DNA from: Flavobacterium tistrianum
GTDB lineage: Bacteria; Bacteroidota; Bacteroidia; Flavobacteriales; Flavobacteriaceae
DNA: 64,000 bases
Assembly: GCF_003254545.1 (NCBI RefSeq)
Contig: NZ_QJRH01000068.1
Coordinates: 62,001-126,000, forward strand
Reading direction: 5' to 3'
Positions 1 to 64,000 of this stretch are shown here, in pieces. The position numbers and the translations under genes were made by a program. The first letter of the stretch is position 1. Each line of letters begins with the position of its first letter. The notes beneath the pieces are model-generated. The model was not told the DNA's origin and did no database searches. It worked only from the letters and a program-made list of their open reading frames with translations.

Positions 1-98
1 AGTCTTATTTTTTCATTGTGCAAAACAGCTTCATTTTTAATCAAGAAATCAATTAAATCAGCTTTTTTTCCATCATGAGCAATAATGGCAATTTCCAT
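1..98 (-). CDS. mgsA: Methylglyoxal synthase, N-terminal fragment (cut by window edge)
   Basis: The reverse strand starts with ATG at 98 and reads MEIAIIAHDGKKADLIDFL before running off the left edge. The beta-strand plus IAHDGKK motif matches the start of methylglyoxal synthase, which converts dihydroxyacetone phosphate to methylglyoxal and phosphate in the cytoplasm as a bypass of lower glycolysis. Only about 32 residues are visible, so the active-site aspartates cannot be checked. It lies 10 bp downstream of the BadF-type kinase on the same strand and next to pfkA and gapA, which fits a triose-phosphate role. The identification rests on a short N-terminus and context. Confidence 0.7.
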   Translation of the reverse strand, partial: MEIAIIAHDGKKADLIDFLIKNEAVLHNEKIR

Positions 99-108
99 AA
101 AACCAGAA

Positions 109-960
109 CTATTGATTAGCGACATGGTAAGCAATTAATCCATCAATAGGCCTTCTTAAAACATTACCTAATTGAAGTTCATATTTGTTAAATGTCTCTT
201 GTAATTCATCTTTCAAATAAAACGCAATAGAACCAACAAAATGTACCGGAACTTCCTTGCAGTTATCGAATTGTTTGATGTAATTCTTAACGAAAGACTT
301 CATTCCTTTGAAGATGATTTTTCTGCAGAATTCTGTGTCTTTATGCTTAATCAAGAATTTAGCGTAAGTAGCTAAATAAGCATTCGGGTTTGGCTCTTTA
401 TATAATTTGTTTTTAATAAAATCTGGATCAACGTCGTACTCTTTTTCAAGCTCAACAGCCAATTCTTTAGGCATTTTATTAAAATAGTACTTTCTAATTA
501 ATTCTTTTCCAAAAACGTTACCACTGCAATCATCCATTACAATATAACCTAATGATTGAACTTTTTGATGCAATGCTTTTCCATCAAAATAACTGCAGTT
601 AGAACCTGTTCCTAAGATAGAAACAATTGCTTCTTCTCCTTTTGGAGTTGTTGCATAAACAGCAGCATAAGTATCTTCTTGAACGTCTACAATTGCGTTA
701 GAAAAATATTCTTGAAAAATTCTTTTCAACCACTCTTTCATTCTGTCTGTACCGCAACCGGCACCGTAAAAGAATAAATGTGTAGCATTTTTTTTGTTTT
801 GTAAGATATCAAAACGGTCATTTAATCTTTCGATAATTTCTGGCTCGTCTAGAATTTCAGGATTTAATCCTAAAGTTTGTGTTGTGAATAATACTTTTCC
901 ATTATCATCTATCGCAATCCAATCGGCTTTAGTAGATCCACTGTCAACTATTAATTTCAT
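109..960 (-). CDS. BadF/BadG/BcrA-type ATPase, N-acetylglucosamine kinase-like
   Basis: A 283-residue protein of the ASKHA (acetate kinase/actin/hsp70) fold. The phosphate-1 loop DSGSTKADW is at residues 6-14 and a second phosphate-binding motif, LGTGSNCSYFDG, lies in the middle. This length and architecture match the Bacteroidota N-acetylglucosamine kinase-like branch of the BadF/BadG/BcrA/BcrD family, which phosphorylates amino sugars with ATP in the cytoplasm. It is downstream of gapA, separated by a hairpin terminator, and only 10 bp from mgsA, so those two are probably co-transcribed. The substrate cannot be told from sequence; glucosamine, N-acetylglucosamine or another hexose are all possible. 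Confidence 0.8.
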   Translation of the reverse strand: MKLIVDSGSTKADWIAIDDNGKVLFTTQTLGLNPEILDEPEIIERLNDRFDILQNKKNATHLFFYGAGCGTDRMKEWLKRIFQEYFSNAIVDVQEDTYAAVYATTPKGEEAIVSILGTGSNCSYFDGKALHQKVQSLGYIVMDDCSGNVFGKELIRKYYFNKMPKELAVELEKEYDVDPDFIKNKLYKEPNPNAYLATYAKFLIKHKDTEFCRKIIFKGMKSFVKNYIKQFDNCKEVPVHFVGSIAFYLKDELQETFNKYELQLGNVLRRPIDGLIAYHVANQ

Positions 961-1043
961 TTGTTTAGTTTTTGGAATTAGGTTTTTCTATCTTTAACTT
1001 AAAAGTGTATTTTTTACATTAATTATAGAAGTGACAAAATAAG

Positions 1044-1075
1044 AAAATCCCGTTATTGTAAAGTAACGGGATTTT
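1044..1075 (-). terminator. Hairpin terminator after gapA
   Basis: A perfect 12-bp inverted repeat (AAAATCCCGTTA and its complement) has an 8-nt loop and is followed on the minus strand by a T-rich tract. It sits between the gapA stop and the BadF-kinase start, so it probably ends or attenuates the pfkA-gapA transcript. Confidence 0.75.
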
Positions 1076-1091
1076 GCAAAAATATATATTA

Positions 1092-2129
<1,038 letters not shown>

Positions 2130-2191
2130 CTATTTCAAAGTCTAATTTCCTCACAATAAACTTCTTTTCTTTTTTAAACTTTTTATATTAG

Positions 2192-3178
2192 TTATGTCGA
2201 CATAATGTCTGACACTCTTAACAATTCTTTGTCAATCTCTGATTTTCCTTTAATAGCCTGCTCAAGTGGAGTCAAGATTACTTTATCTTCGCGAAGTCCC
2301 ACCATATAGTTAGATTTTCCTTCAATTAAAGATTCTACTGCTTTTACTCCAAGACGGCTCGCTAAAACACGGTCAAAACAAGATGGAGAACCACCACGCT
2401 GCATGTGTCCTAAAACAGAAACTCTTACGTCGTATTCAGGAAGGTTGGCTTCAACATAATCTTTTAATTCGAATACGTTTTTACCAATCTTATCTCCTTC
2501 AGCAATAACAACTATACTTGATGATTTTCCTGATGCTTTACTTTTTTGAAGTGAATCTAAAAGACGATCCAAACCCAAATCTTCTTCAGGAATAAGGATT
2601 TCTTCTGCTCCTGCACCAATACCTGCATTAAGAGCGATATGGCCAGCATCTCTACCCATAACCTCTACAAAGAAAAGACGGTTATGCGAACTTGCTGTAT
2701 CTCTAATTTTGTCGATACAGTCTACAACAGTATTCAAAGCAGTGTCATACCCTAAAGTAAAACTTGTACCATAAATATCATTATCAATTGTACCTGGAAT
2801 TCCCATTACCGGGAAACCAAATTCTGCATTAAAAATTAATCCTCCAGTAAAACTTCCATCACCACCAATAACAACTAAAGCATCTACACCAGCCTTAACA
2901 AGATTCTCGTGTGCTTTCTTTCTACCTTCAGGGGTTCTAAACTCAACTGAACGAGCCGATTTTAAGATCGTTCCACCTTTGTTTACAATATTATTTACGC
3001 TACGTGGTCCCATCTCTTTGAAGTCACCCTCAATCATTCCCTGGTACCCTCTATAAATTCCGATACATTCTATATTGTGATATGCGCAAGTTCGAACAAC
3101 TGATCGTATTGCAGCATTCATTCCAGGTGAATCTCCTCCTGAGGTAAGAACACCTACTTTTTTTATTGTTTTTGGCAT
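2192..3178 (-). CDS. pfkA: ATP-dependent 6-phosphofructokinase
   Basis: A 328-residue bacterial PfkA, the committed step of glycolysis (fructose-6-phosphate to fructose-1,6-bisphosphate). Family signatures in order are GVLTSGGDSPGMNAAIR (ATP-binding glycine loop), GGDGSFTGG, PGTIDNDIYGT (catalytic TIDND) and the C-terminal GHMQRGGSPSCFDR effector/substrate motif. The Gly in GGDGS supports ATP rather than pyrophosphate as phosphoryl donor. Length is normal. It is first in the minus-strand cluster with gapA downstream. The 308-bp gap upstream holds the tamB terminator, so it probably has its own promoter there. Confidence 0.96.
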   Translation of the reverse strand: MPKTIKKVGVLTSGGDSPGMNAAIRSVVRTCAYHNIECIGIYRGYQGMIEGDFKEMGPRSVNNIVNKGGTILKSARSVEFRTPEGRKKAHENLVKAGVDALVVIGGDGSFTGGLIFNAEFGFPVMGIPGTIDNDIYGTSFTLGYDTALNTVVDCIDKIRDTASSHNRLFFVEVMGRDAGHIALNAGIGAGAEEILIPEEDLGLDRLLDSLQKSKASGKSSSIVVIAEGDKIGKNVFELKDYVEANLPEYDVRVSVLGHMQRGGSPSCFDRVLASRLGVKAVESLIEGKSNYMVGLREDKVILTPLEQAIKGKSEIDKELLRVSDIMST

Positions 3179-3486
3179 TATTTAAGTATTAAAGTGTAAA
3201 ATTAGCAAACATTCAGCACTTTTCGGGTTACGATTATCATAAATTAATAAAATCTGTTAAATTCAAACGTTTTCGTTAATAAGTTTTTTCTAGGAAAAAA
3301 TTTCATTAAAAATAATAAAACGCTATTTTTTTAATTAAATCGTCAAAATTAACAATACCCTAATGAAGTGTTATAAAAATAGAATTTCCCGCTCATATGG
3401 AAAATTTTAAAAGAGTCCCTAAATTTAGCACAAAAAAAACCATTATGAGAATAATGGTTTTATAAAAGGTTATTTTTAACAAAGTG
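3179..3486. other. Intergenic region between tamB and pfkA
   Basis: This 308-bp AT-rich gap holds the tamB terminator hairpin at 3432-3461. On the minus strand near 3195-3215 there is a near-consensus -7 element (TAATTTTA instead of TAnnTTTG) that could drive pfkA. I see no conserved ORF or RNA gene in it. Confidence 0.5.
3432..3461 (-). terminator. Terminator after tamB
   Basis: The 10-bp stem AAAACCATTA/TAATGGTTTT with a 6-nt loop is followed on the minus strand by a run of eight T residues, just 26 bp past the tamB stop. This is a standard intrinsic terminator. Confidence 0.85.
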
Positions 3487-6400
3487 TTAATAATCGTTAT
3501 CAGGAATTAGTCCTTGATTATTGCTTGGAGTTTGTTCCTGTTCTTTTTTCTTTTTCTTTTCTTCTTCTTTTTTCCTTTTCTCTTCGTCTTCCTTTGCTTT
3601 CTTTTTATTTTTTTCTGAATCTTTCTTGCTTGAGAAATTCATATATTCAGGAAGATACGAATCTTGAAGATCGTCATGAGAAGAATTTTTTACAGCTTTT
3701 TCTATTTTATGATTTTTAAATAGCTTATTTACAAGCTCGCTAAAGGTATCAAAATCTACTTCGTACGAAATACCGACACCTTGCGTATACCCAATTCCTT
3801 GTCCTATATAATTAATGTCGTTTTCTTTATTAAACAAACGAAGGTTCATTGTTCCGTCTTCATTTACTCGATACAGAATTTCGATATCTCCAACAATTGC
3901 AGATTCATTCACACCTCCAACAGGAACTCCTAATTTCCCGTTAATAGTAATTCTTTCATTAATCTGAGAAGATATATTAGCCACAAACTGACCGTCAACC
4001 TCCTGCCCCGTTCTTCTGTCTGCAGCAATGTAATTTAAGTCAATATTTACTTTATCATTGTCCGACTTGATAATGCCACCCAACAAACTTGAAGCGGTTT
4101 CTGTCAATGTTCCAGAAAAATCTCCTTGGCTAAATCCGTCGGTACTCATAAACGAACCAGTCGATAATAAGTAAAGTGCTTGTGTCTGACGAATATCTTT
4201 ATCGTCTAATTTATATTGTATCTCCGATTTTAAAACATTACTTACAGACGGAAACTGAATATCAAAATTAGGTTCTGGACTCGCCAAATCTCCTCTCAAT
4301 CCAATAACCACTTCTACTGGAACTTTTTTATTGAATGAAGAAGTATTATCTAAAAGTACTGCTGGATTGGCTTGCGTCTTATAAACTGCTTCTAAATTCA
4401 GCTGGGCACGCATTGGGTTTCCTTCCCAAATAATCGAACCTCCTTTTTTAACCGTAAACTTTTTATCGATAAGTCCACCGTATTTAAAATTATAAGTTCC
4501 TTCATATGCCTGGAAATCCCCCCACATATTAAATTTACCTAACGTATTGATTTTAAACAACAATGATCCGTATCCTCGACCTTTCATACCATGCCCCGAA
4601 TTTCGATCTAAAATAACTTCTACTTCGGCATCTGGCGTAATATCGAAATCAAATTCCAGTTCAAGTCCGTTATAGTCTCTTGTTTTTTCAACAATTCCGT
4701 TCTCTAGATTATACTTTTCTTTCGGCGTCACAAAATGAATCCAGCTGCTTTCTCCAACACTTTGTGCATTATTAATTGGAATCTTAACTTCTGTGCCTTT
4801 TTCAGATTTCGCATCTACCTTAATAAATAAACCTTCTACAGGACCTTTTATACTAGCCGTTCCATTTATAAAGGCAGTTCCAAAATAAGCAGCATCTTCA
4901 CTGTCTTTTGTATCCAATGCCACTAATCGTTTAGAAGTGATATTTAAATCCAGTTTCCAATCGCCAAAATTATTATGCTCGATAGTTCCATTCAGCAAAC
5001 CTTTTGTACCATATTTTGTATCCGTTAACTGATTATTTCTAAACAAGAATTTTTCATTGGTTAAATCAATAACCGTTCGATCGCTTAATTCATAATCGGT
5101 ATTAAGGTACGGAATCGTCATTCCCGCTTTTTCGACATACAAACGACCATTGATTTCTGGTTTTTTCAAATTTCCGACAACAGCGGCATTTCCAGAAACA
5201 GAACCGCGCACATTTGACAAAACATCTCCGCCGACAGTTCCTAAAGTAGCCAGATTGAAACCTTCTAATTTCAAACTCATATCCAAGATGGTCTCCTTAT
5301 TCTCTACGGCAAAAGTTCCGTTAGCTCTAAACGATTCAGTAAAACCATTCTGAATTGAAGAATTAACCGTAAATTTTCTAAAAGATTCATCTCCCGAAAT
5401 ATCAAAATTTAGCGTACCGAGTTCTGTCTTGTTCATCACAAGATGATCAATTTTTATGGATGCAGTGGGCTGATAAACATTTTTGTTCTGCTTATAATTG
5501 ACACTTCCATTCAAGTTACCATTAAATACAAATTTGGAATTTGCGGGGGTTATTTTATTAATATCAACATCTTCAAAAGTAAGTTCGAGATCTTTATAAT
5601 CTTTCCCTTTTATAACTCCATTTAAATCAATTTTCTGATTTTCATGAGACAAAACGATATTGTCGAATGTGAAGTTTTTAAAATACTGATCAATAACAAT
5701 CTGATTATCCTTTTCTGCATCTTCGTTTAAGTACCAGATATAATCCTTAAACTTCATTTCAGACTTTTTGATTCCGACAATGTTATTTTTGTTCTTATCA
5801 ATGGTATGAAACAAATCAAGATTAAAGTAATCTTCGCCCTTATCTCCTCCTTTAAACTCAGAACGAACAAAAAGCGTGTCATTTGCCGTAACATTAATCA
5901 AATTAAAATCACGTATTTTATAATAAGGTGTTTTTATACTGTCTAATTCGACATAAGCATTGTAAAGCGGATTTTTATTATCGATGTTAATTCGAATGTT
6001 ATCAAATGTACTTTTGTCTGCTGTAATTTTTTTAGATCTAAAACGGAATTTAAATTCCTGCAAATCAGAATCTATTTTTCCTCTCACAACGGTCGAAGAA
6101 TCAATATTTATTTCCGGGTAAAGCATTTCGACCACTTTATCATAAACACGGAAATTGAAATTCAAGAATTGTCCTTTTCTAACTTTATAAGGCTTGTAAT
6201 TGGTATACAAACTACCAACAGAATTCATGACCAATTTATCCAATTGATCAAATCTAAATTTACCTACAATTTTTCCGTCTACAACATCATTCGAACTTAC
6301 TGTAATGGTTCTTAAGCGATCTGCATCAAAACTTGAATTTAAATTTACCTGATCAAAAACATAAGTTGTTTTTGGATTCTGATATTCTGCATCGTTTATA

Positions 6401-8025
6401 AAAATATCACCTTGCAGATTTTCAATAGAATTTCCAGACAATTGAACTACAACATCTCCTTTAAAGTGCGAGATAGAATCATTGATAAATTTAAGTTTTC
6501 GCAAATCTGAATTTTCAACATTAATATGAAAATCATAACGGTTTTCTCTCTTGCTCAAATCCAGCAAACCATCAAAATTCAAATTTAAATTCGGATCATT
6601 TATCGCAATTTGTCCTTTATAATAAGGCAATTTGAAATTTCCGTTGACTACTATATTATTATAGGTGTATTTATTATAATCCAGCTTTGCAATATCTCCT
6701 TTGATAACCGTATTCAAATATTTCTCAGTAAAACCAACGCCATCTACATCAAGATTCAAAGTCGTCTTGCCAATATCTTTTCTGTTTAAAACCGCACCAA
6801 CATCAAAATTATCTAAAACAATATTTCCAGAATAAGAAGCCTTGTCAATAAAATCCATATTATTCAAATGAAGATCGACTTGACCATTTCCTACATCTGT
6901 AGCCATTTTAAAAGCGGTTTCTAATTCTGTTGTCGTTACTTTTGCTTTTCCGACAATATTAAACTTGCCGATTCGCTTCATTTCTTTCGGAAGCCTTTTA
7001 CCTAAAACTCCAGGAAGTAAAACTACCAAATCATCATAACTAGAAAGCAGTTTGCTAAACTTTCCGTCCATAGAAAACTTCTGCGTTTTACTGCCTAGAA
7101 GATTTCTGAAATTGATTGTTCCGTTAATTTTTGACCCGTTTGTGTCGCTTAGTCTCAATCCTGTAAGCGTCATATTATTCAACGGACCGTCTAATTTGGT
7201 TTTCAGTTTAAAATGCTGATTTTTACCTAAACCATCATAAAAATGACGAATATCGTTTGTTGCAATTGAAGAAGAATCTATTAAAACATCAAATCGAACT
7301 TTATCTGTAAAATCAAGAAAATCTGATGGTTTATAATTCAAAATTGCTACACCATAAATAGAAGACCTTTTGGTTTTAATAGCCAGATTTTCAACTTTAA
7401 TCTGTTTTTTGGTATAACTGAATTTCCCAGCAAAGTTAGAAACATACAAACCGCGATGATCCATAAAAGAAAACCTATGAATGTTTGTATTTACATCTGG
7501 GCCGTACAATTTAAACTCGCTGATATAAGCGTTTAATTTTGTAAAATCTAGAAATTTAGGTGTCGTTTTATTTTCGTCAACAACAGAAAATCTTCCTTTT
7601 TCGATGTAGGCATTTTTAGCCGTTAGAAGAAAATGCTTGGTTGATTTTTTCTTAGGTGTATTCTCTACCTCAAAAGCTTGGATAAATTTATTGATATTAT
7701 TTTCATCTTCACCTTTGTAGGTTTTCAAATTAAAAATCAAACCTGTCAAACGTAAATCGCCAAAAATTAAATCTCCGTCTAAGAGCCTACTAAAACTGGC
7801 AATATCAGTAGTGATGATATCCGAATAAATCATCGTTTTTTTATGATGATCTAGGATTGTCACTTTCTTCAATTTTACTCCACCAAAAATATTGATTGCC
7901 GTTTTTTCAACGTTAATATTAACCTTGTAATCTTCATTTAATCTGTTGGTAACATAATTGGCAATCTGTGTCTGAACGACAGGAAGAGAGAGTATGATAG
8001 CGAGTGCTAACAAAAGTAAAATCAA
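3487..8025 (-). CDS. tamB: TamB-like translocation/assembly module (DUF490) protein
   Basis: A 1512-residue protein with an N-terminal membrane anchor (LLLLALAIILSLPVV), a very long beta-rich AsmA/TamB body, and a C-terminal DUF490-type region (near 1100-1440) with the usual ending of TamB homologues. The last ~70 residues are a Lys/Glu-rich tail (EDEEKRKKEEEKKKKKEQEQ). TamB proteins span the periplasm and help deliver phospholipids or outer-membrane proteins. Start: no ATG exists in frame. TTG at 8025 would drop the basic residues usually preceding the anchor; the frame stays open to an ATT at 8095-8097, just after a stop at 8098-8100, and encodes IKRKTKIKEAIKKVKK. The true start may be non-canonical. 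It is divergent from tsaD. Confidence 0.88.
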   Translation of the reverse strand: MILLLLALAIILSLPVVQTQIANYVTNRLNEDYKVNINVEKTAINIFGGVKLKKVTILDHHKKTMIYSDIITTDIASFSRLLDGDLIFGDLRLTGLIFNLKTYKGEDENNINKFIQAFEVENTPKKKSTKHFLLTAKNAYIEKGRFSVVDENKTTPKFLDFTKLNAYISEFKLYGPDVNTNIHRFSFMDHRGLYVSNFAGKFSYTKKQIKVENLAIKTKRSSIYGVAILNYKPSDFLDFTDKVRFDVLIDSSSIATNDIRHFYDGLGKNQHFKLKTKLDGPLNNMTLTGLRLSDTNGSKINGTINFRNLLGSKTQKFSMDGKFSKLLSSYDDLVVLLPGVLGKRLPKEMKRIGKFNIVGKAKVTTTELETAFKMATDVGNGQVDLHLNNMDFIDKASYSGNIVLDNFDVGAVLNRKDIGKTTLNLDVDGVGFTEKYLNTVIKGDIAKLDYNKYTYNNIVVNGNFKLPYYKGQIAINDPNLNLNFDGLLDLSKRENRYDFHINVENSDLRKLKFINDSISHFKGDVVVQLSGNSIENLQGDIFINDAEYQNPKTTYVFDQVNLNSSFDADRLRTITVSSNDVVDGKIVGKFRFDQLDKLVMNSVGSLYTNYKPYKVRKGQFLNFNFRVYDKVVEMLYPEINIDSSTVVRGKIDSDLQEFKFRFRSKKITADKSTFDNIRINIDNKNPLYNAYVELDSIKTPYYKIRDFNLINVTANDTLFVRSEFKGGDKGEDYFNLDLFHTIDKNKNNIVGIKKSEMKFKDYIWYLNEDAEKDNQIVIDQYFKNFTFDNIVLSHENQKIDLNGVIKGKDYKDLELTFEDVDINKITPANSKFVFNGNLNGSVNYKQNKNVYQPTASIKIDHLVMNKTELGTLNFDISGDESFRKFTVNSSIQNGFTESFRANGTFAVENKETILDMSLKLEGFNLATLGTVGGDVLSNVRGSVSGNAAVVGNLKKPEINGRLYVEKAGMTIPYLNTDYELSDRTVIDLTNEKFLFRNNQLTDTKYGTKGLLNGTIEHNNFGDWKLDLNITSKRLVALDTKDSEDAAYFGTAFINGTASIKGPVEGLFIKVDAKSEKGTEVKIPINNAQSVGESSWIHFVTPKEKYNLENGIVEKTRDYNGLELEFDFDITPDAEVEVILDRNSGHGMKGRGYGSLLFKINTLGKFNMWGDFQAYEGTYNFKYGGLIDKKFTVKKGGSIIWEGNPMRAQLNLEAVYKTQANPAVLLDNTSSFNKKVPVEVVIGLRGDLASPEPNFDIQFPSVSNVLKSEIQYKLDDKDIRQTQALYLLSTGSFMSTDGFSQGDFSGTLTETASSLLGGIIKSDNDKVNIDLNYIAADRRTGQEVDGQFVANISSQINERITINGKLGVPVGGVNESAIVGDIEILYRVNEDGTMNLRLFNKENDINYIGQGIGYTQGVGISYEVDFDTFSELVNKLFKNHKIEKAVKNSSHDDLQDSYLPEYMNFSSKKDSEKNKKKAKEDEEKRKKEEEKKKKKEQEQTPSNNQGLIPDNDY

Positions 8026-8219
8026 CCCAATTAGGGTTCTAGATATTATTTTCTTTACTTTTTTGATAGCTTCTTTAATTTTAGTTTTTCTTTTAATTTA
8101 TTTGAACAGACAAAGAACGGCTGTTTTTGATAAAAATTCTTTAATTTTGGGGCACTGCTTAAATCAAAGAGATGTAATCATTTGATTTGTCAAATATAAT
8201 TCAAAATTTGTGCCTTTAT

Positions 8220-9242
8220 ATGCAAAATCCAGAGGTTTTTATTCTAGCCATCGAAAGTTCATGCGATGATACTGCTGCCGCGGTTTTACATAACGACAAA
8301 GTATTGTCAAATGTTGTAGCCAATCAATTAATTCATAATCAATACGGAGGTGTTGTTCCCGAATTGGCTTCCCGAGCGCATCAGCAGAATATTGTACCAG
8401 TGATAGATGCTGCACTTCGTAAAGCAAATGTACAAAAAGAACAGTTAAGCGCAATCGCATTTACGCAAGGACCAGGATTAATGGGCTCTTTATTGGTGGG
8501 AACTTCATTCAGTAAATCATTATCATTAGCTTTAAATGTTCCGTTAATTGCTGTAAATCATATGCATGCTCATATTTTGGCTCATTTTATTGATGAAGAA
8601 GGTTACGATAAACCAGAATTTCCTTTTTTAGCTTTAACAATAAGTGGCGGACACACGCAAATTGTAAAAGTAAATAGCTTTTTTGATATGGAAATTATCG
8701 GGGAAACTACAGATGACGCTGTAGGTGAAGCATTTGATAAAAGTGCCAAAATTCTTGGACTTCCTTATCCTGGTGGACCTTTGATTGATAAATATGCAAA
8801 AGAAGGAAATCCGAAAGCATTTCCTTTTACAAAACCGAAAGTTCCAGGATTAGATTTCAGTTTCTCTGGACTGAAAACGGCTATTTTATATTTCATTCAA
8901 AAAAACAAACAGCAGAATCCGAATTTTATTGAAGAAAACTTAAATGATATCTGCGCTTCTATTCAGCATACGATTATCGAAATCTTGATGGATAAAATTA
9001 AACTAGCTGTAAAAGAAACTGGAATTACACAAATCGCTATTGGCGGTGGAGTTTCAGCAAATTCTGGCATTCGAAATACTTTAAAAGAAACCGAAAGCAA
9101 ATACGGCTGGAAAACTTTTATTCCGAAATTTGAATATACAACAGATAATGCTGCAATGATTGGAATTGTAGGATACCAAAAATACTTATCTAATCGTTTC
9201 GAAACTTCTTCTGTAGTTTCTAAAGCCAGAATCGAATTTTAA
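8220..9242 (+). CDS. tsaD: tRNA threonylcarbamoyladenosine synthase catalytic subunit TsaD
   Basis: TsaD (Kae1/Qri7 family) transfers threonylcarbamoyl from TC-AMP to A37 of ANN-decoding tRNAs with TsaB and TsaE. Visible motifs are the N-terminal ILAIESSCDDTAAAV, the metal-binding NHMHAHILAH, the glycine-rich LTISGGHTQIV, and the C-terminal GGGVSANSGIR and TTDNAAMIG segments. I chose ATG 8220 (340 aa) because the family begins a few residues before the ILAIESSCD strand; an in-frame TTG at 8187 would add 11 unsupported residues. rsmE follows after 2 bp, giving a two-gene RNA-modification operon. Confidence 0.97.
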   Translation: MQNPEVFILAIESSCDDTAAAVLHNDKVLSNVVANQLIHNQYGGVVPELASRAHQQNIVPVIDAALRKANVQKEQLSAIAFTQGPGLMGSLLVGTSFSKSLSLALNVPLIAVNHMHAHILAHFIDEEGYDKPEFPFLALTISGGHTQIVKVNSFFDMEIIGETTDDAVGEAFDKSAKILGLPYPGGPLIDKYAKEGNPKAFPFTKPKVPGLDFSFSGLKTAILYFIQKNKQQNPNFIEENLNDICASIQHTIIEILMDKIKLAVKETGITQIAIGGGVSANSGIRNTLKETESKYGWKTFIPKFEYTTDNAAMIGIVGYQKYLSNRFETSSVVSKARIEF

Positions 9243-9244
9243 TC

Positions 9245-9949
9245 ATGCAGTTATTTTTTAATCCGAATATAGACTCGACGACCGAAAGTTTTTCTTTTGA
9301 TAAAGAAGAAAGCCGTCATATCATAAAAGTTCTAAGAAAAAAAGACGGAGATATTCTGCATGTTACAAATGGCTCTGGACTTTTGTTTGAAACTCAGATC
9401 ACTCTGGCTTCAGACAATAAATGTACCGTAGAAGTGCTTTCTATAACAAATGCCGAAAAGCCAAAATTCCATTTGCATTTGGCCGTTGCTCCAACCAAAA
9501 TGAATGACCGTTTTGAATGGTTTTTAGAAAAAGCGACTGAAATTGGCATTCAAGAAATTACACCCATTTTCTGTGATCGCTCTGAACGAAAAGTAATTAA
9601 TCGGGATCGTTTTGAGAAAATCATTCTTTCGGCCATGAAACAATGCAATGAAACTTTTTTGCCAAAATTGAACGAAGCCATTTCGTTTAAAGAGTTCATT
9701 AAACGAAAGCAAAATGGTTTATCTCTAATTGCACATTGTGAAGAAACCGATAAAAAATCACTAAAAGAGGTTTTAAAACCCAATGAAGATGTAACGATTC
9801 TAATTGGTCCAGAAGGCGACTTTTCTGAGAAAGAAATTGCATTGGCATTAGAAAACAATTACAAACCAGTAACTTTAGGAAACACGCGCTTGAGAACAGA
9901 AACAGCTGCAGTTGTGGCTTGTCATAGCGTTGTTTTTTTTAATGAATAA
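9245..9949 (+). CDS. rsmE: 16S rRNA (uracil1498-N3)-methyltransferase
   Basis: A 234-residue SPOUT-fold methyltransferase of the RsmE family, which methylates N3 of U1498 in helix 44 of 16S rRNA using SAM. It has an N-terminal PUA-like part (ESRHIIKVLRKKDGD), the WFLEKATEIGIQEITPIFC segment, and the knot motifs LIGPEGDFSEKE and LGNTRLRTETAAV that form the SAM pocket. Length is normal. The start ATG lies 2 bp after the tsaD stop, implying co-transcription. The downstream 170 bp contains a hairpin repeat that may act as the 3' boundary of the transcript. Confidence 0.95.
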   Translation: MQLFFNPNIDSTTESFSFDKEESRHIIKVLRKKDGDILHVTNGSGLLFETQITLASDNKCTVEVLSITNAEKPKFHLHLAVAPTKMNDRFEWFLEKATEIGIQEITPIFCDRSERKVINRDRFEKIILSAMKQCNETFLPKLNEAISFKEFIKRKQNGLSLIAHCEETDKKSLKEVLKPNEDVTILIGPEGDFSEKEIALALENNYKPVTLGNTRLRTETAAVVACHSVVFFNE

Positions 9950-10001
9950 ACAAATTAAAGACAATTAAATTTGACATTTCAAGAGAATAAATCAACTCAA
10001 T

Positions 10002-10105
10002 TTTGTCATTTTGACGAAGGAGAAATCTCCGCGAGAAGCTCCGCAACGAAGAGCCAAACTTTGTAGAGTTGCTTGTAGAGATTTCTCCTTCGTCGAAATG
10101 ACAAA
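10002..10105. repeat. Palindromic intergenic repeat, GTCATT family, copy 1
   Basis: Terminal arms of 28 nt (10002-10029 and 10078-10105) are inverted complements with one mismatch, starting TTTGTCATTTTGACGAAGG; the centre is a variable ~48-nt segment. The same outer sequence recurs at 38025-38126 and related forms at 28610-28707 and 45722-45803. As RNA it would form a long hairpin between rsmE and the DUF4159 gene. Confidence 0.9.
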
Positions 10106-10120
10106 TAAAGATCTAAAAGA

Positions 10121-10759
10121 ATGAAAAAAATATTCTATCTATTTTTACTAATTTCAATCTCTTCTTTTTCACAAGAAATCGCTTTGCTTAAATACAGCGG
10201 TGGCGGCGACTGGTACGCAAACCCAACTTCTTTGCCTAATTTGATCAGTTTTTGCAATGCTAATATTAATACCCGTATTAAAAGTAAGCCTTCAACTGTA
10301 GAACCAAGCAATCCAGATTTGTTTTCATATCCGTTTGTACACATGACGGGGCACGGAAATGTGGTCTTTAGTGATGCAGATGTGACAAACTTAAGAAATT
10401 ATCTAACTGCTGGAGGTTTCCTTCATATAGATGACAATTACGGAATGGATCAGTTTATTAGAAAAGAAATCAAAAAGATATTTCCGAATAATAATTTAGT
10501 TGAGCTTCCTGCAAATCATCCAATTTTTCAGAAACCTTTTCCTTTCCCAAACGGGTTGCCAAAAATTCATGAACACGACGGAACGCGCGCTCAGGCTTTT
10601 GGAATTTTCATAGACAATAAACTGGTTTTGCTTTATACATACGAATGTGATTTGGGTGACGGCTGGGAAGACCCAGAAGTTCATAACGATCCTGCAAACG
10701 TAAGAGACAAAGCGCTTAAAATGGGCGCAAACATTATCAATTATATTTTTACTAATTAA
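10121..10759 (+). CDS. Secreted DUF4159 domain protein
   Basis: A 212-residue protein with a cleavable signal peptide (KIFYLFLLISISSFSQ) and a DUF4159 domain. The body has the segment FVHMTGHGNVVFSDADVTNL followed by LTAGGFLHIDDNYGMD, typical of this glutamine-amidotransferase-like family, and the C-terminal YECDLGDGWEDPEVHND. DUF4159 proteins are common in Bacteroidota and often sit near MoxR/aerotolerance-type membrane genes, but no biochemical role is established. Here it is followed 10 bp later by a SpoU RNA methyltransferase, which says little about its job. Function unknown; family assignment is good. Confidence 0.85.
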   Translation: MKKIFYLFLLISISSFSQEIALLKYSGGGDWYANPTSLPNLISFCNANINTRIKSKPSTVEPSNPDLFSYPFVHMTGHGNVVFSDADVTNLRNYLTAGGFLHIDDNYGMDQFIRKEIKKIFPNNNLVELPANHPIFQKPFPFPNGLPKIHEHDGTRAQAFGIFIDNKLVLLYTYECDLGDGWEDPEVHNDPANVRDKALKMGANIINYIFTN

Positions 10760-10769
10760 ATTTTAGAAA

Positions 10770-11267
10770 GTGCAGCTAACTCACGAAGAAAATCAATTTG
10801 AAAGAAAAACATTTCCCATTACTTTGGTATGCGATCATATTTACTTTCAGCAGAATATTGGTTCTTTGTTCCGAATTTCTGAAGCTTTTGGAGTTGAAAA
10901 TATTATTTTTTTCGGAAAAGATATTCCGCTTACACCTCGCAAAATCAATAAAACTTCTAGAAGCACACATCTTCATGTGCCTCATTCTGTTATTGAAGAT
11001 TATACGGAGCTTCAATCCTATTTAATTGACAATAATTTTGAAATTATTGCCTTAGAAATTGCTTCTAACAGCAAGCCTCTAAAAGAAGTTATGATTCCTT
11101 TCGACAAAAAAATTGCACTTTTGATTGGAAGTGAAATCAATGGAATATCAGACGAACTTTTACAGCTTTCTCATCAAATTGTGCATATCAATATGTTTGG
11201 CAAAAATAGCAGCATGAATGTGGTTCAAGCAGCGAGTATTGCTCTTTATGAGATTACTTCTTTGTAA
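10770..11267 (+). CDS. TrmH/SpoU-family RNA methyltransferase
   Basis: A short (165 aa) SpoU-type 2'-O-ribose methyltransferase consisting of the SPOUT catalytic domain only. Motif 1 is NIGSLFRISEAFGV (conserved Asn and Arg), motif 2 is LLIGSEINGIS, and motif 3 is NSSMNVVQAASIALYE, the SAM-binding trefoil knot. Family members methylate tRNA or rRNA ribose; the target here cannot be assigned. The start is GTG at 10770, supported by the position of motif 1 about 30 residues in and by the absence of a nearby ATG; it is 10 bp after the DUF4159 gene, suggesting co-transcription. Confidence 0.88.
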   Translation: MQLTHEENQFERKTFPITLVCDHIYFQQNIGSLFRISEAFGVENIIFFGKDIPLTPRKINKTSRSTHLHVPHSVIEDYTELQSYLIDNNFEIIALEIASNSKPLKEVMIPFDKKIALLIGSEINGISDELLQLSHQIVHINMFGKNSSMNVVQAASIALYEITSL

Positions 11268-11563
11268 AAAAATGCACTCTAAAAATCTCTTATAAAGCAA
11301 AACTCCAATTTTGCTTCAAATTTATTTGTTAAAATTCATCGTTAAACAACAGATAATCACGACGAAATGCATTTAAAAAACAAAAAGAAAGAAAATACTG
11401 TATAATTTTTAGAAGATAATTTTTGTAGGAATCAATGTTTGTAAGGGATTGTAAAATTTCTCACAAAATTTTTATTCTAATATTTTGCACGAAAGGTATT
11501 TTGTTATAAAATTGCTACATTATTCAACTAATCAACAATTTTATAACAAAAACCCAAATTATT

Positions 11564-12523
11564 ATGAAAAAAGTTATTATTACCACATTTGCAGCATTAA
11601 TGCTGTTTGCTTGTCAAAATGAACAATCTGATTCTGCTAATGCAGATGCAAGCGTTCCTGCCAGAAGAGGCTGTGCAACGCAAGAAGTTTTAGAAGCTCA
11701 ATTGAAAGCCGATCCTATGTTGGCGATTAGAATGAACGAAATTGAAACTTTTACGGCGCAACACGCAGGTTCAAATTTCACAGGCCGTTTGGTAAATGGT
11801 AAAATTGAAATTCCTGTTGTCGTTAATGTTTTATACAGAACGGCTGCTGAAAACATTTCAGATGCACAAATTCAATCTCAAATTGATGTGCTAAACAAAG
11901 ATTTCAATGCTTTAAACTCAGATTACAATAATGTGCCAGCACTATTTGCAGGAGTGAAAGCAAACATCGGAATCTCATTTGTTTTAGACCAAGTTATTAG
12001 AAAATCAACAACTAAAACTTCTTGGGGAACAAATGATGCAATGAAGAAAACAGCTCAAGGCGGACTTGCTCCAACTAGTCCAACTACAAAATTAAACCTA
12101 TGGTCATGTGTTATTGGCGGCGGAATTTTAGGTTATGCACAATTCCCTGGTGGTGCTTCTGCTACTGATGGAGTGGTAATTGATCCTAAATATTTCGGAT
12201 TATCTGGTTCTGCAAATGCTCCATATAACTTAGGAAGAACAGCTACACACGAAGTTGGTCACTGGATGAACTTACGTCACATCTGGGGAGATGCAACTTG
12301 CGGAAGCGATCTTGTTTCAGATACTCCTACTCACAACACAGCAAACTATGGAGTTCCTGCGTATCCTCATTACAGCACTTGTACAGGTACACCTGTAGAA
12401 ATGACAATGAACTACATGGATTATGTAGACGATGCTGCAATGTACATGTTCTCAACAGGACAGAAAAACAGAATTTCAGCTATTTTTACAACTGGAGGAG
12501 CGAGAGCTGCTTTTGCACAATAA
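11564..12523 (+). CDS. M43 (pappalysin-like) zinc metalloprotease lipoprotein
   Basis: A 319-residue secreted metzincin. The signal sequence ends in a lipobox (LMLFAC, Cys17), so it is probably a lipoprotein. The zinc site HEVGHWMNLRH gives H229, E230, H233 and H239, followed by the Met-turn segment MNYMDYVDD, as in M43 cytophagalysin/ulilysin proteases. Unlike the 1200-residue M43 protein at 30.4-34.1 kb it has no PKD repeats and no T9SS tail, so it is a minimal surface or periplasmic version. It is monocistronic: about 300 bp of AT-rich sequence precede it and a strong terminator follows. Substrate unknown. Confidence 0.9.
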   Translation: MKKVIITTFAALMLFACQNEQSDSANADASVPARRGCATQEVLEAQLKADPMLAIRMNEIETFTAQHAGSNFTGRLVNGKIEIPVVVNVLYRTAAENISDAQIQSQIDVLNKDFNALNSDYNNVPALFAGVKANIGISFVLDQVIRKSTTKTSWGTNDAMKKTAQGGLAPTSPTTKLNLWSCVIGGGILGYAQFPGGASATDGVVIDPKYFGLSGSANAPYNLGRTATHEVGHWMNLRHIWGDATCGSDLVSDTPTHNTANYGVPAYPHYSTCTGTPVEMTMNYMDYVDDAAMYMFSTGQKNRISAIFTTGGARAAFAQ

Positions 12524-12544
12524 GCTGAAACTAAAAATATCAAT

Positions 12545-12576
12545 AAAGCGAGATGATTCATCTCGCTTTTTTTGTT
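12545..12576 (+). terminator. Terminator after M43 protease gene
   Basis: A 10-bp stem AAAGCGAGAT/ATCTCGCTTT with a 5-nt loop is followed by a T-run, 21 bp after the stop codon. Clear intrinsic terminator. Confidence 0.9.
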
Positions 12577-12629
12577 TACCTCTAAATTTTAGAATGCTTT
12601 TTCCTATATTTATAGTCTAAATTTTAAGC

Positions 12630-13721
12630 ATGATCACATCAAAAACTATTTCTAACGGAATATTAAGAGCTTTAGCTACGATTTTAATAATTGGCATTGT
12701 TTTATATTTTTTATATGAAATCCAGACCGTAATTGTCTATTTGTGCATTTCGCTAATATTGTGTTTAATAGCCAATCCGATGGTATTGTTTTTAAAGAAC
12801 AAATTAAAATTCAGCAATTCGATGGCAGCGTCGACAACCATTATCTTTTTCATTTTTCTAATTGTTGGCTTTATTCTGTTGTTTGTCCCTTTAATTATTT
12901 CTCAGGCAAATAATCTGGCACTTCTAGATACAGCACATCTTCAGGCTCAATTTATGGAAACAGAAACCAGTCTTGAAAAATATTTTAATATTCCGCATAT
13001 CGATTTAAATAAAGTTATAAAAGATTCTAAGCTAATTTCTTTCTTAGATTTTAGCTATTTCACAGGATTTATAAATACTATAATCAACTTTATGGCCGAT
13101 ATGGGCATGGGATTAGTATCGGTTTTTTTCATCACATTCTTTTTCATAAAAGATCAAGATATCTTTAAAGATCAGGCTAGAAGAATATTGCCAGATTCAA
13201 ATGAAGACAAAATTTTAAATTCCATCGCAAAAATAAACCATTTATTAACTCGCTATTTTATTGGTTTGTTATTGCAATTAATTGTTGTATTTATTCTATA
13301 TCTTATTGTATTGCTAATCTTCGGAAATAAAAATGCATTTGTAATTGCTTTTTTATGTGCCATTTTAAACATAATTCCATATTTGGGACCAATTATTGGA
13401 ACAACTTTAGCTGCGATTTTAACTATGATAAGCATGATTGGAAAAGATTTTCAATCAGAAATTCTTCCAACAACCATTTATGTTGTGATCGGCTTTTTAT
13501 TGGTACAGGCAATTGACAACAATATTAGCCAGCCGATAATTTCGTCAAAAAGCGTAAATTCGCACCCGTTAGAAATATTCTTGGTTATCTTAATCAGTGG
13601 TATTACGTTTGGAATTGTAGGTATGATAATAGCCATTCCTGCGTTTACAATGATTAAAGTAATTTTAAAAGAATTTTTCCCTGACAACAAAATCGTCTCC
13701 GTATTAACCGAAAGAATTTAG
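12630..13721 (+). CDS. AI-2E family (PerM/TqsA-like) transporter
   Basis: A 363-residue polytopic membrane protein with about eight hydrophobic helices and the family pattern: paired N-terminal helices, a soluble loop (residues ~95-140), and the C-terminal AILNIIPYLGPIIGT and QPIISSKSVNSHPLEIFLVIL motifs that define the AI-2E exporter/PerM family. Members have been linked to autoinducer-2 export and to Na+/H+ antiport, so the cargo should not be assumed. The next gene starts at TTG 2 bp beyond its stop, giving a likely operon with an RNA-type methyltransferase gene, a pairing that does not reveal the substrate. Confidence 0.9.
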   Translation: MITSKTISNGILRALATILIIGIVLYFLYEIQTVIVYLCISLILCLIANPMVLFLKNKLKFSNSMAASTTIIFFIFLIVGFILLFVPLIISQANNLALLDTAHLQAQFMETETSLEKYFNIPHIDLNKVIKDSKLISFLDFSYFTGFINTIINFMADMGMGLVSVFFITFFFIKDQDIFKDQARRILPDSNEDKILNSIAKINHLLTRYFIGLLLQLIVVFILYLIVLLIFGNKNAFVIAFLCAILNIIPYLGPIIGTTLAAILTMISMIGKDFQSEILPTTIYVVIGFLLVQAIDNNISQPIISSKSVNSHPLEIFLVILISGITFGIVGMIIAIPAFTMIKVILKEFFPDNKIVSVLTERI

Positions 13722-13723
13722 CT

Positions 13724-14905
13724 TTGAACAATCCTATTTTGCATCCAGAAATTCAAGAATATATAATTCAAAATACTGGTGCAGATATAACAAAATTGGC
13801 GCTCCAAAAAAATCCATTTCCAGAAATGGATTGGATTTTAATTTTAAATCAGATTGAAGCCCGATCAAAAGCAAAAGAAAAACTTCCGACTTGGTTTGCG
13901 GCCGAAAATATTATTTATCCAAGCAAAATCTCAGTAGAACAAACCTCTTCAGAGAAAACAGCTGCATACAAAGCTTCTTTAATATCTGGCGAATCTCTGA
14001 TTGATTTAACTGGAGGTTTTGGTGTTGATGATTATTATTTTTCAAAGAAATTTAAATCGATAACGCATTGCGAAATAAATGAACAATTATCTAAAATTGT
14101 ATCGCACAATTTTAAGCAGATGCAAGTTGAAAATTGTACTTTTTATGCTGGCGATTCTATTCATCTATTAGAAGAAACCAAACAAAAATACGATTGGATT
14201 TATATTGATCCTTCACGAAGAAATGACAGCAAAGGCAAAGTTTTTATGCTGAAAGATTGTCTTCCTAATGTTCCTGAATTGCTTGATTTTTATTTCGAAA
14301 AATCAAATTCTATTTTAATTAAAACCGCACCTTTATTAGACATTTCGGCAGGATTATCTGAATTAAAAAATGTAAAGAACATTCACATCATTGCTTTAGA
14401 AAACGAAGTTAAAGAACTGCTTTTTGAGATTCACAAGGGATATTCAGGCGAAATAACTCTAAAAACAGCCAATATTTTAAAAGAAAAAACAGAAACTTTT
14501 GAATTTGTTTTGGGCGATGAAATCTCATATCCATCTTTTGATTTTCCCAAGAAATATCTTTACGAACCCAATGCCGCTATCATGAAATCTGGCGGTTTTG
14601 ATGAAGTGAGCATCGCTTTTCAAATTGATAAACTTCATAAACACTCTCATTTATATACTTCAGAAGATTTAATCGATTTTCCTGGAAGAAAATTTGAAGT
14701 TCAAAAAGCCATTTCATACAATAAAAATGAAATGAAAAATGAACTTGCCAATAAGCAGGCTAATATTACCACTCGAAATTTTCCTGAGACTGTAGAAAAC
14801 ATCCGAAAGAAATGGAAAATAAAAAATGGAGGAAATTTGTATTGTTTTTTTACGACAGATGTAAAAGATAACAAAATAGTTTTAATTTGCACCAAAATAA
14901 TCTAA
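13724..14905 (+). CDS. Class I SAM-dependent methyltransferase with THUMP-like C-terminus
   Basis: A 393-residue protein. The SAM-binding motif SLIDLTGGFGVDDYYFSKKF is near residues 90-108, the post-II acidic HCEINEQLSKIV follows, and the catalytic-type segment WIYIDPSRR precedes KVFMLKDCLPN. The C-terminal ~80 residues match the THUMP-like domain found with this Bacteroidota methyltransferase family. Such proteins are probably nucleic-acid (RNA) methyltransferases, but the target is not known. The start is TTG at 13724, just 2 bp after the AI-2E transporter; the next ATG would delete part of the N-terminal helical domain. Confidence 0.82.
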   Translation: MNNPILHPEIQEYIIQNTGADITKLALQKNPFPEMDWILILNQIEARSKAKEKLPTWFAAENIIYPSKISVEQTSSEKTAAYKASLISGESLIDLTGGFGVDDYYFSKKFKSITHCEINEQLSKIVSHNFKQMQVENCTFYAGDSIHLLEETKQKYDWIYIDPSRRNDSKGKVFMLKDCLPNVPELLDFYFEKSNSILIKTAPLLDISAGLSELKNVKNIHIIALENEVKELLFEIHKGYSGEITLKTANILKEKTETFEFVLGDEISYPSFDFPKKYLYEPNAAIMKSGGFDEVSIAFQIDKLHKHSHLYTSEDLIDFPGRKFEVQKAISYNKNEMKNELANKQANITTRNFPETVENIRKKWKIKNGGNLYCFFTTDVKDNKIVLICTKII

Positions 14906-14909
14906 CGCA

Positions 14910-15476
14910 ATGAAACAATTAATTACATTAACTCTTTTCTTATTAACGATTGCCGCATTTGCACAAAAACCTTGTGAATATAGTGTAAATGTAAATGATT
15001 CTATCGGATCTTATAAAATAACAAATGAATATTTGATGAGTGAGAAATATTTTGGCGGAAGCTTTAATTATATCTTCTTCTCTTTGGCTCAAACAGATGG
15101 TTTACCAACATTAAACCTTCAATCTATCCAAAAGAGCAAGGATTTCATCAAAGCAAACTGTTTTGATAAGAACTCAAAAATATTTTTGCAATTAGAGAAC
15201 GGAAAAATTGTAACCCTAATGCACATCAATCAAGAAAACTGCGGTACACTTGTTCGTGATGAAAAAGGTTTTGATAATCGTATCAATACTGGGATTTTTA
15301 TGTTTATGAAAGATAATTATGAAGAGCTGAAAAAATCTCCAATTTCTATAATGCGAATAAAATACCTTACTAATACAGAAGATTATATCGTAAAGCGAGA
15401 ACTTACTTCCGAATTAACAGGAAAGGTAACCAATCCGAATACTTATTTTATGGATAATATCAGGTGCGTTGAGTAA
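14910..15476 (+). CDS. Secreted hypothetical protein
   Basis: A 188-residue protein with a signal peptide (LITLTLFLLTIAAFAQ, cleavage near residue 18). I recognise no domain. The mature part has three cysteines in ANCFDKNSK and ENCGTLVRD type contexts and a final DNIRCVE, so one or two disulfides are possible in the periplasm. It starts 4 bp after the methyltransferase stop and so may be co-transcribed. Its TAA (15474-15476) directly abuts the TAA of the convergent dipeptidase gene (15477-15479), leaving no intergenic base. Confidence 0.7.
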   Translation: MKQLITLTLFLLTIAAFAQKPCEYSVNVNDSIGSYKITNEYLMSEKYFGGSFNYIFFSLAQTDGLPTLNLQSIQKSKDFIKANCFDKNSKIFLQLENGKIVTLMHINQENCGTLVRDEKGFDNRINTGIFMFMKDNYEELKKSPISIMRIKYLTNTEDYIVKRELTSELTGKVTNPNTYFMDNIRCVE

Positions 15477-16124
15477 TTAATTGCACTTCCATTTCTGGTT
15501 GGACACATTATCTTTTAAACCGGTTTTTAAATTATAATGCCACCACTCAGAATCAAAAGAGTTAAAGCCATTTTTAATCATGTTTTTTTTTAAATAAGCT
15601 CTATTAGAAAGTATTTCTTTTGAAAGCTGTTTAAAATTATGACTCGCCATAATTCCGAAAAAATCAAAAGAAGTTCCCATATCAACTTCTTTTCCGGTTA
15701 TATCTACTAAAGAAATATCTACGGCTCCTCCTCTATTGTGGATGGAGCCTTTTTTTGGATCTGCCACATAAATAGGATTCGATACAATCTCCCACATTTT
15801 TTTCTGGATATCCAAAGGCCTGTAACAATCATATAATTTGATTCTATAGCCTTTCTTCAAAAAATCCTTATTAGCCGCAATTAATGCTTTTACAGTCTTT
15901 AAACGAAGCATACATTCGGCACAATCATAAACTTTTGTCTTTAAGAAATTATCCTCGGTCGCATACTTCATATCATAGACAAAATCATTGCTGTAATCTC
16001 GCAGATTCACAAATGTAGTGTCAGAAATTTTAACTTGAGCTGGAGAAGTATAAGTTTCATTCTGGGCTTGCAAAAAGCTAATTCCAAAAAGAAAAAAGAC
16101 TAATATTTTGAAAGTATGATTCAT
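15477..16124 (-). CDS. M15 D-alanyl-D-alanine dipeptidase (VanX/DdpX-like)
   Basis: A 215-residue periplasmic zinc dipeptidase with signal peptide (ILVFFLFGISFLQAQ). The M15D signature is complete: SIHNRGGAVDI gives zinc ligands H129 and D136, and SEWWHYN gives the catalytic E193 and ligand H196; YDCYRP holds the conserved arginine. VanX/DdpX enzymes cleave D-Ala-D-Ala. With no vanA/H-type genes nearby and a signal peptide, the likely role is recycling of peptidoglycan-derived dipeptide rather than vancomycin resistance. Four cysteines (three in YDCAEC and YDCYRP) could form disulfides. Confidence 0.9.
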   Translation of the reverse strand: MNHTFKILVFFLFGISFLQAQNETYTSPAQVKISDTTFVNLRDYSNDFVYDMKYATEDNFLKTKVYDCAECMLRLKTVKALIAANKDFLKKGYRIKLYDCYRPLDIQKKMWEIVSNPIYVADPKKGSIHNRGGAVDISLVDITGKEVDMGTSFDFFGIMASHNFKQLSKEILSNRAYLKKNMIKNGFNSFDSEWWHYNLKTGLKDNVSNQKWKCN

Positions 16125-16333
16125 TATAAGACGGTTTTAAAAATTGAAATTAAACAAAAAAAACGTAAAAACCGATTCTATCATTTCTCTATAGAAACAA
16201 AAGTTCTCTTTTTACAAATCTACAATTCGTCATAAATTCCTTTCAAACCAAACACTATTTTTAATATCTTTATGAAAATTAGCTCTTTACGACTTTGTAA
16301 ATAAAATTATTAATTCTAAAAACCATTTATATT

Positions 16334-16855
16334 ATGAATTACAGAGCCAAATACATTTCAGCAGCACTTGTAAGCAGTTTAGTCCTGTTTTCGTGTAAAA
16401 AAGAAATTAGCAAAGAAGTTCCTAAAACAGATTCAACTTCCGTAAAAACGGAGGCTTTAAAGGCAGACAGCACTGCTATAAACCCGAACGATTCTCTATA
16501 TGCTCTAGTAGATAAAAGTGTTGTTGGCACTCAGTTTTTAACCAAAAGCAGTTTAGCCCCGAGATTAAAAAAATTATTAGGAGCAGATTATGATCAAATG
16601 GTAAAAAACTGGAATACCGAAACTCCTTTTGAAAAACAAGATAATATACTTCATGCTTGGGGCTGCAAGCAACATGACTGCAGCACGTATTCTTATGATT
16701 TGTATATTGATGTTAAAAACAATAAAATCAATGTCTACAAATTTTCAGAGTCTAAACTGACGATTTTTAAAGAAGATAATTTTGATATTGAAATAAAAGG
16801 CAACTTCTTAAAAGATTTAAATATTAAAAAGGAGAATATCCAAAATAAAAAATAA
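16334..16855 (+). CDS. Hypothetical lipoprotein
   Basis: A 173-residue lipoprotein: signal sequence with lipobox LVLFSC (Cys21), then a Ser/Thr/Lys-rich linker to about residue 50 and a folded C-terminal domain with the pattern NILHAWGCKQHDCSTYSYDL. The paired Cys-Lys-Gln-His-Asp-Cys is reminiscent of lysozyme-inhibitor-type (Ivy/MliC) folds, but the similarity is not strong enough to name it. It is monocistronic: 200 bp precede it and a bidirectional terminator follows, shared with the convergent desaturase gene. Confidence 0.75.
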   Translation: MNYRAKYISAALVSSLVLFSCKKEISKEVPKTDSTSVKTEALKADSTAINPNDSLYALVDKSVVGTQFLTKSSLAPRLKKLLGADYDQMVKNWNTETPFEKQDNILHAWGCKQHDCSTYSYDLYIDVKNNKINVYKFSESKLTIFKEDNFDIEIKGNFLKDLNIKKENIQNKK

Positions 16856-16864
16856 TTCAAGCGT

Positions 16865-16895
16865 AAAAAAAGCGGTTCAAAAAACCGCTTTTTTT
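16865..16895. terminator. Bidirectional terminator between lipoprotein and desaturase genes
   Basis: A perfect 13-bp stem (seven A, GCGGTT, and complement) with a 5-nt loop gives T-runs on both strands. It lies between convergent stops at 16855 and 16913 and can serve both genes. Confidence 0.92.
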
Positions 16896-16912
16896 ACTGG
16901 ATATTTTTAGAG

Positions 16913-18016
16913 TTATATTTCCCCTGTCGCTAAAATATTTTCTTTTACACCTTTGTCTCTCAACATTCTAAAATGAGAACGAACAGCGTGATAAAACGGA
17001 TATGAAGTGTATGGCAAATTGTATTCTTCTGCATATCGTTTTATAATTGGCGTAATATAAGGATAATACGTATGTCCAACTGCAGGGAAAAGATGATGCG
17101 CAACGTGGTGCGTAAATCCGCCGTAAAGAAAATTAGCCAATTTGCTTTCTGTACTAAAATCTTTAGTCACAATCATTTGATGCATTACCCATGTATCCGA
17201 AAGATTCCCATCTTCATCGGCATGCGGAAAGTGAGCATCTTCATCAACGTGTGTCGAAACCAATGCCACAACACCAATTGCACTACCGCATAAATGCATA
17301 GACAGCCACGCAAAAAGCACCATATACCAAGGCTGACTTAACAACATCATCGGGATAAAAAGTAAATAAATAAGGTTGATAATCTTAGCTGCAAACAGTC
17401 TGTAAACTTCTTGTCTCGGGATTTTATCCACTACTTTTTTTACATAGTTATCCTTTGTGCCAAAAAAGTCTTTAAAATCTCTAATATAAAGCCAATTGAG
17501 GCTGTAAAGAGGATAAATAAACCACATGTAAATGTGCTGATACTTGTGGTAATTAAACAACGGACTATTTGGAAATATTCTAATAATATCGCTCTGTTTA
17601 ATATCGACATCCCAATCTGGTACATTTGGATAAGCATGATGCAGGCTTATATGGCGTCGCATCCAAAGCCAGTGATTGCTTCCAAATAGTTCCAAAACAT
17701 ATAAAAACCATTCATTATGCTTTGGCTTTTTGAACAAAGCTCCATGTGCAGCATCATGAAAAGCATTTATAAATAAAACGATCATGGTAATACCAGACAA
17801 AATGTAAAAAAGAAATAACAAAGGCGTCTGGTTGCCGAAAATTAAAATACAGGCGTAGAACAAAAAAAATACTGCCAGAAGTCCTAGCGACTTCACAACA
17901 TTTAATACATACAAAGACGAGTTTTTTAAGACCGTTTCATTCACTTCTAAACGCATCTTTTTAAAAAAATCATCTGCTCCTGGTTTAACATAAACCGGTC
18001 GTTTTAATTTTTCCAT
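16913..18016 (-). CDS. Membrane fatty acid desaturase
   Basis: A 367-residue integral membrane di-iron desaturase. The three histidine boxes are present: HDAAH (87-91), HISLHH (122-127) and THHVAHH near residue 305, interleaved with about four to six hydrophobic helices. The HxxHH plus HHxxHH pattern with a front-end type third box matches the acyl-lipid/acyl-CoA desaturase family (FA_desaturase), which inserts cis double bonds with O2 and reduced ferredoxin or cytochrome. No cytochrome b5 domain is fused. Regiospecificity cannot be read from sequence. It has its own -7 element (18043-18050) and terminators on both flanks, consistent with a single-gene unit. Confidence 0.92.
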   Translation of the reverse strand: MEKLKRPVYVKPGADDFFKKMRLEVNETVLKNSSLYVLNVVKSLGLLAVFFLFYACILIFGNQTPLLFLFYILSGITMIVLFINAFHDAAHGALFKKPKHNEWFLYVLELFGSNHWLWMRRHISLHHAYPNVPDWDVDIKQSDIIRIFPNSPLFNYHKYQHIYMWFIYPLYSLNWLYIRDFKDFFGTKDNYVKKVVDKIPRQEVYRLFAAKIINLIYLLFIPMMLLSQPWYMVLFAWLSMHLCGSAIGVVALVSTHVDEDAHFPHADEDGNLSDTWVMHQMIVTKDFSTESKLANFLYGGFTHHVAHHLFPAVGHTYYPYITPIIKRYAEEYNLPYTSYPFYHAVRSHFRMLRDKGVKENILATGEI

Positions 18017-18042
18017 ATTGGTTACTGCTAGAAATTGTTAAT

Positions 18043-18050
18043 CAAATTTA
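18043..18050 (-). promoter_or_regulatory. Candidate -7 element of desaturase promoter
   Basis: On the minus strand TAAATTTG matches the Bacteroidota -7 consensus TAnnTTTG, 26 bp upstream of the desaturase ATG. No TTG is seen at the usual -33 position, so only half of the promoter is supported. Confidence 0.5.
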
Positions 18051-18111
18051 GTAAAAAAAAACTTAAACTGTAAGTGTATAATTAAATAAAAAAGGAGTAT
18101 TTTAAACAAAA

Positions 18112-18134
18112 AAACCACTCAGAAAGAGTGGTTT
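18112..18134. terminator. Hairpin terminator near XRE regulator gene
   Basis: The 9-bp stem AAACCACTC/GAGTGGTTT with a 5-nt loop follows the XRE gene (minus strand), flanked on the minus-strand 3' side by a T-run from AAAAA residues just before 18112. It probably ends the XRE transcript before the desaturase promoter. Confidence 0.75.
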
Positions 18135-18187
18135 AAATTAAAATTGTGACATTTTAAATTGTTAGATACTTTTGGGAAAAGTTTTTG

Positions 18188-18511
18188 TTATTCCTCAAAC
18201 TTTTTGTCCGCCAGACGCAGTCGAATATTATGAATACGTCCTTCAATTTCTTGCAAGTCATTCAGAATATTCTGCTTCTCATAAACTGGTCCAGCCTCAT
18301 TAACCTTATTTTGCTCATCAGCAAAAAGATCATTCAAATCCACATCCGGAAAATTTTTACTTAAGCTAAGTATAAATTCAGAACCTATACTAGCCGTTCC
18401 GTGTAAATATCTTCCAATCATTGCAGGGCTAAATCCTAAAATTGCTCCTACTTCCTTTTGCTTTAATCCTTTATCCTTAAAGAATTTACTTAGTTTCTCG
18501 TGATACATCAT
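18188..18511 (-). CDS. XRE-family helix-turn-helix regulator
   Basis: A 107-residue DNA-binding protein. Residues ~4-58 form a HTH_3 domain: LSKFFKDKGLKQKEVGAILG, then FSPAMIGRYLHG as recognition helix region, and FPDVDLNDLFAD. The remaining ~45 residues (NVNEAG to the Glu-rich end) form a probable coiled coil, EIEGRIHNIRLRLADKKFEE. Flavobacterial genomes carry many such small XRE proteins of unknown target. It is divergent from the two small hypothetical genes at 18634 and 18951, so regulation of its own region is plausible. Two Met codons (18511 and 18508) are adjacent and either could initiate. Confidence 0.85.
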   Translation of the reverse strand: MMYHEKLSKFFKDKGLKQKEVGAILGFSPAMIGRYLHGTASIGSEFILSLSKNFPDVDLNDLFADEQNKVNEAGPVYEKQNILNDLQEIEGRIHNIRLRLADKKFEE

Positions 18512-18633
18512 TATTAAAATTCAAACAAAATATAGCTACAATATATTTTTTAACATTAAAAAGAATAAATAATATAATAATATTCTTACATTTACACGTA
18601 ATAAAATACATACAAATAATTATTAGCAAATAT

Positions 18634-18909
18634 ATGTCAAAATTAATCAATAATAGCAATTTTAAAGAAGATAATTCTCACAATAAAAAAGCTTATGAAT
18701 TTATAGATAGGCATTTACCAGTTACCTATGTTGATCTTACTATAGCTTGTATTATTAAAAAAGGGCATCCTGCTCCAAGCAAATCGTTGATTAGAAATGT
18801 AAGAAACAAAACCATACTCAGAAATGATATTTTGCTTGCATTAGTAGAAGTTGCAAACGAGAATAAGCAAGCGATAGAAAAAATAAAACTCTTAACGTCA
18901 CAATCTTAA
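18634..18909 (+). CDS. Small hypothetical protein
   Basis: A 91-residue soluble basic protein that I do not recognise. It has a central pattern (AYEFIDRHLPVTYVDLTIAC, then an Asn/Lys-rich RNVRNKTILRNDILLALVEVA) that looks alpha-helical, and a C-terminal helix. It is divergent from the XRE regulator and precedes another small ORF by 41 bp. A near-consensus -7 element (TACATTTA) lies about 40 bp upstream. Base composition is like its neighbours. It is probably real given its length, start codon and complete frame, but no function can be given. Confidence 0.6.
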   Translation: MSKLINNSNFKEDNSHNKKAYEFIDRHLPVTYVDLTIACIIKKGHPAPSKSLIRNVRNKTILRNDILLALVEVANENKQAIEKIKLLTSQS

Positions 18910-18950
18910 AAAGTATACTAAAAACCATTTTCAACCAAAGCCCATATTTT

Positions 18951-19151
18951 ATGACAACCCATAATACCAATAAAAAGGAAAACAACCATTTAGATTCTAT
19001 TCAAAATCAATTTAAAATCTCATTAAACGAGAACAATTTAGAAAACATTCCCAATTTATACGGAATGAGTCTCGAACAATACAAAGAAGGTCTTGAAATT
19101 CATTCCAGATGTTTTAATCAGATGGAAAAAGTGCAAAGAATAGTGAATTAA
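18951..19151 (+). CDS. Small hypothetical protein
   Basis: A 66-residue hydrophilic protein with no recognised domain, Asn-rich in its first half and probably helical in the second (MSLEQYKEGLEIHSRCFNQM). It follows the 91-residue gene by 41 bp in the same direction and could be its operon partner opposite the XRE regulator. Confidence is limited because of its size and lack of homologues known to me. Confidence 0.5.
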   Translation: MTTHNTNKKENNHLDSIQNQFKISLNENNLENIPNLYGMSLEQYKEGLEIHSRCFNQMEKVQRIVN

Positions 19152-19337
19152 AATAATCTTAATCCGTTCGCAAAAATCACATCAAATACACATCATTGAT
19201 TTCTTAACTACGGCATAAACGCCCATAAAACTTGTTCGTAGTGCAAATTCCACGTTTTTAGCACAAACCTGTTTAGCTTAGAAAAATTTTCTCTTTTTTG
19301 TAATTTGCCATTTCTAGTAGCTAAAAAAACTAAAACC

Positions 19338-21107
19338 ATGCTAAAACTTAGAAAACAATTAAGATGCGTTTTAATAGTTTTGTTTATTTCTATTTCAGCT
19401 TATAGCAAAACTATCATCTTTGTAAATCAAGTAGGCTTTAATCCAAAAAGTCCAAAAATTGCTATTATTGAATATCACAGCAATCTTTTAAATTCAACTT
19501 TTGATATTATAGATGCAGAGTCAGGAAAAACAGTTTTTACTTCTAAGATTGGAAAAGCAGAAAGTGTTGACGAATGGAAACTTGGCAATTTTTATTATAA
19601 AGCCGATTTTTCATCTTTTCAAAAACCAGGAAATTATAAAGTATCATTTAAAATTGCAGATCAAATATACACTTCTGCCCGTTTTTCAATTGAAGAAGAT
19701 ATATTGGCAAAACACACCATTTCTTCAATCGTACATTATTACAACAAACAAAGAGCGAATACTCCTGAAGAACTCGAAGCTGACAAGAACATGTTATTGT
19801 TTGGAAGCACAAAAAAAGTAGATGTTCACGGTGGATGGTGTGATGCGTCTGGAGATGTGAGCAAATATTTTTCGCATTTAGCTTATGCAAATTTTGTATC
19901 GCCTCAACAAACTCCTTTGGTAACTTGGTCACTTATAAACACTTCTGAAACCATTTCAAAAAAGCTCGTGCAATGGAAAATAAAAGATTCTTTAGACAAT
20001 GAAGCCATTTGGGGAGCCGACTACATGATGCGCTGTCTATCTGATGAAGATTATTTCTATATGATAGTTTTCAGCTATTTTGATAAAAATCCTGCAGCAA
20101 GAAGAATTGTGGGATTAAAAGCCAATAGTGTTACTACTGACGAGTATCAATCTGCTTTTCGCGAAGGTGCAGGAATGGCAATAGCATCACTTGCTAGAAT
20201 TTCAAAATGGAATAAGAGTGGAGATTTTACTTCAAAACAATATTTAGACGGAGCAAAACGAGCTTACGCACATCTACTAATCAATAATACAAAATATGAT
20301 GATGACGGAAAAGAAAACATTATAGATGATTATTGCGCTTTGATGGCGGCGACAGAATTATGGATTGCTACTAATGATAATTTTTATAAAGATGAAGCTA
20401 AAAAATGGGCTCATAAACTTGAAAACCGAATGACAGATAAAGGTTGGTTTAGAAGCAATGACGGAAATCGTCCGTTTTGGCATGCAGCCGATGCTGGTTT
20501 GCCTGTCGTAGCTCTAACGAGATATCTTAAAAAAGAATCTGACAGCAAAGAAAGAACTGCTGCAGAAAATGTTATTAAAAAAGCTTTGCAATACAATCTT
20601 GCTGTTACAAACAATGTAGCTAATCCGTTTGGTTATGCGAGGCAAAGTTTTTTATTTAATGATAAAATTCAAGACGGATTTTTTATTCCGCATGATAATG
20701 AAACCGGCTGGTGGTGGCAAGGCGAAAATGCCCGATTGGCTTCATTGGCAACCGCAGCTATAGAAGGCGGAAAAAGTTTTTCAATTCAAAAAAATAATAA
20801 TACAAAAAAATCGCTCGACTTGTACGCTTCACAGCAACTATCTTGGATTTTGGGATGCAATCCGTATTCAATGTGTTTTTTGTACAAATTTGGCGAAAAC
20901 AATGTTCCTTATATGCATTCTAATTACGGACACGGATCTGAAAAAGGTGGCATTTCTAACGGAATTACTGGTAAAGACGGAAACGCTGACGGTTCTGGAA
21001 TCGATTTTAAAATGGAAGACAAAGGCAATGAATGGCGGTGGACAGAACAATGGATTCCGCATTCAGCATGGTTTTTACAAGCTATAACCGCAATGGTTGA
21101 ACCATAA
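19338..21107 (+). CDS. Glycoside hydrolase family 9 endoglucanase
   Basis: A 589-residue secreted cellulase. After the signal peptide (CVLIVLFISISAYS) comes an Ig-like CelD_N domain (about 20-110), then the GH9 (alpha/alpha)6 barrel. HGGWCDASGDVSKYF carries the catalytic-base aspartates; the C-terminal motif WRWTEQWIPHSAWFL holds the acid Glu; HNETGWWWQGENARLAS is also family-typical. GH9 enzymes cleave beta-1,4-glucans by inversion. I chose ATG 19338, because an in-frame TTG at 19305 would place 11 residues before an otherwise normal signal peptide. No T9SS tail or carbohydrate module is seen. A ThuA-domain gene follows after 27 bp. Confidence 0.9.
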   Translation: MLKLRKQLRCVLIVLFISISAYSKTIIFVNQVGFNPKSPKIAIIEYHSNLLNSTFDIIDAESGKTVFTSKIGKAESVDEWKLGNFYYKADFSSFQKPGNYKVSFKIADQIYTSARFSIEEDILAKHTISSIVHYYNKQRANTPEELEADKNMLLFGSTKKVDVHGGWCDASGDVSKYFSHLAYANFVSPQQTPLVTWSLINTSETISKKLVQWKIKDSLDNEAIWGADYMMRCLSDEDYFYMIVFSYFDKNPAARRIVGLKANSVTTDEYQSAFREGAGMAIASLARISKWNKSGDFTSKQYLDGAKRAYAHLLINNTKYDDDGKENIIDDYCALMAATELWIATNDNFYKDEAKKWAHKLENRMTDKGWFRSNDGNRPFWHAADAGLPVVALTRYLKKESDSKERTAAENVIKKALQYNLAVTNNVANPFGYARQSFLFNDKIQDGFFIPHDNETGWWWQGENARLASLATAAIEGGKSFSIQKNNNTKKSLDLYASQQLSWILGCNPYSMCFLYKFGENNVPYMHSNYGHGSEKGGISNGITGKDGNADGSGIDFKMEDKGNEWRWTEQWIPHSAWFLQAITAMVEP

Positions 21108-21134
21108 TTATTTCATCATCATAAAATTGCTTTC

Positions 21135-21908
21135 ATGAAAAATTCAATAGTATTTATTTTACTTGTTTTAAGCTGTTTGCTTCATCTGGATTGCCAAGCT
21201 CAAAAACAAAAAAAGTCACGATTTAAAGCTTTAGTTTTATATGAAAATGGCGGACATCATCTTCCGTTTACTAAAGCAGCTAAGCCTTGGTTAAACAAAC
21301 TTGCCATTGACAGCAGTTTTACCATTGATTATATTGAAAGCACCAAAACAATCAATGAAACACTTTTAAAACAATATCAAGTCTTTATACAATTAGATTA
21401 TCCGCCTTATACTTGGAGTGAAGAATCGATGCAGGCGTTTCAGAAATACATGAACAGCGACAAAGGTGGATGGGTTGGTTTGCATCATGCAACTTTGCTT
21501 GGCGAATTTGATGGATACCCGATGTGGAACTGGTTTTCTTATTTTATGGGCGGAATCAGATTTGTAAATTACATTCCAGATTTTGCAAGTGGAAAAGTAA
21601 ATATCGAAGATAAATCTCATCCTATAACTAAAGGCATTCCTGCTGATTTCTTAATCAAAAAAGAAGAATGGTATATTTATGACAAAAGCCCAAGGCCAAA
21701 TGTTCATGTTCTGGCTTCGGTTGACGAATCTACTTATCAGCCAGACTCAAAAATAAAAATGGGAGACCATCCTGTAGTGTGGACAAACGATAAATTTCCT
21801 TCAAGAAACGTTTATATTTTTATGGGACACGCACCAGAATTATTCCAAAACGAAGCATACACTACCCTACTTCGAAATTCTATTTTCTGGGCAGCAGGCA
21901 AAAGATAA
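21135..21908 (+). CDS. Secreted ThuA domain protein
   Basis: A 257-residue protein with a signal peptide ending near LHLDCQAQ and a single ThuA-like domain. Typical features are KALVLYENGGHHLPF at the start of the domain, GGWVGLHHATLL in the centre, SHPITKGIPADFLIKKEEWY, and the closing VWTNDKFPSRNVYIFMGHAPELF. ThuA-like proteins have a glutamine-amidotransferase-like fold and occur with sugar catabolism genes, often as fusions with PQQ- or PKD-type domains. It is 27 bp after the GH9 gene, so both are probably expressed together for glucan use. Catalytic activity is not established for the family. Confidence 0.85.
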   Translation: MKNSIVFILLVLSCLLHLDCQAQKQKKSRFKALVLYENGGHHLPFTKAAKPWLNKLAIDSSFTIDYIESTKTINETLLKQYQVFIQLDYPPYTWSEESMQAFQKYMNSDKGGWVGLHHATLLGEFDGYPMWNWFSYFMGGIRFVNYIPDFASGKVNIEDKSHPITKGIPADFLIKKEEWYIYDKSPRPNVHVLASVDESTYQPDSKIKMGDHPVVWTNDKFPSRNVYIFMGHAPELFQNEAYTTLLRNSIFWAAGKR

Positions 21909-21970
21909 ATTCAATATTACATATAATTGCTATTTTTGCCAGTCATCAAAAAAATTAAACAATCAAGACT

Positions 21971-22414
21971 GTGATTCAAAAAGTAAATAAAACAGAATAT
22001 CCTGAATTGATTTCGGTTTGGGAATCTTCGGTAAAAGCGACGCATGATTTCTTAAAACCTGAAGATTTTATATTTTACAAAGAGCTAATTCCAAACTTTT
22101 TTGACAATGTGTCATTGCACTGTATAAAAAATGAGCAACAACAAATTATTGGTTTTGTCGGAACTCATGAAGAAAACTTAGAAATGTTGTTTGTAACAGC
22201 AAACCAAATTGGAAAAGGAATTGGTAAACAACTATTATTGTATGCAATTGAAGAGCTTAAAATCTCGAAAGTTGACGTGAATGAAGATAACCTTACAGCA
22301 ACCGCATTTTACAAGCATTTCGGATTTGAGATACAATCGACCTCTAATTTAGACGGCTGTGGAAAACCATATTCAATTTTGCATTTAGAACTAACAAAAG
22401 AGCCACTTAACTAA
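21971..22414 (+). CDS. GNAT family N-acetyltransferase
   Basis: A 147-residue single-domain GNAT. The acetyl-CoA pyrophosphate-binding motif A is LFVTANQIGKGIGKQLLLYA (Q/RxxGxG/A present as QIGKGIG), followed by the motif B part NLTATAFYKHFGFE. Length is normal for small-molecule or protein acetyltransferases; substrate unknown. The start codon is GTG at 21971, the only in-frame start that includes the first beta strand. Its TAA lies inside the loop of the terminator hairpin at 22397-22425, so transcript and reading frame end together. Confidence 0.85.
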   Translation: MIQKVNKTEYPELISVWESSVKATHDFLKPEDFIFYKELIPNFFDNVSLHCIKNEQQQIIGFVGTHEENLEMLFVTANQIGKGIGKQLLLYAIEELKISKVDVNEDNLTATAFYKHFGFEIQSTSNLDGCGKPYSILHLELTKEPLN

Positions 22415-22425
22415 AGTGGCTCTTT
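22397..22425. terminator. Terminator overlapping GNAT stop codon
   Basis: A perfect 12-bp stem AAAGAGCCACTT/AAGTGGCTCTTT has a 5-nt loop that begins the TAA stop of the GNAT gene (22412-22414). Because the convergent gene at 22446-22964 ends just downstream, it may serve both directions. Confidence 0.85.
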
Positions 22426-22445
22426 AAATTTTATAACAGATTATT

Positions 22446-22964
22446 TTATTTTTTCCAGTATTTTAAAATCAGCTTATACAATTCATCTGCATTAATTTCA
22501 ATTTCTGAAGCCGAGTACATTATATTCAATTTTGAATTTTGCTCGTTATAAGCCATTTTCCAAAGAAATTTAGAAACACGACCATCATACTTAGATATAT
22601 CATCAATCGTAATGGCTACCAAAGTATCGCCTCCTACTTTTTGCAATTGCACATCGGTAACATCTTGCCACTCTATTCTTCCGAAAGCTTTAGCTACTGG
22701 AGTTGTTCTTCCAGAAAAACCATTTGAATCTATTTGAATTAATGGAGATTTGTCTTTTATACTGGCAAGCATTTTAAATATCAAAACAAGCATTATCAAA
22801 AGAATAGCACCTGAAGCAATCGATAGTTTTATTTTAAATACTCCGTCAAAAGTTCCTATGCCATATAAAAGCATAATCGCCAATAATACACTGATTGCGC
22901 TAGCATATAAAAGTAAGCTTCTCGTTTTCTTGGCATTTCGGTAAAAATTTATTTCTTCATTCAT
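22446..22964 (-). CDS. STM3941-like membrane protein
   Basis: A 172-residue protein with two hydrophobic helices (LLLYASAISVLLAIMLLYGI and the next, residues ~45-67) followed by a soluble PH-like domain (IQIDSNGFSGRTTPVAKAFGRIEWQDV to the end). This architecture matches the STM3941 family of small, uncharacterised membrane proteins. The pattern of a short cytoplasmic N-terminus, helical hairpin and a beta-rich domain with RIEWQDVTDV is the reason for the call. It ends convergently with the GNAT gene and is not obviously in an operon. Confidence 0.65.
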   Translation of the reverse strand: MNEEINFYRNAKKTRSLLLYASAISVLLAIMLLYGIGTFDGVFKIKLSIASGAILLIMLVLIFKMLASIKDKSPLIQIDSNGFSGRTTPVAKAFGRIEWQDVTDVQLQKVGGDTLVAITIDDISKYDGRVSKFLWKMAYNEQNSKLNIMYSASEIEINADELYKLILKYWKK

Positions 22965-23094
22965 GGAGTGTAGTAAAAATTTTATTTGTTATTAGAATTA
23001 AATGAAGATGCAATTTACCTCAAAATAATTTAAAAGACCATCTCTCTTAGTAGCAATCTTAAAAACACATACAGCCTACTTTATCGGATTTTCT

Positions 23095-23616
23095 CTATAT
23101 TTTCAACTTATTTATTTGATTCTGAATTTGATTTAGTCTTTCAGACAAATTTCCCTTAACTTCAATTACTTCCAAATCAAAATCATCAATTAATTCTCTA
23201 ATAATTTCATTTACTTCATTTCTCAATTCAGGTAAATCTGATTGCGGACATAAAATTCGATCTGGTTCTTCAATGGGAACAAACACAAAAATGTCAATTT
23301 CTTTAATCACATTTTGAATTTTATTAAATACGGATGAAAAGTTTAATGTATTGTCAACTGCTAAAGCATATCCTAAAAGATCAATTGGACAACGGTCAAA
23401 AATAGCATCTCTATTACTTCTCATGATTTGTTTTATAGAATATTCCAACTGGATCACATAATCATCTGCAGTGGGTTCTTCAGAAAAATCAAAACCCATT
23501 TCCTGTAGTTCCAAATAAGGCTCTGGATAAAACTCATAATCAGGAAAAGATTCATATAATTTTTCTGCCAATGTAGTTTTACCTACCAAATGAGCCCCTA
23601 GTATTGCTATTCTCAT
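23095..23616 (-). CDS. P-loop NTPase (AAA_28/kinase-like)
   Basis: A 173-residue single-domain P-loop protein. Walker A is ILGAHLVGKTTLAEKLY (residues 4-20) and the conserved DRCPIDLL near residue 80 resembles the substrate/Mg motif of deoxynucleoside and nicotinamide-ribose kinases. The protein has the length of small nucleotide kinases and is probably AAA_28-like (NadR kinase type), but the substrate cannot be assigned. It is monocistronic on the minus strand, between the STM3941-like gene and the tRNA cluster, whose terminator lies just upstream. Confidence 0.75.
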   Translation of the reverse strand: MRIAILGAHLVGKTTLAEKLYESFPDYEFYPEPYLELQEMGFDFSEEPTADDYVIQLEYSIKQIMRSNRDAIFDRCPIDLLGYALAVDNTLNFSSVFNKIQNVIKEIDIFVFVPIEEPDRILCPQSDLPELRNEVNEIIRELIDDFDLEVIEVKGNLSERLNQIQNQINKLKI

Positions 23617-23675
23617 ACTAATAATCTTTTTATCTCGAACAACTAAAAATAAAGAAAATAGATGTAAAACAAAAA

Positions 23676-23699
23676 AGGATGATCGAAAATGATCATCCT
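23676..23699 (-). terminator. Terminator of last tRNA-Arg
   Basis: The 9-bp stem AGGATGATC/GATCATCCT with a 6-nt loop is followed on the minus strand by a T-run. It lies directly downstream of the tRNA-Arg gene at 23706-23779. Confidence 0.88.
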
Positions 23700-23705
23700 A
23701 TAAAG

Positions 23706-23779
23706 TGATCCCAGAAGGATTCGAACCTTCGACCTACGCATTAGAAGTGCGTTGCTCTATCCAGCTGAGCTATGGAACC
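23706..23779 (-). tRNA. tRNA-Arg (anticodon TCT), copy 1
   Basis: The minus strand folds into a cloverleaf of 74 nt. The acceptor pairs GGTTCCA with TGGGATC (two G-U pairs) plus discriminator A; the D-arm is GCTCAGCTGGATAGAGC; the anticodon stem-loop is CGCA-CTTCTAA-TGCG (anticodon TCT); the T-arm is GAAGG-TTCGAAT-CCTTC. CCA is not encoded. It reads AGA/AGG codons. It is separated from the other three tRNAs by its own upstream terminator. Confidence 0.95.
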
Positions 23780-23830
23780 ATTATTTTTTTAAATTTCTAA
23801 GAATAGAAATCAAACCTATATACATAAAAG

Positions 23831-23861
23831 CAAAAAGTCACTCGATTTGAGTGACTTTTTG
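23831..23861 (-). terminator. Terminator between the two tRNA-Arg genes
   Basis: A perfect 13-bp inverted repeat (CAAAAAGTCACTC and complement) with a 5-nt loop has T-runs on both strands. It abuts the 3' end of the tRNA-Arg at 23862-23935. The tRNA at 23706 therefore lies beyond a terminator of the tRNA operon. Confidence 0.88.
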
Positions 23862-23935
<74 letters not shown>

Positions 23936-23951
23936 ATTATTTCAATTGTAG

Positions 23952-24026
23952 TCGGGGTGGCAGGATTCGAACCTGCGGCCTCCTGCTCCCAAAGCAGGCG
24001 CGATAACCGGGCTACGCTACACCCCG
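23952..24026 (-). tRNA. tRNA-Pro (anticodon TGG)
   Basis: A 75-nt cloverleaf on the minus strand: acceptor CGGGGTG/CACCCCG with discriminator A, anticodon stem-loop CCTGC-TTTGGGA-GCAGG (anticodon TGG), T-arm GCAGG-TTCGAAT-CCTGC. It reads CCN codons. It sits between tRNA-Ser and tRNA-Arg with short spacers, as one operon. Confidence 0.96.
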
Positions 24027-24040
24027 AGGCAAAATTTAAG

Positions 24041-24124
24041 CGGAGAGACAGGGACTCGAACCCTGGCGACGGTTACCCGTCGACAGATTAGCAATCTGCT
24101 CCATTACCGCTCTGGCACCTCTCC
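24041..24124 (-). tRNA. tRNA-Ser (anticodon GCT)
   Basis: An 84-nt tRNA on the minus strand with a class II variable arm (CGACGGGTAACCGTCG). The acceptor GGAGAGG pairs with TCTCTCC plus discriminator G, and the anticodon stem-loop is CAGAT-TGCTA-ATCTG (anticodon GCT). It reads AGC/AGT. It is the first gene after the promoter at 24157-24187. Confidence 0.96.
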
Positions 24125-24156
24125 TTGCTAGTGGAATTGCTTCCGTTTTGCGAGTG

Positions 24157-24187
24157 CAAATGTATAACAACATTCCTTTTCTCACAA
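24157..24187 (-). promoter_or_regulatory. Promoter of the tRNA-Ser-Pro-Arg operon
   Basis: On the minus strand a TTG at 24187-24185 and TACATTTG at 24164-24157 match the Bacteroidota -33/-7 consensus with a 20-bp spacer. Transcription would start about 20-25 bp before tRNA-Ser. Confidence 0.72.
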
Positions 24188-24307
24188 GCTTTTTTTTGAG
24201 TTTTTTTAGTTTTTTTTCATCTTTTTTCAAAACCACTTCACAATCAAACAAATAGAATTAACAAAAATTTCACCTTAAATTTAAAATCATTACGATTCAA
24301 TACAAAA

Positions 24308-24338
24308 TTTGAATTTATTCAAATAAACAGTAAATTTG
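24308..24338 (+). promoter_or_regulatory. Promoter of thiolase gene
   Basis: TTTG at 24308-24311, a 19-bp spacer and TAAATTTG at 24331-24338 match the Bacteroidota promoter consensus. The thiolase ATG is 25 bp downstream. Confidence 0.72.
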
Positions 24339-24363
24339 CTTACTAACTATTATTAAACAGAAA

Positions 24364-25542
24364 ATGAACAAAAGAGTTGTTATCGTTTCTGCCGTTAGAA
24401 CACCTATCGGAAGTTTCATGGGCGGGTTATCTAGTGTACCTGCACCAAAATTAGGCGCTGCTGCTATAAAAGGAGCGCTTTCAAAAATTAATCTTGACCC
24501 AAAATTAGTCGATGAAGTTTTCATGGGGAATGTAATTCAGGCGGGAGTTGGACAAGCACCAGCGCGCCAGGCTGCATTGTTTGCCGGATTATCTGAAGAA
24601 GTTGCTGCTACAACAGTAAACAAAGTATGTGCTTCTGGAATGAAAGCTGTAATGTTTGCCGCTCAAGCAATCGCATGTGGAGACGCTGAAATCGTAGTAG
24701 CTGGTGGAATGGAAAGCATGAGCTTAATCCCTCACTATGTACAAATGCGTGCTGGAAACAAATTTGGTCCTGCAACTATGCTTGACGGAATGCAAAAAGA
24801 TGGTTTAACAGATGCTTACGACAACAACGCAATGGGAGTTTGCGCTGATTTGTGTGCTTCTGAATATAAAATCACTCGTGAAGAACAAGATGCATTCGCA
24901 ATTCAATCTTATGAAAGAAGCGCCAAAGCTTGGGACGCTGGAAAATTCGACAATGAAGTTGTTCCTGTTGAAGTTCCACAAAGACGTGGCGAGCCAATTA
25001 TATTTTCAAAAGATGAAGAATATACTAATGTGAAATTAGATAAAATTCCATCTTTAGCTCCGGTTTTCACAAAAGACGGAACGGTAACCGCTGCAAATGC
25101 TTCTACAATCAATGACGGAGCTGCTGCTTTGGTTTTAATGTCTGAAGAAAAAGCAAATGCATTAGGCTTAAAACCTTTAGCATACATAAAAGGCTATGCT
25201 GATGCGGCTCAAGAACCAAAATGGTTTACAACAAGTCCAGCAAAAGCATTACCAAAAGCTTTAGACAAAGCTGGAATTTCAATCTCAGATGTTGATTTCT
25301 TCGAATTTAACGAAGCTTTCTCTGTTGTTGGACTGGCTAATGCAAAAATATTAAATTTAGATAACGACAAAGTAAACGTAAACGGTGGTGCTGTTTCTTT
25401 AGGACATCCTCTTGGAGCTTCTGGAGCGCGTATTATTGTAACTTTACTAAATGTTTTAGAACAAAACAATGCAAAAACTGGAGCTGCTGCAATTTGCAAC
25501 GGTGGCGGTGGCGCATCGGCAATTGTTATCGAAAGAGCTTAA
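24364..25542 (+). CDS. Acetyl-CoA C-acyltransferase (thiolase)
   Basis: A 392-residue thiolase II-type enzyme. The nucleophilic Cys89 is in VNKVCASGMKA; the C-terminal GGAVSLGHPLGASGAR holds the catalytic His near 349, and CNGGGGASAIVIERA carries the second Cys near 379. Thiolases condense two acetyl-CoA to acetoacetyl-CoA or cleave 3-ketoacyl-CoA. No other beta-oxidation gene is adjacent, so acetyl-CoA acetyltransferase (biosynthetic, AtoB-like) and 3-ketoacyl-CoA thiolase are both possible. It has its own consensus promoter and a strong terminator. Confidence 0.95.
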   Translation: MNKRVVIVSAVRTPIGSFMGGLSSVPAPKLGAAAIKGALSKINLDPKLVDEVFMGNVIQAGVGQAPARQAALFAGLSEEVAATTVNKVCASGMKAVMFAAQAIACGDAEIVVAGGMESMSLIPHYVQMRAGNKFGPATMLDGMQKDGLTDAYDNNAMGVCADLCASEYKITREEQDAFAIQSYERSAKAWDAGKFDNEVVPVEVPQRRGEPIIFSKDEEYTNVKLDKIPSLAPVFTKDGTVTAANASTINDGAAALVLMSEEKANALGLKPLAYIKGYADAAQEPKWFTTSPAKALPKALDKAGISISDVDFFEFNEAFSVVGLANAKILNLDNDKVNVNGGAVSLGHPLGASGARIIVTLLNVLEQNNAKTGAAAICNGGGGASAIVIERA

Positions 25543-25554
25543 ACAATATCTCAA

Positions 25555-25587
25555 AAAATCAGGAGTTACAATATGACTCCTGATTTT
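25555..25587 (+). terminator. Terminator after thiolase gene
   Basis: A 12-bp stem AAAATCAGGAGT/ACTCCTGATTTT with a 9-nt loop starts 13 bp after the stop codon. It lies upstream of the NlpC/P60 gene start, so that gene may need its own promoter. Confidence 0.85.
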
Positions 25588-25608
25588 CAACTTTATAAAT
25601 TTCCTTAG

Positions 25609-26370
25609 ATGTTTGGAATTTGCAATCTAGCCATAGTACCTGTTCGCGCTGAAGCCAGCGACAGAAGTGAAATTGTTACACAGCTCTTATTTGGCGAGCA
25701 TATCGAGATTTTAGAACGTCATAATCAATGGGCGCGAATCAGAATTCAATATGATGATTATGAAGGCTGGGTCGATTCAAAACAATATCAGGAAATTACC
25801 AAAGAGCAATTTGATCTTTTGAGTAAAGAATCGATTATTTTAAATGCAGATTTAATTGATTATATCACTGCACCAAATAATCTGTTGCTTCCTATTCCGC
25901 TTGGAGCTTCCTTATCTTTTTTAAACAACAGTGAAATCAATACTTCAAACTTTGATTTTGAAGGAACAAAAACCAGCGGCATCAAACCTAAAAGCGCCTT
26001 AATCAAAACCGCTTTTATGTATTTGAATGCTCCATACTTATGGGGCGGAAAAACACCATTTGGAATTGACTGTTCTGGATTTACTCAAATGGTTTATAAA
26101 TTAAACGGCTATAAAATTCATCGTGATGCATCGCAACAAGCGCTTGAAGGAAATCCGTTAAGTTTTATTGAAGAGTGCGAACCAGGCGATTTAGCTTTCT
26201 TTGATAATGACGAAGGAAACATTACTCACGTAGGCATCATAATGGAAAATAACTACATCATTCACGCAAGTGGAAAAGTTCGCATTGACCGTTTGGACCA
26301 CACCGGAATTTACAATCCTGAATTAAACAAACACACTCATAAACTACGTGTAATCAAGAAAATTATCTAA
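25609..26370 (+). CDS. NlpC/P60 (C40) cell-wall hydrolase with SH3 domains
   Basis: A 253-residue protein. The N-terminal half carries bacterial SH3-type segments (ICNLAIVPVRAEASDRSEIV and WARIRIQYDDYEGWVDSKQY), and the C-terminal NlpC/P60 peptidase has the triad C155 (FGIDCSGFTQ), H207 (NITHVGI) and H219 (YIIHASG). C40 enzymes cleave the gamma-D-Glu-diaminopimelate bond of peptidoglycan peptides. No signal peptide is seen from the ATG at 25609, so it may act in the cytoplasm on recycled muropeptides or use an unrecognised export route. Confidence 0.9.
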   Translation: MFGICNLAIVPVRAEASDRSEIVTQLLFGEHIEILERHNQWARIRIQYDDYEGWVDSKQYQEITKEQFDLLSKESIILNADLIDYITAPNNLLLPIPLGASLSFLNNSEINTSNFDFEGTKTSGIKPKSALIKTAFMYLNAPYLWGGKTPFGIDCSGFTQMVYKLNGYKIHRDASQQALEGNPLSFIEECEPGDLAFFDNDEGNITHVGIIMENNYIIHASGKVRIDRLDHTGIYNPELNKHTHKLRVIKKII

Positions 26371-26558
26371 TTAGGACTTTGAGTTAAAGTACACGGATAA
26401 AACGGATTCGCTTTGCGAAAACGCTGATTTTTACGGATTTTTTTTCTTTTTTTTCTCTCGCAGATTAACAGATTCATTTTTAATTTTTAGTGTTATATGT
26501 GAAATGAAAACAGCCAAAAAGTTAGAGTAAATTCGTGAATTCGTGGCGAATAAAAAAA
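26371..26558. repeat. Intergenic region with single-arm copies of palindromic repeats
   Basis: The 188-bp gap holds CTCTCGCAGATTAACAGATT (26455-26474), matching one arm of the palindrome at 35121-35238, and AATTCGTGAATTCGTGGC (26530-26547), matching the right arm of the palindromes at 29833-29853 and 48298-48316. There is also CGGATT-type repeated sequence (26393-26440). They look like decayed or half copies; there is no gene. Confidence 0.6.
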
Positions 26559-27404
26559 TTAAGCACTCAATCGAATCGTCTTTCTAAACTCAGACGGACT
26601 ATACCCTTTTTGTTTTCTAAAGAACTTATTGAAATGGCTTTCATCCGTAAAGCCAAATTCGTACGCAATTTCATTAATACGCTTCTCGCTAAATTGCAAA
26701 CGATGTTCAATCAGTTTTGTTTTATAATTACTGATATACTGCTGCATCGTTTCGCTGGCATGCTTCTTAAAATAACGGCCTAAATACGTGTTCGAAATTC
26801 CGAAATAATCGCTGATTGATTCCGCTTTGATTTTTTCAGGATAGTAAATATTATTCTGAATGTATTGCAGAATATCCATTGCTTTAGCTTCAGTATTTAT
26901 GGTTACTTGTTCTGGAAGATATTTCGCAATATTTCTCGCCACAATAATAATCAATGTATTTACCAATTGCTGAATTAATTCCTGATTATAAACATCTTTA
27001 TCCTGATGTTCACGGCAAATCGCTTCAATCATTACTTTCACCAAACATTTATCAGGATCATTTTTAAGAATACAACCCGGCTGATGATTCGCGTTTTGAA
27101 GAATATATTCTAATCGCTGAATATTTTCATTCTGCAGACTTGAGTTTTTTAAATAAATATCATTAAACCTCAAAAAGAAAAATTTCGTTTTAGTTTCAAT
27201 TGTAAAATTATGACAGTCCTCAGGTGTTAATAAGAACAAATGTCCAGGATCATATTCAAAAATATTCTTATTGATACACTGTCTCCCTGTCCCCTCTAAA
27301 ATATAAACCAGTTCGAAAAAATTATGACGATCTCCAACGTCTGGATATTCATTCAGCGTCTCAAAAGAAACCGTAAAAGGTTCGTATAAGTTTTCTTTTT
27401 TCAT
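26559..27404 (-). CDS. AraC family transcriptional regulator
   Basis: A 281-residue regulator: N-terminal cupin-type sensor domain (residues ~10-130, VSFETLNEYPDVGDRHNFFE and GHLFLLTPEDCHNF) and C-terminal double HTH of the AraC/XylS family (residues ~180-280), ending with RINEIAYEFGFTDESHFNKF and GYSPSEFRKT. I chose ATG 27404, since the longer ORF uses a TTG at 27428 and the family cupin begins after MKKENLYEP. It is divergent from the aldo/keto reductase gene (117 bp apart), so it probably activates that promoter, which lacks a visible -33 box. Confidence 0.9.
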   Translation of the reverse strand: MKKENLYEPFTVSFETLNEYPDVGDRHNFFELVYILEGTGRQCINKNIFEYDPGHLFLLTPEDCHNFTIETKTKFFFLRFNDIYLKNSSLQNENIQRLEYILQNANHQPGCILKNDPDKCLVKVMIEAICREHQDKDVYNQELIQQLVNTLIIIVARNIAKYLPEQVTINTEAKAMDILQYIQNNIYYPEKIKAESISDYFGISNTYLGRYFKKHASETMQQYISNYKTKLIEHRLQFSEKRINEIAYEFGFTDESHFNKFFRKQKGYSPSEFRKTIRLSA

Positions 27405-27425
27405 AATCCCATTTGTTTGAAGATG

Positions 27426-27452
27426 CAAATATACCTAAAAAAGACAAATATA
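27426..27452 (-). promoter_or_regulatory. Candidate -7 elements of AraC gene promoter
   Basis: The minus strand holds two copies of TATATTTG (complement of 27426-27433 and 27445-27452), each matching TAnnTTTG, 22 and 41 bp upstream of the AraC ATG. Only one is likely to be used. Confidence 0.45.
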
Positions 27453-27479
27453 TACCAAGTAAGAATCATAAAAACAGTA

Positions 27480-27487
27480 TAATTTTG
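27480..27487 (+). promoter_or_regulatory. Candidate -7 element of aldo/keto reductase promoter
   Basis: TAATTTTG matches TAnnTTTG 33 bp upstream of the aldo/keto reductase ATG. No TTG is seen about 19 bp further upstream, consistent with an activator-dependent promoter next to the divergent AraC gene. Confidence 0.5.
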
Positions 27488-27520
27488 CCTCATCAATTTT
27501 AAACATAAAAAATCACAATC

Positions 27521-28507
27521 ATGGAATATAGAAAATTAGGCAACTCAGAACTTGAATTATCAGCTATTACATACGGTGCATTTGCTATTGGCGGAACCAT
27601 GTGGGGCGGAACAGAAAAGAAAGATTCAATAGAATCTGTTCAAGCTTCAATCGATCACGGTGTTACTACAATCGACACCGCTCCTTTTTACGGATTTGGT
27701 TTAAGCGAAGAAATGATCGGCGAAGCTATAAAACCTTATGATCGTTCTAAAGTTCAGTTACTTACAAAATTCGGTTTGGTTTGGGATGGAAGCAATAACG
27801 GAAAAGGTGATTTCTTTTTCGATGCAGACGATAATGGAAAACAAGTTCCGATTTACAAATATTCATCAAAAGCAAATGTCATTAAAGAAGTTGAAGAAAG
27901 CTTAAAACGCCTTCAAACCGATTATATCGATTTACTGCAAATTCACTGGCCAGATTCAACAACTCCAATTTCTGAAACAATGGAAGCTGTTGAGACTTTG
28001 ATTCAGCAAGGAAAAATCAGAGCATTCGGAGTCAGCAATTACAACGTTGCACAAATTCAGGAAGCACAAAAAACAATTCAAGTCGCTTCAAACCAAGTAG
28101 CATACAGTATGTTAAACCGCGGAATCGAAGCTGATTTAATTCCGTTTACAGTAGCAGAAAATATCGGAATCATTGCGTACAGCCCAATGGAAAGAGGATT
28201 ATTGACTGGAAAATATTTCTTAGACAGCAAATTAAAAGAAAACGATCACAGAAACGGCTATTTCGGGAAATTCGATTTACAGCAAGTAAAAACCCTAATC
28301 GAAGAATTGAGTTCATTAGCACATTCAAAACACATTTCAATTTCGCAATTGGTTTTACGTTGGACAACTTTACAAAAAGGAATTTCAATTGTTCTAGCAG
28401 GAGCAAGAAACGCAGAACAAGCCATTTCAAATGCCAAAACAATGGATTTTGACTTATCAACTTCAGAATTGGAGTTTATCAATCAGGCGATTGCTAAAAT
28501 AAAATAA
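27521..28507 (+). CDS. Aldo/keto reductase
   Basis: A 328-residue (beta/alpha)8 oxidoreductase of the AKR superfamily. The catalytic tetrad is visible as Asp and Tyr in TTIDTAPFYGFGLSEE, Lys in LLTKFGL, and His in LLQIHWPD; the NADPH-binding C-terminal part has IVLAGARNAEQAISN. Substrates of this sub-group range from sugars to quinones and carbonyls and cannot be told here. It is divergent from an AraC regulator and 378 bp upstream of the MdaB/YgiN pair, which may point to a stress response to reactive carbonyls or quinones. Confidence 0.92.
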   Translation: MEYRKLGNSELELSAITYGAFAIGGTMWGGTEKKDSIESVQASIDHGVTTIDTAPFYGFGLSEEMIGEAIKPYDRSKVQLLTKFGLVWDGSNNGKGDFFFDADDNGKQVPIYKYSSKANVIKEVEESLKRLQTDYIDLLQIHWPDSTTPISETMEAVETLIQQGKIRAFGVSNYNVAQIQEAQKTIQVASNQVAYSMLNRGIEADLIPFTVAENIGIIAYSPMERGLLTGKYFLDSKLKENDHRNGYFGKFDLQQVKTLIEELSSLAHSKHISISQLVLRWTTLQKGISIVLAGARNAEQAISNAKTMDFDLSTSELEFINQAIAKIK

Positions 28508-28528
28508 TTCTCTTTTTTAAATACATAG

Positions 28529-28546
28529 CCCCGATAGCTATCGGGG
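28529..28546. repeat. Perfect 18-bp palindrome
   Basis: CCCCGATAGCTATCGGGG is a perfect palindrome 22 bp after the aldo/keto reductase stop. It could form a hairpin terminator-like structure without a T-run or mark a repeat boundary. Confidence 0.7.
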
Positions 28547-28581
28547 ATAGTTTTGGTTTGTCAACAAAGGTGTTTCACTTG

Positions 28582-28735
28582 TTTAAATACACATAGTCTA
28601 CGCAATCTAGTCATTCCGAGGTACGAGAAATCACACTCGTTGGCCGTCTAAGATTGGCGAAATACTTTGCGTAGTTTCTAGTGTGATTCCTCGTTCCTCG
28701 GAATGACAAACTTTGATAGTCTATGTGTTTAAAAA
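28582..28735. repeat. Nested palindromic repeat, GTCATT family, copy 2
   Basis: Inner arms start GTCATTCCGAGG (28610) and end CCTCGGAATGAC (28707), with 20-odd complementary bases on each side. An outer pair, TTTAAATACACATAGTCTA (28582-28600) and TAGTCTATGTGTTTAAA (28717-28733), is also inverted. It is the same type of element as the repeats at 10002, 38025 and 45722. Confidence 0.85.
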
Positions 28736-28764
28736 AATCTCAACAATTTAAATAATTAGAATTT

Positions 28765-28860
28765 GGGCGTGTTTCACAGCGGCGAACCGGGCTATCCGCT
28801 AAATCTTTTTCTTTTTAAAGAAAAAAGAAAAAGGATATCGCTCCTATCCCTCACGCGTCC
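28765..28860. repeat. Structured intergenic repeat with Lys-rich spurious frame
   Basis: This segment (GGGCGTGTTTCACAGCGGCG, then CGGGCTATCCGCTAAATC, then CTTTTTCTTTTTAAAG and its mirrored complement, then GATATCGCTCCTATCCCTCACG) resembles a hairpin repeat that I recall from Bacteroidota genomes. Its inner palindrome is at 28805-28833. It explains why an ORF appears open upstream of the MdaB start; it is not coding. Confidence 0.65.
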
Positions 28861-28885
28861 ATTTTCAAAAGAAATAACAATTAAA

Positions 28886-29491
28886 ATGAAAAAGATATTT
28901 ATAATCAATGGCGGGCAAAAATTTGCTCATTCAGGAGGACAATTCAATAAAACCGTTCAGGATTGGACAGTTGAATTTCTTTCAAAAAACAATAATTACG
29001 AAATAAAAACAACCCACATCGAAGATGAAATAGATCTTCAAAAAGAAGTAGAAAAATTCGTTTGGGCAGATGTAATTATTTATCATACACCAGTTTGGTG
29101 GTTTCAAATTCCGAATCTTTTCAAAAAATACATCGATGATGTTTTCACACAAGGGCACAACAACGGAATTTACAAAAGCGACGGAAGAAGTCGTATAAAC
29201 CCAGACATCAATTATGGAACAGGAGGTCTTTTACACGGACGTAAATATATGCTTACTACTAGCTGGAATGCACCTGCAACCGCTTTTACCCTTCCAGGAG
29301 AATTCTTCGAACAAACTTCTGTTGATGACGGCGTTATGTTTGGTTTCCATAAAATGAACAAATTCACAGGAATGGAAAAAATAAATGGATTCCATTTTCA
29401 TGATGTAGAAAAAGGCGCAACAACAGAAAATATTGCTATATTTAAAGAGAATTATACGAAACATTTAGAACAAACTTTTAAAAACTTATAA
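28886..29491 (+). CDS. mdaB: MdaB-like NAD(P)H:quinone oxidoreductase
   Basis: A 201-residue flavodoxin-fold reductase. Family landmarks are the N-terminal KIFIINGGQKFAHSGGQFN (FMN/FAD phosphate site), VWADVIIYHTPVWWFQIPN, and the FGFHKMNKFTGM segment. MdaB reduces quinones by two electrons with NADPH, using FAD. I chose ATG 28886, not the upstream frame start at 28763, because the protein family begins right at KKIFIINGG and the upstream DNA is a repeat. The YgiN-like gene starts 2 bp downstream, the same pairing as mdaB-ygiN in Escherichia coli. Confidence 0.9.
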   Translation: MKKIFIINGGQKFAHSGGQFNKTVQDWTVEFLSKNNNYEIKTTHIEDEIDLQKEVEKFVWADVIIYHTPVWWFQIPNLFKKYIDDVFTQGHNNGIYKSDGRSRINPDINYGTGGLLHGRKYMLTTSWNAPATAFTLPGEFFEQTSVDDGVMFGFHKMNKFTGMEKINGFHFHDVEKGATTENIAIFKENYTKHLEQTFKNL

Positions 29492-29493
29492 TT

Positions 29494-29772
29494 ATGATTT
29501 CGATTACAGCAATTTTAAAAAGTAAACCAGAGCATTTAATTGAAGTTCAAAACCTGCTGACACATCTAGTAACCGAAACTAGAAAAGAAGCTGCATGTAT
29601 TCGTTACGATTTACACACTTCAGAGAATGTTTTTATTCTTTGGGAAGAATGGAAAGATCAATCAGGATTAGACTTGCATAACAATCAGTCCTACTTGCAA
29701 GAATTCATCAAAAAAACCGAAAATCTGGTTTCAAGCCCGATTCAGGTGTACAAAACTGCACAGATATTATAA
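29494..29772 (+). CDS. YgiN-like quinol monooxygenase (ABM domain)
   Basis: A 92-residue ABM-superfamily dimeric alpha/beta ferredoxin-like protein (ITAILKSKPEHLIEVQNLLT, then CIRYDLHTSENVFILWEEWK). YgiN in E. coli oxidises quinols and forms a quinone redox cycle with MdaB. The tight coupling (2 bp) to an MdaB gene makes a quinol/quinone function more likely than antibiotic synthesis, for which the domain is named. Overall length is right for a single ABM domain. Confidence 0.85.
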   Translation: MISITAILKSKPEHLIEVQNLLTHLVTETRKEAACIRYDLHTSENVFILWEEWKDQSGLDLHNNQSYLQEFIKKTENLVSSPIQVYKTAQIL

Positions 29773-29778
29773 GTTTAA

Positions 29779-29853
29779 TAGCCACGAATTCACGAATTAA
29801 TTTCAAAATCTTTGCGCATAGATTAAAAAAAATAATTCGTGAATTCGTGGCTA
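29779..29853. repeat. Palindromic repeat, GCCACGAATT family, copy 1
   Basis: Perfect 21-bp inverted arms (TAGCCACGAATTCACGAATTA at 29779-29799 in one direction, its complement at 29833-29853) flank a 33-nt centre. The same arms occur at 48210-48316 and a half copy at 26530-26547. Confidence 0.9.
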
Positions 29854-29894
29854 TAAAAAAGCTAAATTGCCTAAAATTCAGAAACCTATATTTT

Positions 29895-30371
29895 ATGAGC
29901 AATTATCACCTTGCAGAAATTAATATTGCCAAGATGAAAGGTGTCGATATTAACGACCCAATTATGAAAGAATTTGTAGATAACTTAGATGCTATAAACA
30001 CTATAGCTGAAGAAAGTGAAGGTTTTGTCTGGCGTTTGAAAGATGAAACCGACAATGCTACAAGTCTGAATCCGTACAATGATGAACAAATAATTATCAA
30101 CGTTTCTGTTTGGGAAAACATCGAAACTTTAGAACATTATATGTACAAAACTTTTCACAGTGATTTTTTAAGACGTCGAAAAGAATGGTTTCAGAAATTC
30201 GGAAAAGCACATACTGCCATGTGGTGGATTCCAAAAGGTCACATCCCTACGCTTGGAGAAGCTGTTGAAAAATTAGATTATTTACAACAGAATGGAGCTT
30301 CAGAATTAGTTTTTGATTTTAGATCTAAATTTCCTTCCCCGAAAGTAAAAAATACTTCAGAAATAGAATAA
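29895..30371 (+). CDS. DUF3291 domain protein
   Basis: A 158-residue cytoplasmic protein of the DUF3291 family (dimeric alpha/beta-barrel fold). Family features are YHLAEINIAKMKGVDINDP, SEGFVWRLKDE, YNDEQIIINVSVWENIETL, and KAHTAMWWIPKGHIP. I chose ATG 29895 rather than the in-frame start at 29847, because the added residues fall in repeat DNA and the domain begins at YHLAEINIA. It is a distant structural relative of ABM monooxygenases, so it may add to the MdaB/YgiN unit; the repeat lies between them. Catalysis is not known. Confidence 0.85.
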   Translation: MSNYHLAEINIAKMKGVDINDPIMKEFVDNLDAINTIAEESEGFVWRLKDETDNATSLNPYNDEQIIINVSVWENIETLEHYMYKTFHSDFLRRRKEWFQKFGKAHTAMWWIPKGHIPTLGEAVEKLDYLQQNGASELVFDFRSKFPSPKVKNTSEIE

Positions 30372-30390
30372 ATAATATATTTAGAAAACA

Positions 30391-30427
30391 AAAAAAGACT
30401 GCAATCTATTACAATGCAGTCTTTTTT
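30391..30427. terminator. Bidirectional terminator between DUF3291 and M43 genes
   Basis: A perfect 13-bp stem (AAAAAAGACTGCA/TGCAGTCTTTTTT) with an 11-nt loop gives T-runs on both strands. It sits between convergent stops at 30371 and 30447. Confidence 0.9.
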
Positions 30428-30446
30428 GTTTCATTTAAATATGGAG

Positions 30447-33400
30447 TTATTGCTTTATTATTTTCTGACTAAAAGTCTTTTTAGGCGAAGAAGTTAAATT
30501 TAAAAAATATACTCCTTTTGCTTGCCCTCCCAAATTAATAGTTTTACTGTTATTATTTTTGGTTTGGAATCTTTCATTATAAATAACTTGCCCAGCAACA
30601 TTAAGAACCGTAACAGTATAATCATCTCCAGAAGATGGTGTTGTCAAGTAAAATACATCGCTTGACGGGTTTGGATATAATTGAACGCCATCCAAATTAA
30701 TTGGCTTCTGAGGTTTTGCCGCAGATAAATTTGGTCCATTATCTATTTTCAAATTATCAAACCAAATTCTTGTTCCGTACCCAGAAGTATTCTTTATTTT
30801 AAGCAACACATTCTTTTGATTCTTTACAATGCTTAAATCAATTTTCTCTTCTCTCCAATCAGAATTCTTGGTCGGAATCCAGTCATTTGTTTCATTTGTT
30901 GATGGAGTCGACTTATCATCTTCAATTGGAGGCGAAACAGTCTGCAACTGCAATTGATTTTTTGAATAAACTGAAGTCCATGTTGCTCCACAATCTGATG
31001 ATGCAAATATCTCAATTTTATCAGGAGCAGGTGTTGGATCAAAGGCATTTAAATATTGGGTATATGCTAAATCGAAATATAAAAACGGAGTTGAAGCAGA
31101 AGAAAAATCAAATGGTTTTAAAATCAGCTCATCAACTAAACCCGCAGGATTATCAGCGTTATTAATAACCAGACAAGACAAATCTCCTTTTCCAACATCA
31201 GAACGTTTCTCCCAAGTTATAGCATCTTTATCAGGGTTAATAATTTCCCAGTCCTGAATAGGAAAACTTGATTCAAAATTCTCAAAATACGGAATACTGT
31301 TTTTTCCTTTTACAACCACCACTCCTGTTTTATGCATCACTGTTCCGGTTCCATAAGAGTTCATAGCCGTTAGCGTAACATCATAAGTTCCTGGATTTTC
31401 ATAAATAACATTTGGCGTTTTGCTTGTAGAAGTAGACGGAGATCCACCTGGAAATGACCACAACCAAGAAGTTGGTTCTCCTGTTGAAATGTCCTTAAAT
31501 GCAATTGGCAGATCGCTGCATATTTTATCATTCTCAATGGCAAATTCTGAAAATGGACTTTCTTTACTGTCAAAAGTAAATTTAACATTGTCAATCCATA
31601 TTCTAGATCCATATCCTGAAGTGTTTTTAAATTTAAGTAAAACATTCGAAGAACCTTTAAATTCTGTCAGCAATACTCTTTCTGTTCTCCAATGCGAATC
31701 TGCTGTCGGAATCCAGTTATTTGGGTCAGTGCTTACAAATGTTTCCAACTCTGTATGCGTTTTCAAATAAACACTTTTCCAAGTAGCGCCGCAATCATTA
31801 GAAGCCAAAATTTCTAAAACATCTGGACTTTCAGCATCAAATTTTGCATAAGCAACATCAAATGAAAAATCGGTTACTCCAACAGACATATCGATTGGTT
31901 TTAGAATAATTTCATCAATCGCGCCAACCTTATCATTATCGGCATTATTCATTACCATGCATGATGAAGAATTATGGCCTGCATCTGTTCGTTTCTCCCA
32001 AGTCAATTTATTGTCTGGATTCACAATCTCCCATTCTGCAGGAGGAAAAGAGTTTTCAAAATTCTCAGTATAAGAAATCCTGTCTGGATCAACTATCTTT
32101 ACAAAGTTGCTTTTAGTTAAAATTGTTCCTGCTCCGTTTGCATTTTTTGTAGAAAGTGTAACCGCATAAGAACCTGGCGAATTATAAGTTACCACAGGAT
32201 TTTTGTCTGTAGAAGTTGCTGGTGTTCCTCCAGGAAAAGACCATTCCCAAGATGTAGGATTTCCTGTTGAAACATCTAGAAACGGAACCGTAAGATTTGT
32301 ACATCTTGTGTCTCTAATATTTGAAGTAAAATCAGAAACTGGAGTCGTTGCTTGCGTTACGGCTACATTTACGTTATCAATCCAAATTCTAGTTCCATAA
32401 CCTGAAACATTTGCAAATCGAATAGAAACATTTGCATTTCCTTGATAAGCACTCAAATCTACCACTTCTTTTCTCCAATTGGCATCAGAAGTTGGCACCC
32501 AATTATTTGCTAAAGCAGTTGGCACTTCGGTAGTCTGCAAAACCGTATGCGTTTTAGAGTAAACATCATTCCAAGTCTGTCCGCAATCTGTTGAAACCTG
32601 CACTTTTAGAACATCCGGACTCGCATCGTCAAATTTTGTATAAGCCACATCAAAAAACATCTGACTGTTTTGCCCTGCCGTAAAATCAAAATATGGCAAT
32701 CTGATGTAATCTAAAGAACCTAAAACAGCATTATCTGCATTGTTCATAATCATACAAGAGCTGTCGTTATGTCCAATACCATTTCGTTTTTCCCATTCTA
32801 ATCCATTATCAGGATTAGAAATTTCCCATCCTCGTGGAGGAAAAGTTCCTGAAAAACTCTCCGTTAAATTTACAGCTGCTTTTTGGTCTACTTCAGTATA
32901 ATTAGGTGTTTCTTTGGCATTTGTTCCTAAAGAATTTGTAACCTCCAATTTTACCTTGAATACTCCTGAAGTATTATAAACAACAGTCGGATTAGATTCT
33001 GTAGATGTAGAAGGAGTTCCGCCTTCAAAAGTCCACAACCTTGAAGTAGGCAAACCTAAAGAACGATCTTTAAAAACAATTGCTTTTCCAGAACAAACCG
33101 CTGTAGTACTACTAGTAAAATTGGCTACAGGTGCAGATTCTATCACGCCAACAGAGCTAAGATTACTTTGCTGCCATAAAAAACCTCTTGGATATCGCGC
33201 CACAGAAGTATCGTCTAACCAATACGTCATCGCATTAGTCTGATCTCTAGTAAACATATTTTGACAATCTGTATTGTAATCCATGTGATTCTCAGCATTG
33301 GCATAAACCCCACAGCTATTGAGCACATTTCTAGTACAGCCTTCACCAACTTTTGTGGGCGGAGTGTCAGCCATACCGTCATTTATAGGATCGCAATCAT

Positions 33401-34124
33401 CTTGAAAAGTATGTTTTAATCCAAAATAATGGCCAAACTCATGCGTCATTACTTTTGCAAAAGTAGCACTGGCATCAGATCCGCATGTACTTCCAATGTA
33501 TCTATGATTGTAAGTTACTCGGGGAATAGCATCTTGTATTGGCAAAAATGCATGTCCAGACCCCACAGATCCTTGACCTGTATTAGGCTCATCAACAACT
33601 AAAACATCTAGATAATACCTGCTATTTTTACCGTACCAAATATAATTGTAGATTTTAGGATCATATCCATCACTTACATGTGCCTCTGGATGCCAGTCTA
33701 AACCTGGTATTTCCAATGGATTTCCGTCTGGATCGACAGTTGCCAAAACAAACTGAATATTCATCTTACTTTTAACGCCATCAAAACGCGGATCTGTATT
33801 GGCATATTCTGGAAACAAACCATTAAAATCTTTATTTACTGTGAGCAAAGCATCATCGATCCTGCATTTCATTTTCTCTTTAGTTAAGCCACTACTAACA
33901 TTGGTTCCATCAGTAAGAATATGAAATACTACCGGAATAATATAAGGTGTAGCAGTCATTTTAGCCGTACTTCCTTTTTTCCAGGTTTTAATTTTTGATA
34001 ATGATTTTACAAAAGCGGCCTCTTCTTTTTGAGATAATTGAGTACCGCAGCGGGTCGGATTTTGTCCAAAGGAAACAAAAAACTGAAGCAGAAAAACTGC
34101 CCCAAAAAAGTAGTGTTTTTTCAA
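30447..34124 (-). CDS. Secreted M43 metalloprotease with PKD/MAM-like repeats and T9SS sorting domain
   Basis: A ~1225-residue protein. Signal peptide (KHYFFGAVFLLQFFVSFGQ), M43 domain with zinc motif HEFGHYFGLKH near residue 230, then three alternating PKD plus choice-of-anchor-J/MAM-like modules, each ending GYGTRIWIDNV or GYGSRIWIDNV, and a T9SS type A tail (LYPNPSSDVFYLTTPSSGDD to SQKIIKQ). It should be exported by the type IX system and anchored to or released from the cell surface. I chose TTG 34124, which places the signal peptide at the start; the ATG at 34187 would add 21 residues before it. Substrate unknown. Confidence 0.9.
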   Translation of the reverse strand: MKKHYFFGAVFLLQFFVSFGQNPTRCGTQLSQKEEAAFVKSLSKIKTWKKGSTAKMTATPYIIPVVFHILTDGTNVSSGLTKEKMKCRIDDALLTVNKDFNGLFPEYANTDPRFDGVKSKMNIQFVLATVDPDGNPLEIPGLDWHPEAHVSDGYDPKIYNYIWYGKNSRYYLDVLVVDEPNTGQGSVGSGHAFLPIQDAIPRVTYNHRYIGSTCGSDASATFAKVMTHEFGHYFGLKHTFQDDCDPINDGMADTPPTKVGEGCTRNVLNSCGVYANAENHMDYNTDCQNMFTRDQTNAMTYWLDDTSVARYPRGFLWQQSNLSSVGVIESAPVANFTSSTTAVCSGKAIVFKDRSLGLPTSRLWTFEGGTPSTSTESNPTVVYNTSGVFKVKLEVTNSLGTNAKETPNYTEVDQKAAVNLTESFSGTFPPRGWEISNPDNGLEWEKRNGIGHNDSSCMIMNNADNAVLGSLDYIRLPYFDFTAGQNSQMFFDVAYTKFDDASPDVLKVQVSTDCGQTWNDVYSKTHTVLQTTEVPTALANNWVPTSDANWRKEVVDLSAYQGNANVSIRFANVSGYGTRIWIDNVNVAVTQATTPVSDFTSNIRDTRCTNLTVPFLDVSTGNPTSWEWSFPGGTPATSTDKNPVVTYNSPGSYAVTLSTKNANGAGTILTKSNFVKIVDPDRISYTENFENSFPPAEWEIVNPDNKLTWEKRTDAGHNSSSCMVMNNADNDKVGAIDEIILKPIDMSVGVTDFSFDVAYAKFDAESPDVLEILASNDCGATWKSVYLKTHTELETFVSTDPNNWIPTADSHWRTERVLLTEFKGSSNVLLKFKNTSGYGSRIWIDNVKFTFDSKESPFSEFAIENDKICSDLPIAFKDISTGEPTSWLWSFPGGSPSTSTSKTPNVIYENPGTYDVTLTAMNSYGTGTVMHKTGVVVVKGKNSIPYFENFESSFPIQDWEIINPDKDAITWEKRSDVGKGDLSCLVINNADNPAGLVDELILKPFDFSSASTPFLYFDLAYTQYLNAFDPTPAPDKIEIFASSDCGATWTSVYSKNQLQLQTVSPPIEDDKSTPSTNETNDWIPTKNSDWREEKIDLSIVKNQKNVLLKIKNTSGYGTRIWFDNLKIDNGPNLSAAKPQKPINLDGVQLYPNPSSDVFYLTTPSSGDDYTVTVLNVAGQVIYNERFQTKNNNSKTINLGGQAKGVYFLNLTSSPKKTFSQKIIKQ

Positions 34125-34331
34125 AATGGTAGTTATTAGGTTAGTGATACTAGTTAATTCCCATAAATCAATAAAAAGACGTATCATTTTATCTTTTCAT
34201 TATTTTACAGATTGCTATTTTTTTTGATAAAAATATTTAAATGAGATACAAGAAAATGATATTATCTTATTGTAAAGCAATTGTATATTAACTAGTTCCG
34301 ATTAAATTTTCAACTTACTACCAGAAAATAA

Positions 34332-34355
34332 AAAACTGCCCCTTAAGGCAGTTTT
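34332..34355 (-). terminator. Terminator after methyltransferase gene
   Basis: The 9-bp stem AAAACTGCC/GGCAGTTTT with a 6-nt loop lies 39 bp beyond the stop codon of the minus-strand methyltransferase gene at 34394 and has T-rich sequence on that strand. Confidence 0.75.
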
Positions 34356-34393
34356 ATTAAAATATCTATACTTTTTTATATTTAATTGACGTC

Positions 34394-35101
34394 TTATTTT
34401 ATTCCTCCAAACGCCCCAAAACACATATTTTTATGCAAAATTTCTACTTTAGAAAAACCTACTCTTCTCATCAAATCCAATTGATAATTCATAGATCTTG
34501 GTGAATCTTCTTTTTCGATATAACCCAAAACTTTTTGGCGGTACTCTGCCCCTCCTATTCCTTCCAAATATTCGCCGTAACGTTGCCAAGTATATTCATT
34601 CAATAATTTCGTGTCTTGCGTGATCAAATCAGAAATCATCAAACAACCGCCAGGTTTCAACAATTTGAATAATTTTGTGAAAGTAGTTTCCCAATCTTGA
34701 TCGTCTCTTAAATGATGCAAAACCGCTCCAGCCAAGATGATATCAAAACTGCTTTCTTCTAAATCTACTTCACGAATATCACCTTGCTTAATTTCAACCT
34801 TGCCCTTTGTTTCTTTTGAAACTCTTTCAAAAGCGCGATCTAACATTGGTAAACTCAAATCGACCAAAGTGCAATTTAAGTTTGGCACTTTTGACAACAT
34901 TTTTAAAGTATAATTTCCAGCTCCGCAACCTACATCCAAAACATTTTTAGCGTTTGGAACAATGCGTTTTGAAGCTTCAGTTATTAATTCTAAAGAAATA
35001 GTAGCGTCGATTGTAGCGACTTGTCCTGTTTCTAAATTTGAAAATCGTTCGACATCATTGTCAAATCGTTCCTTGATTTCTGCAATAGTTGATTTTTTCA
35101 T
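34394..35101 (-). CDS. Class I SAM-dependent methyltransferase
   Basis: A 235-residue Rossmann methyltransferase with motif I VLDVGCGAGNYTLKML (residues ~55-70), post-I TLVDLSLPML, motif II FDIILAGAVLHHLRDD, and motif III LLKPGGCLMISDL. These are typical of the Methyltransf_25/11 group that modify small molecules. Substrate cannot be inferred. It is divergent from a LysR gene (311 bp apart with a palindromic repeat between them), the classic arrangement for a LysR-regulated target. Confidence 0.88.
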   Translation of the reverse strand: MKKSTIAEIKERFDNDVERFSNLETGQVATIDATISLELITEASKRIVPNAKNVLDVGCGAGNYTLKMLSKVPNLNCTLVDLSLPMLDRAFERVSKETKGKVEIKQGDIREVDLEESSFDIILAGAVLHHLRDDQDWETTFTKLFKLLKPGGCLMISDLITQDTKLLNEYTWQRYGEYLEGIGGAEYRQKVLGYIEKEDSPRSMNYQLDLMRRVGFSKVEILHKNMCFGAFGGIK

Positions 35102-35120
35102 GGTCTTTTGTTTTTTTTAT

Positions 35121-35238
35121 CTCTCGCAGATCAAGCAGATTAGGGGATCTTTTTGCTATTATAGATCGGAATATGTATGATTAAAAATGATTTTTAAAAT
35201 TAATTAATAATCTACCCTATCTGCTACATCTGCGAGAG
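35121..35238. repeat. Palindromic repeat, CTCTCGCAGA type
   Basis: Arms CTCTCGCAGATCAAGCAGAT (35121-35140) and ATCTGCTACATCTGCGAGAG (35219-35238) are inverted with mismatches. They lie in the 311-bp gap between methyltransferase and LysR genes. A single arm occurs at 26455-26474. The rest of the gap shows no further feature except AT-rich sequence before the LysR start. Confidence 0.75.
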
Positions 35239-35412
35239 AATTATTTTTTCTTTAAAAGTTAGGAGTTATTCGTTAAGGGTTACATGCCATTTCTTTCACG
35301 CTTAACTCATAACATTTAACTTTTAAATCATAACTTCTAAAACCAAAATTATTTCTTTCATAAATACTTTAAAAATACTATTTTTATCAATTAACAATAC
35401 TTTAAAAGTATC

Positions 35413-36300
35413 ATGGAAATACGTCACTTAAAATATTTTTTGGCTGTAGCCGAAGAATTGAACTTTACCAAAGCCTCAGAAAAACTATTTATTTCTCAAC
35501 CTCCATTAAGCCGACAAATCGCAGAATTGGAAGAAGAACTTCAGGCAAAACTTTTCATCAGAAACAATAAAAAAGTAGAACTGACTGAAGCTGGAAAATA
35601 TTTTGAAAAAGAAGTTAAAACTCTTTTCCAGAATTTGGAACAGATTTCTGCGAAAACAAAAAAAATAGCAGAGAATGTTTCAGGCGAATTCAGAATCGCT
35701 TATATCAGTTCTATATATTCTTCAGTTATTTCAGATTTAATCAAACATCTGAAAGCGCAGTTTCCCTACGTCAATTTCAAATTATTTGAAGTTTCCACTA
35801 CCAAACAGATTGATGCCTTAGAACAGGGAAAAATTGAAATGGGAATAATCAGATCACCCATTCATTCTCCAAAAATAAAATCACATTTATGGTTTAAAGA
35901 CGGATTCTCATTAGTTTATAATAAAAAATCCATTCAAATAAAATCAGAAAATGAAATCGCAAATCTAAAAGACGAAACGTTTGTATTCTTCAATAAAGAT
36001 TACGCTCCACATTATCATGAAGTTTTATTAGAACTTTGTGCTTTTTATGGATTTACACCAAAGATTATTCACGAAGCGAATAACATCAACTCCATCGTAC
36101 AATTGGTCAAAAACGGATTAGGAATTTCGATTGTTCCTTCAAACATTGCAAAGAATAGTCAAGATCCTGAAATTGGTTTTATTGAATTGAAGAAAGTAAA
36201 TCTTTTTACAAATGTTTCGATTATTATTTCAAAAGAAGATGATTCTGAGATTACACAATCTGCTGTTGCGTTTTTGTTGATGAAGAATAGTTTTCTCTAA
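35413..36300 (+). CDS. LysR family transcriptional regulator
   Basis: A 295-residue LTTR. The N-terminal winged HTH (MEIRHLKYFLAVAEELNFTK, then ASEKLFISQPPLSRQIAELE) is followed by a linker helix and a periplasmic-binding-like effector domain (FRIAYISSIYSSVISDLI, NGLGISIVPSNI). Length and motifs are full. It is divergent from a SAM methyltransferase, its likely target; the effector is unknown. Confidence 0.93.
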   Translation: MEIRHLKYFLAVAEELNFTKASEKLFISQPPLSRQIAELEEELQAKLFIRNNKKVELTEAGKYFEKEVKTLFQNLEQISAKTKKIAENVSGEFRIAYISSIYSSVISDLIKHLKAQFPYVNFKLFEVSTTKQIDALEQGKIEMGIIRSPIHSPKIKSHLWFKDGFSLVYNKKSIQIKSENEIANLKDETFVFFNKDYAPHYHEVLLELCAFYGFTPKIIHEANNINSIVQLVKNGLGISIVPSNIAKNSQDPEIGFIELKKVNLFTNVSIIISKEDDSEITQSAVAFLLMKNSFL

Positions 36301-36316
36301 GTATTATTTTTTTTAA

Positions 36317-36451
36317 TCTCGCAAAGACGCAGAGGCGCAAAGTTTTATTTATTAAGTTACGTTCAGCTTTAGCTGGAGGCAATTCAAAAAATCCTTTTAA
36401 TCCTTTAAATCTGCGGCAAAAAAACTTTTACGCCTCTGCGACTTTGCGAGA
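36317..36451. repeat. Palindromic repeat, CTCGCAAAGACGCAGAGGCG type
   Basis: Arms TCTCGCAAAGACGCAGAGGC (from 36317) and GCCTCTGCGACTTTGCGAGA (to 36451) are inverted complements with few mismatches and extend with AAAGTTTT/AAAACTTT. The centre holds AATCCTTTTAATCCTTTAAATCTGCGG, words shared with the repeat at 51173-51201. The remaining bases to 36581 are AT-rich without a gene. Confidence 0.8.
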
Positions 36452-36581
36452 GACACATTCAGAATAGATTGTCGTTATAACAAAAAATCGTTACAAATTA
36501 GTACAGAAATCAACACTACAAAAACAGAACTTTTAAATATCTTAGCAAATTCAAATTCTACAATAAAAATTTCAATATAAA

Positions 36582-37868
36582 ATGGCTGAGCAATCTTCAA
36601 TTCAGTGTCCAAACTGCGGAACTCCTATCGATGTCAATGATGTTTTAAAACATCAATTGGAAGATAGCATTCGTAAAGAATTCCAGCAGAAAGCGAATAT
36701 TCAAAACCGTGAATTAGAGCTTAAAAACGAACAATTGGATAAAGCCAAAGCCGAATTTGAAGCCAAAAAGAAACAGGAAAACGAACTTTTTGCAGAACGT
36801 TTAGAGCGTGAGAAAAAAACAGCTGAAAAAGAAATCTCCGAAAAACTAAAAGCAAAACTCGAAGAAGAAAACAAAGATCGTTTGCTTTTAATGGAAAAAG
36901 AACTCTCTGAAAAATCGGAAAAAATCAGAGAATTAAATAAAATGGAAGGAGAAATCGCCAAATTGCAGCGCGAAAAACTGGAAATGAAAGAAGCTATTCA
37001 AGCCGAAGCCGAAAAACAATTGAATGCTCAATTGGCTTTGGAACGTGAAAAAATCAGAAAACAGGAAGACGATAAAAACGAACTGAAATTCAAAGAACTT
37101 CAGAAACAGCTTGAAGAACAAAAAAAGCTGACGGAAGAAATGAAACGCAAGCAGGAACAAGGCTCGATGCAATTGCAAGGCGAAGTAATGGAATTAGCGA
37201 TTGAAGAATGGCTGGCCAACAATTTTCCTCTTGACAGTATTGATGAAGTTAAAAAAGGTGCCAATGGTGCTGACTGTCTTCAAGTTGTAAATACACGAGA
37301 ACATCAAAACTGCGGTTCTATTTATTACGAAAGTAAAAGAACAAAAGCGTTTCAGCCTTCGTGGATTGAGAAATTCAAAAACGATATTAGAACCAAAAGA
37401 GCCAACATTGGAGTTTTGGTTACCGAAGTCATGCCAAACGGAATGGATAGAATGGGCATGCGCGACGGAATCTGGATTTGTACCTATGAAGAATTTAAGG
37501 GTTTAAGTGCCGTTTTACGTCAGTCACTTATTCAAATAAGTCAAGCCGTAGAAGCTCAGGAAAATAAAGGCGATAAAATGTCAATGTTATATGATTTCTT
37601 GACCAGCAACGAATTCCGTTTGCAGATTGAAGGAATTGTGGAAGGTTTTACCCAAATGCAAAACGACTTGGATTCTGAAAAAAGAGCAATGCAGAGAATA
37701 TGGAAGCAACGCGAAAAGCAAATCGAAAAAGTCGTTCACAATACTTTAGGAATGTACGGTTCGATTCGCGGCATTGCTGGAAATGCCGTCCAAAGTGTGA
37801 AAGCTTTGGAATTGGATTTTATTGAAGAAGAGTTGGAAGATGAAGAACCTAAGGAATTGTTTGAATAA
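36582..37868 (+). CDS. DUF2130 protein: zinc ribbon, coiled coil and PD-(D/E)XK-like domain
   Basis: A 428-residue protein. An N-terminal zinc-ribbon half-motif (CPNCGTPIDVNDVL) is followed by a long coiled coil of Glu/Lys/Gln-rich heptads (~30-205), and a C-terminal DUF2130 domain: GEVMELAIEEWLANNFPLDS, GANGADCLQV, and the nuclease-like YYESKRTKAFQPSW, where GxD and ExK are consistent with a PD-(D/E)XK core. The family is widespread and resembles RmuC in layout, so a DNA-linked role is likely but unproven. It is flanked by repeats on both sides and is probably monocistronic. Confidence 0.85.
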   Translation: MAEQSSIQCPNCGTPIDVNDVLKHQLEDSIRKEFQQKANIQNRELELKNEQLDKAKAEFEAKKKQENELFAERLEREKKTAEKEISEKLKAKLEEENKDRLLLMEKELSEKSEKIRELNKMEGEIAKLQREKLEMKEAIQAEAEKQLNAQLALEREKIRKQEDDKNELKFKELQKQLEEQKKLTEEMKRKQEQGSMQLQGEVMELAIEEWLANNFPLDSIDEVKKGANGADCLQVVNTREHQNCGSIYYESKRTKAFQPSWIEKFKNDIRTKRANIGVLVTEVMPNGMDRMGMRDGIWICTYEEFKGLSAVLRQSLIQISQAVEAQENKGDKMSMLYDFLTSNEFRLQIEGIVEGFTQMQNDLDSEKRAMQRIWKQREKQIEKVVHNTLGMYGSIRGIAGNAVQSVKALELDFIEEELEDEEPKELFE

Positions 37869-37896
37869 AAATAAAATCTACCATTTTTTCTCGTTT

Positions 37897-38001
37897 AGCA
37901 GGGACTAAAATCCCTGCCTACAATATAAACCGAGCCGAAGGCTCTTTAAAGAAAGTTCCAGAGGAACCATTTACTTTATATCAACAGATTTCAATCCGTT
38001 G
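37897..38001. repeat. Multi-hairpin intergenic repeat
   Basis: Four small hairpins follow each other: GCAGGGA/TCCCTGC (37898-37917), GAGCC/GGCTC (37932-37944), GTTCC/GGAAC (37955-37967) and CAACAGATT/AATCCGTTG (37982-38001). The array looks like a structured repetitive RNA/DNA element rather than a gene. It directly precedes a GTCATT-family hairpin. Confidence 0.7.
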
Positions 38002-38024
38002 AAGACAACGAATTCAACACAATA

Positions 38025-38126
38025 TTGTCATTTCGACGAAGGAGAAATCTTCGCAAGTAGCTCCGTTCCTATAAGCCAATCTTTGTAGAGCTTCTCGTGG
38101 AGATTTCTCCTTCGTCGAAATGACAA
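38025..38126. repeat. Palindromic intergenic repeat, GTCATT family, copy 3
   Basis: Arms TTGTCATTTCGACGAAGGAG (38025-38044) and CTCCTTCGTCGAAATGACAA (38107-38126) are perfectly inverted and extend as AAATCT/AGATTT. It shares the outer arms and the central TTTGTAGAG word with copy 1 at 10002-10105. Confidence 0.92.
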
Positions 38127-38152
38127 AAAAATGCGTAAAATAGACATAAAAG

Positions 38153-38926
38153 TTAATCTACCTTCTTAAAAACCAAAAGTTTCCCAGAAGGATTTGACAG
38201 AGTCAATTGATTGTTTCCAATGGAATAAGTTGTAGTACTTTGCAACGCTTTCAAAAATTCTCCTTCTTTATTTCCTTGCGGACAAGCCATTAAAGTTGAA
38301 ACTACTTTAGTGAAGCGCAATAGGTCTTTTTCAAAAAAGATTTGCCCCGTAATCGAATTGCAACCTCCAAAACCCGAAAATCGATTTTCAGCAGAATTAA
38401 TTTCTATTCTTGGAAACTCTTTCTGAAAATCTGTTGCAAAAACTTTATAACCATTCAATTCTTCCAAAACCCATATGTCGTGAAGTCGATAATCAGTAAG
38501 ATATTTTCCGCATCCGCTTAATTTCTTAGTTTCTAATTCTGAATTATTTCTAATTTCAACCTTTACACTATAAGGAGAAATCGCACCAGACATAGAATCT
38601 TGACAATCCAATTGTTGAATCGTAATCGTTGCTGCAGAAGTTTCATTACTTGCACGATACATTTTCACATTAGTATCCATTGCTCTAATCGCATCAACGG
38701 CAGGAAAAATGATTTTTTCTTTTCCTGCTATTAATGAGGTAAAAACGATTTCTTCATTTCCTATTTTGATTCCCCAAAACGGTTCATTTCCTGTTCCTTT
38801 AAAATAATATTTTAAATCTTCTTCTGTAGAAATTGCTGAAGTCGTCCCGTTAGAATCTTTGTTTGCCACTGTTTTACATCCTATCATAAAAATTGATAAT
38901 AATAATATTGAAAGTATTTTTTTCAT
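38153..38926 (-). CDS. META domain lipoprotein with COG3650-like domain
   Basis: A 257-residue lipoprotein (signal sequence with lipobox FMIGC, Cys17). The first domain (residues ~40-140, YYFKGTGNEPFWGIKIGNEE, RNNSELETKKLSGCGKYL) is COG3650-like; the second is a META domain (~150-257, DIWVLEELNGYKV, GFGGCNSITGQIFFEKD, STLMACPQGNKEGEFLKAL). META domains occur in HslJ, linked to heat and novobiocin resistance, but the role is unclear. It has its own gene unit, bounded by the repeats upstream of DUF2130 and by the promoter region of the DUF4202 gene. Confidence 0.88.
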   Translation of the reverse strand: MKKILSILLLSIFMIGCKTVANKDSNGTTSAISTEEDLKYYFKGTGNEPFWGIKIGNEEIVFTSLIAGKEKIIFPAVDAIRAMDTNVKMYRASNETSAATITIQQLDCQDSMSGAISPYSVKVEIRNNSELETKKLSGCGKYLTDYRLHDIWVLEELNGYKVFATDFQKEFPRIEINSAENRFSGFGGCNSITGQIFFEKDLLRFTKVVSTLMACPQGNKEGEFLKALQSTTTYSIGNNQLTLSNPSGKLLVFKKVD

Positions 38927-39077
38927 GAGATTTTAGTTTAAAAACATTCTTTTTCTATAAAACACTCTTAAAAATTCTTATGAATTTACGACATTTTTTT
39001 GAAACGCTTACATCTTGCTTCTCACTTTTCACATTTGACTTTAGGGTTCCTCCTTTCAACTTTCACACTAATTTACT

Positions 39078-39085
39078 TATCTTTG
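39078..39085 (+). promoter_or_regulatory. Candidate -7 element of DUF4202 gene
   Basis: TATCTTTG matches TAnnTTTG and lies 21 bp upstream of the ATG at 39107. It supports choosing that ATG over the earlier in-frame start at 38999, which would lie upstream of the promoter. No -33 box is clear. Confidence 0.55.
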
Positions 39086-39106
39086 AAATCTATTATCAAG
39101 CCAAAA

Positions 39107-39691
39107 ATGACTACACCTTTTCAAAAAGCAAGCGAATGGATTGATGCCGAAAATGCGCAAGATCCAAATATCGAAATCGATCAAAACAAAGAATATCCAA
39201 AAGAATTCTTGTATTCAAACAGGATGTATAAAAAATTGATGGAATTTGAACCCAAGGCATCCGAAGAGATTCAGATTGCTTCAAAAGCACAGCATATCTG
39301 CCGATGGAAAGTCGCTCGCGAATCATACCCAATGGATCGTGTGGGTTATTTGAAATGGAGAGAAGAACTTAAAAAATTTCACTCCAAAACTACTGCCGAA
39401 ATTCTGGCAAAAGCAGGCTACGACCAAACATTTATTGATCGCGTTTCTTTTTTAATTGAGAAAAAACTACTTAAAAAAGACGCCGAAACCCAATTATTGG
39501 AAGATGTTATATGTCTGGTGTTTTTAGAATATTACTTAGAACCTTTCGTTCACAAACATGATGAAGAAAAACTTAAAAACATCATCAAAAAAACCTGGGA
39601 CAAAATGTCTGAAAAAGGGCATCAAGAAGCTTTAAAAATCAATTATACTGAAGAAAATCTTAATCTTATAAAAGCCTCTTTAGGACTTTAG
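39107..39691 (+). CDS. DUF4202 domain protein
   Basis: A 194-residue cytoplasmic protein that is nearly all DUF4202: FQKASEWIDAENAQDPN, KEFLYSNRMYKKLMEF, ASKAQHICRWKVARESYPM, GYLKWREELKKFHS, and ETQLLEDVICLVFLEYYLEP. The family's His/Asp pattern is HD-domain-like (metal-dependent phosphohydrolase fold) but no activity is established. It is often near nitrogen-assimilation genes in Bacteroidota as I recall; here a response regulator follows after 200 bp and the molybdenum-cofactor cluster lies 6 kb away, which fits loosely. Start chosen by the -7 element. Confidence 0.85.
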   Translation: MTTPFQKASEWIDAENAQDPNIEIDQNKEYPKEFLYSNRMYKKLMEFEPKASEEIQIASKAQHICRWKVARESYPMDRVGYLKWREELKKFHSKTTAEILAKAGYDQTFIDRVSFLIEKKLLKKDAETQLLEDVICLVFLEYYLEPFVHKHDEEKLKNIIKKTWDKMSEKGHQEALKINYTEENLNLIKASLGL

Positions 39692-39822
39692 AAAAAAAAC
39701 AAAACTACCTCATACTCCTTACACATTTCTACGATTGGCGGTCAAACTATTGCATTAAAATAAGACTGTTTTTTTTAATGTTATTTTAATTTTTAGTTTC
39801 TGCATTAAAGTCTATTTTAAAG

Positions 39823-39865
39823 AATTACGTATATTAGCGTCTTCTTCATAGATGAAAATACGTAA
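39823..39865. promoter_or_regulatory. AATTACGTATA and TACGTAA motifs upstream of response regulator
   Basis: AATTACGTATA (39823-39833) and ATACGTAAA (around 39858-39866) lie 27-69 bp upstream of the response regulator ATG. The first is an exact 11-bp match to the complement of 40564-40574, downstream of the same gene. They may be binding sites for the regulator itself. Confidence 0.4.
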
Positions 39866-39891
39866 AAGCCAGAATAAAAATTAAGTAAGTT

Positions 39892-40551
39892 ATGAGTAAA
39901 AACATTCGTGTAGTATTGGTAGATGACCATGTTTTTGTAAGAGATGGAATCAAATCATTACTGGAAAATGAAATCGGAATAGAGGTTGCAGGAGAGGCTA
40001 CTGATGGTCTTGATGCTCTGGAAGTAATTGCAAACTGTAATCCCGACTTACTTATAACAGACATTCGCATGCCTAATTTAAATGGTATCGAACTGGTTGA
40101 AAAACTTAAAAGTAAAAACAGCACTTTAAAAATCATAATGCTTTCAATGTATGAAACTGAAGAGTATGTTTTAAAATCTGTAAAAGCAGGTGCCGATGGC
40201 TATTTACTTAAAGGTTCAAGCAAAGATGAATTTTTAAAAGCACTTCACACGGTTGTTGCCGGCGGAAAATATTTCAGTGGGGATGTTTCTGGCATTTTAA
40301 TCAACCAGATAACAAATTCATCAGGTTCATCAGAATCAAAACAGAATTTGGGAGATAAAATGATGATTACAAAAAGAGAAAAAGAAATTCTCACTCTTTT
40401 ATTATCTGGAAAAGGGAATAAAGAAATCGCTGAAAATCTAAAGATTAGCAAAAGGACTGCCGAGGTACATCGATTTAATTTAATGAAAAAATTAAAAGTG
40501 AAAAACTTGATGGAGCTTTCTAACAAAGCTGCTGAATTTTCTTTGGTTTAA
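39892..40551 (+). CDS. NarL/FixJ-type response regulator
   Basis: A 219-residue regulator: receiver domain (residues ~5-125) with acidic pocket D11/D12 (LVDDH), phospho-acceptor D57 (ITDIRM), and Lys in KAGADGYLLKGS, and a LuxR-type HTH (about 155-215; ITKREKEILTLLLSGKGNKE, then NLKISKRTAEVHRFNLMKKL). No histidine kinase is adjacent, so it is an orphan in this window. An alginate-export-type porin gene follows after 255 bp and repeated TACGTA-type motifs flank the regulator, so it may regulate itself and that porin. Confidence 0.92.
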   Translation: MSKNIRVVLVDDHVFVRDGIKSLLENEIGIEVAGEATDGLDALEVIANCNPDLLITDIRMPNLNGIELVEKLKSKNSTLKIIMLSMYETEEYVLKSVKAGADGYLLKGSSKDEFLKALHTVVAGGKYFSGDVSGILINQITNSSGSSESKQNLGDKMMITKREKEILTLLLSGKGNKEIAENLKISKRTAEVHRFNLMKKLKVKNLMELSNKAAEFSLV

Positions 40552-40554
40552 AAC

Positions 40555-40572
40555 TTACGTACTTATACGTAA
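40555..40572. promoter_or_regulatory. Perfect dyad between response regulator and porin genes
   Basis: TTACGTACTTATACGTAA is a 7-bp perfect inverted repeat with a 4-bp centre, immediately downstream of the response regulator stop. Its right half overlaps an 11-bp match to the site upstream of the regulator (39823-39833). It is a plausible operator for the porin, whose ATG is 234 bp away. Confidence 0.5.
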
Positions 40573-40806
40573 TTTAGTTCAGCATCTTCAATTTTTAATA
40601 TTCTTTTAATCTTTGAAAATTAATATGCCTTAAAGATAATTATTCCGATAATACTGAAAACATTCTGGAATGATGCATTTTTAGCTAAGCATACCATTTC
40701 TCCAATCAAATAAAAACCGCAATAACTCAATTAAAAAAAAAATAATCTCTTAAAAATAAGAGCTTGTTTTTCTTATAAATTTACTACAGAAAAAAAATTC
40801 AAACCA

Positions 40807-42069
40807 ATGAAACAAATCAGATTTATAATTCTATTACTCCTAGGATCCGTAACTTCTTTAGAGGCACAGGAACTAGATATTAACTTGCAACTGCGACCGC
40901 GTTTTGAATATAGAAATGGATACAAAACCCTTCTTCCTGAAGGCCAAAAGGGAACTTCTCAAATTTCTCAGCGTTCTCGTCTAAACATTAACTTCAAACA
41001 AGATGATTTAATTGTAAAATTAACTTTCCAAAATACCAGAACATGGGGAGATGTACCAACCACAGCCGTTGCCGATAAAAATGGCGTTGCTGTTTTTGAA
41101 GCTTGGGCACAGTATAATTTTACCGAGAATTGGAGCGCCAGAATGGGACGTCAAGTTCTTTCTTATGACAATCAGCGTATTTTGGGTGAAATGGACTGGG
41201 CGCAGCAAGGTCAAAGCCACGATGCACTTATTGTTACTTATCAAACTGAAAAACAAAAGTTAGATTTTGGAGGCGCTTACAATTCAAATGCTGAAAATGT
41301 ATTTCAAACTCCTTATACCATTTCCAATTATAAAACAATGCAATATGCTTGGTATCATAACCAATTTAACGAAAAATTAGGTGCGAGCTTTTTAATGCTT
41401 AACACTGGTTACGAATATGCAAATGCAGACGCGAAACTTTTGGTTGATTACAAGCAGACTTTCGGACCTTATTTGACATACAAAACAAATAAAATAGATA
41501 GTAACTTTTGGGTATACGGACAAACTGGAAAAAGTACCGATCTACAAGTAAGCGCTTGGAATGCTGCCGCAAATTTTAATTACAACATTACAGAATCATT
41601 TAAAGCTGGTTTAGGATACGAATTTTTATCTGGAAAAGCTTCAAATGACGGAAGTACAGTAATCAAATCTTTTAACCCGATTTTTGGAACCAATCATGGA
41701 TTTAACGGTTATATGGATTATTTTTATGTTGGAAATCACTTAAACAATGTTGGTTTGCAAGACGCTTTTATAAAATTGAATTACAACATAAACAAATGGC
41801 AGTTTGCTTTGATTCCGCACGTATTTTTATCTGCAGCTGATGTAGTCAATGTTCCTCTTAACGAAAAAATGGATTCGTATTTAGGAACTGAGATTGACGC
41901 AAGTTTTGGCTATAATTTCAGAAAAGATATCACAGTAACAGGAGGTTATTCTCAAATGTTTGGTTCTAAAACAATGGAATTTATCAAAAATGGAGATGCA
42001 AACCATACCAACAATTGGGCTTGGTTAATGATTTCTGTTAATCCTAGAATTTTTAGCTGGAAAAAATAA
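40807..42069 (+). CDS. Alginate-export-family outer membrane porin
   Basis: A 420-residue outer-membrane beta-barrel. The signal peptide (FIILLLLGSVTSLEAQ) is followed by LDINLQLRPRFEYRNGY, FQNTRTWGDV, WSARMGRQVLSYDNQRILGE, and DWAQQGQSHDALIVTY, all characteristic of the alginate_exp family, and the protein ends in alternating aromatic strands (NWAWLMISVNPRIFSWKK). Family members export or admit diverse solutes; in flavobacteria this family often lies near nitrate/nitrite genes, so nitrate uptake is a guess, not alginate. A strong terminator follows. Confidence 0.85.
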   Translation: MKQIRFIILLLLGSVTSLEAQELDINLQLRPRFEYRNGYKTLLPEGQKGTSQISQRSRLNINFKQDDLIVKLTFQNTRTWGDVPTTAVADKNGVAVFEAWAQYNFTENWSARMGRQVLSYDNQRILGEMDWAQQGQSHDALIVTYQTEKQKLDFGGAYNSNAENVFQTPYTISNYKTMQYAWYHNQFNEKLGASFLMLNTGYEYANADAKLLVDYKQTFGPYLTYKTNKIDSNFWVYGQTGKSTDLQVSAWNAAANFNYNITESFKAGLGYEFLSGKASNDGSTVIKSFNPIFGTNHGFNGYMDYFYVGNHLNNVGLQDAFIKLNYNINKWQFALIPHVFLSAADVVNVPLNEKMDSYLGTEIDASFGYNFRKDITVTGGYSQMFGSKTMEFIKNGDANHTNNWAWLMISVNPRIFSWKK

Positions 42070-42097
42070 TTTTTCTTAAAAATTAACTCATAATTTT

Positions 42098-42134
42098 TAC
42101 CCTTTTCCTATTTCTGGAAAAGGGTATTTTTTTT
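42098..42134 (+). terminator. Terminator after porin gene
   Basis: An 11-bp perfect stem TACCCTTTTCC/GGAAAAGGGTA with a 7-nt loop is followed by a run of nine T residues, 28 bp after the stop codon. Confidence 0.93.
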
Positions 42135-42147
42135 ATTTCATAATAGC

Positions 42148-42177
42148 TTTGATTATATGTTTAATTATTTATATTTG
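42148..42177 (+). promoter_or_regulatory. Promoter of small secreted protein gene
   Basis: TTTG at 42148-42151, an 18-bp spacer and TATATTTG at 42170-42177 match the Bacteroidota promoter consensus. The ATG is 30 bp downstream. Confidence 0.75.
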
Positions 42178-42207
42178 AAGTGATTATGAACCCCCAATTC
42201 TATCCTA

Positions 42208-42573
42208 ATGAAACCATTTCTAAAATTGTCATTGCTGACTTTTATTGTCACGCAAACAGGTATTGCCCAAAAATATGACGATGCCTTAATTTCGAAAAAC
42301 TCAGAAATTAATTTTGCTAAAACGCAAAAAAGAGGAATTAAAAAAAACAACATCGTTTATTATGTTGAAAATGATTTGCAAACCATTTCTGCCTACAAAA
42401 GAAAAAAACTAAAATGGCAAACCAATGTAATTTCTATCTGCGGAAAACCTAAAAAAGGCGAACCTGAAATTAGATATGTTGGCTACAACTCAAACAAACT
42501 GCTTATCGTTATCGGAAAACATAATTTTGCCGAAATTGACATCAATAGCGGAGAGACAAAATTTGTTGGTTAA
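42208..42573 (+). CDS. Small secreted hypothetical protein
   Basis: A 121-residue protein with a signal peptide (FLKLSLLTFIVTQTGIAQ). I recognise no domain. The mature ~100 residues are basic and beta-rich (NIVYYVENDLQTISAYKRKK, KLLIVIGKHNFAEIDI). It has a consensus promoter and a terminator, so it is an independent transcription unit. Function unknown. Confidence 0.72.
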   Translation: MKPFLKLSLLTFIVTQTGIAQKYDDALISKNSEINFAKTQKRGIKKNNIVYYVENDLQTISAYKRKKLKWQTNVISICGKPKKGEPEIRYVGYNSNKLLIVIGKHNFAEIDINSGETKFVG

Positions 42574-42599
42574 GATTAAAGAAACTAAATATATTAACT

Positions 42600-42634
42600 G
42601 CCCTTTTTCTATTTTGAGAAAGGGCTTTTTTTTT
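42600..42634 (+). terminator. Terminator after small secreted protein gene
   Basis: The stem GCCCTTT/AAAGGGC (extended by weaker pairs) is followed by a nine-T run, 27 bp after the stop codon. Confidence 0.88.
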
Positions 42635-42668
42635 GATAAATCACAAAAATATTCTTCTCTTTAATCAT

Positions 42669-42676
42669 TATATTTG
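42669..42676 (+). promoter_or_regulatory. Candidate -7 element of EEP-family gene
   Basis: TATATTTG matches TAnnTTTG, 23 bp upstream of the ATG at 42700. No TTG was found at the usual -33 distance. Confidence 0.5.
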
Positions 42677-42699
42677 AGTAAGAAATAATTTAGTTTCAA

Positions 42700-43413
42700 A
42701 TGAAAATCATCGCTTGGAATTGCAACATGGCATTCAGAAAAAAAGCAGAATTCATTCTGGCTCATAATCCTGATATTGTCGTTATTTCTGAGTGTGAAAG
42801 TCCTGAAAAGTTAAAATTCCCAACGAACATAAAAGCGCCAAACGATATTCTTTGGTATGGCACAAATCCAAATAAAGGAGTTGGCGTTTTCTCTTATAGC
42901 GATTATCGGTTTCAACTTCTTGATTGCCATAATCCGGATTTTAAAAATATTCTACCAATAGCCGTTACTGACGAAAAAGTTGATTTTATGCTATTCGCCA
43001 TTTGGGCAAATAATCCTGCGGATAAAGATGGCGCTTATGTAACCCAAATTTGGAAAGCGATTAATTATTACGAAAATTTAATTAAAGAAACCAAAACTAT
43101 TTTAATTGGCGATTTCAACAGCAACACCATTTGGGACAAACCACGTCGCGAAGGAAATCATACAACTGTTGTAAATAAATTGGCTGAAAAGAATATTTTT
43201 AGCACGTATCACAAATACTTCAATCAGATTCAAGGTAAAGAAGAACATCCAACTTGGTATCTGTATCGTCACGAAAACAAACCTTATCATCTTGATTATT
43301 GTTTTGCTTCAAATGATTTTATTGAAGTTTTAGAAAGTGTTAAAATCGGTGCTTACAAAGATTGGACAATGCTCAGTGATCACAAACCTTTAATAATTAA
43401 ATTCAATCTCTAG
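42700..43413 (+). CDS. Endonuclease/exonuclease/phosphatase (EEP) family protein
   Basis: A 237-residue cytoplasmic protein of the DNase I-like fold: MKIIAWNCNMAFRKK at the start, PDIVVISECESPEKL with the catalytic Glu, ILIGDFNSNTIWDK with the metal-binding Asp/Asn, and the terminal SDHKPLIIKF containing the catalytic His. These give the complete EEP catalytic set, so a metal-dependent phosphodiesterase or nuclease activity is expected; the substrate is unknown. No signal peptide is seen. Confidence 0.88.
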   Translation: MKIIAWNCNMAFRKKAEFILAHNPDIVVISECESPEKLKFPTNIKAPNDILWYGTNPNKGVGVFSYSDYRFQLLDCHNPDFKNILPIAVTDEKVDFMLFAIWANNPADKDGAYVTQIWKAINYYENLIKETKTILIGDFNSNTIWDKPRREGNHTTVVNKLAEKNIFSTYHKYFNQIQGKEEHPTWYLYRHENKPYHLDYCFASNDFIEVLESVKIGAYKDWTMLSDHKPLIIKFNL

Positions 43414-43464
43414 TTTGAAGTCTGCAATTTAAAATACACCTGACAATCGAATCAATAATCCAAT

Positions 43465-44169
43465 ATGAAGAAAATCGTATCCTTTCTATTTATTACATCT
43501 ATCATACTATTTATAAGCTGTAAAAAAGAAATTTCAGATTTAGAATTTGAAAAAAAAGTAATGACTGAAATTTTTCCAAGCTTAATTGATTCAACTTGCA
43601 TGGATACAAGGCTATTTATTAACTTTCCTCCAGAGTATGGTGAATCAATATTTGATAAAACAGGTCATTTTATCGGTGTTGACAGCACTAAAGCAACAAA
43701 AGAACAAAAACAAAAATTGTTAGAGTGGAAAATTAAAACTGAAAAAATAAAAAAAGATACTTCTAAAATCGTAATTGCATTTGATCCTATAATAGAGTAT
43801 AGTAACGAAGATTTAAAAGAATATCTTGAAAAACAATTTAAAAACGTAAAAGCATTTGTTCCAAAAGAAAAAGTGTACAATGAATATATTTTTGACTTTA
43901 AAAAGATTAAACTTAATAATAGATTTGAATTAAGAAACAAAAATCAGTTTCCTAAAGAAAGAGGCAAAATTTGGGAAACTAAATACAACTTCAATTTTTC
44001 AGGAACCGTTTTCTTTACTAGAATACAATTTGATCAAAATAAAAAGTTTGGAGTTCTAAATGGAGGCTTTGTTTGCGGAAGACTTTGCGGACAAGGTTTT
44101 AGAATCTATATAAAAAAAATAAATGAAAACTGGATTATAGATAAAATTGAAGAGACTTGGGTTTCTTAA
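43465..44169 (+). CDS. Hypothetical lipoprotein
   Basis: A 234-residue lipoprotein: signal sequence with lipobox LFISC (Cys19), then a mature domain with a Lys-rich middle (KEQKQKLLEWKIKTEKIKKD) and a C-terminal half GTVFFTRIQFDQNKKFGVLNG, with VCGRLCGQGFRIYI near the end. I do not recognise the family. The last part (paired CG-xLCG) looks like a conserved small domain of secreted Bacteroidota proteins. It is 52 bp after the EEP gene and 38 bp before a methyltransferase gene. Confidence 0.7.
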   Translation: MKKIVSFLFITSIILFISCKKEISDLEFEKKVMTEIFPSLIDSTCMDTRLFINFPPEYGESIFDKTGHFIGVDSTKATKEQKQKLLEWKIKTEKIKKDTSKIVIAFDPIIEYSNEDLKEYLEKQFKNVKAFVPKEKVYNEYIFDFKKIKLNNRFELRNKNQFPKERGKIWETKYNFNFSGTVFFTRIQFDQNKKFGVLNGGFVCGRLCGQGFRIYIKKINENWIIDKIEETWVS

Positions 44170-44207
44170 AAACTATTCTTTAAATAATTAAATTCAATAT
44201 ATAAACC

Positions 44208-44828
44208 ATGAACAACTGGACTCAGCGTTGGGACGACCGTTACAAAAGCGTAGAATTTGCATACGGCGAAGAACCCAACAATTACTTAAAAGAACAACTA
44301 GAAAAATTAAACCCTGCTTCTATTCTTTTTCCAGCCGAAGGCGAAGGGCGAAATGCCATTTTTGCTGCAAAAATAGGCTGGGACGTTTCGGCTTTTGATA
44401 TTAGCGAAGAAGGAAGAAATAAAGCCTTAAAACTTGCAGAAGCAAATGATGTTTCAATTGATTATCAAGTCGGCGAATTAGAAACTCTTGATTTCGAAGC
44501 AGAACAATTTGATACAATTGCTCTAATTTATGCTCATTTTCCTGCTGAAATTAAATCGGAAATTCATCAACAATTAAATAAATTATTACGCAAAAACGGT
44601 ATCATTATTTTTGAAGCTTTCAGCAAAAAGCATCTGGAATATGTAACCAAAAATGAAAAAGTCGGCGGCCCAAAAGACATTGAATCTCTTTTTTCAATAG
44701 AAGAAATCAAAGCTGATTTTCTAAATTATGAAATCATTGAATTGGAAGAAAAAGAAATCGAACTAAACGAAGGTTTATTCCATAACGGAACAGGTTCAGT
44801 AATTCGCTTTGTGGGAAGAAAAAAATAA
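44208..44828 (+). CDS. Class I SAM-dependent methyltransferase (TehB-like)
   Basis: A 206-residue Rossmann methyltransferase. It opens [20 protein letters not shown], typical of the TehB/thiopurine-like group, and has motif [21 protein letters not shown], post-[18 protein letters not shown], motif [14 protein letters not shown] and motif [14 protein letters not shown]. Such enzymes detoxify oxyanions or thiols (tellurite, thiopurines) or methylate small molecules; which is not known here. Confidence 0.85.
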
Positions 44829-44949
44829 TTGCATCCGACAATTCAGAACATGAAAATTAAACCTGGAACAATTGAACATTCGTGCTTTCTACAAAAGCTT
44901 AACATTTCTGTATTCAAAAATTGCGTATATTTAGCTTAACTAAGAATTT

Positions 44950-44994
44950 ATGGTAAAGCAACATACTTCAAAAGCTTTAAAACCACTTGGTTAA
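44950..44994 (+). CDS. Possible leader micro-ORF of histone-like gene
   Basis: ATG 44950 opens a 14-codon frame (MVKQHTSKALKPLG) ending at TAA 44994, 29 bp before the histone-like gene. A near-consensus -7 element (TATATTTA, about 44930) would put the transcript start only ~10 nt before this ATG. It may be a leader peptide or chance; low confidence. Confidence 0.25.
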   Translation: MVKQHTSKALKPLG

Positions 44995-45023
44995 CATCTA
45001 TTTATTCAATAAAAAATACAATT

Positions 45024-45671
45024 ATGATAAAAAGAACAACACCATCTTCTGCCGAAAAAGTTACCGATATTCCAGCAGAAACAGCTGTAGAAAGCACTAC
45101 AGAAATACAACCAGAAACTAAGACAACAATTAAAAGAACCACTAGAACAGCTGTAAAACCAACAGCTACGAAGACCTCAGCAGCAAAAACGGCGGCTACA
45201 AAATCGACTGCTACGAAAACAACAACAAAAGCTCCCACTGCTACTGTAAAACCTGCAGCAAAAACACCTGTAAGAGCTGCCTCTAAAGCAACTCCTAGCG
45301 CAACTGTCAAAAAAGCAGCTACAGCACCTGCAAAAAAAGAACCAATAGTTTCTGAAATTGTAGAAATTAAAACCAATGATGCTGCAGAAAATAAGCCTGT
45401 TGTAACTGTTGAAAAAATTGGCAAAGAAAAAAACGATATAAAATCAAAGCTAAAAGCTAAGCTGAGAGCCAAAAAGGAAAAAGAAAAGAAGAGAGAAAAA
45501 GCGATTAAAGCTGTAATTAAAAAATTAGAAAAAGCTAAAAAAGCAAAACTAAAAGCGGCTGAAAAGAAAAAAGAAAAGGCTAAAAAAGCAAAAGAGAAAG
45601 CTAAAGCTAAGAAAGTTGCCGACAAAAAAGCTAAGGCTCAGAAAAAGGCAAAAGCTAAAAAGAAAAAATAA
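45024..45671 (+). CDS. Lys/Ala/Thr-rich histone H1-like protein
   Basis: A 215-residue, highly basic low-complexity protein. The first half is Thr/Ala/Pro/Lys-rich (TATKTSAAKTAATKSTATKT), and the second is Lys/Ala/Glu-rich with repeated AKKAKLKA-type units (KAEKKKEKAKKAKEKAKAKK). This is the composition of bacterial H1-like nucleoid proteins and of ribosome-associated basic tails, with no folded domain. A DNA- or RNA-binding role is an inference from charge. The antisense frame (45002-45625) is open too, as expected for such composition. A terminator hairpin follows the stop. Confidence 0.75.
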   Translation: MIKRTTPSSAEKVTDIPAETAVESTTEIQPETKTTIKRTTRTAVKPTATKTSAAKTAATKSTATKTTTKAPTATVKPAAKTPVRAASKATPSATVKKAATAPAKKEPIVSEIVEIKTNDAAENKPVVTVEKIGKEKNDIKSKLKAKLRAKKEKEKKREKAIKAVIKKLEKAKKAKLKAAEKKKEKAKKAKEKAKAKKVADKKAKAQKKAKAKKKK

Positions 45672-45678
45672 TTTTGAG

Positions 45679-45709
45679 AAAGGTTTGACTTTTAGTTAAA
45701 CCTTTTTTT
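45679..45709 (+). terminator. Terminator after histone-like gene
   Basis: AAAGGTTTGAC and GTTAAACCTTT form an 11-bp stem (one G-T pair) with a 5-nt loop, followed by a T-run. Confidence 0.85.
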
Positions 45710-45721
45710 ACCTTCCAACGA

Positions 45722-45803
45722 GTCATTGCGAGGAACGAAGCAACCACATTAATAAAAGCTACGTTGCAAATAGTCGTGTGATTGCTTCGTTCCTCGCAAT
45801 GAC
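45722..45803. repeat. Palindromic intergenic repeat, GTCATT family, copy 4
   Basis: Arms GTCATTGCGAGGAACGAAGC and GCTTCGTTCCTCGCAATGAC are perfect 20-bp inverted repeats (extending to 22) around a ~38-nt centre. It has the GTCATT ends of the other three copies but different inner bases (GCGAGGAACGAAGC). It lies between convergent genes, after the histone-like terminator and moaA. Confidence 0.92.
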
Positions 45804-45843
45804 AAACTATGCATGAACTTTGTCAAAGTTTCTCTCGAAACTA

Positions 45844-46851
45844 TTACCCCCCGATTGCAATCATACTACGATTATCTGAATGAAGTGTTGGATCATTAAT
45901 TTCATTAACTTTTGCCATTCCTGCCCTTACTTTCTTTTTATTCTGAATCGATTCTGAAATCAAATTAGTGATGGGTTCTCCATTTCTAAAAGCCGTTAAC
46001 AAATCAGTTTCAGAATTGGAGAAAAGACAGTTTTTAATTTTCCCATCAGCCGTCAAGCGAATTCTATTGCAGCTATCACAGAACGGATTTGTAATGGAAC
46101 TAATAATTCCGAAATCGCCTTGAAAATCTTTTATTTTATAATTTCTAGAAGTGAAGTTTTTTTCGTCTTCTAATTTCAGAATTTCATCTGATGAAAATTG
46201 GGTTTCAACTAATGATAAAATCTCTTTCTGCGAAACCATTTTACTTCTATCCCACTCGTTTCCTGCAAAAGGCATAAATTCGATGAAACGAACTGAGATT
46301 GGGAGAAACTGAGTCAATTTTACAAAATCAACAATTTCCTTCTCATTAAAACCTTTAATCAAAACTACATTTACTTTTACCTGAAAATCATGATTCAAAA
46401 GCAAATGCAGATTATCAATCACTCTCTCAAACTGATTTCTAAGCGTTATAGAATGAAATTTAAACGAAACCAAAGTATCTAAACTCAAATTGATTTTTTT
46501 GACATTAAACTGTTTTAAAACCTCAATATAACGATCAATTAAAATTCCGTTTGTAGTCAAAGAAAGTGAAATATCTAACTGAGATAGTTTAGAAACTATT
46601 TCTTGAAAATCTTTTCTTAGTAAAGGTTCACCGCCTGTTAACCTGATTTTGTCAACACCATTTTTTACGAAAGTTTGGGCAATGGCAAAAATCTCGTCTG
46701 ACGTCATTAAACTGGCCTTTGGAGAAAGTGCAATTCCATCAGCTGGCATGCAGTACGTACAACGCAAGTTGCATTTTTCCAACAACGAAATGCGCAAATA
46801 ATTGTGCTTGCGCCCAAAACCATCCGTTAAAATAGTGTTAGAGGCTGTCAT
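45844..46851 (-). CDS. moaA: GTP 3',8-cyclase (molybdenum cofactor biosynthesis protein A)
   Basis: A 335-residue radical SAM enzyme that, with MoaC, turns GTP into cyclic pyranopterin monophosphate. The N-terminal cluster CNLRCTYC (CxxxCxxC) binds the SAM-cleaving 4Fe-4S; the C-terminal CDSCNRIRLTADGKIKNC ligates the second cluster that binds GTP; the protein ends in the conserved GG (MIAIGG). It overlaps the upstream moaCB gene by 14 bp, showing translational coupling, and is the last gene of the cluster. Confidence 0.97.
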   Translation of the reverse strand: MTASNTILTDGFGRKHNYLRISLLEKCNLRCTYCMPADGIALSPKASLMTSDEIFAIAQTFVKNGVDKIRLTGGEPLLRKDFQEIVSKLSQLDISLSLTTNGILIDRYIEVLKQFNVKKINLSLDTLVSFKFHSITLRNQFERVIDNLHLLLNHDFQVKVNVVLIKGFNEKEIVDFVKLTQFLPISVRFIEFMPFAGNEWDRSKMVSQKEILSLVETQFSSDEILKLEDEKNFTSRNYKIKDFQGDFGIISSITNPFCDSCNRIRLTADGKIKNCLFSNSETDLLTAFRNGEPITNLISESIQNKKKVRAGMAKVNEINDPTLHSDNRSMIAIGG

Positions 46852-47752
46852 GATTTTTTCCTTTTAAAATATGAAAGACGTGCATTACATGCGGAAAAAC
46901 AGCATCCATCGATTCTCTTACCCCGTTTGTTGAACCCGGCAAAGCTAAAACTAGACTTTTGCCCAAAATTCCCGCAACACTTCTCGAAAGCATTGCATAT
47001 GGCATTCTTTGCTGACCATAATTGCGAATCGCTTCTTCAATTCCCGGAATTCTACTTTCTAAAATCGGTTCTAAAGCTTCTGGCGTAACGTCTCTTGGAG
47101 ACAAACCAGTTCCACCTGTAAAAATCACCAGCTGATTATCTTTAGCGAAAGCTTTTGTTTTTTCTTGAATAATATCCAATTCGTCTGGAATGATTTCATA
47201 ATGAGAAGTCTCGACTCCGTATGAACCTAATTTTTCTACAATGGTTTTTCCTGAACGATCTTCTTTATCGCCCGCAAAAATCGAGTCGGAACAAACGAAA
47301 ACTGCTGCTTTTATAGCATTCGGGAATTTATTTTTAAAGGACGATTTTCCGCCTTCTTTATTGATTAATTTGATGGTTGAAATTTCGATTTCTTTATCAA
47401 TTGGTTTCAACATGTCATACATTGTAAGCGCTACAATCGACGCACCATGCATGGCTTCAACCTCAACTCCTGTTTTATAAACTGTTTTTACATTGAAGAT
47501 AATATGAATTTCTAATCCTTCAATATTATATTCAACAGAAGTATATTCAATTGGAAGCGGATGGCAATCTGGAATGGACAAATGGGTATTTTTTACCGCA
47601 AACAAACCCGCAGTTTTTGCCATTTCCAGTACATTGCCTTTTGGCACTAAATTATTGACAACAGCATCAATTGTTTCTTGTTTACTGACTTTTACAATTG
47701 CAGTTGCGGTTGCTTTTCTTAATGTGCTTATTTTATGCGTAATATCTACCAT
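46838..47752 (-). CDS. moaCB: Bifunctional MoaC-MoaB/MogA fusion
   Basis: A 304-residue fusion. Residues ~1-145 are MoaC, cyclic pyranopterin monophosphate synthase (MVDITHKISTLRKATATA, CHPLPIEYTSVEY, VEVEAMHGASIVALTMYDM). Residues ~150-304 are a MoaB/MogA domain, molybdopterin adenylyltransferase (FVCSDSIFAGDKEDRSG, VIFTGGTGLSPRDVTPEA, LALPGSTNGVRESM). The fusion couples the second step of the pathway to the adenylylation step that precedes MoeA. It is translationally coupled to moaA by overlap and follows moaE by 9 bp. Confidence 0.95.
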   Translation of the reverse strand: MVDITHKISTLRKATATAIVKVSKQETIDAVVNNLVPKGNVLEMAKTAGLFAVKNTHLSIPDCHPLPIEYTSVEYNIEGLEIHIIFNVKTVYKTGVEVEAMHGASIVALTMYDMLKPIDKEIEISTIKLINKEGGKSSFKNKFPNAIKAAVFVCSDSIFAGDKEDRSGKTIVEKLGSYGVETSHYEIIPDELDIIQEKTKAFAKDNQLVIFTGGTGLSPRDVTPEALEPILESRIPGIEEAIRNYGQQRMPYAMLSRSVAGILGKSLVLALPGSTNGVRESMDAVFPHVMHVFHILKGKNHDSL

Positions 47753-47761
47753 TATAATTTA

Positions 47762-48193
47762 TTAGGTATTTTGTTTCCAAGTGAACGTATCGTTTTCAAA
47801 CATTTCTTTACCAAAAATTGGAACATCTGTCTTAATCCAGTTTACAATGGCTTCTGTCGCTTCATAAACCTGCTTGCGGCGCGTAGCCGATACAAAAACA
47901 AACAAACAGATTTCGCCTGCTTTTACAACGCCCAAACTGTGATAAATGTGCATACAAGTTAAATCAAATTTGGCGAAAGCTTTTTCTCGAATCGCATATA
48001 ATGCTTCATTTGCCATATCTTTATATGCCGAATAATCAATTGCTACGACTGTATTATCGTGAATAACATCGGCGCGGACTTGCCCTAGAAAAATATTGTG
48101 GGCCCCAATTGTGTGTTTAGATTGATGTTTGGCGATCGATTCGGCTATAAATTCAGGAGAAATCGGTCCTTCTACAAATACATTTTTACTCAT
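47762..48193 (-). CDS. moaE: Molybdopterin synthase catalytic subunit MoaE
   Basis: A 143-residue MoaE, the large subunit that transfers two sulfurs from thiocarboxylated MoaD to cyclic pyranopterin monophosphate. Family motifs are NIFLGQVRADVIHDNTV, CMHIYHSLGVVKAGEICLFV and SATRRKQVYEATEAIVNWIK with active-site Arg/Lys. It is within the moa cluster, and a palindromic repeat lies upstream of its start, between it and moeB. Confidence 0.96.
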   Translation of the reverse strand: MSKNVFVEGPISPEFIAESIAKHQSKHTIGAHNIFLGQVRADVIHDNTVVAIDYSAYKDMANEALYAIREKAFAKFDLTCMHIYHSLGVVKAGEICLFVFVSATRRKQVYEATEAIVNWIKTDVPIFGKEMFENDTFTWKQNT

Positions 48194-48209
48194 TTTTTAC
48201 GTTTTTTCC

Positions 48210-48316
48210 GCCACGAATTCACGAATTAATCCAATACTTTGCGGATAGATTTTAAAAAATAAAATCGCGAAATATAAATTACACAAAGATTACATGATAA
48301 TTCGTGAATTCGTGGC
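48210..48316. repeat. Palindromic repeat, GCCACGAATT family, copy 2
   Basis: Perfect 19-bp arms GCCACGAATTCACGAATTA (48210-48228) and its complement (48298-48316). The repeat's last base is shared with the TAG stop of moeB (complement of 48316-48318), so the element sits exactly at the end of that gene inside the Moco operon. Confidence 0.9.
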
Positions 48317-49383
48317 TATATCATTTCTTCTTTCAATACATTTTTCATTGCCAAAGCTCCGCCTGCAATACTTTTTATATTTTTAAATCGATGCTTCTGA
48401 AGCAATTCGAACGCAATTTTGCTTCTAATTCCATATTGGCAGAAAACATATATTTTTTTATTCTTATCCAGTTTTTCGATTTCCTTTTCCAAATTCATTA
48501 ACGGAATCTGAATTTGATTTTTTATATTAATTTTTGGTGATTCATCTGCATTTCGAACATCGAGAAAAAGAACCTCATCATTGTCCATTTCATTCAAAAC
48601 CGATTCAAAACTCACTTCTTCAACTTTGCATTTATTATATTTTTCTTCGAATGTTTCTCTAGTTATGATTTGAAAATCACTTTTATCAAAATCATATTTT
48701 TGCTGTTCGTTGTTCAGCGTATTATAAACCAATATTTTTCCGTTTAAAACTTCTCCAATTCCGAGAATCATTTTTAGTACTTCATTTGCCTGAAACATCC
48801 CGATAATTCCAACTGAAACACCAAGAACTCCCGCTTCTTCACAATTTAATGTATTTAAATTTTCATCAGGATACAGACATCTATATGTTGGGCCATTTTG
48901 ATAATTGAAGACGGAAACTTGCCCTTGAAATCTAAAAATTGATCCGTAAACCATTGGTTTATGAGTTACCAGACAAGCATCGTTTATTAAATATTTGATT
49001 GCGATGTTGTCAGTTGCATCAACTATAATGTCATAGTTGTAAAACAACGAAATGGCATTTCTTCCCGATAATTTTTCTGAAACCGCTTTTACTTTCACTA
49101 AAGGATTTAATTCAGTAATCATCGCTTTTGCTTCCTTTACTTTTGATTTTCCAACGGCAGCGGTTTTATAAATTACCTGTCTTTGAAGATTTGAAATTTC
49201 AATAACATCTTGGTCTACAATTCCGATTTCACCAACTCCAGCTGCAGCCAGATACGGCAGAATCGCGGCTCCCAAACCTCCGGCGCCTATTACCAAAACT
49301 TTTGATTTTGATAATTTCTCCTGACCTTCTTCTCCTATTTCAGGAAGAATTATTTGTCTGTTATATTGGCTTATTGAACTCAT
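48316..49383 (-). CDS. moeB: MoeB/HesA-family MoaD adenylyltransferase with rhodanese domain
   Basis: A 355-residue E1-like enzyme. The ThiF/MoeB domain (residues ~1-245) has the ATP site VLVIGAGGLGAAILPYLAAA, the Arg/Asn-rich SNLQRQVIYKT and the catalytic-Cys region LNCEEAGVLGVSVG. The C-terminal rhodanese domain has active Cys in YVFCQYGIRSK. This activates the C-terminal Gly of MoaD and supplies sulfur, like human MOCS3. No CxxC zinc pairs are visible, which is unlike E. coli MoeB. It is 10 bp upstream of moaE's repeat and downstream of moaD. Confidence 0.93.
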   Translation of the reverse strand: MSSISQYNRQIILPEIGEEGQEKLSKSKVLVIGAGGLGAAILPYLAAAGVGEIGIVDQDVIEISNLQRQVIYKTAAVGKSKVKEAKAMITELNPLVKVKAVSEKLSGRNAISLFYNYDIIVDATDNIAIKYLINDACLVTHKPMVYGSIFRFQGQVSVFNYQNGPTYRCLYPDENLNTLNCEEAGVLGVSVGIIGMFQANEVLKMILGIGEVLNGKILVYNTLNNEQQKYDFDKSDFQIITRETFEEKYNKCKVEEVSFESVLNEMDNDEVLFLDVRNADESPKINIKNQIQIPLMNLEKEIEKLDKNKKIYVFCQYGIRSKIAFELLQKHRFKNIKSIAGGALAMKNVLKEEMI

Positions 49384-49393
49384 AAACTAATTT

Positions 49394-49633
49394 TTATCCT
49401 CCTGCAAACGGAGGCAATAAAGCTACTATATCATTGATTTTCAATGTATAATCTGTCGATTTTGGAACTATTTTTTGATTGACAGCCACGCTGAAAGTAA
49501 GTGCTTCAAATTCATATTTTTCGTTTAAATCTTGCAATAGTTTTTGCAATGATAATTCTTCAGAAAAAGATAACTTTTCAAATTCGCATTTTGTCTTTTC
49601 GGCAACAGCTCCAAAATATTTAACCTCAATCAT
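49394..49633 (-). CDS. moaD: Molybdopterin synthase sulfur carrier subunit MoaD
   Basis: A 79-residue ubiquitin-like protein ending in the essential Gly-Gly (PPFAGG). It carries sulfur as a C-terminal thiocarboxylate to MoaE. Length and the start VKYFGAVAEKTKCEF are standard. It lies directly between cobA and moeB (2 and 10 bp), matching its partner enzymes. Confidence 0.95.
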   Translation of the reverse strand: MIEVKYFGAVAEKTKCEFEKLSFSEELSLQKLLQDLNEKYEFEALTFSVAVNQKIVPKSTDYTLKINDIVALLPPFAGG

Positions 49634-49635
49634 TT

Positions 49636-50424
49636 TTATAAATTTAAATTCTGGAAAATAAACTCATCATCAAAATGTTCCTGAAAATAAGAAATCCAGC
49701 TTGATGTATTTCTAACCACTTCGCCAATTACAATAATGGCTGGTGATGATATGTTTTTTTCAGCCACCAATTTAGTAATTGTACTTATAGTTCCTATTAC
49801 TTTTTGCTCAGAATTTTTCGTTCCGTTTTGAATAATGGCAACTGGCAGATCGTCATTTCTGTTTTCTTGATAAATCGAAACAATCTCTTCCAATTTATGC
49901 ATTCCCATTAAAATAACAACCGTTGCTGCTGATTTTGATGCCAATTGAATATCTTTTGACAATTTATGATCTGAAGTTGTTCCTGTAATAACCCAGAAAC
50001 TCTCAGCTACTTTACGTTGCGTCAAACTAATTCCAACCGAAGCGGGAACTCCCAAAGCAGATGAAATTCCAGGAACAATGGCAGTTTTGATTCCGAAATC
50101 TTCTGCAAATTCAATTTCTTCACTTCCTCTTCCAAATACAAACGGATCGCCGCCTTTTAAACGAACCACATGTCCATGAGTTTTTGCCATTGAAACAATC
50201 AAATCGTTAATCTGATCCTGAGTGTAAGCGTAACAACCTAAACGTTTTCCAACAAAAACAATTTCTGCATTTGGTGCATAATTTAATAATTCTTCGTTTA
50301 CCAAAGCATCATACAAAACTACATCGGCACTTTTTAAAGCTTTTATGGCTTTCATTGTAATCAGTTCAACATCGCCAGGACCTGCGCCTACGATTGTCAA
50401 CTTGGGTGTTTTTAAAGTTTCCAT
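49636..50424 (-). CDS. cobA: Uroporphyrinogen-III C-methyltransferase
   Basis: A 262-residue SUMT: TIVGAGPGDVELITMKAIKA near the N-terminus, DVVLYDALVNEELL, VRLKGGDPFVFGRGSEEIE with the SAM-binding loop, and GISLTQRKVAES. It makes precorrin-2 from uroporphyrinogen III, the first step to siroheme and cobalamin. In a molybdenum-cofactor cluster it most likely supplies siroheme for a nitrite (or sulfite) reductase; it is the main hint that the cofactor serves nitrate assimilation. It is 2 bp from moaD and 6 bp from mobA. Confidence 0.95.
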   Translation of the reverse strand: METLKTPKLTIVGAGPGDVELITMKAIKALKSADVVLYDALVNEELLNYAPNAEIVFVGKRLGCYAYTQDQINDLIVSMAKTHGHVVRLKGGDPFVFGRGSEEIEFAEDFGIKTAIVPGISSALGVPASVGISLTQRKVAESFWVITGTTSDHKLSKDIQLASKSAATVVILMGMHKLEEIVSIYQENRNDDLPVAIIQNGTKNSEQKVIGTISTITKLVAEKNISSPAIIVIGEVVRNTSSWISYFQEHFDDEFIFQNLNL

Positions 50425-50430
50425 ATTGCT

Positions 50431-51003
50431 TTAAATTGAATTGATATTTAAATCATCTAATTCATCTGGCGAATTAACATTGGTGAAATGATAATTTTCA
50501 CTTTCTTCTATATTGATAATCTGATGTGGCAATTTTGCTAGCAGATCCATCATTTTTAATTCATTAGAATCAATTGCTTCTTTTATAACGGGAACAATAC
50601 TTTTTGAATAAATTCCGATTAAAGGATGGGTTTTACTTTCGGAAGCAAAAACTGTAATTCCAGCTTCACTTGTATGTTTTGAAATTAATTCTTGCAATAA
50701 TTCAGTTGAAATTAACGGAATATCACAACTTAAAATTAAATTGAATTCGGTTTCAGAGTGTGTAAGTGCCGTATAAATTCCTCCTATTGGGCCTTTGTCT
50801 AAAATAAGATCGGGTATTTTTTCATATTCAAGATAATCGTATTCTTTTGAAGCTGTTACCAGTTTTATTTTATTTGTAATAGGCAAAATTGCCTGAATTA
50901 TATGCTCTATAAATGGTTTTTCCTGAAACAAAACCAATCCTTTTTCTGACTGCATTCTGGAGCTTTTTCCTCCGCAAAGAATAAATACTGTTAGTGTTTT
51001 CAT
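50431..51003 (-). CDS. mobA: Molybdenum cofactor guanylyltransferase
   Basis: A 190-residue nucleotidyltransferase. The signature GGxSxRM plus Lys is present as LCGGKSSRMQSEKGLVLFQ, followed by DLILDKGPIGGIYTAL and the metal site SCDIPLIS. MobA attaches GMP to Mo-molybdopterin to form MGD, the cofactor of nitrate reductases and related DMSO-reductase-family enzymes. This predicts an MGD-dependent enzyme elsewhere in the genome, since none is in the window. cobA follows after 6 bp. Confidence 0.94.
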   Translation of the reverse strand: MKTLTVFILCGGKSSRMQSEKGLVLFQEKPFIEHIIQAILPITNKIKLVTASKEYDYLEYEKIPDLILDKGPIGGIYTALTHSETEFNLILSCDIPLISTELLQELISKHTSEAGITVFASESKTHPLIGIYSKSIVPVIKEAIDSNELKMMDLLAKLPHQIINIEESENYHFTNVNSPDELDDLNINSI

Positions 51004-51038
51004 AGTTTTCTTATTTCAGGTTTCTTTTGTCTATTCTT

Positions 51039-51201
51039 GCCACAGATTAAAAGGATTAAAAAGATTTCTTTAAATGCTTTGTGTTGATTTTTTTACCACG
51101 AATTACACAAATTTTCACAAATTATTTTTTTTAAATATGTAACTGAAATTCGTGTAATTCGTGGCAAAAAAAAAATCCTTTTAATCTGTTAAATCTGTGG
51201 C
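51039..51201. repeat. Nested palindromic repeat between TauE and mobA genes
   Basis: Outer arms GCCACAGATTAAAAGGATT (from 51039) and AATCTGTTAAATCTGTGGC (to 51201) flank inner arms CCACGAATTACACAAATT (51096-51113) and AATTCGTGTAATTCGTGG (51147-51164). The inner arms share the CCACGAATT word with the family at 29779 and 48210. The long hairpin interrupts the Moco operon. Confidence 0.8.
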
Positions 51202-51216
51202 AAAACCATATCATTA

Positions 51217-51963
51217 TCATGGAAAAATCAATTTCACGCTTGCCATTAAAATTACTGTTCCTAGAACCATTTTTAAAGTTCTGTTGGAGAAAGAGCCGCT
51301 TCCATAGAATCCGCCCAGCATTCCTCCTATAACTGCGATTGGAACTAAATAAAAACTTTCCATTGGAATTGTTTTTCCTCCTAAAAAGAATCCTAACATT
51401 CCGGCAAATGAATTCACAAAAATGAACAGACTCGAAATCGCTGCCGATTCTTTTACCGATGCCCATCCTAAAAATAACAGGATCGGACTCAAAATGATTC
51501 CTCCGCCAATTCCTAACATTCCAGATAATAATCCGATCGCAAAACCAATTGCCAGAGCAAACGGAAGATTTATTTTTACTTCTTCTTTTTCTTTAAAATT
51601 AAATACTCCAAACAATCTCAAGGCTGCAAAAACCAATACAATTCCGAGAATTATTTTATAAATCGCATTATCTAAAGTGATAAAACCTCCTATAAAAGCT
51701 GCTGGAATCGAAGCAATGGCAAACGGATAAAATAGCTTGGGCTTGAAATAATTATTTTTATAATAAAACAAAAACGAAATACTTGAAACAAACAAATTCA
51801 GCAGTAGAGCTGATGGTTTCATAATAGAAACTGGAAAAGCAAAAATGCTCATCAATGCCAAATATCCCGAAGCTCCGCCATGTCCAACACTTGAATATAA
51901 AAATGCAATTACAATTAATGCGAAACTGAATAATAGTATATTTTCGGAAGTTAGGAGACTCAT
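51217..51963 (-). CDS. TauE/SafE-family membrane permease
   Basis: A 248-residue polytopic membrane protein with about eight helices and two halves carrying the repeated motif (GHGGASGYLALMSIF in the N-terminal half, GMLGIGGGIILSPILLF in the C-terminal half) that defines the TauE/SafE (sulfite exporter) family. Family members move sulfite, sulfoacetate or other organic acids. Inside a Moco and siroheme cluster, export of sulfite or nitrite, or anion uptake, is plausible. It is 112 bp downstream of moeA and 214 bp upstream of mobA, with a palindromic repeat between. Confidence 0.9.
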   Translation of the reverse strand: MSLLTSENILLFSFALIVIAFLYSSVGHGGASGYLALMSIFAFPVSIMKPSALLLNLFVSSISFLFYYKNNYFKPKLFYPFAIASIPAAFIGGFITLDNAIYKIILGIVLVFAALRLFGVFNFKEKEEVKINLPFALAIGFAIGLLSGMLGIGGGIILSPILLFLGWASVKESAAISSLFIFVNSFAGMLGFFLGGKTIPMESFYLVPIAVIGGMLGGFYGSGSFSNRTLKMVLGTVILMASVKLIFP

Positions 51964-52075
51964 ATTTTTTGTTTAATCTTTTATTTGGTTAACTGTTTAA
52001 TCGTTTTTTTGCTATGTGTTTTTATTTATATAGCGCTTTTTACTTTTTGCCGTAAAATTTATTTTTTCAAGAACT

Positions 52076-53248
52076 TTAATCGATTGGGAGAATCGTTACC
52101 GACTCGCCTTTTTTAATATTTTCAACATCCTGCGGCACAATTACCAAACCATTTGCAATAGCAAAAGAATTTAACATTGAAGAGGCTTGTCCTTCTAAAA
52201 TTGTAACACTTGTTTCATTATATAATGCTTTTAAAAAAAGTGTTTTTCCTGTGTCATTGACAATGTCATTTTCTAATTTTCGAACAATTTTTGGCAAATG
52301 CGTATTCGAGAATCCCATTTTATTTTTAACTGCAGGATATACATAAATATAAAAATTAGTCAATGACGAAGCTGGATTTCCTGGCAATGCAAAAACTAAA
52401 GTATCTTTTTTAGAACCAAAAAACATCGGCTTTCCAGGTTTTTGATTGATTTTATAAAAAAGCTCTTCTACACCATTTTTCAGCAAAGCTTCTTTTACAA
52501 AATCATAATCTCCAACAGAGATTCCACCAGATATTAGCACTATATCATTCTTTTTAAGTATTGGCTTCAATGCTTTTTTCGTTGCTTTCAAATTGTCCTT
52601 TACCGTGTGAACTTTAACTTTATTAATTCCGATGGTTTGCAAAGCGGCTTGCAACATTACAGAATTACTCTCATAAATTTTTCCTTTAGGAAGTTTCTTG
52701 CCTGGTTTCACCAGCTCATTTCCAGTAACCAAAATGGCCACTTTCGGTTTTTTATAAACTGTTATTTCTGTGATTCCTAAACAGGCTAAAAATCCGATTG
52801 CTGCTGGAGTGATTAATGTATTGGCATCAAAAACAACATCCTCCGCATTAATCTGCTCTCCTTTATTTCTAACATTGGCCAAAGACTCTGGCATTTTTGC
52901 AATCAAAATCGAATCTCTGTTTACCATTACATGCTCCTGCATTACTACAGTGTCTGCATCATTAGGAACATACGCGCCAGTAAATATGCGAACAGCTTGA
53001 TTTTCTTTTAGTTTTATATTGGCATGATCGCCAGCCTGCGAAATTCCAACCACATCAAACTGATGTCTTCTTGAATGAATAAAAGCATAACCATCCATTG
53101 CTGATTGGCGAAACGGAGGCATTGAAATCGGCGAGTAAATTGTTTCTGGCAAAACATATCCGAGCGCTTTTTGAACAGAAATTTTCTGAGTAGACAAAAC
53201 TGAACTATTTGCAGCCACAATTTCTAAAGCTTCTTTTACTTCTATCAT
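52076..53248 (-). CDS. moeA: Molybdopterin molybdotransferase MoeA
   Basis: A 390-residue MoeA, which inserts molybdate into adenylylated molybdopterin. Signatures are PPFRQSAMDGYAFI, VRIFTGAYVPNDADTVVMQE, LVTGNELVKPGKKLPKGKIY and ISGGISVGDYDFVKEALLK. Length is normal. It is the first gene of the minus-strand Moco cluster, and a dyad (53274-53300) lies in its upstream region. Confidence 0.96.
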   Translation of the reverse strand: MIEVKEALEIVAANSSVLSTQKISVQKALGYVLPETIYSPISMPPFRQSAMDGYAFIHSRRHQFDVVGISQAGDHANIKLKENQAVRIFTGAYVPNDADTVVMQEHVMVNRDSILIAKMPESLANVRNKGEQINAEDVVFDANTLITPAAIGFLACLGITEITVYKKPKVAILVTGNELVKPGKKLPKGKIYESNSVMLQAALQTIGINKVKVHTVKDNLKATKKALKPILKKNDIVLISGGISVGDYDFVKEALLKNGVEELFYKINQKPGKPMFFGSKKDTLVFALPGNPASSLTNFYIYVYPAVKNKMGFSNTHLPKIVRKLENDIVNDTGKTLFLKALYNETSVTILEGQASSMLNSFAIANGLVIVPQDVENIKKGESVTILPID

Positions 53249-53273
53249 TTCGTTTAATTATAAAACTAAGTAA

Positions 53274-53300
53274 AAATACTTAATACACATATAAGTATTT
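53274..53300. promoter_or_regulatory. Candidate operator upstream of moeA
   Basis: AAATACTTA and TAAGTATTT are perfect 9-bp inverted repeats spaced by 9 bp, 25 bp upstream of the moeA start codon. The symmetry suggests a dimeric regulator; none can be named. On the minus strand a near-consensus -7 element lies nearby. Confidence 0.45.
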
Positions 53301-53410
53301 ATTCGTAAGTTGATTAAAAAATTTTACTTTTCTTTTTATAGTCTATAAAATTACTCTAATTTATTCAAAATCAACTTGAAATTTAAATTTAGATTTTAGA
53401 TATAAGTGCC

Positions 53411-53434
53411 AAAAGAGTTTTTGAAGACTCTTTT
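53411..53434. terminator. Orphan terminator-like hairpin
   Basis: AAAAGAGT and ACTCTTTT form an 8-bp stem with an 8-nt loop, with T residues following. It sits between divergent genes and therefore serves no annotated gene; a small RNA from either side is one explanation. Confidence 0.45.
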
Positions 53435-53651
53435 TATGCTTTTGTATCCATTTGAGTCTATTAAAAGTGCTGTTTTAGAGTTAAAAACAAGTATAAAATA
53501 CTACAATTTTAATCCAAGCGCAAAATTTATTTTAACATTTATCTGATTACAGAATTCTTTGTGATCCCTTTTAAAATAAGGGATAAACAAAACAAATCCT
53601 TCTTACAGCGCTTCGACAAACATATATTTTTCAAAAAAAACTCCTCAAACT

Positions 53652-53682
53652 TTTGGTTTTTATTATATAAAATTTAACTTTG
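53652..53682 (+). promoter_or_regulatory. Promoter of the SusC-sulfatase operon
   Basis: TTTG at 53652-53655, a 19-bp spacer and TAACTTTG at 53675-53682 match the Bacteroidota -33/-7 consensus exactly. Transcription should start near 53688-53690, giving a leader of about 485 nt before the SusC ATG. Confidence 0.78.
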
Positions 53683-53699
53683 TCTATAGGATTAGTAGA
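53683..53699. promoter_or_regulatory. Candidate operator at the transcription start
   Basis: TCTATAGGATTAGTAGA has inverted ends (TCTA and TAGA) and lies directly downstream of the -7 element, over the predicted start. A repressor bound here would block initiation. The protein is unknown. Confidence 0.4.
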
Positions 53700-53742
53700 G
53701 TTTAAAAATAATATTTCAAACCATAAAAACTATTATTGTGAA

Positions 53743-53822
53743 AACAACAGAAAGCATATCGCGTAACATTCTTCCTAAAAATTACACTTATAGCACTATT
53801 TGTTATATGTGTTTCTGTTGTT
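53743..53822 (+). other. Long hairpin in the 5' leader of the SusC operon
   Basis: AACAACAGAAA (53743-53753) and TTTCTGTTGTT (53812-53822) are perfect 11-bp inverted repeats; inside them ACACTTATA and TATATGTGT pair with one mismatch. The pairing forms a structured domain of about 80 nt in the leader RNA. I cannot match it to a known riboswitch. Confidence 0.6.
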
Positions 53823-54010
53823 AATAATCTACTTTCATTTTGTTTGCCTTTCGAGTTCATATCAAAGCAAAACATAAAAAACACCACCAAAAATATTTAC
53901 TGAATTTTAACCAAGAAATCTCCCTGAGACATTCAAAATGTGTTTGGCAGATTCTTGAAACCATACCTATTATTCAACAAATTAAATGACTAACAACTAA
54001 AAAGACTAAA

Positions 54011-54043
54011 ATGAAAACAATGCAAAGCTGTTGCTGTAAATAA
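54011..54043 (+). CDS. Cys-rich leader peptide ORF
   Basis: A 10-codon ORF, MKTMQSCCCK, ending at TAA 54041-54043, 133 bp before the SusC ATG and inside the operon leader. Codons 7-9 are TGT TGC TGT, three Cys in a row, which is very unlikely for AT-rich non-coding DNA of this genome. The upstream sequence (TAACAACTAAAAAGACTAAA) resembles other start contexts in the window. It is followed within 5 nt by a stable hairpin. This is the typical layout of a leader peptide that senses charged tRNA-Cys and so cysteine supply, a sensible signal for a sulfate-ester scavenging operon. Function is inferred. Confidence 0.65.
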   Translation: MKTMQSCCCK

Positions 54044-54048
54044 AAAAA

Positions 54049-54074
54049 GCCATTTCTGCGGCAACAGAAATGGC
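54049..54074 (+). promoter_or_regulatory. Leader hairpin competing with Cys-codon pairing
   Basis: GCCATTTCTG (54049-54058) and CAGAAATGGC (54065-54074) form a perfect 10-bp stem with a 6-nt loop. An alternative 10-bp pairing joins CTGTTGCTGT (54028-54037, the Cys codons) with GCGGCAACAG (54058-54067), using the loop and part of the 3' arm. The two folds exclude each other. No T-run follows, so it is not a plain terminator. Confidence 0.6.
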
Positions 54075-54116
54075 AAGGCTTAAAGAACATTTATCACTAA
54101 ATCAAGAACACTTTTA

Positions 54117-54138
54117 GAGTGCTGTATATACAGTGCTC
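54117..54138 (+). promoter_or_regulatory. Second leader hairpin before SusC
   Basis: GAGTGCTG and CAGTGCTC flank TATATA and pair over 8-10 bp, with two G-U pairs; the core CTGTATATACAG is a perfect palindrome. It lies 38 nt before the SusC ATG, at a position where it could affect translation initiation. Confidence 0.5.
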
Positions 54139-54176
54139 ATGGCGTCTTGTTAATTACTTAAAACCAACACAAAGAA

Positions 54177-57100
54177 ATGAAAAAAAAGTTAAACATACAC
54201 ATACTGCTGTTTCTACTCTTGATAACGGCAGGAATACAAGCCCAGAATACCACCCCACTCATTCAATCAAAACTAGATGGAACTGTTGTTGATGCTATTA
54301 CAAATCAACCTATTATAGGCGCTTCTGTCAATATTAAAGGAACAACTCACGGCGTTGTAACAGATACTGAGGGAAAATTCTATTTTCAAACGGGACAAAA
54401 ATTTCCTTACACCTTGATCGTAAGTTACATTGGATATAAAAAATTAGAAGTAATAGTTGAGAAAAATCCAGTCATTATTAACCTTAAAGAAGAACGTCAG
54501 GAACTAGACGAATTAGTAGTTGTAGGTTACGGAACTCAAAAAAGAAAAGACATTACAGGTTCTGTAGCTTCTGTACCAAAAGCCAATTTATCTCAGGTAA
54601 CTTCATCGGCAGATAATCTTTTAAGAGGTGCTGTAGCAGGAGTTGTAGTTACACAAAGTTCTGGGCGTCCAGGCGCTTCTTCGAGTGTTCGCATTCGCGG
54701 AGGAAACTCTATTACTGCTGGTAACGAGCCTCTTTATGTGGTTGACGGAATCTTAATTTATAACGATAACAGCAATAGCGGCGCTGGAGTAACTTATGCC
54801 GGGGCAAGTGTAAATGTTTTATCTACTATAAACCCTGCCGACATTGAATCTATAGAAGTTCTTAAGGATGCATCTGCAACAGCAATTTATGGTTCTCGCG
54901 GTGCTAATGGTGTTGTAATTATTACAACTAAAAAAGGAACCAAAGGACAAGATAATATTTCGTACCAAGGCTATTTTGGTTTCCAAAATATTTCCAAGAA
55001 ACTAAAATTAATGAATGCCAGCGAATGGGCAAGTTTAAGAAATGACGTTCAGGCTAGTATTGGTCAGGCTCCTTCTTTTTCTCCTGCACAAATCGAAGCT
55101 TTAAAAACTTCTGGAAATTACGATTGGCAGTCGGCTGCTTTTGTTACTGCAGCACCTGTACAAAATCATAATTTATCTTTTTCGGGCGGAGACGAAAAAT
55201 CAAGATATGCGGTTTCTGCAGGATATTTCGATCAAGACGGTATTGTTTTAGGCTCTGACTTTAAACGTATTTCGCTTCGAGCAAACTATGAAAGAAATTA
55301 TTCTCAGAAGTTCAAATTTGGTGTAAATGCCAATTATACCAATTCGATTGCAAATGGTGTTGGTACAAATGGAGGCGCAGCGGCCGGAAGAAATCCGAAC
55401 CCGCTTGTTAGTGTAGTTTTGACAGCTCCTGTAGTTCCTATTAAAAACGCAGATGGGAGTTACAATGTAACCAACAATCCTTACGCAACTTCTGTAAATG
55501 GTTATGTTCCTAATCCGATTAACGATTTGGATAATACGACAAACGAAACCAAATTAAACAGAATTCTAACTAGTTTATTTGGCGAATATAAATTCAATAA
55601 AGAATTGACAGCAAAAGTGGCTGTAAGTGGTGACGTTTTAAATACAAAACAAAATTACTATGCTCCTTCAAACACTACTACAGGTGCGGGAACAAAAGGT
55701 TTGGCATCTATTGGAGAAAGACAGGTAAGTTCAGTTTTAAACGAAAATACGCTGACTTACAACACTAATTTTGGAGAAAACCATAAATTTTCAGCTTTGG
55801 GAGGTTATACACTTCAATATACAAAAGGCGAAGTTGTGAATGCTGGTGCTCAGACTTTTGTTAATGATGCCAATACATACAATGCACTTCAAGATGGTGT
55901 GGCGGTAAAACCATACAGCGAAGCATACGAAAGTGTTTTGAAATCTTGGTTGGCAAGAGTTAATTATTCATATAAAGGAAAATACAACTTTACGCTTTCT
56001 GGACGTGCAGACGGTTCTTCTAGATTTGGTTCAGAATCTCTTTGGGGCTACTTTCCTTCTGCTGGATTTTCTTGGAATATTACTGACGAAGAATTTGCCA
56101 ACAATATTAAAGGCGTAACCGAAGCAAAACTGAGAATTACGGCAGGAACGACAGGAAACCAAGAAATTGGAAATTACCTTCCTCTGGCTTCAATGGGTTC
56201 TGTAAATTATTCTTTTGGAGGAACTTTATACACAGGTCTTGCTCCTACCCGATTGGCAAATCCAGATTTGAAATGGGAAAAAACAAATCAGTACAACGTT
56301 GGACTTGATTTATCCTTATTAGATCGAAAAATTAACTTTGTATTTGATGTTTATTATAAGAAAACAAAAGATTTGTTAATCAATGTTCCAGTGCCATTGA
56401 GCTCTGGTTATGCAACAGTACTTCAGAACATTGGAGGAGTTGAAAATAAAGGTTTTGAGGTTGGTGTAACAACTGAAAATATTAAAACAGAAAACTTCGC
56501 TTGGAATTCGAACATCGTTTTTTCTTTAAATAGAAATAAAGTTACAGAAATCGGAAATGGTGTAAACGAGTTTTTTCCTGTAGTGCCAAACGGATCTTTG
56601 CTGCAACAACAACCCGTAATTGTAAAAGTAGGCTTGCCTTTGGGAAGTTTCTGGGGATATAAAACCAACGGAATTTTCCAAACTCAGGAAGAAGTAAACA
56701 CACAGCCAAAAATCAATAGTTTGGCAAATACAAAAGTGGGAGACAGAAAATATGTAGATACCAACGGAGATGGCGTAATTACAGCTCTTGACAAAGGAAA
56801 CTTAGGAACCTCTCAGCCAAAATTTGTTGGAAGTTTCAGCAACACAGTTTCCTATAATGACTTTGACTTGAATTTCTCTTTTCAAGGCGCATACGGCGGA
56901 AAAATCTTCAATGCTTTAAATCAACAGTTAGAGATTTCTACCCTTGGAACTAACGCGGCAGCGACATTAAATGACCGTTGGACACCAACAAATCCAAGTA
57001 ACGAAATTCCGCGAGCTTCTAGTTCGCCACTTGGAATTGTTTCTGAACGCTATGTAGAAGATGCTTCTTTTCTAAGGTTAAAATTAATCACTTTAGGATA

Positions 57101-57308
57101 CACTTTGCCAAAAAGCACTTCTAAAAAATTGGGTGTAAAAGCGGTAAAAATATACGTCTCAGCAGAAAACTTAATTACATGGACCAAGTACACTGGCTAC
57201 GATCCAGAGGTAAGTTCATACGAACAAAACAACTTATATCCGGGAATCGATTTTGGTTCTTATCCAAACTCCAAAACATTCATCTCGGGCTTGAACGTAA
57301 CTTTCTAA
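54177..57308 (+). CDS. SusC/RagA-family TonB-linked outer membrane transporter
   Basis: A 1043-residue outer-membrane receptor. Signal peptide (LLFLLLITAGIQAQ), a CarboxypepD_reg-like domain (~32-110; GTVVDAITNQPIIGASVNIK), the TonB box region ELVVVGYGTQKRKDITGS, a plug (~115-230; VDGILIYNDN and DASATAIYGSRGANGVVII) and a 22-strand barrel ending in an aromatic strand (ISGLNVTF). SusC proteins import large ligands held by SusD, using TonB energy. It is the first gene of a sulfatase operon with SusD 15 bp downstream, so the cargo is likely a sulfated organic compound or glycan. Confidence 0.95.
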   Translation: MKKKLNIHILLFLLLITAGIQAQNTTPLIQSKLDGTVVDAITNQPIIGASVNIKGTTHGVVTDTEGKFYFQTGQKFPYTLIVSYIGYKKLEVIVEKNPVIINLKEERQELDELVVVGYGTQKRKDITGSVASVPKANLSQVTSSADNLLRGAVAGVVVTQSSGRPGASSSVRIRGGNSITAGNEPLYVVDGILIYNDNSNSGAGVTYAGASVNVLSTINPADIESIEVLKDASATAIYGSRGANGVVIITTKKGTKGQDNISYQGYFGFQNISKKLKLMNASEWASLRNDVQASIGQAPSFSPAQIEALKTSGNYDWQSAAFVTAAPVQNHNLSFSGGDEKSRYAVSAGYFDQDGIVLGSDFKRISLRANYERNYSQKFKFGVNANYTNSIANGVGTNGGAAAGRNPNPLVSVVLTAPVVPIKNADGSYNVTNNPYATSVNGYVPNPINDLDNTTNETKLNRILTSLFGEYKFNKELTAKVAVSGDVLNTKQNYYAPSNTTTGAGTKGLASIGERQVSSVLNENTLTYNTNFGENHKFSALGGYTLQYTKGEVVNAGAQTFVNDANTYNALQDGVAVKPYSEAYESVLKSWLARVNYSYKGKYNFTLSGRADGSSRFGSESLWGYFPSAGFSWNITDEEFANNIKGVTEAKLRITAGTTGNQEIGNYLPLASMGSVNYSFGGTLYTGLAPTRLANPDLKWEKTNQYNVGLDLSLLDRKINFVFDVYYKKTKDLLINVPVPLSSGYATVLQNIGGVENKGFEVGVTTENIKTENFAWNSNIVFSLNRNKVTEIGNGVNEFFPVVPNGSLLQQQPVIVKVGLPLGSFWGYKTNGIFQTQEEVNTQPKINSLANTKVGDRKYVDTNGDGVITALDKGNLGTSQPKFVGSFSNTVSYNDFDLNFSFQGAYGGKIFNALNQQLEISTLGTNAAATLNDRWTPTNPSNEIPRASSSPLGIVSERYVEDASFLRLKLITLGYTLPKSTSKKLGVKAVKIYVSAENLITWTKYTGYDPEVSSYEQNNLYPGIDFGSYPNSKTFISGLNVTF

Positions 57309-57323
57309 GTAAAAGATATTAAA

Positions 57324-58796
57324 ATGAAAAAGACAATTATAACATTACTTTTAAGCGCTGGTCTACTTGTATCTTGCGCTGATCTAGAGGTAACACCTAC
57401 CTCTTTTGTAACCGAAGACAATTACTTTATCACTCAAGATGATGCTACGGCTAGTGTAACTGCTGTTTATGCTTCTTTAAGCCTTGATCCAGGTGAGCAG
57501 AGTTTATTTGGTCGAAATCTTTATTTCTTGACTGATATGGGATCTGATTATGCAGCAGCGGGAGTTTCCGCAACAAATCCGCAAGTTAGAGCAATGAGCA
57601 GTTTAACCCACGATGCTACTAATGACCGCGTTCAGGTAGCATGGAGACAAATTTATAACGGAATCAATAGAGCTAATGTTTCGATTGACAACATCCCAAA
57701 AGTATCTGGTTCTGAAGTAATCAAAACTAGATTGATCAATGAAGCTAAATTCATCAGAGCATTGCTTTATTTTCAAGCAGTTCGTCTTTGGGGTGGAGTT
57801 CCAATTGTTTTGCATGAAGCTAAATCTATCAATTTGGGAGATTTAAAAACAAATCGCTCAACAGTTGACGAAGTTTACGCTCAAATCGTTAAGGATCTAA
57901 CCGATGCCGAAGCTCTTCCGAAAACGTATACAGCAGCAGATGCCGGACGTGCAACTTCTGGAGCAGCAAAAGCGATTTTAGCAAAAGTATACCTGACTAG
58001 AAAAGACTGGCCAAATGCTATTGCAAAATCGAGAGAAGTAATTAATGGCGGTTACGGATATGCATTATTTGAAGATTTTCAAGATATTTTCACCAAAACA
58101 AAAAAGAACGGAAAAGAGCATATTTTCTCTGTTCAATTTGAGCCAAATCAGGCAGGAAACGGTTCTAGCGGAAGTACTTTCCAATCTACTTCTTTTACCG
58201 GATTTACAGCAACAGAACCAGCAGATATTATTTCAGATGTTGCTTTGTTTTACGACATCTATGCACCTGGAGATAAAAGAAGAGATGTTAGTTATGCCAA
58301 ACAGCTTCTAAATCCAGCAACAGGAACGCTTTATACATTTCCTAAACCTATCTTCAAAAAATACTTGGATTTAAGCAATCTGGCAACTCCTGGAAATGTC
58401 GCGATCAACTTTCCTGTTATACGCTATGCAGACATCCTTTTGTCTTTAGCGGAAGCGATAAATGAACAAGGCGGACCAACTACAGAGGCATACGAATTGA
58501 TTAATCAAGTGCGAAGAAGAGCTTTTGGAAAAGCTATTACAACTCCAGATGCAACTGTCGACTTAGTTGGATTAAATCAGACTTCTTTCAGAGCTGCAAT
58601 TCAAGAAGAACGCAAAAAAGAATTTGTGCAGGAAGGACAGCGCTGGTACGATTTGGTAAGGTGGGGAACATTGGTTACCGAAGTAAAAAAAGTAACGGCT
58701 AAAAATTCAGTTTCAGAACGAAATAATCTCTATCCGATTCCGCAAAGCGAAAGAAACATCAACCCTGACGGGTTGCCTCAGAATCCTGGATATTAA
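57324..58796 (+). CDS. SusD/RagB-family nutrient-binding lipoprotein
   Basis: A 490-residue surface lipoprotein, with lipobox LLVSCADLEV (Cys18) and the tetratricopeptide-like SusD fold: EDNYFITQDDATASVTAVYA near the start, NGINRANVSIDNIP, FIRALLYFQAVRLWGGVPIV, and the C-terminal RYADILLSLAEAINEQGG, EERKKEFVQEGQRWYDLVRW and YPIPQSERNINP. It forms the lid of the SusC transporter and binds substrate at the cell surface. Separate from SusC by 15 bp. It may recognise a sulfated ligand, but no pocket residues can be assigned. Confidence 0.95.
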   Translation: MKKTIITLLLSAGLLVSCADLEVTPTSFVTEDNYFITQDDATASVTAVYASLSLDPGEQSLFGRNLYFLTDMGSDYAAAGVSATNPQVRAMSSLTHDATNDRVQVAWRQIYNGINRANVSIDNIPKVSGSEVIKTRLINEAKFIRALLYFQAVRLWGGVPIVLHEAKSINLGDLKTNRSTVDEVYAQIVKDLTDAEALPKTYTAADAGRATSGAAKAILAKVYLTRKDWPNAIAKSREVINGGYGYALFEDFQDIFTKTKKNGKEHIFSVQFEPNQAGNGSSGSTFQSTSFTGFTATEPADIISDVALFYDIYAPGDKRRDVSYAKQLLNPATGTLYTFPKPIFKKYLDLSNLATPGNVAINFPVIRYADILLSLAEAINEQGGPTTEAYELINQVRRRAFGKAITTPDATVDLVGLNQTSFRAAIQEERKKEFVQEGQRWYDLVRWGTLVTEVKKVTAKNSVSERNNLYPIPQSERNINPDGLPQNPGY

Positions 58797-58826
58797 TTAA
58801 AACCATATAACTAAAAAACTATAAAA

Positions 58827-60743
58827 ATGAAAAATTTTAAAAATAGCATTTCAATCAAAGGCTCTAAGAAAGGGCTTTTGATTACTGCTGTCCTAATTGC
58901 ACAATTAGGATTTGCACAGGAAAAACAAGAATTTAAGGGTACAATAGGGAAAACTTTAGCAGATTCTAAAGAATATTGGCCAGATCCTGTAACGGCACCA
59001 AAAGGCGCTCCTAATATTGTTTGGATTTTATTGGATGATGTTGGATTTGGAGCTTCAAGTGCTTTTGGAGGTTTAATCAACACGCCAACTTTCGAGAATC
59101 TGGCAAATAACGGTTTACGTTATACAAACTTCCATACAACAGCAATTTGTGCTCCTACCCGCGCCGCTTTATTAACTGGAAGAAATTCTGGAAGAGTTCA
59201 CGTAAGCGGATTTTCTCATACCATTTTATCAGCTGGTTTCCCAGGTTGGGACGGAAGAATTCCTTCTGATAAAGGAACAATTGCAGAAATCTTACGCGAC
59301 AACGGCTACAATACATTTGCTGTCGGAAAATATGGAGTTACGCCAGACGAAGATGCAACAGATGCAGGTCCTTTTGACAGATGGCCGACAGGAAAAGGTT
59401 TTGACCATTTCTACGGATTCTTAGGCTCTCAGACCGATCAGTACAATCCTGATTTGGTAGAAGATCAAGTTCATATTAAACCTGATGGGCGTCATTTGAA
59501 TGAATTGATTACAGATAAAGCAATCAGTTATATTCAAAAACAGCAAAAAGCTGCGCCAGGAAAACCATTTTTCTTGTATTATGCGCCGGGAGCAGTTCAT
59601 GCACCTCATCAAGTGGCTGAAAAATGGGTTGAACCGTACAAAGGTAAATTTGACGAAGGCTGGGATGTTTACCGCGAAAAAGTATTGGCTAACCAAAAGA
59701 AACTGGGAATCTTTCCTCAAAATGCAGGTCTTCCAGATCGTAACGCTTTAATTACAGAATGGAAAAAATTATCACCAGATCAAAAGAAAGTATACGCAAG
59801 ATTCATGGAAGTTTACGCTGGATTCTTAACGTATACAGATTATGAAATTGGAAGAGTTGTAGATTATTTAAAACAAAGCGGACAATTGGATAATACTTTA
59901 ATTTTTGTTGCCATTGGAGATAACGGCGCAAGTAAAGAAGGAACTCTTCAAGGAACAATTAACCAAAGTTTATTTGCTCAAGGAAAAACCGACGAAGAAA
60001 ACTTCCAAAGCAATTTGAACAATATAGGCGAAATCGGAACTGCAAAAGGCTTAAACACGAATTATCCTTTAGGATGGGCACAAGCAACAAATGCTCCTTT
60101 CAAAAACTGGAAACAAGATGCACAATCAGAAGGAGGAACTCGTAATCCGTTGATTGTTTTTTATCCAAACGGAATTAAAGATAAAGGCGGTATCAGAAAT
60201 CAGTACAGTCATGTAACAGACCTATTGCCAACTACTTTGGATATTGTTGGAATTAAAGCTCCAGAATATATTAAAGGAATCAAACAAGACATTATTCAAG
60301 GTTCAACTTTCAAAGCTTCTTTAGACAATCCAAAAGCTGAATCATTACATAAAGTGCAGTATTACTACATTTTTGGAAATAGAGCAATCTATAAAGACGG
60401 ATGGAAGGCTTCTGCAGCACACTTACCAGATTCTTTCGCAGTAAAAAAGTCTTTAGGAAGCAACGAAAAACCTGCTCCAAGTAACTTCGATACTGATGTT
60501 TGGGAATTATACAACCTAAACGAAGATTTTAACGAACGTAACAACTTAGCAAAAAAATATCCTGAAAAACTGGCTGAACTTCAAAAATTATTTGACGAAC
60601 AGGCAAAAGAAAATAATCTATATCCTTTAATCGATTGGCAGGATGTTTATAACAGAAGAATTCACAATACTGGTGCTGATAAAGGAAAAACAATTTCTGA
60701 TTTAATCAAACAGGCAACTAAACCTGGAGGAACCAATAACTAG
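58827..60743 (+). CDS. Periplasmic arylsulfatase
   Basis: A 638-residue sulfatase with a signal peptide (LLITAVLIAQLGFAQ). The formylglycine motif CxPxR is CAPTRAALLTGR (C108 to R112), metal-binding residues are in VWILLDDVGFG (D70, D71) and FVAIGDNGASKEG. CAPTR differs from the more common CSPSR, but the Cys needed for formylglycine conversion is present. It hydrolyses sulfate esters, releasing sulfate in the periplasm. The body is longer than AtsA-type enzymes because of inserts around 180-260 and 300-350. An 80-bp perfect inverted repeat follows it. Confidence 0.93.
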   Translation: MKNFKNSISIKGSKKGLLITAVLIAQLGFAQEKQEFKGTIGKTLADSKEYWPDPVTAPKGAPNIVWILLDDVGFGASSAFGGLINTPTFENLANNGLRYTNFHTTAICAPTRAALLTGRNSGRVHVSGFSHTILSAGFPGWDGRIPSDKGTIAEILRDNGYNTFAVGKYGVTPDEDATDAGPFDRWPTGKGFDHFYGFLGSQTDQYNPDLVEDQVHIKPDGRHLNELITDKAISYIQKQQKAAPGKPFFLYYAPGAVHAPHQVAEKWVEPYKGKFDEGWDVYREKVLANQKKLGIFPQNAGLPDRNALITEWKKLSPDQKKVYARFMEVYAGFLTYTDYEIGRVVDYLKQSGQLDNTLIFVAIGDNGASKEGTLQGTINQSLFAQGKTDEENFQSNLNNIGEIGTAKGLNTNYPLGWAQATNAPFKNWKQDAQSEGGTRNPLIVFYPNGIKDKGGIRNQYSHVTDLLPTTLDIVGIKAPEYIKGIKQDIIQGSTFKASLDNPKAESLHKVQYYYIFGNRAIYKDGWKASAAHLPDSFAVKKSLGSNEKPAPSNFDTDVWELYNLNEDFNERNNLAKKYPEKLAELQKLFDEQAKENNLYPLIDWQDVYNRRIHNTGADKGKTISDLIKQATKPGGTNN

Positions 60744-60753
60744 TTACACTTAA

Positions 60754-60832
60754 CCTGCAAGGTTTTTCAAACCTTGTAGGTTTCAAATCTTATAAATAAA
60801 AAACACCTACAAGGTTTGAAAAACCTTGCAGG
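60754..60832. repeat. Perfect 27-bp inverted repeat inside the operon
   Basis: The 27-nt arms 60754-60780 (CCTGCAAGGTTTTTCAAACC...) and 60806-60832 are perfect complements, spaced by 25 nt. In the mRNA this makes a very stable hairpin between the sulfatase and the small membrane-protein gene, which could protect or process the transcript. Confidence 0.95.
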
Positions 60833-60849
60833 ACATAAAAAGAATAATT

Positions 60850-60969
60850 ATGAAACGAGTAGATTATGAAATTATAGGAAAAAAGATTGTCGTTGGGATA
60901 ATCTTGTTTTTAGTTCCGCTTGCCATTTTAGCTGGCGGATTAGCAGTAGTAAATCAATTTTTAAAATAA
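60850..60969 (+). CDS. 39-residue single-span membrane protein
   Basis: ATG 60850 opens a 39-residue frame ending at TAA 60967-60969. The N-terminus is charged (MKRVDYEIIGKK), and residues ~13-33 are a transmembrane helix (VVGIILFLVPLAILAGGLAV), ending NQFLK. It lies 6 bp before the sterol-desaturase-family gene and so is probably co-translated. It is too short for routine gene callers. It may be an accessory subunit of that enzyme; this is inference. Codon use and position in the operon support that it is real. Confidence 0.75.
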   Translation: MKRVDYEIIGKKIVVGIILFLVPLAILAGGLAVVNQFLK

Positions 60970-60975
60970 GAAATC

Positions 60976-62034
60976 ATGGCAATAGTTCAAAAAGAAAAAT
61001 TAACAAGAGATTTGACGATAAGTTTCTTCATTTATTCATTGCCTGTAGTGGCAATTTACCTTTATTTTAAACTAACTGGCGGTGCAGTAAGCGAGTCACA
61101 TATTGCATTACCTTCATTCTTAGAATTTGCAAAACCAGCTTTCGAAAACATCCGCACTTGGGGATTAACCGTTTTTATGCTAGTTTTAGGAGTCATCGAA
61201 TTTGCGGCAGGCTTATACGATGATGAATGGACAGGCGAAGAACGCAAAATAGATATCGTTTGCTTCTTAGCTCCAAAATTGCTTTTACCTCCTGTAATTG
61301 CTTTTTTTAGTTTAACTGCTTTGCCTTATTTATTGCCAAATCTGGCTAATTCATTATCATGGGTTCCGTTTTGGGGAGGCTTTTTCTTAATTGCAATTGC
61401 CGACGATTTAACGCAATATTGGTATCATAGATTGCATCATCAAGTTCCGTTTTTATGGCGTTTTCATAGAACACACCATTCTGCTCCGTATATGGGAATG
61501 GCTATGGCTTCTAGACAAAACTTTATTTATACAGTTTTCTTTTCTCAAATTTATTTGACAGCCACTTTAACCTATTTAGGTTTAGGACTTCCTGCTTTAT
61601 TTGTTTTAGTAATAAAAAGTTTCATCACTTTAGGAGCGCATTCAAGCATTCCTTGGGACAAACCTTTTTACAAATACAGAATATTGCATCCAATTGCATG
61701 GGTTTTAGAAAGACTGATTTCTACTCCAGCAACGCATCACGCACACCATGCTGACACAAGCGGAGACGGTGTTGGACATTTTAAAGGAAACTTCGGAAAC
61801 ATGTTTTTTATATGGGATGTCATTTTCGGAACAGGATTGATTACTCGCCAATATCCAAAATCGTTCGGAACAAAATCATACAAGCAAGAAGAATGGTACG
61901 CTCAATTTCTTTGGCCAATTTTCAAATCTAAAAAAGAAGGAAGTTCTCTTGCTGAAGGCGTATTATCTCTTCCTTTAAAACCTAAGGCAGTTGTTGCTGA
62001 AGAAACTCCCGCACCAGTATTAGAACAAGTATAA
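60976..62034 (+). CDS. Sterol desaturase / fatty acid hydroxylase family membrane protein
   Basis: A 352-residue integral membrane di-iron enzyme with about four to five helices. Histidine motifs are WYHRLHH, FHRTHHS, and TPATHHAHHAD, the family's HxxxH/HxxHH pattern. Members hydroxylate or desaturate sterols, fatty acids or alkyl chains with O2. No sterol pathway is expected in this organism. In an operon with two sulfatases it may process the organic part of the imported sulfate ester, but nothing in the sequence proves that. It follows the 39-residue membrane protein by 6 bp and precedes the rhodanese-thioredoxin gene by 11 bp. Confidence 0.9.
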   Translation: MAIVQKEKLTRDLTISFFIYSLPVVAIYLYFKLTGGAVSESHIALPSFLEFAKPAFENIRTWGLTVFMLVLGVIEFAAGLYDDEWTGEERKIDIVCFLAPKLLLPPVIAFFSLTALPYLLPNLANSLSWVPFWGGFFLIAIADDLTQYWYHRLHHQVPFLWRFHRTHHSAPYMGMAMASRQNFIYTVFFSQIYLTATLTYLGLGLPALFVLVIKSFITLGAHSSIPWDKPFYKYRILHPIAWVLERLISTPATHHAHHADTSGDGVGHFKGNFGNMFFIWDVIFGTGLITRQYPKSFGTKSYKQEEWYAQFLWPIFKSKKEGSSLAEGVLSLPLKPKAVVAEETPAPVLEQV

Positions 62035-62045
62035 AACTTTTCGAT

Positions 62046-62762
62046 ATGAAAAATTACATTTTAAAAACCAGTATAACAGCAATTGCCTTTTTATGCGCAG
62101 TTGCTGCTTTTTCGCAAAATGAAATTCATAATTCATTATCATTAGATTCATTTTATTCGAAAATAAAAAGTCAAAAGAATCCGCAGATTGTCGATGCCAG
62201 AACGCCTGAAGAATTTGCTCTGAATCATATTGAAGGTGCTGTAAACTTTAATCTTCAATCTGAAAATTATGCGCAATCTGTTGCTAAACTAGATAAGTCA
62301 AAACCTGTTTTTATATATTCTATTGGAGCTGGCAGAAGCGTTGCTTTAGAAAAAGAATTATTAAAAAATGGTTTCTCAGAAGCCTATAGTTTAGAAGGCG
62401 GAATTGCCAATTGGATTGGAAACGGAAAACCTTTTTATTCCAATCTAAAGAGCAAATTGTCTCTGGCAGAATTCAATAAAATTATAGCTGAAAATAAAAC
62501 AGTTTTAGTTGATATTGGTTCGAAATACTGTGGTGCTTGCAAAAAAGTAAAACCAGTTTTAGAGAACATAAGATCAGAATATAGTTCGAACTTAAAAATC
62601 GTAGAAATTGAACTGGAAGACAGTCCGCAAGTTATTGCCGATTTAAAAACCGTAAAAGTTTTTCCAACCTTGATTTTATATCAAAATGGAAAAATTGTTT
62701 TTAAGAAAGAAGGAACAAATGACTTGAAAAATGAAGTTGATGTTGCGTTGGCTTCGAAGTAG
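62046..62762 (+). CDS. Secreted rhodanese-thioredoxin fusion; rhodanese Cys replaced by Ser
   Basis: A 238-residue protein: signal peptide (ITAIAFLCAVAAFSQ), rhodanese domain (~30-130; IVDARTPEEFALNHIEGAVN) and thioredoxin domain (~140-238) with active site SKYCGACKKVKP (C162, C165). The rhodanese active loop reads YSIGAGRS, where Ser92 takes the place of the persulfide-forming Cys of YCxxGxRS. The thioredoxin part should therefore be redox-active while the rhodanese part probably only binds. In a sulfatase operon it may handle disulfides or sulfur species in the periplasm, or help fold the sulfatases. Confidence 0.9.
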   Translation: MKNYILKTSITAIAFLCAVAAFSQNEIHNSLSLDSFYSKIKSQKNPQIVDARTPEEFALNHIEGAVNFNLQSENYAQSVAKLDKSKPVFIYSIGAGRSVALEKELLKNGFSEAYSLEGGIANWIGNGKPFYSNLKSKLSLAEFNKIIAENKTVLVDIGSKYCGACKKVKPVLENIRSEYSSNLKIVEIELEDSPQVIADLKTVKVFPTLILYQNGKIVFKKEGTNDLKNEVDVALASK

Positions 62763-62777
62763 TCTTGAAACTTTAAA

Positions 62778-62810
62778 ACTTTGTCAAAGTTTCAAACTTT
62801 GACAAAGTTC
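62778..62810 (+). terminator. Hairpin after rhodanese-thioredoxin gene
   Basis: AACTTTGTCAAAGTTT and its complement form a 16-bp palindrome around a single base. It lies 15 bp after the stop, and the last arm is followed by CTTATAG, not a T-run, so it could be a weak terminator, an mRNA stabiliser, or a small repeat. Confidence 0.6.
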
Positions 62811-62854
62811 TTATAGATACTTCCATTCCATTCAAAAACTAACCAAACCAAAAT

Positions 62855-64000
62855 ATGGCAACCTATAAAAAAATAACCAAAATTGTAATTCCGATTTTAA
62901 TATTGCTTCTTATTCTGGCAGCATTTTTATTCTGGCCAATTAATACAGACGAAACATTAGTCAAAGAAGATCAAAAATTGGCAGAAGGCAAAAAAGAATT
63001 TTTAGCCTCAAAACCTAAAGATTCCGCTATAGGAAAAAAGACAAATATTATAATTCTCCTTGCAGATGATTTAGGCAAATATGATATTTCGCTCTATGGC
63101 GGAAAATCAACTCCTACTCCACAAATCGATTCTTTGGCAGCTTCTGGAGTTACTTTTACAGATGGTTATGCATCAGCAGCAATCTGTTCGCCTTCGCGCG
63201 CGGGATTGATTACGGGAAGATATCAAGAACGTTTTGGACATGAGTATCAGCCTGGAGATCGTTATCCGAAAAATAATTTGGAATATTATGGTTTTAAATA
63301 TTTAATTAATACAAATGGCTGGAGATTAAATGATAAAATCGATTATCCAAACGAAGCTTCTATTAAAACGCAAGGACTTCCAAAATCTGAAATCACTTTT
63401 GCTGATTTAGCCAAAAGACAAGGGTATGCTACAGGAATTATCGGAAAATGGCATTTAGGACACAACAAAGGATTTTTCCCTTTAGACCGTGGATTCGATT
63501 ATCATTACGGATTTTATCAGGCATTTTCGCTTTATGCTCCTGAAGATGATCCTGATATTATAAATCATCATCATAAAGATTTTACAGACAAAACGATTTG
63601 GGGAAATGGCCGTGTTGGAATTGGACAAATTCGTCGAGACAGTACTATTATTGACGAAAAAGCCTACTTAACCGAAAAATTTGCTGATGAAGCAGAAGCT
63701 TTTATTGATAAAAATAAGAATAAACCTTTTCTACTCTATATTCCTTTTAATGCGCCTCATACGCCATTTCAGGTTCGCAAAAAGTATTATGACCGTTTCC
63801 CGAATGTAAAAGACGAAAACAAACGCGTTTATTTTGCCATGATCAGCGCTTTGGATGATGCCATCGGAAGAATTCGCGAAAAAGTCAAAAAAGAAGGTCT
63901 TGAAGAAAATACTTTAATTGTTTTTGCCAGCGACAATGGCGGTGCCGATTATACTTTTGCGACAACAAATGCACCATTAAAAGGCGGTAAATTTTCACAT
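62855..64000 (+). CDS. Membrane-anchored sulfatase, N-terminal part (cut by window edge)
   Basis: An open frame from ATG 62855 runs to the right edge (382 codons, no stop). An N-terminal anchor (IVIPILILLLILAAFLFW) precedes a sulfatase domain: ILLADDLGKYDISLYGG (metal Asp pair), the formylglycine motif CSPSRAGLITGR (C111 to R115), IIGKWHLGHNKGF with the catalytic Lys and His, and VFASDNGGADYTFA (metal Asp/Asn). The canonical CSPSR motif shows an active sulfatase. It is the seventh gene of the operon, 92 bp beyond the rhodanese-thioredoxin gene. Confidence 0.93.
   Translation, partial: MATYKKITKIVIPILILLLILAAFLFWPINTDETLVKEDQKLAEGKKEFLASKPKDSAIGKKTNIIILLADDLGKYDISLYGGKSTPTPQIDSLAASGVTFTDGYASAAICSPSRAGLITGRYQERFGHEYQPGDRYPKNNLEYYGFKYLINTNGWRLNDKIDYPNEASIKTQGLPKSEITFADLAKRQGYATGIIGKWHLGHNKGFFPLDRGFDYHYGFYQAFSLYAPEDDPDIINHHHKDFTDKTIWGNGRVGIGQIRRDSTIIDEKAYLTEKFADEAEAFIDKNKNKPFLLYIPFNAPHTPFQVRKKYYDRFPNVKDENKRVYFAMISALDDAIGRIREKVKKEGLEENTLIVFASDNGGADYTFATTNAPLKGGKFSH

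Follow-up and report, generated by a model that had tools for sequence, protein, structure and literature searches.

Amino-acid attenuators of the trp, his and leu type carry a run of codons for the regulatory amino acid in a leader peptide, and leader peptides of the tnaC type stall the ribosome near their stop codon and act through Rho, with a nascent peptide that senses free tryptophan. Cysteine leader ORFs have reportedly been treated for Actinobacteria by Canestrari in 2020. In the available parts of two earlier papers, short ORFs with Cys codons beside the stop codon are placed ahead of cysteine genes in Actinobacteria, including Mycobacterium (PMC1262725, 2005; PMC4633059, 2015), and for the mycobacterial Cys leaders a Rho read-out was already proposed in print (PMC1262725). 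A further motif, uORFC-8-2, with tandem Cys codons and RNA structure, has been described upstream of cysS in Rhodobacterales (PMC8632094, section on this motif). For Bacteroidota, section 19 of a transcriptome study of F. psychrophilum gives clues to leader-peptide attenuation upstream of amino-acid operons, cysteine being unnamed in that section (PMC9723704), and sORFs reminiscent of leader peptides are mentioned in an excerpt on B. thetaiotaomicron. The preliminary description of the present locus considered a cysteine-sensing leader tied to SusCD/sulfatase uptake to be undescribed in this phylum, and no Cys leader peptide of Bacteroidota was indeed found among the matches listed from open-licence PMC papers, subscription papers and supplements lying outside that search.

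The window analysed here is the whole 64,000-nucleotide stretch of Flavobacterium tistrianum, and its positions are used throughout. It contains a SusC-SusD-sulfatase operon (Table 1) with a leader of about 490 nt that holds two Cys-tailed ORFs in series, LP1 and LP2. LP2 is the 10-codon poly-cysteine ORF claimed in the preliminary description and is real, but it is the smaller of the two, LP1 and the hairpin H1 having been overlooked. Cys codons near the stop codon, no conserved terminator and a proposed role for Rho are common to this leader and the mycobacterial ones, as these appear in the available parts of PMC1262725 and PMC4633059. The latter, however, belong to another phylum, whereas two ORFs in series, conserved hairpins and genes for SusCD-sulfatase uptake or encapsulin-desulfurase are found here; moreover, mycobacterial ORFs are leaderless according to a title, and LP1 may differ in this, its start codon lying 43-59 nt behind a presumed -7 element as counted from the TTTG. 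The uORFC-8-2 motif, in the section cited above, finishes with the U run that belongs to an intrinsic terminator and lies ahead of the gene for cysteinyl-tRNA synthetase, neither of which applies to the window's leader. The analogy with trp, his and leu attenuators, drawn at the outset, holds for the codon run but not for the classical terminator, a search of the sense strand in 53600-54300 having given none, and stalling near a stop codon together with Rho makes tnaC-type leaders resemble what is proposed below, Rho being a presumed partner in the window. In a second family, a Cys-tailed ORF stands directly behind SAM-I riboswitches (RF00162), whereas no Rfam family reaches its gathering score in the window's leader. 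The reading that we favour, with a probability of about 0.8, is that the operon leader senses cysteine twice, ribosome stalling on LP1 and LP2 permitting completion of the transcript through control of elongation, most likely by Rho.

Table 1. Features of the operon and its leader (window positions).
Feature	Positions	Strand	Evidence
Bacteroidota-type promoter: TTTGG (53652-53656), 18 nt, TAACTTTG (53675-53682)	53652-53682	+	pattern conserved
Candidate operator TCTATAGGATTAGTAGA, imperfect inverted repeat TCTA-N9-TAGA over presumed transcription start	53683-53699	+	conservation
LP1, GTG-start leader ORF, (V)KTTESISRNILPKNYTYSTICYMCFCC then stop	53738-53824	+	CYMCxCC-type tail, codon test, conservation
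LP2	54011-54043	+	translation MKTMQSCCCK then stop
H1 hairpin GCCATTTCTG-CGGCAA-CAGAAATGGC, 5 nt past LP2 stop	54049-54074	+	MFE -15.5 kcal/mol, z -4.2
Linker GAACATTTATCACTAAAT between H1 and H2	54085-54102	+	conserved, by eye on alignments
H2: outer stem 54103-54106/54146-54149, inner stem 54117-54124/54131-54138	54103-54149	+	covariation
susC, operon gene 1	54177-57308	+	TIGR04056 2e-274
susD	57324-58796	+	SusD_RagB 3.5e-33
Sulfatase	58827-60743	+	PF00884 5.7e-63
Rhodanese-thioredoxin protein, same gene run	62046-62762	+	PF00581, PF00085
Second sulfatase-like gene, continues past window end	62855-64000	+	arylsulfatase model NF010322 1.1e-27, under cut-off

A fatty-acid-hydroxylase family protein is encoded between the first sulfatase and the rhodanese-thioredoxin gene. 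Directly upstream of the leader, on the minus strand (45844-53248), lies what we take, from naming by eye, to be a molybdenum cofactor gene run, with genes for a methyltransferase of the siroheme type and for a membrane protein resembling TauE/SafE. Elsewhere in the window, at 28781-28864 on the minus strand, there is a Flavo-1 RNA (RF01705, 57.3 bits).

Comparison among leaders shows that LP1 and LP2 both code for peptides and that selection favours their Cys codons. As in amino-acid attenuators, the leader carries a run of Cys codons that is kept at codon level and, as in the mycobacterial ones, this cluster forms the C-terminus of the leader ORFs. The codon tests were made on sets unselected for the tested feature, with related sequences and pN/pS computed without a tree; on this footing, codons 22-28 of LP1 gave pS 0.54, pN 0.026 and pN/pS 0.047 in 22 distinct sequences (whole LP1, 0.36), against 1.32 and 0.61 in the frames shifted by +1 and +2. 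For the Cys codons of LP2 the values were pS 0.68, pN 0.17 and pN/pS 0.26 (whole LP2, 0.43; shifted frames, 1.66 and 0.91), calculated for 47 of 59 distinct LP2 sequences, namely the 33-nt ones in SusC or cut-off loci, degenerate forms included. A test for purifying selection on these codons had been proposed in the preliminary description.

A 172-nt leader query found matches in 35 of the 150 genomes of the genus, and all 27 near-full-length leader matches (L004-L030, own genome included) have an LP2 of the same type, ending mostly in CCCK, with CCFK in L005 and L006 and HCCK in L030. More distant leaders before other SusC genes have the variants MKKRMCCR, MKLMCCK, MKRSCC and MKIMTSCCCR, and degenerate forms also occur, such as MKIMHCPFHS, MKKRMHSR, MKKRMCR and MKNQMYCI (among L034-L037 and L048-L050). 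When SusC loci were picked by LP1 alone, 64 of 70 had a Cys-Cys LP2 and six a degenerate one (among the matches listed, many being close relatives). Conservation in Flavobacterium leaders, put forward in the preliminary description as a check, is thus seen in the ORF and in its Cys codons, with synonymous exchange of TGT and TGC, but the Cys run is lost in some paralogues. Another leader of this kind in the own genome, with MKKRMCCR and H1 (L052, contig 71, 361739-361834), stands before a SusC-SusD pair, and no sulfatase was found after that pair in the stretch read. A promoter-like site nearer to LP2, TTGGCA-N18-TATTAT, could possibly serve as a separate promoter, six promoter-like sites having been found against 3.3 expected.

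Among 47 loci picked via the downstream part of the leader (LP2/H1), LP1 was anchored in 37 by its start region, with at most 7 mismatches over 23 positions, and all 37 have at least three Cys among the last seven residues, the tail being rearranged in seven of them (CCMCFCC twice, CCCMCNCF, CCCMCFCC, and RMCCCC three times, as in SRMCCCC and GRMCCCC). It was unanchored in the other ten, one of which (L015) has an LP1 with another start; since, besides, LP2 is degenerate in some loci, neither peptide is indispensable. A pattern scan of named genomes for the CYMCxCC tail, with the amino acids fixed and TGY and TAY left open, gave at least 119 stretches, so that LP1 loci exist beyond these 119. 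Eight were dropped: L150, L153, L179 and L209 as chance or unrelated matches, L215, L219 and L223 as cut off or with the frame unread, and L162 because of another start; the remaining 111 were classed. Of 395 genomes across the phylum, 12 had the pattern; 11 of these belong to the own genus, and in the remaining one (G181/L259) the match was rejected as chance, sitting within coding sequence.

Cysteine-responsive ribosome stalling fits these observations best, where we infer the stalling, the direction of its effect and the read-out. A ribosome would translate LP1 and then LP2 and, under a shortage of charged tRNA-Cys, slow at the Cys codons next to the stop codon; with the ribosome stalled, the transcript would be completed, SusC, SusD and sulfatases would be made and organic sulfate would be taken up, while plentiful cysteine would let both peptides be finished and the operon be switched off within the leader. 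The read-out would lie in transcription elongation, with Rho as the most likely agent, since no intrinsic terminator was found on the sense strand in 53600-54300 and the spacer behind LP1 is rich in C and poor in G. In the window, the LP1-LP2 spacer has 36 C and 17 G, an excess of C that is a modest outlier, being equalled in 82 of 2554 window stretches (3%), and in other loci the spacer behind LP1 has on average 22-24 C against 11-13 G over 120 nt. The 3' edge of a ribosome lies about 15 nt from its P site. A ribosome on the Cys codons of LP2 would accordingly leave H1 free and one on the stop codon would cover its first bases; H1 would therefore fold in the starved state and must, under this scheme, favour expression.

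The missing sense-strand terminator would also fit if stalled ribosomes altered H1/H2 and so opened the susC ribosome binding region, or handed ribosomes on, with transcription unaffected. Such translation attenuation, which we hold possible if unlikely, would be the closest to mycobacterial reports, having been described for cysteine genes of M. smegmatis (in the part available of PMC13236596), and it would give a role to the conserved hairpins between LP2 and susC. However, the 27-nt stretch that separates H2 from the susC ATG is rich in A/T and stays unpaired in the minimum-energy folds made, and there is no coupling overlap, the LP2 ORF ending 133 nt upstream of susC.

The genes behind these leaders bear on what is sensed. 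The first gene behind LP1 in the 111 classed loci was SusC in 70, sulfatase in 17, serine acetyltransferase in eight, encapsulin in one and metX in two (Mucilaginibacter), the last 13 lying at a locus end (among the matches listed), so that an LP1-type peptide stands ahead of SusC, sulfatase, serine acetyltransferase (SAT) and encapsulin genes alike. In F. johnsoniae strain CI04 (L202), LP1 and H1 precede a sulfatase operon. An operon of the SAT type (L155) encodes a serine acetyltransferase, a cysteine synthase, a family 2A encapsulin shell and a cysteine desulfurase cargo; the cysE model stayed under its cut-off and EpsC was over it, as were cysK, encapsulin-2A and the cargo cysteine-desulfurase. 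By eye, L148 and L169 have the same four genes and, as far as read, L139 and L224 the first three. Family 2A encapsulins are of a type involved in sulfur metabolism, according to the part available of PMC8049743. By family models, the downstream genes are thus predicted to supply cysteine (SAT, cysteine synthase, sulfatase, uptake), and the link to susC and sulfatase made in the preliminary description stands as far as cysteine and sulfur acquisition is concerned, but leader ORFs with Cys tails also occur ahead of genes other than susC.

Peptides of unrelated sequence have the same kind of tail behind SAM-I riboswitches. In two Mucilaginibacter MAGs (L133:7404-7427, minus strand; L177:1892-1915, plus strand), a 33-codon ORF ending in ICYMCRCC lies between a SAM riboswitch (RF00162, 79.9 and 79.3 bits) and a metX-like gene that stays under the MetX model cut-offs; its peptide is unrelated to the Flavobacterium LP1 and its tail nearly identical. 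Several of 20 SAM riboswitch leaders from the phylum sample also have, under a looser rule, Cys-rich ORFs before metY or a gene for a secreted/TonB-type protein. In the second-family sample (f3, centre G619), SAM matches were present in 98 of 101 genomes, and 90 leaders were taken as the best 30 matches plus 60 picked down the list, not as a random draw; two stretches without a gene were dropped. A Cys-tailed ORF between aptamer and gene was found in 26 of the 88 leaders counted and in none of the 88 on the reverse strand. By the type of the following gene, which we assume from sequence motifs, the forward ORFs precede metY in 20 of 33 cases, metX in two of four and other genes in four of 18, against none of 33 for metH (9), metE (6), NifS-like (8), peroxiredoxin (5) and homoserine dehydrogenase (5) genes. 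In another count, with five more stretches left out and the two Mucilaginibacter loci added, 25 of 85 had such an ORF, where shuffles led to an expectation of 0.78. The Cys rule applied to other residues in the same 88 leaders gave leucine tails in 24, serine in six, phenylalanine in five, lysine in two, histidine in one, and tryptophan and methionine in none; leucine is a common residue, and the specificity for Cys therefore rests on the contrast between genes and on the zero of the reverse strand. In the 12 spacers behind these Cys ORFs that were folded, no U-tract terminator was seen by eye.

Such diversity has to be set against the idea that the peptides are arrest peptides, or metal or redox sensors with Cys as ligand, and not sensors of charged tRNA-Cys. 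A constraint of this kind might be read from the TGT TAT ATG of the tail, invariant even at silent positions in 108 distinct LP1 sequences with a CYMCxCC tail (among the matches listed). Nonetheless, it is improbable: rearranged tails keep their Cys count (MCCCC, CCCMCFCC, CCMCFCC), LP2, a short peptide of another sequence, shares the run of codons, the genes are those of sulfur acquisition and cysteine synthesis, and the peptides of metY leaders (L297, L310, L360, L373, L380, L332 and others) share little else than a run of up to five Cys. Stalling on the Cys codons would be the simplest cause, because unrelated types of peptide have the same codon run with sulfur genes behind.

The presumed start of the transcript is strongly conserved. 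The TTTGG-N18-TAACTTTG pattern, which we take to be the Bacteroidota promoter consensus, is present in 107 of 112 LP1 loci (window included; among the matches listed), the exceptions being the two of Mucilaginibacter, two cut short and one with N or a changed sequence, and the positions of TTTGG and TAACTTTG are 97-100% identical in 90 distinct sequences. The candidate operator that follows reads TCTATAG(A/G)ATTAGTAGA and is near-invariant across SusC, sulfatase and SAT loci: 16 of its 17 positions are at least 98% identical in the 90 distinct sequences, position 8 being G in 51 and A in 39. With up to 3 mismatches allowed, the own genome has a single copy of the 22-nt TTTG...GAG pattern. Such an imperfect palindrome, spanning the presumed start, hints at an additional regulatory protein, for which the TCTA-N9-TAGA repeat would be the operator.

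Hairpin H1 is identical at 26 of 26 nt in 43 of 43 aligned leaders, which therefore yield no covariation signal. In 27 more diverse leaders its outermost pair is G-C in 17, A-U in seven and broken in three, and the base reads GGTC/GACC or GGATC/GATCC in sulfatase leaders. The first part of the linker (GAACATTTATCAC) is also found behind H1 in sulfatase and encapsulin leaders. H2 does vary: in 43 sequences, four of the eight pairs of its inner stem are changed on both sides, with frequent G-U pairs, which argues for an RNA structure and not a DNA palindrome. Its covariation score was 0.128 against 0.089 in shuffles, with none of 500 shuffles as high, a kind of score that can be lifted by relatedness alone; two of five measures were weak, further pair types numbering 12 against 13.2 in shuffles and changes on both sides being reached by 14 of 500 shuffles. 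Other structures did not hold: one candidate alternative pairing, of the linker with the 3' arm of H2, had no covariation; pairing of the LP2 Cys codons with GCAAC of the H1 loop, attractive in the window, is by eye lost in MCCR leaders; and a hairpin behind LP1 (H0), folded one by one, looked inconsistent among loci.

H1 is kept in 14 of 17 sulfatase leaders with LP1 but without a Cys LP2 (among the matches listed). H1-like hairpins also lie a short way ahead of SusC-like genes in five further genera (L068, L070, L073, L081, L090), with A-rich sequence before them and an apex of CTGCTGCAACAG and variants, CTGC(T/G)GCAACAG or TTGCAG, and no ORF with at least two Cys was found in the 150 nt searched near them. 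Being present without a Cys LP2, H1 would be independent of LP2 and not cysteine-specific; it is probably a general susC-leader element with which the Cys peptides work, and not the cysteine sensor itself. In three sulfatase leaders (L045, L199, L205), a short ORF (MKMETTN, for example) precedes H1, flanked by AATCAAAAA and TTTTTGATT, a pair that may form a hairpin hiding the start of the MKMETTN-type ORF.

Searches with RNA models did not show a wide spread of H1 in the family and phylum genomes. Model R1 (LP2-H1) had strong matches in three of 397 family genomes, all of the own genus, and matches with E of 5.6e-4 to 0.036 in nine others; in 296 phylum genomes it gave one weak match outside the genus. 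Outside the genus there were 11 distinct places, five of which are H1-like hairpins shortly before a SusC-like gene (G170, G266, G270, G292 contig 10 and G809), those of G266, G270 and G292 adjoining SusC matches and the genes of G170 and G809 being named by eye, and one of the 11 (L067, a short locus) was not properly read. Model R2 (hairpin only) matched in 90 of the 296 phylum genomes; of 30 matched loci examined, ten are own-genus leaders of known type (L405 unread, a short locus), and the other 20 comprise one SusC leader (G809), mostly terminator-like sites and L431, not properly read.

Strict conservation and a palindromic shape would also suit H1 as a DNA operator or, given a terminator-like site (hairpin plus T7) that coincides with it on the minus strand at 54074-54049, as the terminator of an antisense RNA, with the ORFs of minor importance; most of the weak matches outside the genus are likewise terminator-like. 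We give this little credit, since about 360 nt separate H1 from the presumed start upstream of it, the T-run of the minus strand is missing in some sulfatase leaders (L045) and present in others (L046), and the conservation of the Cys codons would be left unexplained. As a general operator H1 was rejected: its stem occurs at 0 mismatches in two places of the own genome only, both leaders of this kind, with eight more at 2-3 mismatches against two for the reversed pattern.

That the ORFs are chance frames within a conserved RNA, parts of the leader being conserved at nucleotide level, is very improbable and already contradicted by the frame-specific excess of silent changes, by the absence of Cys-tailed ORFs on the reverse strand of the 88 SAM leaders against 26 forward and by the low probability of Cys-tailed frames in random sequence. 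In 20,000 first-order Markov sequences derived from the 494-nt leader, 0.45% had an ORF whose last five residues include three or more Cys and 0.15% had two or more such ORFs, a count in which ORFs with a common stop are taken separately, so that the four observed are two ORFs with alternative starts.

Beyond this operon, we lean, with a confidence not far above even, towards a Cys-run leader sensor that would be widespread in Bacteroidota. In Flavobacterium, LP1 and LP2 would act in series together with H1, and H1 with its GAACATTTATCAC linker would itself be a new RNA element of susC, sulfatase and encapsulin leaders that might serve in antitermination and has looser relatives before the SusC genes of other genera; in the second family, a SAM-I riboswitch and a Cys ORF ahead of metY would read the supplies of both S-adenosylmethionine and cysteine. 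The leaders described here would provide a concrete leader-peptide regulon of Bacteroidota with codon-level evidence and a handle on when organic sulfate is stripped. The MKKRMCCR leader suggests that the orphan SusCD pair behind it imports a sulfur source, and its substrate may be a sulfur compound. The family 2A encapsulin and its cysteine desulfurase would be tied to a cysteine-starvation signal, and a SAM riboswitch and a Cys leader in one transcript would be a two-signal RNA logic element, responding to S-adenosylmethionine and cysteine.
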